DNA of 34,109 nucleotides from assembly GCA_016794165.1 (NCBI GenBank), contig JAEUKV010000314.1, positions 1 to 34,109 on the forward strand. Reading direction: 5' to 3'. The position numbers were made by a program, and so were the translations under genes. This stretch comes from Rhodospirillaceae bacterium. GTDB lineage: Bacteria; Pseudomonadota; Alphaproteobacteria; Dongiales; Dongiaceae. Of the stretch, positions 1 through 34,109 are shown in pieces. The stretch's first letter is position 1, and the number at the start of each line of letters is the position of its first letter. The notes beneath the pieces were generated by a model that saw only the letters and a list, made by a program, of their open reading frames with translations, made no database searches and was not told the origin of the DNA.

Positions 1-585
1 GCGCAGAATGCGCATGGCGAGGACCGCCATGTCATGGGCGGTGGTCACCTGATCGCTGTCCGGCAGGCCGGAGGCATTGCGAAAAACGCTGCGCGACATG
101 CCGATCTCGCGCGCCTTTGCCGTCATGATCTGGGCGAAATCTCTTTCCGTGCCACCCAACGTCTCGGCCAGGACGACGGCGGCGTCATTCGCCGAGGCCA
201 CGATCATGGCCTGCAGCGCCTGTTTGACGGTGATCTTCTGGCCGGCCTTGAAGCCGAATTTGGTCGGCTGCTGGCCGGCGGCATTGGCGGAAACGGCGAC
301 CGTACCGCCCAGGTCCAGACGCCCATCCTCGATCGCCTGGAAAACTACGAAGGCGGTCATCAGCTTCGTCAACGAGGCCGGGTACCAAAGGGCGTTGGCC
401 CGTTCCGATTGCAGGACCCGCCCGTCCGCGGCGTCGACCAGGACCGAGGCGCTGCGAGCCTGGGCCGGCGAGAGCGCCCAGAAGACCGACAGGGTCAGTG
501 CGGTCGCGAACACCAGGGCCCTCCGCAGGGCGGCCCCCGGCGCGCCAGGCCCGGCCCGGCGATAGCGCAATTCCCGCAGTAACAT
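1..585 (-). CDS. D-alanyl-D-alanine carboxypeptidase, family S11 (3' part beyond window)
   Basis: A penicillin-binding protein of the S11 family, which removes the terminal D-Ala from peptidoglycan pentapeptides in the periplasm. The frame is open from ATG at 585 to the window edge, giving 195 codons. The catalytic SxxK motif is at residues 71-74 (SLTK) and the SxN motif at 131-133 (SAN); the KTG motif lies beyond the window. A basic start followed by a hydrophobic segment (about residues 22-44, ending AQA) is a Sec signal peptide. GAGGGA lies just upstream of the ATG, although an internal GTG at codon 25 would give a shorter leader. The gene is divergent from the Sel1 gene. C-terminal domains that separate subtypes such as DacA/DacC/DacF are not visible, so no gene symbol is given. 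Confidence 0.9.
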   Translation of the reverse strand, partial: MLLRELRYRRAGPGAPGAALRRALVFATALTLSVFWALSPAQARSASVLVDAADGRVLQSERANALWYPASLTKLMTAFVVFQAIEDGRLDLGGTVAVSANAAGQQPTKFGFKAGQKITVKQALQAMIVASANDAAVVLAETLGGTERDFAQIMTAKAREIGMSRSVFRNASGLPDSDQVTTAHDMAVLAMRILR

Positions 586-721
586 ACTTCCCTCGACTTC
601 ACTCGGCTGCCAGAATAGGGCATGGAGTTAAGACATGAGTCTGCGTCAAACCACAAGACATAAGGCTGGTAAGGTTTATGGGCCTCTAATGTCGGAAGAC
701 CAAAGGATTTTGGGGGGTATT

Positions 722-2398
722 GTGATCGGAATCACGCGCAATCGACTGCGCAACCTGTCGATCTGGGGATGTTTTGGGCTGGCCCTGCTTGTGGCGGGGG
801 GTATGGCCCTGCCCATGCCCGCCCGGGCGGACTATCAGGCCGGGGTGGACGCCTATTACCGGGGGGATTTCCAGGCCGCCCGGGATGCCTGGCTGCCTTT
901 GGCCCAGGCGGGCGACCCGGTTGCCCAGAACAGCCTCGGCGCCCTTTACGATCACGGCCTTGGGGTCCAGGAGGACAATTGGGAAGCGGCCCGGTGGTAT
1001 GAAATGGCGGCGCAGCAAGGGCTCCCGCTCGCCATGCGCAACCTTGCCAACCAATACGCCACCGGCCACGGGATACCCTACGATCTCGATCTGGCCCGGC
1101 AGTGGTACCAGCGCGCCGCCGACCTCGGCGACCAGCAGTCGGTTTCCCTGTTGCGCCAGTTGCGCCCGAGTGCGGCAGCCACCGCCACGGCGGCGGCGCC
1201 CGAATTTGCCGCCCCAGCCACGACCGGTACGCTGGCGGCACCCGTGGAATCGCCCAGCGCCAGTCAAGGCACCGTCGCCAGTCAGGGCACGAGCGACGAT
1301 CTGGTGGTGACGGGCATGGAATCCGTCGATTCATCTGCTCCGGCAATGCCCGCTGGCGGAATCGCGCTCGACATCGGTGGCCAGACCGTCACCATGCCGA
1401 CCACCAGCGGAGCGGCCGCGCCCGCCATGCAGCAAGAACCCGTGCAGCAACAGCCCGCGCAGCAGCAAGCGGCAATCATTGCACCCCCATCGCGCAGCGA
1501 CGGCAATTGGCTGGTCGGGCAGTGGCAGGGTCCGTCGCTCGGCTGTCCGAAGGACGGCGGCATCGAATTCACCGACGGCGAGACATTGAGCTGGTTCGAT
1601 GGGTCGGTCGCCGTGCGGATGGCCGCCACCTACCGCATCAAGGGGGACAACATCGCCGTCGTTTCCACCGCGAGCGACGGTTCGACCCAGGAGTACACCT
1701 ATCAACGGATGGGCACCGACAGGATGCTCATCGTCAGCGTTCCCGAATCGATGCCGAAATCCATGATCGGCATCACCTATCGCCGCTGCGGCGCCACCGG
1801 CGCCATGGCTGCGGCGCAGCCCGGGATCATTGAGGTCCCCACGACCTCGACCCAAGCGGTTCAGCCCAGCACGACGGCAGTCGCGCCCGCCGCGCCGACG
1901 CCGGATCCGGCGGCGACCACCGCAGCGCTTGCCAATGTCCAGGTGCCGGCCGGGGTTACCGCCGCCGATGGATGGCGGGCCTTCGAGAACGGCAATCCGG
2001 TCGAGGCGCTGGCGATCTTCCGCTCGCTCGGCGAGGCAGGCGATTCCAACATGCAGGTGATCGTCGGTCAGATCTACGATTTCGGGCAGGGCGTGCCGCA
2101 GGACGACCCGCAGGCCCTGGAATGGTATCTGCGCGCGGCGAATGCCGGCAATCCGAAAGGCCAGTACCAGGCCGGCGCGCTCTATTACCGCAGCCAGGGC
2201 GTGCCGCAGAACCTGATCGAATCCTATCGCTGGCTGACCGTGGCGGCCGAAGGAAAGCCGCAGGGGCTGGAGGTCAATCCCGCTCAGAGCGTTGCCATTC
2301 AGGCCAAGTCGATGCTCAACGACGTCGCCCGACTGATGAGCGATGGCGACATCTCCAAGGCCAAGAAGCTCGCTGCCGAGACCCTGAAGAACAACTGA
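722..2398 (+). CDS. Secreted Sel1-repeat (TPR-like) protein with a central beta-rich domain
   Basis: Periplasmic or secreted repeat protein, probably a protein-binding scaffold; no enzymatic motif seen. I chose GTG at 722 because it gives a classical signal peptide (basic start, hydrophobic core, ending ARA before DYQAG) and has GGGGGG five bases upstream. The frame is also open from ATG at 635, which has GGAG upstream, but the extra 29 codons are only about 46% GC and would leave too little room for divergent promoters. The mature protein has an N-terminal Sel1 block (GDFQAARDAW onward, about 100 residues), a Pro/Gln/Ala-rich linker, a central domain beginning NWLVGQWQGPSLGC with two well-spaced cysteines, a second Pro/Ala linker, and a C-terminal Sel1 block beginning DGWRAFENGN. 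The aminotransferase follows 40 bp downstream, possibly cotranscribed. Confidence 0.85.
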   Translation: MIGITRNRLRNLSIWGCFGLALLVAGGMALPMPARADYQAGVDAYYRGDFQAARDAWLPLAQAGDPVAQNSLGALYDHGLGVQEDNWEAARWYEMAAQQGLPLAMRNLANQYATGHGIPYDLDLARQWYQRAADLGDQQSVSLLRQLRPSAAATATAAAPEFAAPATTGTLAAPVESPSASQGTVASQGTSDDLVVTGMESVDSSAPAMPAGGIALDIGGQTVTMPTTSGAAAPAMQQEPVQQQPAQQQAAIIAPPSRSDGNWLVGQWQGPSLGCPKDGGIEFTDGETLSWFDGSVAVRMAATYRIKGDNIAVVSTASDGSTQEYTYQRMGTDRMLIVSVPESMPKSMIGITYRRCGATGAMAAAQPGIIEVPTTSTQAVQPSTTAVAPAAPTPDPAATTAALANVQVPAGVTAADGWRAFENGNPVEALAIFRSLGEAGDSNMQVIVGQIYDFGQGVPQDDPQALEWYLRAANAGNPKGQYQAGALYYRSQGVPQNLIESYRWLTVAAEGKPQGLEVNPAQSVAIQAKSMLNDVARLMSDGDISKAKKLAAETLKNN

Positions 2399-2438
2399 TC
2401 CTCAAAAAACTTAATCGCCGCCCCTTCCGGAGTTTTCC

Positions 2439-3836
2439 ATGACCAGCAATTTCGGCTTCGATGCGATCGACCTCGCCACCAAGGATCGCGACCATCTGAT
2501 CCATCCCTGGGTTGATCTCGGCACGGTGAATGAGCGCGAACCTCTGATCGTGGCGCAGGCCGAGGGGGCCTATGTCTACAATGTCCAGGGCCAGCGCATG
2601 CTCGACGGTATCGGCGGCATGTGGTGCGTCAATGCCGGCTATGGCCGCGGGGAGATCGGCGATGCCATGGCCGCGCAGGCACGGCGCATGGCCTATTTCT
2701 CGCCCTTCGGCCAGATCGGCAATCCGCCGGCGATCGAATTCGCGCATCGGCTGACGCAGCACACGCCGGTCGATCTCAAGCACGTCTTCTTCACCACCGG
2801 TGGATCGACCGCCGTCGATTCCGCGCTGCGCTTTGTGCATTTCTTCAACAATTTCCACGGCCGGCCGAAGAAGAAGCAGATCATCACCCGGGAGAACGCC
2901 TATCACGGCTCGACCTATCTCACCGCCTCGGTTTCCGGCAAGCCCGCCGATCGCGGCAACATGGATCTCGAGACGCGCTTCATCCATCACCTGCCCGCCC
3001 CCAACCCCTATCGCCGGCCCGACGGCATGTCGCTCGAGGCCTTCTGCGACGCCAAGGTCAAGGATCTCGAGGACAAGATCCTGGAACTGGGACCCGACAA
3101 TGTCGCCTGCTTCATCGCCGAGCCGCTGCTGGCTTCGGGCGGGGTGATCGTGCCGCCGCCGGGCTATCAGCGCCGCACCTGGGAAGTCTGCCGAAAATAC
3201 GACGTGCTCTATATCTCCGACGAGGTCGTGACCGGCTTCGGGCGCCTCGGCCATATCTTTGCCTCGAAGACCGTGTTCGAGATCGAGCCGGACATCATCA
3301 CCTGCGCCAAGGGCCTCACCTCCGGTTACGTCCCGCTGGGCGCCATGATCGTCTCCGACCGGCTCTATTCAACGCTGACCGACAAGGCCGGGCGCGGCCA
3401 GATCTTCGCCAACGGCTATACCTATTCCGCGCATCCGGTCTCCTGCGCCGCGGGCATGGCCAACCTCGACATCTTCGAGCGTGAGGATATCTGTGGTCAT
3501 GTGCGAGCCACCGGCCCCTATTTCCACGACCGGCTCAAGGAACTGATCGATCTCGACATGGTGGGCGACGTGCGCGGCAGCCATTTCATGGTCTGCGTCG
3601 AATGCACCGCCGACAAGAAGAACAAGACCGTGCCGCCGGCGGAATGGGAGGTCGGCCGTCGCATCTTCGAGAAATGCCAGGCCAACGGCCTGCTGGCACG
3701 GCCGATGGGCCATCTCGTCGTGCTGTCGCCGCCCCTGATCGTCAACCGCGCCCAGATCGACGAAATGGTGACGATCCTGCGCAATGGCATCGTCGCCGTG
3801 ATGGACGATCTCACCCGCGAAGGCCTGCGGAAGTAG
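2439..3836 (+). CDS. Class III (omega) pyridoxal-phosphate aminotransferase
   Basis: PLP-dependent transaminase of 465 residues, the usual length for the omega-amino acid:pyruvate, taurine and putrescine transaminase group. The family signature is clear: ISDEVVTGFGR at 259-269, with Asp261 for the pyridine nitrogen, and CAKGLTSGYVPLG at 289-301, with Lys291 as the Schiff-base lysine. GGSTAVDSALR near 121-131 forms the phosphate-binding part. It is cytosolic, with no signal peptide. GGAG lies about nine bases upstream of the ATG. It is convergent with pbpC with only 7 bp between stop codons and no terminator. The amine substrate (beta-alanine, taurine, putrescine or similar) cannot be told from sequence, and no neighbour supplies a pathway context. 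Confidence 0.9.
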   Translation: MTSNFGFDAIDLATKDRDHLIHPWVDLGTVNEREPLIVAQAEGAYVYNVQGQRMLDGIGGMWCVNAGYGRGEIGDAMAAQARRMAYFSPFGQIGNPPAIEFAHRLTQHTPVDLKHVFFTTGGSTAVDSALRFVHFFNNFHGRPKKKQIITRENAYHGSTYLTASVSGKPADRGNMDLETRFIHHLPAPNPYRRPDGMSLEAFCDAKVKDLEDKILELGPDNVACFIAEPLLASGGVIVPPPGYQRRTWEVCRKYDVLYISDEVVTGFGRLGHIFASKTVFEIEPDIITCAKGLTSGYVPLGAMIVSDRLYSTLTDKAGRGQIFANGYTYSAHPVSCAAGMANLDIFEREDICGHVRATGPYFHDRLKELIDLDMVGDVRGSHFMVCVECTADKKNKTVPPAEWEVGRRIFEKCQANGLLARPMGHLVVLSPPLIVNRAQIDEMVTILRNGIVAVMDDLTREGLRK

Positions 3837-3843
3837 GCAGCGA

Positions 3844-5979
3844 CTATTTCAGCCAGATCTCGGCACTGGTGGATTGCCCGCCGGCGTCGATCACGGTCAC
3901 CCGGTGCGCGCCCCGGCCGTCTGGATCCCACTGGGTCTGGCGCAGATAGGGCTGCGACCCCACGGCCGCGCCGTTTACCATCCAGCGGAGCGGCAGCTTG
4001 CCGCCTTCGGCCTTGAGCACGAAGGGCGCCACGCTACCGCCTGTCGCGGCCATTACCATGGTGGCGCCGTCCAGCGGAAAGGCAATGCGCAAGCGATCGC
4101 GCGCACGACGGTTGCTGCCACCCTCGTCGGGCAGGGCGAAGCGTTTGAGATTGGCGGGCAGCATGTTGTGACCGACCAGCAGGGCGCCCGCGGGTGGCAT
4201 GGCGGCGCGGGCACTTCCCCCCGTCGGCAGCTGGTCGAAGATCTCGAACAGCAGGGGTGCCGCCGCATCGCGCCCCATGCGGCCGGTGGAGAAGGACCCG
4301 TCGGGCCGCCCGACCCAGACGCCGATCGTGTAGTCCTGCGTATAGCCAATCGCCCAGGCGTCGCGATACCCATAGGAGGTGCCGGTCTTGTAGGCGATAC
4401 GGCTGCCCAGCCGGCGATTGCCGGCGGCGAGCCAGGATGGCGGCGGCGGGGTGTCTTCCAGGATCCCGGTAACATAATAGGCCCCCAACGGACCGAGCAG
4501 GGTTCCCGTTCGGGGCGCCGGTGTCTCGGCGAGATAGCTGAGCTCCCCCGCCCGTCCCTCATCCGCCAGCGCCGCATAGAGCGCCACCATCTGTTCCAGC
4601 GTGACACCGGCACCGCCCAGGGCGATGGGCAGTCCCGGCCGGCCGGAGTCCTTAGGCAGATGCAGTGGATACCCGACATCGGCGAGGCGCTGTGCGAAAG
4701 GGGGTGCACCGACGGCATCCAAGAGCGCCACGGCGGGTAGATTGAGCGACAGCTGCAGCGCTTCGCGAGCCGGGACCTCGCCGCGGAAGAGATGGTCGAA
4801 ATTCTCCGGCGCGTAATCGCCGAAACGCATCGGCTGGTCGACCATGATGGTTTCCGGATGCACTGTCAGCTGATCGAAGGCCATGCCGTAGATGAAGGGT
4901 TTCAACGCCGAACCGGGAGAACGGACGGCACGCACCATGTCGATCGGCCCGAACTGCCGCGAGTCGAAATAATCGGCCGAGCCGAGATAGGCGCGCACCT
5001 TGCGTCCCTGGTTCTCGACCACGAGCGCCGCGACGGTGGCGCCGGGTTCGAGGCCGAGGGCGCGCTGACGCAGCATGTCCTGAAGCCGCGTCTGCAATCG
5101 CCGGTCGATGTTGCTGGCGATCATCGACTGACCGGGATGCAGGCTGCGCAGGCGCTCGGCCAGATGCGGGGCGTCGCTCAATGCCGGACGGCGTCCGGCA
5201 GGCACCGCTTCGGCTATTGCTGCCGCGTGGGAGGAGAAATCGATCTCGCCGGCGTCGCGCAGGCGCGCCAGCACCTTGTCGCGGGCAAGGCGCGCGGCTT
5301 CCGGAAAGCGGTCGGGCCGCAAACGCTCGGGACTCTGCGGCAGGACCACCAGCAGGGCCGCCTCCGCCTCGGTGAGATGCGAAGGCTCCTTGCCGAAATA
5401 GGCAAGGCTCGCCGCCCGCACGCCCTCCAGGTTGCCGCCATAGGGCGCGAGGGTAAGATAAGTGTCGAGGACACGGTCACGACCCCAATGCCAGGTCAGC
5501 TGCAAGGCGCGCAGGGTTTCAGCCAGCTTGGTCGCGATCCCACGCCGGCGCGGCTCCAGCAGGCGAGCCGTCTGCATGGTCAGGGTGGAGGCGCCGGATA
5601 CGATGCGGCCGGCACTCAACGCCTGCCACCCGGCCCGGGCGATGGCCAGGGGGTCAACACCAGGGTGTTGGTCGAACCGCCGGTCTTCAAACGCCTTCAG
5701 GTAGCGGATGAACTTTGCATCGACGTCGGCCGCGGTGGTGGGAAAGCGCCAGGCACCATCCGCGGTCGCGAAGGCCCGTAGCACCGTCCCGTCCGCCGCC
5801 AGCACCAAGGTCGATTGATCGCGCAGCCGCCCCTGATAGGGGGGATGGAGATGGTCGAGCACCAACACACCGATCAGGGCTGCGATCAAGGCGACACTGG
5901 CGGCCACCGAAAATCGCCGCCACCGCTTGCGCGCCGATTGCGCGAAGCCGGTACCGAACATGACGAAGAGCCAGCGCAT
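3844..5979 (-). CDS. pbpC: Penicillin-binding protein 1C, bifunctional glycosyltransferase/transpeptidase
   Basis: Class A penicillin-binding protein anchored in the inner membrane and acting on peptidoglycan in the periplasm. Order of parts: short cytoplasmic basic region, one membrane segment (about residues 23-42), GT51 transglycosylase domain with catalytic Glu98 in AFEDRRF and the SGASTLTMQTARL segment at 128-140, then a transpeptidase domain with SxxK at 357-360 (SALK), SxN at 411-413 and KTGTS at 531-535. A C-terminal region of about 130 residues matches the BiPBP_C domain of the PBP1C type. ATG at 5979 starts 8 bp after the alpha-2-macroglobulin stop, so the two are one transcription unit, a pairing well known in proteobacteria. 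All catalytic motifs are intact. Confidence 0.93.
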   Translation of the reverse strand: MRWLFVMFGTGFAQSARKRWRRFSVAASVALIAALIGVLVLDHLHPPYQGRLRDQSTLVLAADGTVLRAFATADGAWRFPTTAADVDAKFIRYLKAFEDRRFDQHPGVDPLAIARAGWQALSAGRIVSGASTLTMQTARLLEPRRRGIATKLAETLRALQLTWHWGRDRVLDTYLTLAPYGGNLEGVRAASLAYFGKEPSHLTEAEAALLVVLPQSPERLRPDRFPEAARLARDKVLARLRDAGEIDFSSHAAAIAEAVPAGRRPALSDAPHLAERLRSLHPGQSMIASNIDRRLQTRLQDMLRQRALGLEPGATVAALVVENQGRKVRAYLGSADYFDSRQFGPIDMVRAVRSPGSALKPFIYGMAFDQLTVHPETIMVDQPMRFGDYAPENFDHLFRGEVPAREALQLSLNLPAVALLDAVGAPPFAQRLADVGYPLHLPKDSGRPGLPIALGGAGVTLEQMVALYAALADEGRAGELSYLAETPAPRTGTLLGPLGAYYVTGILEDTPPPPSWLAAGNRRLGSRIAYKTGTSYGYRDAWAIGYTQDYTIGVWVGRPDGSFSTGRMGRDAAAPLLFEIFDQLPTGGSARAAMPPAGALLVGHNMLPANLKRFALPDEGGSNRRARDRLRIAFPLDGATMVMAATGGSVAPFVLKAEGGKLPLRWMVNGAAVGSQPYLRQTQWDPDGRGAHRVTVIDAGGQSTSAEIWLK

Positions 5980-5987
5980 CGCGGGCC

Positions 5988-8900
5988 TTACCGATAGGCC
6001 TCGATGGTGACGCGGCCCTGATCGCCGCGGGCGCGGACATCCGGGGCGTACATGTCCTCCACGGCCACCGCGGGGAGTGCAAAACTGCCGGGCGTGACGG
6101 CGCGCACCATATAGGCGAGCGTGAAGCGGCGGCTGTCATATCCCTGGTTCACATTAAGGGCCGCTATGAAACGGTCGTCGAGAAATTCGCTGTATGTCGG
6201 CGGCGTCAGCGCGCCGAGCCAGGCCAGCTCGTTGGTCTGGCGCGTATCGTTGAGCCGCTGGTTCTCCAGCTCGAACCCCGCCGGCAGCAAATCCACCACC
6301 AAGGCACGGCGTTCCTGGGCCACCGTCACCTCGCCCTCGATCTTCACCACCAGGACATCGTTCTGAACGACCTTGGAAAGGTCGGCAGGATCGCCGTTGA
6401 GGTGATAATAGGTGCGTTGAATACTGAAGCCGCTCTCCTCCGGCGGCAGGGCTACCAGCGGCACACCGCTCGCCGTCGCCTTGGCATAGACCGGGTCATC
6501 GCCGCGGTTGACGAAGATCGCGCCCTCGCCGATCTCGCCGCCGGCGAGGGTGAGTACATAGGGCCTCGCTTGCGAGACCGCCGCCTCGGCGTCGCGCGCG
6601 ATGCTCACCTCCGGCGGCGAGGACGAACTGGTGGCCCGGGCCGCCAGCAGCAGCCAGGCCTGTTCCTGGGTGCTGAGATAGCGGCGCGACAGCTGCAGGC
6701 CGGCGAGGCGGTCGAGATGGGCGCCGGCATCGAGGCCCGGCAGCTTGGCTTCCGCCATCAGGGCGATGATCGCGGCCCAGTCGCGCAGATCCGAGCCATA
6801 GTCCAGCAGCGGCCGGCGCGCCCGGTTGGCGGCGATCACCGCCGCCTCGAAGGCAAGCGTGGCCCGCGCCACATCGCCATGCAGCGCCAGCGCGGTACCG
6901 AGTTGCGCCAAGGCAAGGCCGGACGGCATGCGGTCGAGATAGTTGTCGGCCAGATAGCGCAGATCACTGAGCTTGCCGCCCTTCGTTCGCGCCAGGACGT
7001 AGAAAGCATAGGCGCGCGCCGCGAGATTGCCGGCGGATTCGTCATTGTAGCTGGTGGCGACATAGTTCAGGGCTTCGAGCCCGTTGCGGTAAGCCACGTC
7101 CGAAACATCGTAGCCCTGCTCCCGCGCCCGGATGAGGAAGTCCATGACATAGGCGGTGAGCCAGGATTCCGGCGCGGAATAGCTGGACCACAAGCCGAAC
7201 AGCCCGTCATAGCGCTGTCCTTCGAGAATACGGCCGATCGCCGCCTGCACCCTTGCCGGATCGGTCTTGGCATAGCGATCCTCGAGCCCCCAGCGCTCCG
7301 CCATCTCGCCGGCGAACAGCAGCGGGAAGGCGCGCGAGGTCGTCTGCTCGACGCAGCCATAGGGATAATGCGAGAGCGAGGCGAGCACACTCTGCACATC
7401 GAGGTTCGGGGTTGAACTGAAGGATAGCCGCAGATCCGCCGTCTCGGGCAGGAACTCCTGCAATGCGGCGGCCGAGATGCGCAGGGGTTCGCCCGGCAGC
7501 AGCCGCTGGCTGAGCGTCTGCGCGATCGCCGGTTGCGCGGCGCGGATCGGAATGTCGATCCGCCTGATGAGAGAATAACCGTCCGGACCGGTGAGTTGCA
7601 TCTCGACGAAACCCGCACCCAGACCATGGGCGGCAAGATTGACGCGCCAATCGCCGCTGGCATTGCCGCCCAGTTCCCGCGACCAGGTCTTTTCGCCGAT
7701 CAGGCGCAGATGGGGACTCGCGGTGAGATTGATGGCATAGGTTCCAGTCGGACCGGCGACATTCTGCACGGCAAACGACACGGTGCCGACATCTCCCGGT
7801 GCCATGAAGCGCGGCGCCGTCGCCAGGGCCACCACGACGTCGCGCACCACCAGCCCCGCTTCCGCCGCGCCGACATTCTCCTGGTCCCAGGCCACCGCCA
7901 TCAGGCGCAGTCGACCGTTGTAGTCGGGGATCTCAAGCGGGATCACCGCCCGTCCCGCCTCGTTCAGCTTGACGATGCCGGAGAACAGCGCCACGAGCTT
8001 GAGCTCTTTGGGTGCACCGCGTTTGGCAAGGCCTTCGCCATCGCCGCCGCTGCGGATGCGGCCCCGCGTGCCTTCCTTGCCGTCGATCAGCTGGCCATAG
8101 AGGTCGCGGACCTCCAGCCCCAGCCGACGCTTGCCGAAGTAATGCGCCAGGGGATCTGGCGCGGCGAAGTCGGTTAGCTGCAGGATGCCCTCGTCGACCG
8201 CTGCCAGGGTAAGATAGGCGTCCTTGCCGGCAAGGTTGGTGACCGTCACCGGAATTTCGATCGGCTGGCGCGGCTCGATATTCTCCGGCACCTCCATCGC
8301 CACGGCAAGCGACCGCGGCGCGGCGTCGATGCCGAGCCAGGTAAGACCGATCGCGCGACCCGGACCGCGCGCTTCCGCCCGACCCGGCCGGAAGGCGTTG
8401 ACCAGCACATACGCACCGGCACCCCAATCCTTGTCGATGCGCACGCGGATGGTCTTCCCCTCCGCCGGCACACTGACGACATAGCTCTCGATCACCCGAT
8501 CGGTGGCGATGGTGACTTGTGCCTCGCCAGCAAAGGGTGCTGTCAGATGCACCTCGGCCATGTCGCCGACACCGTATGTCTCGCGGTCGGAGACCACCTG
8601 CATCCGGTCCGGCGTGCCGCCGCTCCCGGGCTGGGCGGACCAGCCGGCGTAGAAGCGCACCGAACTCGCGGTGGCGGTCGCTGGATCGAATACCTCAAGG
8701 CGATAGCGGCCCCATTCCACCGGCAGGTTCACCTGGCCGGGCTGGCCGGCCGGAATGTCGAGGGTGCCGTTGCTGGTGGCCCCATCGCGGACGATATAAT
8801 CGTAGTCCCAGCGGTTGTTTCGGTAGTACCAGACGTAATCCCACTCTTCCTTGACCAGGCGATAGCCAAGGCCCGGCCGCGCCTGGCTCTGCCCGTCCCT

Positions 8901-11198
8901 GCCGAGCGCCAGGACCTCGAAACCGGCGTTGCCGCCTTGCTGCACCCGGTCGTCCTCGAACAGGGGCTTGATGCCAAGATAGAGATCGCGGTCGCGGATC
9001 GGCCGCGACAGCGTCTCGATCACCGGTCGGCCACCGAACTCGTAGACTTCCACCCGCAGCGTGGCGGCAAGCGGCATCGGTGCCTCCGGCACCTCGTCGA
9101 AGGACATGTTGATCTCAAGCTTGCCTTCGGCATCGGTCACCATGTCGTCATAGGTGAGGCGGACCGGATCCATCTTTTCCCCGTCCAGGCCAAAGCGATA
9201 GCCGGCATGTTCCGGGAACGGCTTGGAATCGGCGGCAATCACCACTTCGGCTTTTACCGCAAGGTCGGCGGCCGGCGCGCCATAGAGGTATCTGGCGTCG
9301 ATCTGCACCGGCAGTGGCGCCGGCGGATCCAGTGCCTCGTCAGCCGGCGTGAGCGTCGCCTCGATCCGCGCCGGGATCACATCCTCGACCAGGAACCGGG
9401 TGGTCGCGATGGGATCGCCTTCCGGATCGAGATAGGCCTCCAGCGACCAGTTGCCGGTACGCGCCGCCGCGGCGAGATCGACGGCAAGGTGATAGCCGCC
9501 GCCGGTATCGCCGATATCTACAAAGCGCTCCGCCTCGACCCCGTCTGGACGCAACAGGCGGAAAGTCAGTTTTTGGTCGCGTAGGGCTTCCGCCGCCGGG
9601 TCGCGCGAGAGTGCCATGACATGGGCTGTCTCTCCGGGCCGATACACGCCGCGATCGGTATAGAAGAAGAGATCCGTGGCGCCGGGCATGGGGCGGCCGC
9701 CGACACCGCGATCCGAGAGGTCGAAGGCAGCACCGCTGATATCGAGGAAGCTGAAATCCCCGTCGCGACGGAAGGCCATGATGGCCGTGGCACTGCGCCC
9801 GCCGCTGCCACGCAGCAGGCCGGGATCGAAATGCGCCATGCCGGCGGTGTCGGTCAGCGCGCTCGCCAGGATTTCATTGTTGCGCGCGAGCAGGCGGACC
9901 TCCAGCCGGTGCAACGGCCGACCGCTCTCCAGCGACCGCACCTGCACGTCGAGGCCACCGGCGCCGGCAAAGGTGGTGAGGCCGAGATCGGAGATCACCA
10001 ACCACTGGGTCGCCTGGGGTTCCCAGCGCCAGGAATATTCGTCGGCATTTTCGGCGTCGGCGCTGTTGCGCGCCATCAGGATATAGATGCCGGGCTCGGT
10101 TTCGCTGATTACCTCGTCGATCGGGAACGCGGTCGCCACGCGCCGGTTGCGTTCGCGCGTGACATCCATCTCGCCGGTCCAGATTTCCTCACCGGATTGC
10201 TCGGCGATGTGCGCGCGGTCGTATTCCTCGAGGTTGTTGAGGAAGCGACCGTCATAGAGCTCATTGATCAGGTTGCGGTCGTTGATGCGCAGCAGGCGCA
10301 GATTGACCTTGTCGACATTGACGGTGATGACCGGAACGCCGGTGCTGCCGATCCGCGGCAGCACATAGGCCTGGGTCCGGAAGCCGACCGACGGCGCGCG
10401 GTCGCCCACCGAGAATGCCCATTCCTCGTTTTTCGCCAGCTTCTCGCCACCGAGGGAGGGGAGACCGTTGAGGACGGTGACCCGATAACTGGTGCCGAAG
10501 GAAAGATCGCCAAGGCAGAGCTGTGTGCCGGAGACCCGGAAGGAAGGCTTGCTGGCCGGCTCGATGCGAACGTAGTCGCCATAGTCGAGGCTGTCGGTGC
10601 CGAGCAGATCGCCGCGGAATTCGAGACAGGCTTCGGGCGTTTCACCCTCGATATTGAGTCTGGTCGCCGCCAGCGCGAAGGCCAGCATGCCGCGGATCTG
10701 ATCGGCGCGCTGATAGGCCTGTTCGTCATAGCTGTAGCGCTGCGCGGCCTCGAAGGCCGCCAGCGCCCGTTCGAAGTCCCGCAGCCGGTCGTAATTGCGG
10801 GCGACCCGATTGAGGGCGTCGCCCTGCTGCTGATACTCCGTCGTTTCGACAAAGGCGCGATAGGCAGCCAGCGCCGCTTGGCGATACTTCCGGTCCGCTT
10901 CGAACGCGTCCGCCAGGGCCATCCAGCTATCATGGCTTTCGTCGCCCAGGCCAATCGCCCGTTCGCGCAAGGCGATGGCTTCGGCAAAACGGTTGGCCCC
11001 GAACTCGATCGCCGCCTGCGTGTTGAGCAGGGGAATCCGTTGCGGGTTATCGCCGACGGCACCAGCCAGCAATTCGCCGCGATAGGCCGCGGCCTCGCCG
11101 GCGATGGTGTCGATATCGGCGGCGGTGGCGAGGCCGGGGGCAATCAGGCCGATAAGGAGACACAGGACGAAGCCGAGACGGAGGCGGGGCAAACGCAT
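5988..11198 (-). CDS. Bacterial alpha-2-macroglobulin family protein (YfhM/MG2 type)
   Basis: Very large (1736 residues) periplasmic macroglobulin, thought to trap proteases that breach the outer membrane. An intact thioester motif CVEQ is present at residues 1282-1285 within YPYGCVEQTTSRAFPL; in family members the Cys and Gln form the internal thioester that bonds covalently to attacking proteases. The N-terminus (MRLPRLRLGF, hydrophobic core, ending ATA) is a Sec signal peptide with no lipobox: Cys13 sits inside the hydrophobic core and is preceded by FVL. The product should therefore be soluble in the periplasm, unlike the E. coli lipoprotein. After an alpha-helical N-terminal region come long beta-sandwich macroglobulin domains, the thioester alpha/alpha domain (about 1250-1560) and a C-terminal beta domain. 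ATG at 11198 has AGGA eight bases upstream. Cotranscribed with pbpC. Confidence 0.93.
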   Translation of the reverse strand: MRLPRLRLGFVLCLLIGLIAPGLATAADIDTIAGEAAAYRGELLAGAVGDNPQRIPLLNTQAAIEFGANRFAEAIALRERAIGLGDESHDSWMALADAFEADRKYRQAALAAYRAFVETTEYQQQGDALNRVARNYDRLRDFERALAAFEAAQRYSYDEQAYQRADQIRGMLAFALAATRLNIEGETPEACLEFRGDLLGTDSLDYGDYVRIEPASKPSFRVSGTQLCLGDLSFGTSYRVTVLNGLPSLGGEKLAKNEEWAFSVGDRAPSVGFRTQAYVLPRIGSTGVPVITVNVDKVNLRLLRINDRNLINELYDGRFLNNLEEYDRAHIAEQSGEEIWTGEMDVTRERNRRVATAFPIDEVISETEPGIYILMARNSADAENADEYSWRWEPQATQWLVISDLGLTTFAGAGGLDVQVRSLESGRPLHRLEVRLLARNNEILASALTDTAGMAHFDPGLLRGSGGRSATAIMAFRRDGDFSFLDISGAAFDLSDRGVGGRPMPGATDLFFYTDRGVYRPGETAHVMALSRDPAAEALRDQKLTFRLLRPDGVEAERFVDIGDTGGGYHLAVDLAAAARTGNWSLEAYLDPEGDPIATTRFLVEDVIPARIEATLTPADEALDPPAPLPVQIDARYLYGAPAADLAVKAEVVIAADSKPFPEHAGYRFGLDGEKMDPVRLTYDDMVTDAEGKLEINMSFDEVPEAPMPLAATLRVEVYEFGGRPVIETLSRPIRDRDLYLGIKPLFEDDRVQQGGNAGFEVLALGRDGQSQARPGLGYRLVKEEWDYVWYYRNNRWDYDYIVRDGATSNGTLDIPAGQPGQVNLPVEWGRYRLEVFDPATATASSVRFYAGWSAQPGSGGTPDRMQVVSDRETYGVGDMAEVHLTAPFAGEAQVTIATDRVIESYVVSVPAEGKTIRVRIDKDWGAGAYVLVNAFRPGRAEARGPGRAIGLTWLGIDAAPRSLAVAMEVPENIEPRQPIEIPVTVTNLAGKDAYLTLAAVDEGILQLTDFAAPDPLAHYFGKRRLGLEVRDLYGQLIDGKEGTRGRIRSGGDGEGLAKRGAPKELKLVALFSGIVKLNEAGRAVIPLEIPDYNGRLRLMAVAWDQENVGAAEAGLVVRDVVVALATAPRFMAPGDVGTVSFAVQNVAGPTGTYAINLTASPHLRLIGEKTWSRELGGNASGDWRVNLAAHGLGAGFVEMQLTGPDGYSLIRRIDIPIRAAQPAIAQTLSQRLLPGEPLRISAAALQEFLPETADLRLSFSSTPNLDVQSVLASLSHYPYGCVEQTTSRAFPLLFAGEMAERWGLEDRYAKTDPARVQAAIGRILEGQRYDGLFGLWSSYSAPESWLTAYVMDFLIRAREQGYDVSDVAYRNGLEALNYVATSYNDESAGNLAARAYAFYVLARTKGGKLSDLRYLADNYLDRMPSGLALAQLGTALALHGDVARATLAFEAAVIAANRARRPLLDYGSDLRDWAAIIALMAEAKLPGLDAGAHLDRLAGLQLSRRYLSTQEQAWLLLAARATSSSSPPEVSIARDAEAAVSQARPYVLTLAGGEIGEGAIFVNRGDDPVYAKATASGVPLVALPPEESGFSIQRTYYHLNGDPADLSKVVQNDVLVVKIEGEVTVAQERRALVVDLLPAGFELENQRLNDTRQTNELAWLGALTPPTYSEFLDDRFIAALNVNQGYDSRRFTLAYMVRAVTPGSFALPAVAVEDMYAPDVRARGDQGRVTIEAYR

Positions 11199-11326
11199 GT
11201 CGGTGTTCCTGATATACGAGGTCGGGCAGGTGTTCTGGCAGGTGTTCAGATCTCGCGGCGCCGGCTGGCGATGACCGTTCGGGGTCGGCCACCCGAACTT
11301 CCCGGACCAATCGCGGCGCGATCCAG

Positions 11327-11355
11327 ATTATAGCGACGGTATCGGTATTCTCTAA
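11327..11355 (-). promoter_or_regulatory. Sigma70-type promoter for the alpha-2-macroglobulin/pbpC unit
   Basis: On the minus strand a perfect -10 TATAAT (11332-11327) lies 17 bases downstream of a weaker -35 TTAGAG (11355-11350). Transcription would start near 11320, leaving a leader of about 120 bases before the ATG at 11198. It is the best -10 match in the window. Confidence 0.55.
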
Positions 11356-11386
11356 CAGATGATTGCGACCGGATTTGGGCGCACTC

Positions 11387-11415
11387 TTGTTCGCCTGGTG
11401 ATTCGATTGCTATGG
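11387..11415 (+). promoter_or_regulatory. Putative promoter for the ELM1-family gene, giving a very short leader
   Basis: -35 TTGTTC (11387-11392), 17-base spacer, -10 CTATGG (11410-11415). The expected start near 11422 lies only about four bases before the ATG at 11426, where no ribosome binding site is visible, so the message may be nearly leaderless. The string around the -10 (TTGCTATGG, then N, then CCG) recurs upstream of the acyl-AMP ligase at 22636-22648. Confidence 0.4.
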
Positions 11416-11425
11416 TCCGGCCACC

Positions 11426-12625
11426 ATGACCAGCCCACTAGCCGACGCCTCTCTCCACCCGCCCCGGACTTGGTTGATCCTGGGCGAGCGCGCCGGTGAC
11501 AACGCGCAGGTTCTGGCGCTCGGCCGCGCACTCGAATGGCCCACCACCGTCAAGCAGCTGCGTTACGACGCCAACGAACCGACCGACTTCAAGGATCGCG
11601 GCGCCAGCCTGATCGGGCTCGACCGGGCCAACAGCGATGCCCTGGAGGCACCCTGGCCCGAGGCCATCATCGCCATCGGTCGCCGCTCGGTACCAGTCGC
11701 ACGCTGGATCCGCGAACAGGCGCGCGCCGCCGGCAGCGCCGAGGTGCTGCATATTCACCTTGGCCGCCCCCGGGTCGACCTCGACCTGTTCGATCTCGTG
11801 GTCACCACCCCTCAGTACAATCTTCCGGCGGCGCCGAATGTGATGGAAATCACCCTGCCCGTGGTTTCCGTCGATGGCGAGGCGCTGGGCCGGGCCGCGG
11901 CGCAATGGCATGCGCGCTTTGCACAGCTGCCCCGGCCCTGGCACGCGGTATTGGTGGGCGGTCCCACGCCGCAACTCGCTTTCGGCGCGGCGGAAGCCGA
12001 TCGGCTTCTGGTGGAGCTTGGCCCCTGGCATCGCCGACAGGGCGGCAGCCTGCTGGTGACGACCTCGCCACGCACCGACCCACAGGTGGTCGCCAAACTT
12101 GGCGCCAGTCTGGTCACTACCGGCGGCATGCCCCACCTGTTCCTGCCATTCACCGGCAAGGACGGCGACAATCCCTATCTCGCCCTGCTCGCTTTGGCCG
12201 ACAGTTTTGTGGTGTCGGTCGACAGCGCCTCGATGGTGGCCGAGGCGGCGACACGGCGAAAGCCGATCTATCTCTTCCACCTCCCCAAGATCGCACCGCG
12301 CCGCAAGCCGGGATTGAAGGCGGCCTTCTCCCGCACCTGGCGTGAGCGCCGCAAGCGCCGGGACGATGCCGGTTTGGCGCCGGATATCGGCGACCGCCTC
12401 TACGATCTTTGGACCCGGCGGGGCAAGGCCCGGCCACGTCGCGACATCGACCAGTTGGAGCGCCGCCTGATCGCCCTCGGTATCGCGCAACCCCTCACCG
12501 CAAACGGCTCCGGGACAGCACCGACAACTTCGCCCGACCTGTCGGGTCCGGCCGCGGAGATACTCGAGGTGGTGCGACGGATTCACGCGCTTTGGCGGGA
12601 ACGTCGGCTGACTGGGGGCAAATGA
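11426..12625 (+). CDS. ELM1/GtrOC1 family protein, putative GT-B glycosyltransferase
   Basis: A 399-residue member of the 'mitochondrial fission ELM1' family (formerly DUF1022), widespread in alphaproteobacteria and named after a plant mitochondrial protein. Visible signatures are WLILGERAGDNAQVLALGRA near the N-terminus, AIIAIGRRSVPVARWIRE, the phosphate-loop-like GGPTP near the middle, and VVSVDSASMVAEAA in the C-terminal half. The two halves resemble the two Rossmann lobes of GT-B glycosyltransferases, but no activity is established for bacterial members as far as I know. No signal peptide or membrane segment is seen. The CDP-alcohol phosphotransferase gene follows about 95 bp downstream on the same strand, so a role in envelope lipid or glycan synthesis is plausible but inferred. 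Confidence 0.85.
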   Translation: MTSPLADASLHPPRTWLILGERAGDNAQVLALGRALEWPTTVKQLRYDANEPTDFKDRGASLIGLDRANSDALEAPWPEAIIAIGRRSVPVARWIREQARAAGSAEVLHIHLGRPRVDLDLFDLVVTTPQYNLPAAPNVMEITLPVVSVDGEALGRAAAQWHARFAQLPRPWHAVLVGGPTPQLAFGAAEADRLLVELGPWHRRQGGSLLVTTSPRTDPQVVAKLGASLVTTGGMPHLFLPFTGKDGDNPYLALLALADSFVVSVDSASMVAEAATRRKPIYLFHLPKIAPRRKPGLKAAFSRTWRERRKRRDDAGLAPDIGDRLYDLWTRRGKARPRRDIDQLERRLIALGIAQPLTANGSGTAPTTSPDLSGPAAEILEVVRRIHALWRERRLTGGK

Positions 12626-12720
12626 GGAATATATTCTTTTCCTGCGGCCGCGAAGCTTGAGGCGGCGGCGAATCGCGTGATATGACGCGCCCATGCAATT
12701 TCCCCAGGATTTTCCGAAAC

Positions 12721-14007
12721 ATGCTGGTCTGGATTGATGCCGCCGCCTGCGGGCGGATCCCCAAGATCTTCGGCCTGACCCTGGTCGAACGACATCTTCA
12801 GGCCCTCAAGCGCGCGCCTGCCCGTCCCGGCCGGATCGTGGTCGATCTGGGCAGCGAGGGGGTGAAGCCGCGCATCGATCCCAGCCTGGAATCGGCCTTC
12901 GCAATCGAATGGCGCCAGGACCCGGGTGACTTCTCCAGCCGCTTGAACCGCTTCCTGAGGGAAGCCGGGGAAGCGCCGCTGCTCCTCCTCGACGGGGCCA
13001 CCCTGCCCGACGCAAGACTGCATGCCGCCCTCGTGGGCCTTGCCGATTCCGTGGCGGTGCTGGCCCCCAAGGCCGCGGAACGGGCCGCCATCATCCGCCT
13101 CGAACCAAAGCGGCTAGCAGGGCGGCAGCTCACTGCCGACGATCTGTTCGACCTGGCGGAAGCGTTGATCGCCGAAACCATCCTGCGTCCCTATGCGCAG
13201 GAGGAATTCGACGGCTTCATCCGCAAGCTGCGGCGGACGATTCCCTATTACCTGTTCCGGGTCGAGACACCGGCCAAGGCCGCCAAGGTCGAGAAATTCA
13301 TGTTCTGGTCGAACTATAAGGGCTCGACCGACGTCTTCACCCGTTACGTCTATCCGCCGCTGGTCTGGATCTCCGTGGGGCCGCTGGCGCGGGCGCGGGT
13401 GCATCCCAATGCCGTCACCATCTTCAGCATCGTCCTCGCGCTGGGTGCCATTCCCCTCTGGGCCATGGGCTGGTTCTGGACCGGCTTCGCCATGGCCTAT
13501 GGCATGAGCGTGCTCGATTCCGTGGATGGCAAGCTGGCGCGCCTCACCTTCACCGATTCCCGCCTTGGCAACTGGCTGGACCATGGTCTCGACATGGTGC
13601 ATCCGCCCTTCTGGTACGTGGCCTGGGCCTATGGCATCGGCCTAGGCACCCTCGGCTGGGGTTCGCCCCTCGGCATCGCCGCCATCCTGGTGGTAGCGTT
13701 TTATGTCATCGACCGGCTGCTGCTGAAGATCTATCCGCGCTTTTTCCAGCGTGCCTTCCACACCCATTCAAAGCTCGACGGCCGCATGCGCAGCTTCATC
13801 GCCCGGCGCAACATCACCCTGCCGATGTTCATCGTCGGTTACGCCCTCGGCTATGCGGTCGAAGCGTTCTACCTGATCGCCGCCTGGCAGATCCTGACCG
13901 CCCTCTATCACGGCGGCCGCACTTTCTGGATCATCGCCATTGAGAAAGCGCATCTCAAGAATGCGCGGCCGACCGATGTCGGCAGCAATCTCAGGCATAT
14001 CGACTGA
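12721..14007 (+). CDS. CDP-alcohol phosphotransferase with degenerate nucleotidyltransferase-like N-terminal domain
   Basis: Integral membrane enzyme expected to move a phospho-alcohol from a CDP-activated donor to an acceptor, or the reverse arrangement. The full family signature D-x2-DG-x2-AR-x8-G-x3-D-x3-D is present (Asp266, Asp269, Gly270, Ala273, Arg274, Gly283, Asp287, Asp291). About 190 residues before the membrane domain form a soluble region resembling a sugar-nucleotidyltransferase fold (FGLTLVERHLQAL, LLLLDGATLPD), but without the glycine-rich pyrophosphorylase loop. I chose ATG at 12721: the frame is open from 12682, but a plausible -10 (TATGAC, 12681-12686) covers that codon, and 12721 still gives the whole domain. 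It is a paralogue of the gene at 29689-30798. A hairpin follows the stop codon. Confidence 0.87.
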   Translation: MLVWIDAAACGRIPKIFGLTLVERHLQALKRAPARPGRIVVDLGSEGVKPRIDPSLESAFAIEWRQDPGDFSSRLNRFLREAGEAPLLLLDGATLPDARLHAALVGLADSVAVLAPKAAERAAIIRLEPKRLAGRQLTADDLFDLAEALIAETILRPYAQEEFDGFIRKLRRTIPYYLFRVETPAKAAKVEKFMFWSNYKGSTDVFTRYVYPPLVWISVGPLARARVHPNAVTIFSIVLALGAIPLWAMGWFWTGFAMAYGMSVLDSVDGKLARLTFTDSRLGNWLDHGLDMVHPPFWYVAWAYGIGLGTLGWGSPLGIAAILVVAFYVIDRLLLKIYPRFFQRAFHTHSKLDGRMRSFIARRNITLPMFIVGYALGYAVEAFYLIAAWQILTALYHGGRTFWIIAIEKAHLKNARPTDVGSNLRHID

Positions 14008-14015
14008 ATCGAAGA

Positions 14016-14042
14016 GGGCGCCACCCTGTCCGGATGGCGCCC
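14016..14042. terminator. Hairpin between convergent genes
   Basis: A perfect 8-bp stem, GGGCGCCA paired with TGGCGCCC, encloses an 11-base loop between the stops of the convergent phosphotransferase and oxygenase genes. There is no clear T run on either side, so it may be a weak or bidirectional terminator. Confidence 0.45.
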
Positions 14043-14068
14043 ATCTCCCGTTCAATCCTGCGCAGCGC

Positions 14069-14923
14069 TCAGTATTTGTCGTCCTGTGCCGCTTCGCGCA
14101 CCTCGTCGGCAAAGAGGAAGCGCTGCAGGCGGTTGAGCTGCTTCGGCTCGAACGCCTTCACCGGCAGTTCCGCGATGAAGTTGATGTAGCGTCGCGGCAC
14201 TTCGGTAATGCCCCGCGGGCTTACGCCATGCACCGCGTTGGCCGAATTGAGGAAGCAGAGATAGGTGTTGGCCGCATAGGGCACGGTCTTCACCAGTTCG
14301 ACGTCGCGCTCGATCGAACGGTGCTTGATGAAGCGCGGCTCCCGCTTCCAGCGATAGATGTCGAGATCGCCGCCCTGGACGGTGTCCGCCGGGTCGCGGA
14401 AATAGAACAACGCAGAAAAAATCTTGTCGCACAGATCGACATGCGGGGTCTTGACGCTGGTCACCTGCCTGACCGGCGTGTTCATGACGAACTGGCAGTC
14501 GAGATGGATGTCCGCTTCGCCGCCGAAGCCGCGCGGCATCACGCGCCACTGTTCGACCGGTCGTCCGATCCTGGCTTCCAGATCCGGAAAGGTACGGCGG
14601 AAATGATCTCCGAACAGCCGTGTGACCTGGCGCCAGTACTCGCCGGAGGTATGATATTCGAAGAACTCGCGCCACAGCGGCGAGATGCGCTTGTCGCCCA
14701 GGACCTGCTTGACCGTCATGCGCACGGCGACGTTGCTGCCCACGTCCTGGCGACCATTGAGGATCATCTCTAGGCTCGGGAACTCGGCCTCCAGCTGCCG
14801 ATACATTTCCGGGGCCACGGCGTTCTGACGCACGTGGTGCGGATATGGCTCGGTGGCTACCTGGACGGGCGACACGCCCTCCAGCATGTGCGGTGCGCCC
14901 GCTGTCACTGTCGCCGCTAGCAT
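14069..14923 (-). CDS. 2-oxoglutarate/Fe(II)-dependent oxygenase superfamily protein
   Basis: A 284-residue cytosolic protein with the facial triad of 2OG-Fe(II) oxygenases: H161-x-D163 in TPHVDLCDK, followed by LFYFRDP and GGDLDIYR as in prolyl-hydroxylase-like members, the distal His232 in NAVHGVSP, and Arg244/Arg245 in RRYINF to bind 2-oxoglutarate. Such enzymes hydroxylate proteins, lipids, sugars or small molecules; the substrate cannot be read from sequence. ATG at 14923 has AGGAAG immediately upstream and GGAG a little further up. It lies 148 bp downstream of the glycosyltransferase-like gene on the same strand, suggesting shared function in modifying an envelope molecule. Confidence 0.8.
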   Translation of the reverse strand: MLAATVTAGAPHMLEGVSPVQVATEPYPHHVRQNAVAPEMYRQLEAEFPSLEMILNGRQDVGSNVAVRMTVKQVLGDKRISPLWREFFEYHTSGEYWRQVTRLFGDHFRRTFPDLEARIGRPVEQWRVMPRGFGGEADIHLDCQFVMNTPVRQVTSVKTPHVDLCDKIFSALFYFRDPADTVQGGDLDIYRWKREPRFIKHRSIERDVELVKTVPYAANTYLCFLNSANAVHGVSPRGITEVPRRYINFIAELPVKAFEPKQLNRLQRFLFADEVREAAQDDKY

Positions 14924-15071
14924 CTTCCTGTCTCCACTCTTCTGGGCAGACCCCGGGCACGGCCCCGTGGGGTCAGGCCGCTTGCCCGCTCACCCTGCCG
15001 CAATCGGCGCAAATGGCTCAACTCGCCATTCCGCCGCAGCGACGTTCGGTCGCCGTCCAACATCCGCAATC

Positions 15072-15980
15072 TCAGGCTGCCAGCTTCCGGCATAGGTCGA
15101 GGGCATCGTGTCGCACATGGTTGCTCGCCATCTCCCGCTCGACCAGTTGCCGGTCGATGATTCCCTTGGCCAGCATCTCCGAGACCAGCGAGAAGAAGAG
15201 GCGTTCCTGGTTGGGATCCGGATGCGGCTGGTAATAGCCGTCCTTGATCCGTCCCGGCCGAGCGCCGACAAACTGGCGCTTCAGCGATTTGAACAGCGAC
15301 CGTGCGAGGCCAGCCCCCTTGTCCGGCTTGGCACGGACCGTGAAATCGATCGGCAGGCCCGTTTTCCAGGGCTGGGTGCGGCGATAGGTCGTGTGCAGAA
15401 TCTTGGTCGCCGGGGTCAACCGGTCGAAGTCGTTCCATTCCGGCTCGAACAGGCCGACATTGGCGTCGTCCTCATATTCGAGCTTGATCCATTTCAGATA
15501 GTCCTTCTTGAACTCGAACAGTTCGTTGAAGGTCTTCTCGGCGTCCCAATGCGGCAGTTTCGCATTGTCGAGCAGCATGACGCTTGAGGCCCGGTAGGCC
15601 GGCATTTCCTTGAGCGGTGGCCGCATCCGGCACATGACACCGGCACCCTGCATGTCGCGGGTGAAGAGCTCCATGACGTCGCCCACGGCAAAGCAATCCG
15701 GGTCGATGACGATGGCGCGCCCCTGATAGCCCATGCTCTTGGGTGGGGTGAATCGCAGCGGCGTGAAGGATTGCAGATCGTCATGCGCCCAGGGACGCCG
15801 TTCCAGGCCACGCAGGAACCGCTGCCCGACCTTGGCCTCGAGCCACGGATAGTCGTTGTAATGCATGATGACAACGTCGAAAGCATCCGCCTGGCGGCTG
15901 TTGCGCTTGGCGGCATAGCCGGCCACGAGCGCGCCCAGATATTGTTCGTCGTTGGACTGGATGAACAGCTTGTATTGCAC
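15072..15980 (-). CDS. Glycosyltransferase-like protein (GT-A type, DxD)
   Basis: A 302-residue cytosolic protein that reads as a nucleotide-sugar glycosyltransferase of GT8-like organisation. It starts with a beta strand and QSNDEQY region, has an acidic/aromatic segment DVVIMHYNDYPWLE, and carries a DxD-type metal site, IDPDCFAVGD, with Asp93 and Asp95, the hallmark of GT-A enzymes. Start is GTG at 15980 with AAGGGG about eight bases upstream. No signal peptide or membrane segment is seen. It heads the minus-strand pair with the 2OG oxygenase and is divergent from an ABC exporter. Family assignment rests on the DxD context and overall layout, so it is moderate; the sugar donor and acceptor are unknown. 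Confidence 0.65.
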   Translation of the reverse strand: MQYKLFIQSNDEQYLGALVAGYAAKRNSRQADAFDVVIMHYNDYPWLEAKVGQRFLRGLERRPWAHDDLQSFTPLRFTPPKSMGYQGRAIVIDPDCFAVGDVMELFTRDMQGAGVMCRMRPPLKEMPAYRASSVMLLDNAKLPHWDAEKTFNELFEFKKDYLKWIKLEYEDDANVGLFEPEWNDFDRLTPATKILHTTYRRTQPWKTGLPIDFTVRAKPDKGAGLARSLFKSLKRQFVGARPGRIKDGYYQPHPDPNQERLFFSLVSEMLAKGIIDRQLVEREMASNHVRHDALDLCRKLAA

Positions 15981-16069
15981 GCTCTAGCCCCTTTTGGGTC
16001 GACAGGCGGCTGACCTGGACCCTCCCGCCGCCCCTGTTGCCGCGATCGCGGCCATATCAGGCACGGCGC

Positions 16070-16098
16070 ATGATAGTGGCCTTCCCCGCCGCCAGCAA
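16070..16098 (-). promoter_or_regulatory. Sigma70-type promoter for the glycosyltransferase-like gene
   Basis: On the minus strand, -35 TTGCTG (16098-16093), 17-base spacer, -10 TATCAT (16075-16070). Transcription would start near 16063. A perfect 14-bp palindrome, GCCGCGATCGCGGC, at 16039-16052 lies just downstream and could be an operator. Confidence 0.5.
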
Positions 16099-16173
16099 CC
16101 GAACCTGTTGATAATGCGCCCATTTGCCGCAAATCTGGCAGGGGTATTCCGACCTTCCTGCAGCCGCTTGCGA

Positions 16174-16201
16174 TTGACTTCCCGGATGCGGATGTTATCA
16201 C
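16174..16201 (+). promoter_or_regulatory. Sigma70-type promoter for the plus-strand ABC exporter
   Basis: -35 TTGACT (16174-16179), 16-base spacer, -10 TATCAC (16196-16201). The start would be near 16208, about 60 bases before the ATG at 16269. With the facing promoter at 16070-16098 this accounts for the 288-bp gap at 15981-16268; I see no gene in that gap. Confidence 0.5.
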
Positions 16202-16268
16202 AGCCGGGCCGCTGGCAAGGCCCCTTCCCGGCCCCGCCGGCACCCCCGATGGGCATTCCCCGAATAGC

Positions 16269-18137
16269 ATGGGCCAACAGTACCAAGATCCCAAACAGAC
16301 CCCCTCGCCGCTGGCCAATGCGTTTCTGGTGATTCGCAAGCACGGGATGTGGCGCCAGATCCCCGTGATGATCGGGGTGATGGCCGCCAGCCTGCTGGAA
16401 GGCCTCAGCATCGCCAGCCTGTTCCCAATCCTGACCATTGTCTCAGGCGACCAGTCGGAAGCCCCCAACAAGGTCGAACGGGCGATTCTGGCCACACTCG
16501 ACTTCCTCCACATCTCGCATTCGTTCGGCGTGCTGATACTGGTGCTGGCAGGCCTGTCGGTCCTCAAGGCGGTGATCTCACTCAATGTCAGCCGCTATGT
16601 CGGCTATCTGGTGGCCGAGATCGCCACCGAACTGCGCTCGCGCATGGTCGATGCCATGCTGGCCGCGCGCTGGTCCTATTACACCATCAATCCGATCGGG
16701 CGATTCGCCGCCGCCATCACAAACGAGGCGAATTGGGGGGCCGCGATCTACCGCACCTCGCTCAACCTCATCATTGCCTCGATCCAGACGGTGGTACTGG
16801 CGGCCGTCGTTTTCGTGGTCGATTGGCAGGTCGGGCTGGTCGGCTCGGCCATGGCCATCGTCGTCGGCACGGCCATGCGCTGGCTCACCCGCCGGTCGCG
16901 CATCTTCTCCCGCAAGATGCTGCTCACGACCCGCGCCATCGTGACCGACCTCAATGACGTGGTGGTCGGGTTCAAGCCGATGAAGGCGATGCACCGGCAT
17001 GAAACCCTGGTCGACGAGTTGCGCAATGAAACCAAGTCCCTGCGCCAGTCCTTGCGGGAACTGGTGCTGCTTGAGCAGTTGGCGAGTCGCCTGCCGGACC
17101 TTCTGATCGTGCTGATGCTTGTCGCCGTCGGCTATGTTGGCATCCGCTTCCTCGGGCTCGACCTCGCCAGCATGCTGGTTTCCGGCGTCTTGATCCTGGG
17201 CCTCACCCGCGGTGTCGCCAAGGTACATCGGTCCGCCCGTGAATCGGTCAATGCCGAGGTCGGCTACTGGTCATTCATGGATACGCTGCGGGAAACGGAG
17301 AATGCCGCCGAGACATTTTCCGGCCGTCGCCCGCCCAGCCTGGCCGACTCCTGCCGGCTCGAGAACGTCAGCTTTTCCTACGGCCGTGCCCCGGTGCTGG
17401 AGAACGTCTCGATCGAACTCAAGGCCGGCACCATCACCACATTGGTCGGCGAATCCGGTTCTGGCAAGACCACAACGGCGGACTTGATCCTCGGCCTGTT
17501 CGATCCGGACCAGGGTCGCGTCAGTCTGGATGGCGTCTCACTGCCGGAGATCGACGTGGGCCGCTGGCGCTCGATGGTCGGCTACGTCCCTCAGGAAATC
17601 CTGCTGTTCAACGATACCGTCCTGATGAATGTGACCTTGGGTGATCCCGGCATTTCCGAAACCGATGCCATCCAGGCGTTGGAACGCGCCGGTGCGATGC
17701 GCTTCATCCGTGAACTGCCGCTCGGCCTCAAGACCATCGTCGGGGATCGCGGCGTATTGCTGTCGGGCGGCCAGCGGCAGCGCATCGCGCTGGCACGGGC
17801 CCTGATTACCAAGCCAGCGCTGCTGATCCTTGATGAGGCCACCAGCGCACTCGATCCGGAAACAGAGGCGGAAATCTGCGCCGCCGTCGCCAGGGAACGC
17901 GGCAGGCTGACCGTACTTGCCATTACCCACCAGCCGGCCTGGGTGGAACTCGCCGACCGCGTCTATCACATCGCGCGTGGCAAGGTGGAAGAGCTCGACG
18001 CAACCCAGCGCGAGGCGGTCCTGGCGCGGCAGCGGCCGCCCGGCCCACGATCCGGTGAATTCCCGCCGACCGGATCGGTTCAGGCCGAGCTTGGCATGGG
18101 ATCCGCCGCCGTCACCTTCCCATCGCGAATCTCGTAA
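16269..18137 (+). CDS. ABC exporter, fused permease and ATPase (MsbA-like architecture)
   Basis: A 622-residue half-transporter with an N-terminal membrane domain of about six segments (roughly residues 30-315) and a C-terminal ATPase. Walker A is GESGSGKT at 394-401, the signature LSGGQ at 498-502, Walker B LLILDE at 518-523, and the switch His at 554, so the ATPase should be active. This design exports lipids, lipid-linked glycans, peptides or drugs from the inner membrane. The C-terminus has a Pro-rich extension of about 40 residues that overlaps the 3' end of the convergent exporter gene. The two exporters are clear paralogues (ARWSYYTINPIGRFAAAI here, ARWSYFVAQPVARFTAAI there), so they may form a heterodimer. 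Substrate unknown; a lipid fits the neighbourhood. Confidence 0.9.
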   Translation: MGQQYQDPKQTPSPLANAFLVIRKHGMWRQIPVMIGVMAASLLEGLSIASLFPILTIVSGDQSEAPNKVERAILATLDFLHISHSFGVLILVLAGLSVLKAVISLNVSRYVGYLVAEIATELRSRMVDAMLAARWSYYTINPIGRFAAAITNEANWGAAIYRTSLNLIIASIQTVVLAAVVFVVDWQVGLVGSAMAIVVGTAMRWLTRRSRIFSRKMLLTTRAIVTDLNDVVVGFKPMKAMHRHETLVDELRNETKSLRQSLRELVLLEQLASRLPDLLIVLMLVAVGYVGIRFLGLDLASMLVSGVLILGLTRGVAKVHRSARESVNAEVGYWSFMDTLRETENAAETFSGRRPPSLADSCRLENVSFSYGRAPVLENVSIELKAGTITTLVGESGSGKTTTADLILGLFDPDQGRVSLDGVSLPEIDVGRWRSMVGYVPQEILLFNDTVLMNVTLGDPGISETDAIQALERAGAMRFIRELPLGLKTIVGDRGVLLSGGQRQRIALARALITKPALLILDEATSALDPETEAEICAAVARERGRLTVLAITHQPAWVELADRVYHIARGKVEELDATQREAVLARQRPPGPRSGEFPPTGSVQAELGMGSAAVTFPSRIS

Positions 18138-19789
18138 ACCGAATCCGCGGCATCTACCCATAGCGCCTGATGCGTGATGGCGAGAATCGTGCGGCTGCCG
18201 CTGAGAGCCCGGGCGGCGCGCGCGATTTCATGAGCCGTTTTGTGGTCGAGCGCGCTGGTCGCCTCATCGAGGATCAACAGCTTGGGATCGCCGATCAGGG
18301 CACGGGCGATGGCCAGGCGCTGGCGCTGACCACCCGAGAGCAGGCTGCCGCGCACGCCGATCGAGAATTCCAACTGTCCCGGCAGTTTCTCGACGAAACT
18401 CCAGGCATCGGCGGCAACCAGCGCCGCCCGGACATCTGCCGCCATGATGCGGCTGTCGCCCAGGGTGACATTATTGTGGATGGTGTCGTTGAAGAGGATG
18501 CTGTCCTGGGGAATGTAACCCAGTTGACGGCGCCAGGCGGCCATGTCCAGGGCCTCGATCGGCGTATCGCCGATCACGATGCTGCCCTCGGTGGGGCGGT
18601 GCAGGCCCGCCACCAGGTCGGCGATGGTGGTCTTGCCGGCGCCGGAAGGCCCGATGATGGTCGTCAGCTCGCCCGCGCGCAGCACGATATCCGCGTTCTC
18701 CATGACCTGTTTGCCGGGATAGGCGAAACCCACGCCGTTCAGGCGGATGTCGGCCGGCAATGGCGGCAGGGCACCTTGCGCCAGGTCCTCGCGGTTGGCG
18801 CGCACCTCGCTGATCAGTTCCTGCAACTGCCAATAGGACACGCGGTCGAGCAGGACCCGCTGGTAGTTCGCGCGCACGGTGCCGATTGCGTCCGCAATCC
18901 GCTTGAGCAGGAGAGTCGACCCCAGCATGACGCGAATATCCATGCCGAGAAAGGCATGGCCGACATAGAGGCCACCCAGCAGGAGAATGACGAAAAGCGG
19001 CTCCTGCACCGCCCGGACCGCGCTGCTGCTGTAGGTTTCGGCTCGCGTCGCGCGCCGCAGCCGATCGACGTGAATGGCAAAGGTCTGGGCGATGAAACCA
19101 TGGCGGTTCATCGCTTTCAGGGCCTTGACGTTGGTCAGCGCGTCGATCACCGAATGCAGCAGGGCAAGGTTGTGCTTCGACTTGCCGCGCCCCGCCTTCT
19201 TGGCCATGCGCATGTACCGGCCGACGGCGAGCCACAGCACGATGGTGACGCCAATCGCGCCAAGAAAGAACGGCCAGGAGACGAACAGCGCCATCACCAT
19301 CAGCACCGAGGCCTGCACCAACCCGGCCAGACAGAATCCGGCCGATTTGAAGGCGACCCCGGCGCGTTCGGCATCCGAATTAATGGCGGCGGTGAAGCGT
19401 GCGACGGGCTGTGCCACAAAGTAGCTCCACCGCGCCCGCACCAGGGCATCGATTACCTTCAAGCGGACACCGGTTCCGAAATTGGCAACCGAACGACCGA
19501 CAAAAACCGATCCGGCGGTGCCGAAGAGAAAGGAGACGATGGCGGCGGCGAGAACCACGCCGAGCAACACCTCGATGGTCAGGGGCAGGCCGACCCTTTC
19601 AAGACCCCAGCGGACATAATCGTCGATGACATGGTCGTTCGCCATGCCCTCGCCGCCGATCAGGCCGACGATGGGCCACAGCGTGGCAATGCCGATGACT
19701 TCGACCACGCCGGAAGCCAGCAGAACGACCAGGATCAGGAGCTGCTGGCGCCAACCGGTGCTGAAAAAAATCCGAAATACGTCTCGCAA
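18080..19789 (-). CDS. ABC exporter, fused permease and ATPase (paralogue of neighbour)
   Basis: A 569-residue half-transporter: about six membrane segments in residues 15-300, then an ATPase with Walker A GPSGAGKT at 380-387, LSGGQ at 484-488, Walker B LLILDE at 504-509 and a following ITHQ switch. The start is TTG at 19789, with GGAAC about eight bases upstream and 12 bp after the stop of the ParB-like gene; no in-frame ATG occurs early enough to preserve the membrane domain. It is probably the last gene of the minus-strand unit that begins at 22528. It overlaps the convergent paralogous exporter by 58 bp at the 3' end, and both frames there encode the natural C-termini. Confidence 0.88.
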   Translation of the reverse strand: MRDVFRIFFSTGWRQQLLILVVLLASGVVEVIGIATLWPIVGLIGGEGMANDHVIDDYVRWGLERVGLPLTIEVLLGVVLAAAIVSFLFGTAGSVFVGRSVANFGTGVRLKVIDALVRARWSYFVAQPVARFTAAINSDAERAGVAFKSAGFCLAGLVQASVLMVMALFVSWPFFLGAIGVTIVLWLAVGRYMRMAKKAGRGKSKHNLALLHSVIDALTNVKALKAMNRHGFIAQTFAIHVDRLRRATRAETYSSSAVRAVQEPLFVILLLGGLYVGHAFLGMDIRVMLGSTLLLKRIADAIGTVRANYQRVLLDRVSYWQLQELISEVRANREDLAQGALPPLPADIRLNGVGFAYPGKQVMENADIVLRAGELTTIIGPSGAGKTTIADLVAGLHRPTEGSIVIGDTPIEALDMAAWRRQLGYIPQDSILFNDTIHNNVTLGDSRIMAADVRAALVAADAWSFVEKLPGQLEFSIGVRGSLLSGGQRQRLAIARALIGDPKLLILDEATSALDHKTAHEIARAARALSGSRTILAITHQALWVDAADSVYEIRDGKVTAADPMPSSA

Positions 19790-19801
19790 GGAACTGTTCC
19801 G

Positions 19802-20500
19802 TTACTGCCTGTTCGCTTCGTCGGCCACCGGCCTGTCGATCGCTGCCTGAATGGCATCGGCAAGGATAGCGGTTGTGCCGCCCGGCCGCGCGCCAGCCGC
19901 CGCCACCGCTTGAGTGGCAAACCTTCGATCGATATGGGTAATCCGCCCCGAAACGCTTGGCAACTCAAGTATGTGAGCGGCTGCCAGCCGGTGCGTCCCA
20001 CGACGAATATGGAAGATCTCGCCGTCCGCCCCGATGCCGAAGCAGATCTCGTCGGCACCGTCGTAGCGATAGCCGTCCCGCTGCAAGGAGCGATAGAGCT
20101 CAAGATACGTCCGGTAGTAGTCGGCAATCCGCTCCTCGCTGTCAAACACCTGACCGCGTCCGGTAACCGGTCGCCCGGCTTCCCAACTGGCTTTCAGCCA
20201 GCGGTAAAGCCGCGTCGCAGCCATGTTCTCGCCATGCCTGGCGACGTCGAGCATGTCAAAATAAGTATAGAGATCCCGGACATCCTGCTTGGGCATCTGG
20301 TCGAGACCCTGGATCAGGAATCCCTCCTTGATCGTGGCTGCGGCCCGGGGATCGAGCTTGCGTCGGACCCGTTGCGGCGCCACCCGGACCGCGAGCGCCG
20401 GGCCGAGCGCAAGGGCTGCGGCGCGCCGATCTTTCCAGACCGGATTGCCAAGACCGGGCCAAAGCCGAAGCGCCGCCGGAACCGCCCAGTCGGGAATCAT
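19802..20500 (-). CDS. ParB-like-domain protein of unknown role
   Basis: A 232-residue cytosolic protein. The C-terminal part contains GEIFHIRRGTHRLAAAH (about residues 160-176), which resembles the ParB/sulfiredoxin-like N-terminal fold in which a GxHR-type motif binds nucleotide. The N-terminal half is basic, and a central region rich in Tyr and acidic residues (VFDSEERIADYYRTYLELYR) is probably helical. No DNA-binding helix-turn-helix of true ParB is seen, so partitioning is unlikely. Comparable small ParB-like proteins exist as nucleotide-dependent kinases and as orphan genes in glycan clusters. It starts 36 bp after the 663-residue gene and ends 12 bp before the exporter, so it is probably cotranscribed with both. 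Function unknown. Confidence 0.6.
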   Translation of the reverse strand: MIPDWAVPAALRLWPGLGNPVWKDRRAAALALGPALAVRVAPQRVRRKLDPRAAATIKEGFLIQGLDQMPKQDVRDLYTYFDMLDVARHGENMAATRLYRWLKASWEAGRPVTGRGQVFDSEERIADYYRTYLELYRSLQRDGYRYDGADEICFGIGADGEIFHIRRGTHRLAAAHILELPSVSGRITHIDRRFATQAVAAAGARPGGTTAILADAIQAAIDRPVADEANRQ

Positions 20501-20536
20501 GGTGGACTTGCCGCGCCGTTCCGGATCATGCCTCGA

Positions 20537-22528
20537 TCAATAGCCCCAGAGATGCTGCAGGCCCACGGCTCCGTTCGGCGACTGGCCCAGCACATGGGCG
20601 GTCAGGTCGGCATCGGCCGACTTCACCTGCAGGGCTGCGATGCCGCTGGGGCCGACATGCCGCGCAAGGTCCGGCACCACATCGTCCAGCCACACGATCT
20701 CCGCGCCGAAGGCCGGCAGGGTGAGGAAATGGCTGAGCCGCACGCCGTCATGGTTGATGGCCGCGATCTCCACCCGCGCCACCATGTCGTATTTAAGGTT
20801 GCCGCTGGCATTGGCGACGAAGACGCCAGTGCGGAAACCGCCCTTGGTACGCACGCGGCCGATCACGTTGGTGCGCCCCATGATGCCGATGGAGGGGTGC
20901 AGCCAATGCGGCAGGGTCGGAATGTCGGCTCCGACATTGCGCCAGGAGGACTGGAACTCGGTGAAGTCCTGATCGCCGGTGACGCGGTGCCGCACCGCCA
21001 TGTCGGAAGTGGTGACAAGTCGCTGCGGCGCCAATCCGATCTTGAGGTGATCGGGGCAGACCAGCGCCATGGTCACTTCCGCCTTGCGCGGATGCGACCA
21101 CCCGGCCAGCACGTCGTCGATATAGGCCGGGCCGATGAAGTCCTTGCGATAGCGGAACTCGCCGACGCAGCCGCCGGCGCGATCGTAAAAGCGCAGCAAG
21201 TAATCGTCGAAGGGTGGGTTCGAGGCGTCGAAGTTGAAGCCAAAGGACAGCGCGCTGTCGGGCGACGTCACCGGCACGCAGCAGGGATGAATCATGAAAC
21301 CGGCGTCGATCGCCTTCTCGACGATGGCGCGCTCCTCCGCCGTGAACAGGATATCGTCGCGATTGTCCACGCCGACGCGGCACAGGTGATTGGCGGCGAT
21401 CGACCCCATCTTTCCCGGCACCTGGGAGAAACCCTCATCCAGCGCATACCAGAAGGACGTGCCATAGCCGGCATAGGAGGCTGCGAAATAGGTGCGTTCG
21501 GTCGACGGTGCACCCGCGCGCTTGAAATGCACTTCTTCCACCGGGCGCGTGCGCGATCGCTTGAGGTGGGTCTTGCCGGCGCCTGTCCCGATCACGACCT
21601 CGTCGTTGCCGCCCATGTCGAGGTCGTAATTGGGCACCGTCATCACGACCTCACCGTTGCGCACGACGGAATCGATCAGGCGGAAGGGCTGGATCTTGTC
21701 GGGGTTCTTGAAGAACTGGTGCGAGCCGTGGATGATCGTGAAGCTGTCCTTCCAGAACACGTCGCCGCAGACTCGAAAGCGGTAATGACGCCCGCGGGTC
21801 AGATGCGGATGTGCCACGAACACTTTCATGCACACCGCACCCTTGCGCTCAGGCATCAGGGATTTGAGGTTGAGGTTGACCGACTGGCTCGGCCCCAGCA
21901 CCAGATAGGAGCGCCGCGTCTCCCCCTCGGCGATGATCTCGAAGCGGAACTGCAGGGGGTCCTTGATGCCGAAGAATTCTTCGAAATGGTTGAAGGCGAG
22001 CGCGTCGACATCCTCGATCTCCAGCGGCACCGCCGCCGTGCCGGCACAGAATTCCCAGTTCTGGCCGACCCAGTGCACCGGTTTGGTCGGTGCATGGGCA
22101 TGCATCATGCGCAGACTGTAGCGGAATTTGGTGGCAACGTCGTTGCCGCCCACCACCACGGCGTCGCAATCGGCAACCGAGGCGGCCGTCACCGGTTTGG
22201 CACCCTTCGGCTGATCCTGGAAGATATCGGTCGAGATCCACTGGGTCGCGATATCGCCCGACTCGGCGCGGAAGGCCTGGAAGAAGGTTTCGTCGCCATG
22301 CACCGCGACCTTGCGGACCCCATCCGCTACCAGCAGGCGCAGGACATCGGCGATGGATTGACTGATCCGGGTCTTGGAATCCGCCTTGCCACCAGCTGAA
22401 GGGTGCGTGCCCGCCTTGAATTTTTGCTTCTGCTGCTTGGCCTTAGGCAATAACCAGTCAAATATGCCAGCGACACCGCCAGAGGCTGTGCGATCACGCT
22501 GCGAGAGCTCCACATCCGAGGTCTTCAT
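20537..22528 (-). CDS. Unrecognised 663-residue protein with a Rossmann-like N-terminal region
   Basis: I do not recognise this family. Visible parts: a charged, low-complexity N-terminus to about residue 50; a Rossmann-like segment at about 50-145 (VADGVRKVAVHGDETFF, then ADCDAVVVGGNDVATKF) of the kind that binds a nucleotide or sits in glycosyl-/methyltransferase proteins; and a long beta-rich remainder with many Trp, His and Phe residues (HPHLTRGRHYRFRVCGD, YFAASYAGYGTSFWY, MIHPCCVPVTSPDS, TAHVLGQSPNGAVGLQHLW at the end). No signal peptide or membrane helix is seen. ATG at 22528 has AGGAAAG about eight bases upstream, and TAGAAT at 22567-22562 on the minus strand is a possible -10. First gene of a unit with the ParB-like protein and an ABC exporter; divergent from the sphingolipid ligase. 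Confidence 0.8.
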   Translation of the reverse strand: MKTSDVELSQRDRTASGGVAGIFDWLLPKAKQQKQKFKAGTHPSAGGKADSKTRISQSIADVLRLLVADGVRKVAVHGDETFFQAFRAESGDIATQWISTDIFQDQPKGAKPVTAASVADCDAVVVGGNDVATKFRYSLRMMHAHAPTKPVHWVGQNWEFCAGTAAVPLEIEDVDALAFNHFEEFFGIKDPLQFRFEIIAEGETRRSYLVLGPSQSVNLNLKSLMPERKGAVCMKVFVAHPHLTRGRHYRFRVCGDVFWKDSFTIIHGSHQFFKNPDKIQPFRLIDSVVRNGEVVMTVPNYDLDMGGNDEVVIGTGAGKTHLKRSRTRPVEEVHFKRAGAPSTERTYFAASYAGYGTSFWYALDEGFSQVPGKMGSIAANHLCRVGVDNRDDILFTAEERAIVEKAIDAGFMIHPCCVPVTSPDSALSFGFNFDASNPPFDDYLLRFYDRAGGCVGEFRYRKDFIGPAYIDDVLAGWSHPRKAEVTMALVCPDHLKIGLAPQRLVTTSDMAVRHRVTGDQDFTEFQSSWRNVGADIPTLPHWLHPSIGIMGRTNVIGRVRTKGGFRTGVFVANASGNLKYDMVARVEIAAINHDGVRLSHFLTLPAFGAEIVWLDDVVPDLARHVGPSGIAALQVKSADADLTAHVLGQSPNGAVGLQHLWGY

Positions 22529-22616
22529 CGGGTAACTTTCCTAAAACGGGCGGGCCCGTGCATTCTACACCATTGCGTGCCACCGGGGCCCGGGGAACCT
22601 GTTGGGGCGCTTTGCC

Positions 22617-22644
22617 TTGTCGCGGGTCGGGACATTTGCTATGG
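22617..22644 (+). promoter_or_regulatory. Putative promoter for the sphingolipid acyl-AMP ligase gene
   Basis: -35 TTGTCG (22617-22622), 16-base spacer, -10 CTATGG (22639-22644). The block from the last spacer bases through the -10 is almost identical to the one upstream of the ELM1-family gene. A start near 22651 would give a leader of about 70 bases to the ATG at 22724. Confidence 0.35.
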
Positions 22645-22723
22645 ACCGCCAAATCCTAGGGACCGTGAGGTCCTGGCGCAATTCGTCCGAATGCGACCGA
22701 AGGTCCCACAATATCTTGAGCAT

Positions 22724-24463
22724 ATGACCCTTAGACCGACCGCAACCACGAATACCAGCCTGAAACATCGCCGCAGCACCTTCGAGACGCTGTGGGAGGC
22801 GCTCGACTATGCCGCCAGGGGCGATACCGGGCTGAACTTCTATTCCGCCAAGGGCGAGCTCGCCACGGTGCTCAGCTATACCGAGTTGCGAGCGCGGGCG
22901 CACGACCTTGCCCGACGTTTCGCGGCGCTCGGGCTCGAGCGCGGCGCGCGGGTCGTGCTGGTGGCCGATACCGACCCCGATTTCGTGATCGCCTTTTTTG
23001 CCACCCAATATGCCGGGCTGCTCCCGGTGCCCGTGGCCATTCCCACCAGCCTGGGGGGACGCGAGGCCTATGTCGCCCAGTTGCGCCAGCAACTGTCCGG
23101 CTGCGAGGCCAGCATAGCCCTCGCCCCGGAATCGCTGGTGGGTTTCCTGCGCGAGGCTGCAGAGGGCCTCGATCATGTGAAGATCACCGGGTCCCTGGCC
23201 GAATTCGCCGCAATGCCGGTCAAGGACGCGGATCTGGCGCCGTTCGCCGCCAACGAGCCCAGCTATCTCCAATACTCCTCCGGCTCGACGCGCTTTCCCA
23301 AGGGCATCGAAATTCATCAGCGGGTGCTGATGGCCAACGCCCATGCCATCACGCATTTCGGCCTCGACATCATGGAGATCGACCGCTGTGCCTCCTGGCT
23401 GCCGTTCTATCACGACATGGGATTGGTCGGCTTCCTGCTGGTGCCGGCGACCGGCCAGGTCTCGGTCGACTATATCGCGACGCGCGATTTTGCGCGCCGG
23501 CCGCTTACCTGGCTGAAACTCATATCGGACAATCGCGGCACCCTCGCCTATTCGCCGAGCTTCGGCTACGAGCTCTGCGTCAAGCGGATGCGCGGCGGGA
23601 CGGAATTTAGCGGCGATCTATCCAGCTGGCGGGCGGCGGGGATCGGCGGCGATATGGTCCAGGACCCGGTCCTGCAGCGGTTCAGCGAGACCTTTGCCCC
23701 GCTGGGCTTCCGTCACGAGGTCTTCGTCCCCAGCTACGGCATGGCGGAAACCACGCTGGCGATGAGTTTCGCGCCTTTGGAGCGCGCTTACCGGGTCGAC
23801 AACATCGACCGCGCCGGGCTGGAGAACCAGCTGGCGCAACCCGCGCCGGCCGGCAAGAATGCACGCGCCATGGTCGCTTGCGGTCCGGCACTGCCCGGCC
23901 ACACCTTTGAGGTCCGCGACGAGAATGGCGCGGTGCTGCCGGAGCGGCGGATCGGCCGGATCTTCTTCAGGGGTCCCAGCGTCATGGCCGGTTACTTCCG
24001 GCAACCCGAGCTCACCGCGGAAGCCTTGGCGCCCGATGGCTGGCTCGATACCGGCGATCTCGGCTACCTGCTCGACGGCGAGATCGTGATTACCGGCCGC
24101 GCCAAGGACCTCATTATCATCAACGGCCGCAACATCTGGCCGCAGGATCTGGAATGGACCGCAGAGACGCTGCCGGATCTGCGCCGCGGCGACACTGCCG
24201 CCATCGCGGTCCTCGGCCCAGACGATCAGGAGCAGGTCGTGATGCTGGTCCAATGCCGGACCGGCGACCTCGCCTTGCGCACCAAGCTGAAGCAGGACGT
24301 GGCGGCGCTGCTGCAGCGCGCGATGTCGGTCGAGGCGCGGGTCGAGCTGGTGCCGCCCAAGGGCCTGCCGCAGACATCCTCCGGCAAGCTTTCCCGGGCC
24401 AAGGCCAAGGCCAATTATCTCGCCGGACTCTATGCCGACGCCGAGATCGGCATCAGTGCCTGA
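22724..24463 (+). CDS. Fatty acyl-AMP ligase / acyl-ACP synthetase of the sphingolipid locus
   Basis: Adenylate-forming enzyme of 579 residues, expected to activate a fatty acid as acyl-AMP and load it onto the acyl carrier protein encoded downstream. The P-loop SSGSTRFPKG is at 185-194, GWLDTGDLG at 439-447, the hinge and C-terminal entry GRAKDLIIINGRNIWPQDLE at 458-477 (GRNxxPxDxE is typical of fatty acyl-AMP ligases rather than acyl-CoA ligases), and the catalytic lysine Lys555 in SSGKLSR. I chose ATG at 22724: the frame is open from 22577, but that would add 49 residues without family resemblance and would cover the likely promoter. It is followed 18 bp later by the CerR-like gene. In Caulobacter the equivalent gene lies beside cerR, acp and spt and is needed for ceramide synthesis. 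Confidence 0.88.
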   Translation: MTLRPTATTNTSLKHRRSTFETLWEALDYAARGDTGLNFYSAKGELATVLSYTELRARAHDLARRFAALGLERGARVVLVADTDPDFVIAFFATQYAGLLPVPVAIPTSLGGREAYVAQLRQQLSGCEASIALAPESLVGFLREAAEGLDHVKITGSLAEFAAMPVKDADLAPFAANEPSYLQYSSGSTRFPKGIEIHQRVLMANAHAITHFGLDIMEIDRCASWLPFYHDMGLVGFLLVPATGQVSVDYIATRDFARRPLTWLKLISDNRGTLAYSPSFGYELCVKRMRGGTEFSGDLSSWRAAGIGGDMVQDPVLQRFSETFAPLGFRHEVFVPSYGMAETTLAMSFAPLERAYRVDNIDRAGLENQLAQPAPAGKNARAMVACGPALPGHTFEVRDENGAVLPERRIGRIFFRGPSVMAGYFRQPELTAEALAPDGWLDTGDLGYLLDGEIVITGRAKDLIIINGRNIWPQDLEWTAETLPDLRRGDTAAIAVLGPDDQEQVVMLVQCRTGDLALRTKLKQDVAALLQRAMSVEARVELVPPKGLPQTSSGKLSRAKAKANYLAGLYADAEIGISA

Positions 24464-24481
24464 CACCCATCGCCAGGGCCG

Positions 24482-25432
24482 ATGATGGCCGGCCTTGTCG
24501 CCATCACCGGTGCCAGCGGATTTGTCGGTGCCCGCATCGCGCAGGCCCTCGCCCGCAGCGGCTGGCGGGTCCGGCTTCTGGCAAGGCGGATGCCTCAGGC
24601 GGCGCTGATGCCCGACCACGGTATCGAGGTGGTACTGGGCGATCTCGATGACAGGTCGAGCCTGGAGCGGCTGGTAAGGGGCTGCGAGGCGATCGTCCAC
24701 AGCGCCGGTCTGGTCCGCGCCCTCTCTGCCGCCGATTTCTTCGCGGCCAATGATATCGGAACCGAACACCTGCTGCTGGCCGCGGCCCGGGCCGCACCGG
24801 CCGCGCGCCTCGTACATATCTCCTCGCTGGCCGCCCGCGCCCCAGAACTGTCGCCCTACGCCGCCAGCAAGCGCGCCGCCGAAGCCAAGGTCGCGGCACT
24901 GGCGGGGGCGCGGGACTGGATCGCGCTGCGACCGCCCGCTGTCTATGGCCCCGGCGATCTGGAGCTCTTGCCGCTGTTCAAGGCGGCCAAGCTCGGCCTG
25001 GTCGCCTATCCCGCCGCGCCGCAGGCTCGGGTTTCGGTGCTGCATGTGGCGGATCTCGCCGCGGCGGTCGTTGCTCTCCTGACAGCGCCAATTTGGGAAG
25101 CGCAAGTGGTGGCCCTGGATGACGGGCATGTCGGCGGGCACACCTGGCCCGACATCCTCGCGGCCCTGGGCATGGCATTCGGCCGGCGCCCCTTGGCCTG
25201 CCGCCTGCCGCGGTCGGTGCTGCTGCCGATTGCCGGTGGTGCCAGCCTGATCGCCCGCCTGCGCAACCGCCCCCAGGTCCTCTCCTGGCACAAGGTGCCA
25301 GAGCTCTATCACCCGGACTGGGCGATCGATGGGCCGGCCCTATCTGGCATGGTTAACTGGGTGCCCCGTTTCGACCTCGCAAGCGGCTTTGCCGAGACGG
25401 TGGCCTGGTATCGGACGCAGTCTCTTCTTTAA
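24482..25432 (+). CDS. cerR: NAD(P)-dependent epimerase/dehydratase-type reductase, CerR-like
   Basis: Extended short-chain dehydrogenase of 316 residues. The Rossmann motif GASGFVG is at 10-16, catalytic Tyr126 and Lys130 occur in YAASK, and HISSLAARAPE (about 112-122) supplies the active-site serine. In the Caulobacter ceramide pathway a protein of this family in the same position (CerR) reduces the 3-keto group, doing the job of eukaryotic 3-ketosphinganine reductase with an unrelated enzyme. The assignment here rests on family plus exact gene order (ligase, reductase, ACP, SPT). Two ATG codons in tandem (24482, 24485) are possible starts. No signal peptide. Confidence 0.82.
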   Translation: MMAGLVAITGASGFVGARIAQALARSGWRVRLLARRMPQAALMPDHGIEVVLGDLDDRSSLERLVRGCEAIVHSAGLVRALSAADFFAANDIGTEHLLLAAARAAPAARLVHISSLAARAPELSPYAASKRAAEAKVAALAGARDWIALRPPAVYGPGDLELLPLFKAAKLGLVAYPAAPQARVSVLHVADLAAAVVALLTAPIWEAQVVALDDGHVGGHTWPDILAALGMAFGRRPLACRLPRSVLLPIAGGASLIARLRNRPQVLSWHKVPELYHPDWAIDGPALSGMVNWVPRFDLASGFAETVAWYRTQSLL

Positions 25433-25455
25433 TGTGAACAAATTCCGTTAACCGA

Positions 25456-25518
25456 TTGAAATCAGGCAAATGTTACATTCAGTAACAATTTGTCATTTAA
25501 CCTCAGGCACAAAATTTA
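25456..25518 (+). promoter_or_regulatory. AT-rich promoter/operator region upstream of acp-spt
   Basis: The 185-bp gap between cerR and acp is strikingly AT-rich for this genome. It holds a perfect inverted repeat, TGTTAC-ATTCA-GTAACA, at 25471-25487, extended on both sides by near-matching CAAA and ATTTG. A possible -35 TTGTCA lies at 25490-25495 with AATTTA 17 bases on at 25513-25518. The repeat is of the size bound by dimeric regulators such as TetR or GntR proteins. It implies that acp-spt can be controlled separately from the two upstream genes. Confidence 0.5.
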
Positions 25519-25617
25519 CGACAACTTGCCATGGCACCCGCGGCGCGAGTCGTGCTGTGCCTAAGGGGTTATCCGAATTAACAGATTCGCATTCAGAACA
25601 AGAATTGGTTTGGCATC

Positions 25618-25896
25618 GTGACGGCGCAGGCAGCCCAGCAAAATACCACTCTCGCATTCGATCACGTGGTGGCCGAAATTGCCGTCGCGCTGCAGCCGTT
25701 CAAGAAGGGGGAGGTCGCGATCACCGCGACCACGGACATCGCGCAGGATCTCAACATGGATTCCCTTGCCGTGATGGATCTGTTGATGGAGCTCGAGGAC
25801 AAGTTCGACGTCTCGATCCCGCTCAACATGGTGCCGGAAATTGCCACGGTGGGGCAGCTTGCCCAGACCGTCATTGAGTCGAAGAGGGGGGCGTAA
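25618..25896 (+). CDS. Acyl carrier protein dedicated to sphingolipid synthesis
   Basis: A 92-residue acyl carrier protein. The phosphopantetheine attachment site is Ser49 in DLNMDSLAVMDLL, and the acidic helix LMELEDKFDVSIPLN that docks partner enzymes follows directly. It should carry the acyl chain as a thioester to serine palmitoyltransferase, replacing acyl-CoA, as shown for the Caulobacter and Sphingomonas-type systems with an ACP gene next to spt. Start is GTG at 25618, with a weak ribosome binding site. The stop TAA is one base before the spt ATG, so translation of the two is very likely coupled; the SPT ribosome binding site (GAGGGGGG) lies inside this gene's 3' end. Confidence 0.93.
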   Translation: MTAQAAQQNTTLAFDHVVAEIAVALQPFKKGEVAITATTDIAQDLNMDSLAVMDLLMELEDKFDVSIPLNMVPEIATVGQLAQTVIESKRGA

Positions 25897-25897
25897 C

Positions 25898-27118
25898 ATG
25901 GGTCTGATGGACCGTTTCAAGGCGCAGCGCGAGTTGCATGCCGCCGTGAAGACCTGCGGGGCCGATCCGTTCGGCGTGAAGATGGACCAGATTCTCTCCG
26001 CCACCGAGGCGTTGATCGAGGGTCGTCCGACCATCCTGTGCGGTTCCAACAATTATCTCGGCTTCACCTTCGACGCCGATTGCATCGAAGCCGCAAAGCA
26101 GACGCTGGACGAATGCGGCACCGGCACCACCGGTTCGCGCATCGCCAATGGCTCCTATCACGATCACAAGGCGCTGGAGCAGGATCTCGCCGATTTCTAC
26201 GGCAAGCAGCACTGCATGGTGTTCACCACCGGCTACCAGGCCAATCTCGGCGCCATTTCGACCCTCGCCGGGCCCAACGATTTCCTGATCATCGACGCCG
26301 ACAGCCACGCCAGCATCTACGATGCCTGCAAGTTGGGCTCGGCCACCGTGATCCGCTTCAAGCACAATGATCCGGCCGATCTCGACCGCCGCCTCGGCCG
26401 TCTCGCGAACGAGCCGGGCAACAAGATCGTCGTGGTCGAGGGCATCTACTCGATGCTGGGCGACCATGCGCCGCTGAAGGAATTCGTTGCCGTCAGCAAG
26501 AAGCACAACGCCTACATCCTGGTCGACGAAGCGCATTCGATGGGCGTCATGGGCGCCACCGGCCAGGGCGTCGTGGAGCACGACGGCGTGCTCGATCAGG
26601 TCGATTTCATCACCGGCACCTTCTCCAAGAGCATGGGCGCCATCGGCGGCTTCCTGGTTTCGAACATGGAGGATTTCGACCTCCTCCGCGTCGCCTGCCG
26701 CCCCTACATGTTTACCGCCTCGTTGCCGCCTGCGACTGTCGCCTCGGTGCGGAAGTCGCTGGCAAAGCTGCGCGCCAATCCGGGCCTGATGGCCAAGCTG
26801 TGGGCCAATGTCGACACGCTCTATGACGGCGTGGAAGCTGCCGGTTTCTCGGTCGGGAAGCAAAAGGGCCCGGTGGTTGCGGTTCATATCAACGACCCGG
26901 CACTGGCCGCGCGCGCCTGGCATGCACTGTTGCAGAACGGCGTCTATGTGAATCTGGCCCTGCCGCCGGCAACGCCTTCCGGCACCGCCCTGCTCCGCTG
27001 TTCGGTATCGGCCGCGCATTCGACCGAACAGTTGCAGCATGTGGTCGCGATCCTCGCCAGGATCGGCCGCGAACTCGGCATCCTCGGCACGCCGGCCCAC
27101 GCCGTGGCGGCCGAATAA
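25898..27118 (+). CDS. spt: Serine palmitoyltransferase
   Basis: PLP enzyme of the alpha-oxoamine synthase family; condenses L-serine with an activated acyl chain to give the 3-keto long-chain base, the first committed step of sphingolipid synthesis. Length is 406 residues. Lys244 in GTFSKSMGAIGGF is the PLP lysine, Asp210 and His213 lie in VDEAHSMG, and His137 in DSHASIYD stacks on the cofactor. Spacing among these residues matches the soluble Sphingomonas enzyme almost exactly, and FSKSMGAIGG favours SPT over the related KBL and AONS enzymes. The reading frame is open upstream to 25841, inside acp, but ATG 25898 with its GAGGGGGG site is clearly the start. A strong terminator follows. Confidence 0.94.
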   Translation: MGLMDRFKAQRELHAAVKTCGADPFGVKMDQILSATEALIEGRPTILCGSNNYLGFTFDADCIEAAKQTLDECGTGTTGSRIANGSYHDHKALEQDLADFYGKQHCMVFTTGYQANLGAISTLAGPNDFLIIDADSHASIYDACKLGSATVIRFKHNDPADLDRRLGRLANEPGNKIVVVEGIYSMLGDHAPLKEFVAVSKKHNAYILVDEAHSMGVMGATGQGVVEHDGVLDQVDFITGTFSKSMGAIGGFLVSNMEDFDLLRVACRPYMFTASLPPATVASVRKSLAKLRANPGLMAKLWANVDTLYDGVEAAGFSVGKQKGPVVAVHINDPALAARAWHALLQNGVYVNLALPPATPSGTALLRCSVSAAHSTEQLQHVVAILARIGRELGILGTPAHAVAAE

Positions 27119-27154
27119 GTCCGGCCGACTGCCTCGCCGACAGACCTGTCCATC

Positions 27155-27187
27155 AGGGCCAGTGCCTGCGCACTGGCCCTAATTCTT
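27155..27187 (+). terminator. Intrinsic terminator after spt
   Basis: A perfect 11-bp stem, AGGGCCAGTGC paired with GCACTGGCCCT, closes a 4-base loop (27155-27180) and is followed by AATTCTT. It lies 36 bp after the spt stop and also separates spt from the convergent DinB-fold gene. Confidence 0.85.
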
Positions 27188-27195
27188 TGCGCGGC

Positions 27196-27768
27196 TCAGC
27201 CGGATCCAAAATCGCGCCAGAGCGCTTCCTCCTCCCAGCCAAGCTCCTCAAGTTCGGGCGCACGAAAGCGCGCATCGCCCGCCATGAAGTACTCGTCAAG
27301 CTGGGGCGGTTTCACCGTCGTCCCGGCAAGCATCGCATGTGCCTGGCCCCGATGGTGAATCTGGTGCTCGAAGAGGTGCAGCAAGGTCCGATCGACCCGG
27401 TCGACCTGAACATGAGTGCCACGATGCATGCGGACACCACCATTGAGGCCCTGCGCATCGAGATTCCGGCAGAGATCGATCAACCGTCGATCGACGGCAG
27501 CCTGCGCGGCCTTGAGATCGCTGCAGTTCGGAAAGGGAATCTCGTTCTGCCACGCCGCCGGCCCGAGCGTGCCACCCTCCAGCGCGTCCACATAGAACCA
27601 GTCGACCGTGAGATTGTGGTTGAGAGTCGCCTGGAGCGAGGGAAAGAAACTGGTCCGGTGTGCCGCGAATTCCTCGGCAGTCAGCTTGGCGCAGGCATTG
27701 AGCAGCCGCAGATTGGCCCAGGCATTGTTGCGCGCCATGGCAACGAAATAGTGCGTGGCATCGGTCAT
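27196..27768 (-). CDS. DinB-fold metal-binding protein
   Basis: A 190-residue four-helix-bundle protein of the DinB/YfiT family. Metal ligands are visible as His51 in LNHNL and the HQIHHRGQAH segment (His135, His139) near the third helix, the usual layout of the family. Members act in bacillithiol/mycothiol-type thiol transfer, as metal-dependent hydrolases, or have no known role. ATG at 27768 has GGAGGGG immediately upstream and is preferred to the longer open frame from 27909, which runs into the upstream gene. It begins 20 bp after the Tam41-like gene and is the last gene of the phospho-headgroup operon. Whether it acts on the lipid is unknown. Confidence 0.82.
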   Translation of the reverse strand: MTDATHYFVAMARNNAWANLRLLNACAKLTAEEFAAHRTSFFPSLQATLNHNLTVDWFYVDALEGGTLGPAAWQNEIPFPNCSDLKAAQAAVDRRLIDLCRNLDAQGLNGGVRMHRGTHVQVDRVDRTLLHLFEHQIHHRGQAHAMLAGTTVKPPQLDEYFMAGDARFRAPELEELGWEEEALWRDFGSG

Positions 27769-27788
27769 ACCCCCTCCCCCGCGGCGGC

Positions 27789-28700
27789 CTAGCGAAAGGC
27801 GCCGCGTCGATAGAGTTTCCAGGCGAGCCCCGGTGCCGCCAGCAAGGGGTGCCGGCGCTGCCAGTCGCTCACCGGCATGACGACGCCGGAATGCCGCCGC
27901 ACCTTCCACATAACGTAATCGACCGCGCCGTCGAAGGTGAAGGCCGCCTTCACCAGGCGCAGGTAGTTGAGGCTCTTGCCGATCCAGCGCCGCCGGCGCC
28001 AGACATTGCCGCGGGGCAGGCCGGTTGCGTTGATCTCAGGCCAGATCAGGCGCGCCAGTTGTTGATAGCGGACCCGGTCGGCATTCACGATGGCGATCGC
28101 CCGGTCGCCGGATTCCGAACGCAGCTCGGCGGCGTAGGTTTCGCGAAAGCCGCGTTCCCAGACGGCCAGCGCGTCAATCTCCCGCGGCGTGGTGCCGCCG
28201 CTCTCGCTCGGCCAGGCATGGAGCAGCATGGTCCGGCAGGCATTGGCGAGCGCGGCTGCCAGGGCCCTGCGGGTCGTCGTGTCGCGGGCCCAGATCAACC
28301 GGGCGGGCTGGCAGAATCGCGCCCAGATCGAGACATTACTGGCACGCGGCGAGCAGCCGGCGACGAACTGGTCCAGCGAGACGACGGCATATTTGGCGCG
28401 CAGTTGCCGCCCCTGCCAGGGCAGTTCCACATAAAACACATTAGGCGGCAGCAATCGGTTGGCCCAGGCCATCAGGCGGCTTTCATAGGCGGCCGCGTAG
28501 TCATCAACGATCACGTAGAAGTCGAGCAGCGAGTCCGCAAGTGCCTGGTCCCGCTGGCGCAGGCACGATCCATAAAACAGCACCGCCACCGCCGCTGCGC
28601 CATGCCGTTCGCGGCAATGCTGCGCCATCGCCTGTGCCGCCGGGCCGACGGCGGTCTCAAGCTCATTGGCGATCAATGTGGCGACTGCGTCGGCGGCCAT
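27789..28700 (-). CDS. Tam41-like nucleotidyltransferase, putative lipid cytidylyltransferase
   Basis: A 303-residue protein resembling mitochondrial Tam41/Mmp37, the CDP-diacylglycerol synthase with a nucleotidyltransferase fold. Features in order: LFYGSCLRQ (residues 41-49, the Gly-Ser of the fold), LLDFYVIVDDY (58-68, acidic metal-binding strand), LPPNVFYVEL (84-93), AKYAVVSLDQF (102-112, matching the KYGVVS segment of Tam41) and IWARFCQPARLIW (125-137, matching the W..xxGRLxKPV segment). No membrane segment is seen; Tam41 is peripheral. It lies between the lipid kinase and the DinB gene, 15 bp after the kinase stop. The likely reaction is CTP plus a lipid phosphate giving a CDP-lipid, with ceramide 1-phosphate the obvious candidate here. 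Family recognition is from memory of the Tam41 pattern. Confidence 0.68.
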   Translation of the reverse strand: MAADAVATLIANELETAVGPAAQAMAQHCRERHGAAAVAVLFYGSCLRQRDQALADSLLDFYVIVDDYAAAYESRLMAWANRLLPPNVFYVELPWQGRQLRAKYAVVSLDQFVAGCSPRASNVSIWARFCQPARLIWARDTTTRRALAAALANACRTMLLHAWPSESGGTTPREIDALAVWERGFRETYAAELRSESGDRAIAIVNADRVRYQQLARLIWPEINATGLPRGNVWRRRRWIGKSLNYLRLVKAAFTFDGAVDYVMWKVRRHSGVVMPVSDWQRRHPLLAAPGLAWKLYRRGAFR

Positions 28701-28715
28701 GTCCCATCCGTTCCG

Positions 28716-29678
28716 TCAGAACCGGTGGAATCTTACTACAGGTCCCGCGGTCACGACGATGCGCCCGTGCGCCGGCGCCTCGAATTTCTCGCCATCGATC
28801 ATCACCGGCGAATGCATCTCGAGTTCCAGCCGTTCCATCCGGCGGCTGAGATAGCCCGCTTGCGCCATCCAGGGACGCGGTCGGCCGCGCAGCACCGAGA
28901 TCGCGGCCCGGGCGAAGCGGCGCGGCGGCGAGTCGATGGTGGTCAGCTTCAGTCGCCCCGGTCCGGTGCCCCAGAACGGCGCCACCCCCGGCATCAGGGA
29001 TTCGAGGGTCGAGGCCAGGAACATGAAACAGTCCCGCCGCTCCGCCCGGCCGTCGATGGTGAGGCCGATTGTCTCGCCGCGAAAGCCGGAGCGCGGCCCG
29101 GGGCCGAACAGCATGATCTTCAGGATCGACCAGGCAATACCGAGCTTGGCGGCGAAGGTCTGCTTGGCACCCAGCGAATGAATGTCACGACGCACGATCT
29201 GGGTACCCTGGTAGAAGCCGACGCCACCGATCAAGAAGCCGCGCTCGATCGGCCGGCCATCGGCGAAGTCGACCGAGAGAACCGGTCGTTCGATCACTTC
29301 GCCGCTCTCCCCCGCTTCCGCGCGCAGCACCAGGCGCCGCAGGCCGGTCGCCGGCAGGCCCGGCTGGCCGACTTCATGGGCGATGACATTGGTCATGCCA
29401 GCGGAAAGGACACTCAGGCACGGCATGACAGCGAAAGGTCTATCGTTGATCAGTGCCGATACCGCGGCCAGCACCGTGCCATCGCCGCCGCTGATGACCA
29501 GATGCGTCACCTCGGCTGCCGCCATCACGCGCAGACAATCCGGCAGTTCGGTAATCTCGTCGAAGCTGCGGTGCATGACCTGCGGATGTGTCGCCAGCAG
29601 GGCGTGAATCTCGCGCATGGAGAGCTTGTTGCGCTTGCTGTGCGCATTGCTGATGACGCCGATGCGGACTGGATTCAT
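28716..29678 (-). CDS. Diacylglycerol-kinase-family lipid kinase, putative ceramide kinase (CpgB-like)
   Basis: A 320-residue kinase of the DAGK catalytic family. The nucleotide-binding GGDGT is at 64-68 in VISGGDGTV, followed by PCLSVLSAGMTNV, which corresponds to the GTGNDFAR-type loop of the family though degenerate, and near the C-terminus MIDGEKF (DGE motif). It should phosphorylate a lipid hydroxyl with ATP on the cytosolic membrane face. Beside spt and a CDP-alcohol phosphotransferase, the best guess is ceramide kinase: the Caulobacter ceramide kinase CpgB is of this family and lies beside spt. ATG at 29678 is 10 bp after the stop of the phosphotransferase gene. Diacylglycerol cannot be excluded as substrate. 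Confidence 0.8.
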   Translation of the reverse strand: MNPVRIGVISNAHSKRNKLSMREIHALLATHPQVMHRSFDEITELPDCLRVMAAAEVTHLVISGGDGTVLAAVSALINDRPFAVMPCLSVLSAGMTNVIAHEVGQPGLPATGLRRLVLRAEAGESGEVIERPVLSVDFADGRPIERGFLIGGVGFYQGTQIVRRDIHSLGAKQTFAAKLGIAWSILKIMLFGPGPRSGFRGETIGLTIDGRAERRDCFMFLASTLESLMPGVAPFWGTGPGRLKLTTIDSPPRRFARAAISVLRGRPRPWMAQAGYLSRRMERLELEMHSPVMIDGEKFEAPAHGRIVVTAGPVVRFHRF

Positions 29679-29688
29679 GCCAACGCCA

Positions 29689-30798
29689 TCATGCGTGCTC
29701 GGTCAACCAGGAAACCGGGTTGCGCCCCTGCGCCCGCCTGGCAAAGGCCTGGGCTATGCGCAGGCAATGGAACAGGAAGCTGAGGATGGTCCACCAGGCG
29801 ACAACCTCGAACCCGGTATCTGGCACCCCGAGCAATACGGCGATGCTGAGAATGATGAGATTGGGGTTTCGCCGTGCCGTGATCAGGCGGAACCAGGAAT
29901 CGAGTGGGCGCCAGATATGCATCTCGATGCCGAACTGCCAGATGAACAACCCCTCCTGACCGCGGCCGAGGATGTAGCCGGCGATGATGACCCAGAACAC
30001 CCACGGCTCCACTGCCGCCGCGCCGCCCAGCCCGACATACCACGCCCAGTACCAGAACGGCGGATGGATGAGATCGGTGCCGTGATCGAACACGTCGCCC
30101 CATTTGCTGGAGGTCAGCGTCACCCGCGCCAGCTTGCCGTCGACGGTATCGAGGAAACACATCGCCCAGGCGGCGATCAGGCCGAGGCCGAACGCCCCCA
30201 CGGCAAAGGCCCAGGTCGCCAGCAGCACGCAGATGAAACTGGCCAGCGTCACCATATTGGGCGAGATGCCGTGTCGGGCACAGAAGCGCGTAACGCCGAG
30301 CGCTGGCAGTGGCCAGACATACTTGGTCACCAGATCGGTGACGCCCTTGTAGGACTCCAGATACATGCGCCGCTCGATCTCGGCCGCCGGCAGGGAATCG
30401 AGCGCAAGGAGATAGGGAGCGCCCTTGCGGCGCAGTGCCTTGTCGTAACTTGAGGCCAGTCCCGCCGGATCGACACGGATGATGCCCGCGCCGTCCAGAG
30501 CGGCGTCCTCGCCCGAAATGGCCGCCTGCATCGCCGCCATTTGCGCCGGATCGGATGCGTGGCCGGCATAAGGCCGCCCGGCCACATCGGTCAGCAATCG
30601 ACCCGGCTGCGCCAGCAACGACTTCACCAGATTTTCGTGAAAAACCGCGTCGGCGCGAAAGATCAGGCCACCCTTTCCCGCAGCGCCGGCCCGCGTCAGG
30701 GCGCGCTCCAGTCGCTGGCGCGGCGTCAGCCCCCAGATACTGGTCGTCGACTCGTTCAGGAAAATCGGACCGGCCCAACTATCCGTTTGATCTGTCAT
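29689..30798 (-). CDS. CDP-alcohol phosphotransferase with nucleotidyltransferase-like N-terminus, putative sphingolipid headgroup enzyme
   Basis: A 369-residue membrane enzyme carrying the complete signature Asp217-x2-Asp220-Gly-x2-Ala224-Arg225-x8-Gly234-x3-Asp238-x3-Asp242 in FLDTVDGKLARVT and the following segment. Residues 1 to about 135 form a soluble domain (WGLTPRQRLERALTRAG, GLIFRADAVF) recalling the nucleotidyltransferase half of fused inositol-phosphate cytidylyltransferase/phosphotransferases, but without the GxGTR loop, so it is probably not catalytic. After it come several membrane helices. First gene of the minus-strand operon with kinase, Tam41-like and DinB genes; it should join a phospho-headgroup to a lipid through a CDP intermediate. 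It is a paralogue of 12721-14007. No good ribosome binding site precedes ATG 30798, and TAATAA just upstream could be a -10 giving a very short leader. Confidence 0.85.
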   Translation of the reverse strand: MTDQTDSWAGPIFLNESTTSIWGLTPRQRLERALTRAGAAGKGGLIFRADAVFHENLVKSLLAQPGRLLTDVAGRPYAGHASDPAQMAAMQAAISGEDAALDGAGIIRVDPAGLASSYDKALRRKGAPYLLALDSLPAAEIERRMYLESYKGVTDLVTKYVWPLPALGVTRFCARHGISPNMVTLASFICVLLATWAFAVGAFGLGLIAAWAMCFLDTVDGKLARVTLTSSKWGDVFDHGTDLIHPPFWYWAWYVGLGGAAAVEPWVFWVIIAGYILGRGQEGLFIWQFGIEMHIWRPLDSWFRLITARRNPNLIILSIAVLLGVPDTGFEVVAWWTILSFLFHCLRIAQAFARRAQGRNPVSWLTEHA

Positions 30799-30961
30799 GT
30801 GTTTTTATTATTGCCCGCGGGAAATCCTGGCCTTGTTAAACCCGAACGCCCCATGCCGTCCACCCAAATCAACGGCGACTCCGGCGGCGATCAGGGCCGG
30901 TTCATACTTGCTTGACCAATCGGATTGATCGGCCCAGAAAGGCCCGGCCGGAAAGGGCATC

Positions 30962-31966
30962 ATGTTCGAGAGGTTATCGTTGTCGACCAGCTTCACCCTG
31001 GCGCATTTCAGCGACCCACATCTGGGCCCCCTGCCGCCCGCAGGGTGGCGGAGTCTGGCTAACAAACGCCTGTCAGGTTTTCTGTCCTGGACCCGCAACC
31101 GCGTCAAGATCCACCGCTCGGACATCCTCGCCCTGCTGACCGAAGACCTCGCCCGCCAGCCGGTCGACCATGTGGCGATCACCGGCGATCTCGTGAACAT
31201 CTCCCTGCCCGGGGAGTTCAGTGCCGCGGCGGCCTGGCTGAGAACGATTGGCACGCCCGACCGGGTCACGGTAATACCCGGCAATCACGACGCCTATGTG
31301 AACGTCGCCTGGTCGCAGTCCCTGGCGCTCTGGGCCGATTACATGCGCGGTGCACGCACGCCGACCGGACCCGAAACGCTGCCCGGCAGCATGACCGACT
31401 TTCCCTTCATCCGCCGCCTGGGACCGATCGCCCTGGTGGGAACCTCGACCGCGCTGCCGATGCCGGTTTTCGTGGCCGCCGGCCGCCTCGGCCCGGCGCA
31501 ATGCGACCGGCTGCGCGCGCAGCTGAAGCAACTGGGAACCGAGGGACTGTTCCGGGTGGTGCTCATTCACCATCCCCCATTCGGCGGCGGCGCCTACAAA
31601 CGCAAGGCACTGCTTGACGCGTCGAAATTTCAGGCGGTCCTGGCCGAGGCCGGCGCGGAAATGGTCATCCACGGTCACACCCATGTGTCGGGCCTGGCAC
31701 GCGCCACGACACCTGCCGGCACCATCCCGGTCATCGGCGTACCTTCCGCCTCGGCGATCGCCGCCGGGCACAAGGACCCGGCGCGCTATCATCTCTATCG
31801 CATCGAAAGGACCGCCGATTCCTGGTCCCTCGACGTGGAAATCCGCGGCCTCAGCGCCGCCGCGGACGGCTTCGAGCGCCAAGGCAGTATGGCCCTGACG
31901 ATTCCCCTGCTATCATTGCCACCGCGAGCAACGCCGCCGGGGACGGCGACGGCGGCGGTCGCATAG
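30962..31966 (+). CDS. Calcineurin-like metallophosphoesterase
   Basis: A 334-residue dimetal phosphoesterase with all five family motifs: Asp18-x-His20 in SDPHL, Gly-Asp76 in ITGDLV, GNHD at 107-110, His203/His204 in LIHHPP and GHTH at 238-241. No signal peptide, so cytosolic. The family includes cAMP phosphodiesterase CpdA, the lipid A enzyme LpxH and other lipid pyrophosphatases; motifs alone do not separate these. GGAAAGG lies about nine bases upstream of ATG 30962. It is divergent from the sphingolipid headgroup operon and 63 bp upstream of lptF on the same strand, so a substrate among lipid A or sphingolipid phosphates is attractive but unproven. Confidence 0.88.
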   Translation: MFERLSLSTSFTLAHFSDPHLGPLPPAGWRSLANKRLSGFLSWTRNRVKIHRSDILALLTEDLARQPVDHVAITGDLVNISLPGEFSAAAAWLRTIGTPDRVTVIPGNHDAYVNVAWSQSLALWADYMRGARTPTGPETLPGSMTDFPFIRRLGPIALVGTSTALPMPVFVAAGRLGPAQCDRLRAQLKQLGTEGLFRVVLIHHPPFGGGAYKRKALLDASKFQAVLAEAGAEMVIHGHTHVSGLARATTPAGTIPVIGVPSASAIAAGHKDPARYHLYRIERTADSWSLDVEIRGLSAAADGFERQGSMALTIPLLSLPPRATPPGTATAAVA

Positions 31967-32029
31967 GTGATGAACAGGATTTTCAATGATGACCCGCGCC
32001 GTCGGACGGCTTGAGGCAATTGCCGTTCC

Positions 32030-33238
32030 ATGAGATTCCTCCGCATCGACATCTACATCCTGCAACGGGTCGCCTTTCCGCTCATCGCCGCGGTCGGCGT
32101 CGCGATGGCTGCCCTGCTGCTGGAACGCCTCATCCGCCTGCTCGACCTCTTCGCCAATCGCGGCGGCCCGATCAACATCATCTTCAAGATGCTCGCCAAT
32201 CTGGTCCCGCACTATCTGGGCATCGCGCTTCCCGCAGCCCTCTTCGTCGGCGTGCTGTTTGCCGCCATGCGACTATCAGGCGACAGCGAGCTCGATGCGA
32301 TGCGCGCCAGCGGTATCTCGCTGCGCCGCCTGATGTATCCGGTCATGGCGCTCACGATCATCCTGGTTATGCTGAGTGGCTATGTGATCGGTTTCCTGCA
32401 ACCCCATACGCGCTGGGCCTACCGCGCCCTGGTGCATCTGGTGGTCGAGACGGCCTGGGATTCCGCCATCGAGCGCGGTGCCTTCTTCAGTGGCTTCGGC
32501 GGCAAGACCATACTCATCGGCGACATCTCGGACGGCGGGCGCAAGCTCTCGCAGATTTTTGTCAAGGAAGTAGATGAAGACGGTCGTGACGTGGTGATCA
32601 CGGCTGAGGACGGACAGCTCGACCGCAGCGGCGATCTTTCCCTGGAGCTCACACTGCGGAACGGGGTGCGCACGGAGATCCTGCCAGGCACCGAGGAAGC
32701 TCGTTCGGTCGAGTTCAATCAGCTCAAGCTCCCGATGGAATCGGCCGCACCCGAGCCCTTTCGCAGCCGAGGCGAAAAGGAGAGCGAACTCGATCTGCTG
32801 GAACTGTTCGTCGCCTATCTGAAGCCGCCGCCCGAGCTGGACATCGAGGACATCCAGGCAGAGATCAACAGTCGCCTCGTGCGCATCCTCTCGATCCTGT
32901 TCCTGCCCCTGCTCGCCATGCCGGTCGGTATCTCGTCGCGCCGCACGTCGAAGGGCATGCGGCTGATGGTCGGGGTCATGTTCCTGGTCGGATACTTCCA
33001 GATCCTGCAATTCGGCCGCGACATGATCAGCAGCGAAATTGCCGGGCCATTTCTGGTCCTGTGGGTGCCGTTCCTGATCTATGCCGCCGGCACCTCCTGG
33101 CTGTTCTATCTTGCGAATTCGAAACCTGGCGCCGATCCTCTGGCACATGTATTCGAGGCACTCACCGATGCCTCGACCTGGGTCTCCGGCCAATTGCGCC
33201 GACGCTTCGGCCGGACGCGCGCGGAGCCAGCCGAATGA
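32030..33238 (+). CDS. lptF: LPS export ABC transporter permease LptF
   Basis: Inner-membrane permease of the LptB2FG complex, which extracts lipopolysaccharide and passes it to the LptC-LptA bridge. The 402 residues have the expected layout: N-terminal helices (RVAFPLIAAVGVAMAALLLE onward), a third helix with GVLFAAMRLSGDSELDAMRASG (the conserved coupling region), a periplasmic beta-jellyroll domain of about 130 residues, and three C-terminal helices starting near LVRILSILFLPLLAMPVG. The stop overlaps the lptG start as ATGA at 33235-33238, indicating translational coupling. Confidence 0.93.
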   Translation: MRFLRIDIYILQRVAFPLIAAVGVAMAALLLERLIRLLDLFANRGGPINIIFKMLANLVPHYLGIALPAALFVGVLFAAMRLSGDSELDAMRASGISLRRLMYPVMALTIILVMLSGYVIGFLQPHTRWAYRALVHLVVETAWDSAIERGAFFSGFGGKTILIGDISDGGRKLSQIFVKEVDEDGRDVVITAEDGQLDRSGDLSLELTLRNGVRTEILPGTEEARSVEFNQLKLPMESAAPEPFRSRGEKESELDLLELFVAYLKPPPELDIEDIQAEINSRLVRILSILFLPLLAMPVGISSRRTSKGMRLMVGVMFLVGYFQILQFGRDMISSEIAGPFLVLWVPFLIYAAGTSWLFYLANSKPGADPLAHVFEALTDASTWVSGQLRRRFGRTRAEPAE

Positions 33239-34109
33239 GTACCTTTGGCCGCTATGTGCTGCGCAGTTTCCTCTGGCAGTTCGTGCTCTTCCTGGTCGGG
33301 TTCACCGCCCTGCTGCAGCTGTTCGACCTGCTCAACAACAGCGCCGATATTCTCGCGGATCATGGCGGCCGGGTCAGCGCCGTGATCGAGTACGCCGTCC
33401 TGCGCCTGCCGGAGATCGCCTCGTTCCTGGTGCCCTTTGTCGTGCTGATGAGCACCCTCGTGACACTGGGGCGCATGGAACGGGCCAATGAGATCATGGC
33501 CTACAAGGCCGCCGGCGCCCCCTACTTCACCGTGCTCTGGGCCTTTCTGCCCGCCGTCGGCATCGTCGCGGCGCTGCATTTCCTGGTGGCGGACCGCCTG
33601 GTTCCCGTCTCGATCCAGACCCTGATTTCCCTGGACCTCAAGGCCGAACGCACCAAGACCAAGAACGAGGCCAAGGACGATCCACTTTTCCTGCAGGACG
33701 GTAACACGGTGATCGAAGCTGCGGTGATCGGCCTCGACGGCAATGTGCTCAGTCATGTCCGGGTCTACGAACGCGACGACATCGGCAATATCGTCAGGCA
33801 GACATTCGCAGACGAGGTCCAATACGACGTCAAGCTGGAACAATGGCACATGTCGGACGTCTGGACCACGCGTGTGGTCAAGCGCGAGCCGGCTGAGACG
33901 GAATATGTTGCAAGGATGGTCTGGGATACGCGACTGACTCCGGCAGAGTTTTCCGATCTGGTCGAACGCCCACAAGCGATGACGATCGACAAGATCTACG
34001 GATTTGTATCGTCGACCCAGGTGGGTGTGCGGCCGACCTATTTCTACGAGACCTGGCTGCAGAAACGCATCGCGCTTCCGGTCAGTTCCATCCTGATGAT
34101 TCTCCTGGC
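33235..34109 (+). CDS. lptG: LPS export ABC transporter permease LptG (3' part beyond window)
   Basis: Second permease of the LptB2FG lipopolysaccharide extractor. 291 codons are visible from ATG 33235 to the window edge. The start FGRYVLRSFLWQFVLFLVG is the first membrane helix, followed by the helix pair around PEIASFLVPFVVLMSTLVTLG and the coupling segment RMERANEIMAYKAAG. The periplasmic beta-jellyroll follows, and the window ends at the start of the C-terminal helices (ALPVSSILMILL). It overlaps lptF by four bases. Confidence 0.93.
   Translation, partial: MSTFGRYVLRSFLWQFVLFLVGFTALLQLFDLLNNSADILADHGGRVSAVIEYAVLRLPEIASFLVPFVVLMSTLVTLGRMERANEIMAYKAAGAPYFTVLWAFLPAVGIVAALHFLVADRLVPVSIQTLISLDLKAERTKTKNEAKDDPLFLQDGNTVIEAAVIGLDGNVLSHVRVYERDDIGNIVRQTFADEVQYDVKLEQWHMSDVWTTRVVKREPAETEYVARMVWDTRLTPAEFSDLVERPQAMTIDKIYGFVSSTQVGVRPTYFYETWLQKRIALPVSSILMILL

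Follow-up and report, generated by a model that had tools for sequence, protein, structure and literature searches.

Positions 22724-30798 of the window, a 34,109-nucleotide stretch of a contig from a Rhodospirillaceae bacterium, are supported by sequence comparison as the orthologue of the Caulobacter ceramide-phosphoglycerate (CPG/CPG2) genes CC_1165-CC_1159. As a whole, the locus is read as a chromosomal set of genes for the biosynthesis and export of ceramide phosphoglycerate lipids in a Dongia species, orthologous to Caulobacter CC_1152-CC_1168, with a probability of roughly 0.88, and an anionic sphingolipid is very probably made by the Dongia host, as predicted from its genes. The pathway is already known from Caulobacter; the Dongia locus adds another carrier, together with linked extra head-group transferases that the pathway does not explain.

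Organization of the locus

The plus-strand genes aasR, cerR, acpR, and spt converge on the minus-strand genes cpgC, cpgB, and cpgA, in the order and layout known from Caulobacter. All eight genes listed in a preliminary description of this DNA were found as open frames with unchanged coordinates, and gene-by-gene comparison bore out its proposal of a locus for sphingolipids, with aasR-cerR-acpR-spt in the Caulobacter order, that includes a phospho-headgroup operon. Each gene but that for a DinB-superfamily protein had its orthologue, among CC_1165-CC_1159, in a locus of the Caulobacter vibrioides group (L075, placed there by 97-98% identity to a record named Caulobacter vibrioides), with order and convergent layout kept. 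The convergent arrangement was repeated across Alpha-, Beta-, and Gammaproteobacteria with a gene order far beyond chance, and the gene set was also present in other Rhodospirillales, Caulobacterales, Nevskiaceae, and some Burkholderiales. The likeness of the kinase and phosphotransferase genes to Caulobacter cpgABC had been noted, but cpgCBA itself makes up the headgroup operon, and the facing arrangement is the Caulobacter layout and no novelty.

The locus had also been taken to end at 30798, whereas it runs on through a CC_1158-type phosphoesterase gene and lptF2 to the start of lptG2, inside which the contig ends. Two further contigs of the genome carry the remaining genes: C118 has cerS, a CC_1153-like gene, and a hydroxylase gene, and C296 has cpgD. 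In all, 11 of the 11 reported Caulobacter biosynthesis genes have orthologues in the Dongia genome.

With the Caulobacter crescentus CPG/CPG2 locus, Dongia shares the convergent junction of spt and cpgC, the divergent junction of cpgA and the phosphoesterase gene, and the lptF2-lptG2 genes that follow. Unlike in C. crescentus, cpgD is off the locus on a separate contig, the interval from lptG2 to cerS encodes a fatty-acid hydroxylase as well as a second CpgA-like transferase, and a third such transferase is encoded some 9 kb ahead of aasR. Dongia also has the inserted DinB gene, and neither the flippase gene nor lptC2 was seen at the locus.

Ceramide backbone genes

The gene aasR (22724..24463, plus strand; CC_1165 orthologue) encodes a predicted acyl-ACP synthetase charging the sphingolipid acyl carrier protein. 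Its product matched the fatty acyl-AMP ligase model NF006624 of NCBIfam with 805 bits (cut-off 600) and was 53% identical to that of the Caulobacter segnis locus and 82% identical to that of the Dongia mobilis type strain. It is followed on the same strand by cerR (24482..25432; CC_1164 orthologue) for a predicted ceramide reductase of the extended SDR type (Epimerase PF01370, 8e-26), with the motifs GASGFVG and YAASK and 40% identity to C. segnis, and by acpR (25618..25896, plus strand, GTG start; CC_1163 orthologue) for a specialized acyl carrier protein (PP-binding PF00550, 3e-10), in which the DSL motif with its serine was found. As in other Dongia and Caulobacter loci, acpR abuts spt.

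The candidate serine palmitoyltransferase gene spt (25898..27118, plus strand; CC_1162 orthologue) encodes a product 58% identical to C. segnis SPT, which has the motifs DSHAS, DEAHS, GTFSKS, and LRCS, with the catalytic His/Asp/His/Lys/Arg, and was aligned with a solved SPT. The enzymes in question are all members of the alpha-oxoamine synthase family, and the product also matched KBL and AONS models, so the gene might instead be a KBL, AONS, or ALAS paralogue in a locus unrelated to sphingolipids. The probability of this is negligible: the SPT model NF047599 scored 656 bits against a cut-off of 500, while the rival models stayed below their own cut-offs, the solved SPT scored 462 bits in the PDB comparison versus 227 for the best KBL and 182 for AONS, and the neighbors of spt are acpR, cerR, aasR, and the ceramide kinase gene. 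On model and PDB scores, the grouping with KBL/AONS that the preliminary description had named as counterevidence is not borne out, with SPT models and structures outscoring KBL, AONS, and ALAS by far.

The putative bacterial ceramide synthase gene cerS (L135:5635-6768; contig C118) encodes a product with 48% identity to C. segnis CerS. The end of C118 carries cerS, the CC_1153-like gene, and the hydroxylase gene, which matches the continuation of the locus seen in four other Dongia genomes.

Headgroup genes cpgC and cpgB

The product of cpgC (27789..28700, minus strand; CC_1161 orthologue) is a predicted Tam41-fold nucleotidyltransferase with ceramide-1-phosphate as its presumed substrate. 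Its AlphaFold model had a pLDDT of 88.5, and the top four Foldseek matches were Tam41 structures, including 7ecd (E value of 3.8e-7, TM about 0.5), 6ig4, and 6ig2. The window protein had no Pfam match, with PF09139 (Tam41_Mmp37) not reached even at an E value of 10, and it is therefore labeled Tam41-fold and not a curated Tam41 member. Searched against PDB sequences, the CpgC profile gave nothing useful (best E value of 0.04); only the comparison of folds pointed to Tam41. Among 18 CpgC orthologues, two matched Tam41_Mmp37 (best E value of 9e-7). The earlier Tam41-like call, invisible to Pfam in the window protein, was upheld by the predicted fold and by these two orthologues. CpgC shares with the Tam41/Mmp37 CDP-DAG synthases the predicted fold and the YGS...D nucleotidyltransferase core, YGS and D60 being invariant, but is only 12-14% identical to them, and ceramide-1-phosphate, not phosphatidate, is its presumed substrate. 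The Tam41 fold supplies CpgC with a concrete, testable chemistry.

Upstream on the same strand, cpgB (28716..29678; CC_1160 orthologue) encodes a putative ceramide kinase (DAGK_cat, 2e-8) with the motif GGDGT. Because the identity to Caulobacter is low, about 30% for CpgB (32% to its counterpart in the corresponding position of the C. vibrioides MAG) and about 37-41% for CpgC, a drift in substrate is possible for both enzymes.

CpgA, CpgD, and the proposed headgroup donor

The gene cpgA (29689..30798, minus strand; CC_1159 orthologue) encodes a CDP-alcohol phosphotransferase (PF01066) with an N-terminal cytidylyltransferase-like domain. Its CDP-OH motif was complete, the identity to the C. vibrioides MAG was 48%, and in the transferase tree it fell into a clade with Caulobacter CpgA (support 99/93). 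Foldseek aligned AF2299 with CpgA over 368 columns, the full length, and the architecture is that of AF2299/IPCT-DIPPS, an N-terminal cytidylyltransferase-like domain joined to a CDP-OH membrane domain. As judged from alignments, the N-terminal domain of CpgA, in contrast to AF2299/IPCT-DIPPS, apparently has no nucleotide-binding loop, and the cytidylyltransferase is the separate protein CpgD.

The gene cpgD, predicted to encode a CDP-glycerate synthase (G000:C296:7092-7814), was recognized by 52% identity to the Caulobacter-group query; a PDB search with Dongia CpgD found distant nucleotidyltransferases only, so that the call rests on the Caulobacter-group protein. CpgA and CpgD occurred in the identical 24 of 385 alphaproteobacterial genomes, with no discordant genome. 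This strict co-occurrence supports CDP-glycerate as the donor for CpgA, in line with the published idea that CpgA spends the CDP-glycerate made by CpgD.

A different headgroup on the same ceramide backbone would result if CpgC made CDP-ceramide and the CDP-alcohol phosphotransferase coupled it with an alcohol such as inositol phosphate or glycerol phosphate. The nearest NCBIfam models of CpgA are phosphatidylinositol-phosphate and archaetidylinositol-phosphate synthases, PIP synthases are among its fold neighbors, and Dongia has three transferases of the CpgA type. The matches to those models were, however, far under the cut-off (42.5 of 180 bits), and orthology to Caulobacter CpgA together with the strict co-occurrence with CpgD makes such a headgroup improbable. 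The preliminary description had held the headgroup chemistry to be not known; with cpgD present it is predictable as CPG and probably CPG2.

Proposed pathway

By analogy with Caulobacter, AasR would charge AcpR with a fatty acid, SPT would condense acyl-AcpR with serine, and CerS and CerR would complete dihydroceramide, which CpgB would convert to ceramide-1-phosphate. CpgC would presumably activate ceramide-1-phosphate on the way to CPG, CDP-ceramide being the most natural product. CpgD would form CDP-glycerate, which CpgA would spend to add a second phosphoglycerate, yielding CPG2, and the product would be carried outward by LptF2/LptG2. In Caulobacter, activities of AasR/AcpR/SPT, CpgB, and CpgD are reported from biochemical work, and the remaining biosynthesis genes are reported from genetic work to be required (PMC11324152, PMC12275187, PMC10331486, PMC9386255). 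For Dongia, we infer every step from orthology.

Additional CpgA-like transferases

A second CpgA-like transferase gene of the window, overlooked previously, was found at 12721..14007 on the plus strand, about 9 kb before aasR. This Dongia-specific gene, CDP3, encodes a CDP-alcohol phosphotransferase (PF01066, 1.5e-7) with a complete motif and 54% identity to CDP2, the CpgA-like transferase encoded on contig C118, between lptG2 and cerS, and was present in five of the five Dongia genomes tested. CDP3 grouped in the transferase tree as the sister of the CDP2 proteins from Dongiaceae and relatives (99/95); the position of the long-branched row L110_CDP3, for which a wrong reading frame had been used, was disregarded. 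We infer a link of CDP3 to the sphingolipid locus. Both CDP2 and CDP3 have the same motif as AF2299/IPCT-DIPPS and a similar length. The position between lptG2 and cerS was filled by a transferase gene at 16 of the 80 named loci obtained from a scan with the CpgA alignment, and transferases of the CDP2/CDP3 type are not mentioned in the pathway papers (PMC11324152, PMC12275187, PMC10331486, PMC9386255).

With two extra CpgA-like transferases, the final headgroup in Dongia may differ from CPG/CPG2. Tentatively, and at somewhat less than even odds, CDP2 and CDP3 could be further CDP-glycerate-dependent phosphoglycerate transferases, with which Dongia and some other proteobacteria would make a headgroup longer than or differently placed from that of CPG2, or decorate another acceptor. 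A replacement of the ceramide kinase by CDP2 was rejected: cpgB is missing from its place between cpgA and cpgC at some CDP2 loci, yet in a profile search every such genome tested had a kinase.

Presumed export and accessory genes

Divergently from cpgA, the plus strand carries a metallophosphoesterase gene (30962..31966; CC_1158 orthologue; PF00149, 7e-12) whose product has DxH, GNHD, and GHxH motifs and 39% identity to the protein at the same position in the C. vibrioides MAG; it was found at 71 of the 80 named loci. It is followed by lptF2 (32030..33238, plus strand; CC_1156 orthologue; PF03739, 4e-69), a second copy of the LPS-export permease gene with a presumed role in sphingolipid export, 35% identical to its counterpart in the C. 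vibrioides MAG and sharing its position, and by the 5' part of lptG2 (33235..34109, plus strand; CC_1155 orthologue), cut by the contig end and 72% identical by tblastn to residues 1-291 of lptG2 from L040. Orthologues of lptC2 and the flippase (CC_1168, CC_1166) were absent at the locus in Dongia.

The CC_1153-like gene (C118:18850-19614; 41% to C. segnis) was present in 31 of 32 genomes, including seven of the eight without both CpgA and CpgD, which excluded its strict membership in a CPG2 branch with these two proteins. The CC_1158-type phosphoesterase was likewise kept in genomes without CpgA and CpgD. This distribution argues that the CC_1153-like and CC_1158-like genes serve more than CPG2.

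Distribution

No carrier of CpgC in an initial sample of genomes of the class had the holdfast protein, and Caulobacteraceae were therefore sampled through a larger HfaA search. A taxonomic survey of type strains from 2020 treats alphaproteobacterial sphingolipids as apparently restricted to Sphingomonadales (PMC7179689); the locus predicts sphingolipids in Dongia, outside this order. The comparative data also bear on the open steps of the Caulobacter pathway.

DinB gene and intergenic terminator

The DinB-superfamily gene (27196..27768, minus strand; PF05163, 1e-18) was present in G037, G263, G340, and L146, whereas the D. mobilis type strain L148, D. deserti L151, the remainder of the 80 named loci, and Caulobacter lack it. 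Its position, last in the cpgABC-dinB run and about 20 bp after cpgC, together with its recurrence in those four, could point to a gene that works within the headgroup operon, e.g., for a DinB-superfamily metal-dependent transferase, but its absence from the D. mobilis type strain, D. deserti, and the other named loci renders this very unlikely. Missing from the type strain and from Caulobacter, the gene is probably a variable passenger outside the pathway. Of the minus-strand operon as previously outlined, the CDP-OH phosphotransferase, kinase, and Tam41-like genes were retained, but not DinB, which varies even within Dongia.

Between the convergent operons, a hairpin terminator (27155..27180, plus strand) has a perfect, GC-rich stem of 11 bp. 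Four other Dongia genomes carry a perfect stem of 10-11 bp in the corresponding position, in which the changes are compensated and which has a T-rich tail. In the window, the T-tract of this terminator, called strong earlier, is weak (AATTCTTTGC). Terminator-like sites in the region were not above chance (7 found versus 6.1 expected), and the stem at 27155-27180 was the longest by far.

Identification of the ceramide and headgroup genes

The source assembly (3.74 Mb, 332 contigs, completeness of 98.7%), in which the window is one entire contig, encodes the alphaproteobacterial regulator GcrA. Among named records, Dongia mobilis and further Dongia entries had the CpgA proteins closest to that of the window (72-74% identity), so the organism is, judged from this protein, a Dongia species. 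The eight genes named in the preliminary description (22724-30798) were all found where it placed them, with aasR, cerR, acpR, and spt on the plus strand and, on the minus strand from the promoter end, the genes for a CDP-alcohol phosphotransferase, a kinase, a Tam41-like protein, and a DinB protein.

For comparison, Caulobacteraceae genomes were found via the holdfast protein HfaA and their spt regions were extracted. The Caulobacter vibrioides-group locus L075 (genome G478, a single 4.14-Mb contig), which is 97-98% identical to locus L190 of a record named Caulobacter vibrioides, has the gene order cpgD, 1153-like, cerS, lptG2, lptF2, phosphoesterase, cpgA, cpgB, cpgC, spt, acpR, cerR, aasR, flippase, and lptC2-like, matching the published order of CC_1152-CC_1168 (PMC11324152). 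Each of these window genes has an orthologous counterpart there on the matching strand except the DinB gene, which is present in most Dongia, not all. The headgroup operon is therefore cpgABC. The proposed sphingolipid locus with a phospho-headgroup operon was thus confirmed at the locus level and right in substance; its facing layout is that of Caulobacter and no novelty of the window, and descriptions of the system already exist for Caulobacter and several relatives. The new elements are its occurrence in Dongia, where the pathway steps are predicted from Caulobacter orthology, the linkage of CpgA and CpgD, the wider distribution of CC_1153 and CC_1158, the fold assignments, and additional transferases that are not explained.

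The suggested terminator between spt and the facing operon proved real, being a perfect 10- to 11-bp hairpin with compensated changes in five Dongia genomes. In five Dongia genomes, conserved blocks were also found in the intergenic stretch that separates cpgA from the phosphoesterase gene (30799-30961), likely a divergent promoter region, possibly with shared promoter DNA. In Dongia and close relatives, genes for 663-aa (20537-22528, minus strand) and 232-aa (19802-20500, minus strand) proteins, neither with a match in a Pfam search, lie beside aasR and adjoin two ABC exporters (16269-18137, plus strand; 18080-19789, minus strand).

The spt product scored 656 bits with the SPT equivalog model (cut-off 500), all BioF, KBL, and ALAS models stayed under their own cut-offs, and among PDB sequences the solved Sphingomonas-type SPTs reached 462 bits versus 227 for the best KBL, which sets it apart from a KBL/AONS grouping. 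The pyridoxal-phosphate lysine, stacking histidine, and arginine motif are all present. The aasR ligase belongs to the fatty acyl-AMP ligase subfamily NF006624 (805 bits), and its Caulobacter orthologue loads AcpR specifically (PMC9386255).

Continuation of the locus

Past the region first described lie a CC_1158-type metallophosphoesterase gene (30962-31966), lptF2 (32030-33238), and lptG2, which the contig end cuts off after 291 codons. After lptG2, four other Dongia genomes carry a gene for a second CpgA-like transferase (CDP2), a fatty-acid hydroxylase gene, cerS, and a CC_1153-like gene. The same set stands at the end of contig C118 of the source genome (locus L135; CDP2 at 7696-8874), which therefore very likely continues the locus. 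On contig C296 lies cpgD, which in D. deserti is at the locus (83% identity); thus, all eleven biosynthesis genes named in Caulobacter are accounted for. The hydroxylase gene (PF04116; L135, 6784-7563), a candidate for ceramide hydroxylation, adjoins cerS in Dongia and at several other loci.

Fold assignments and co-occurrence of CpgA and CpgD

Pfam gave no match for the window CpgC, and Tam41_Mmp37 was matched in 2 of 18 orthologues. The top four PDB matches of its AlphaFold model (pLDDT of 88.5) were Tam41, with a TM-score of only ~0.5, so the likeness is at the fold level. It agrees with the InterPro hint that CC_1161 resembles CDP-DAG synthase (PMC11324152), and the model would favor activation of ceramide-1-phosphate as the CpgC step.

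The CpgA model (pLDDT of 81.8) aligned over its full length with AF2299, with the Archaeoglobus IPCT-DIPPS fusion second, and CpgA thus comprises an N-terminal cytidylyltransferase-like domain, apparently lacking the nucleotide-binding loop in alignments, and a CDP-alcohol transferase part with an intact motif. Since CpgD is said to resemble inositol-1-phosphate cytidylyltransferase (PMC12275187), the two proteins look like a split form of the archaeal fusion, one making the CDP-alcohol and the other spending it.

CpgA (E ≤ 1e-15) and CpgD (E ≤ 1e-25) were detected in the same 24 of 385 alphaproteobacterial genomes, from 16 genera and with no discordant genome, a clean pattern with a chance probability of ~1e-25 if genera are counted as independent, which relatedness makes optimistic. 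Of 32 CpgC carriers compared as a panel, 24 had both and 8 neither; a CC_1153-like gene was present in 31, including 7 of those 8, and in five of these seven its coordinates fall inside the spt region. Five loci without CpgA (L043, L044, L045, L056, and L057) likewise have the phosphoesterase gene. As CC_1153 and CC_1158 mutants are affected in CPG2 (PMC11324152), these genes probably act before or besides the CpgA step; the CC_1153 mutant is reported to accumulate ceramide strongly, which fits this. From gene content, the spt/cpgB/cpgC-type loci of genomes without CpgA or CpgD (L043, L044, L045, L049, L051, L052, L056, and L057), nearly all keeping the CC_1153-like gene, are predicted to make CPG and not CPG2.

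Additional CpgA-like transferases

The tree of CDP-alcohol phosphotransferases from the loci separated a CpgA clade from a clade of CDP2 and CDP3 (support 99/93), two CpgA-like proteins that the cited literature on the Caulobacter pathway does not mention. At 16 of 80 named loci, a sample biased towards Dongia-like CpgA, the gene between lptG2 and cerS or the hydroxylase gene is CDP2; its carriers include Dongia, Reyranella, Ramlibacter, Schlegelella, and Panacagrimonas. CpgD was present in each of the eight panel genomes that carry CDP2; CDP-glycerate as the CDP2 donor would fit, short of proof. At CDP2 loci L179, L159, L193, L205, L208, and L220, no cpgB stands between cpgA and cpgC; replacement of the kinase by CDP2 was rejected because a kinase gene is found elsewhere in those genomes. 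CDP3 (12721-14007, plus strand), which groups as sister to CDP2 proteins from Dongiaceae and relatives, was present in each of the five Dongia genomes searched for it and directly follows an ELM1-family gene (11426-12625).
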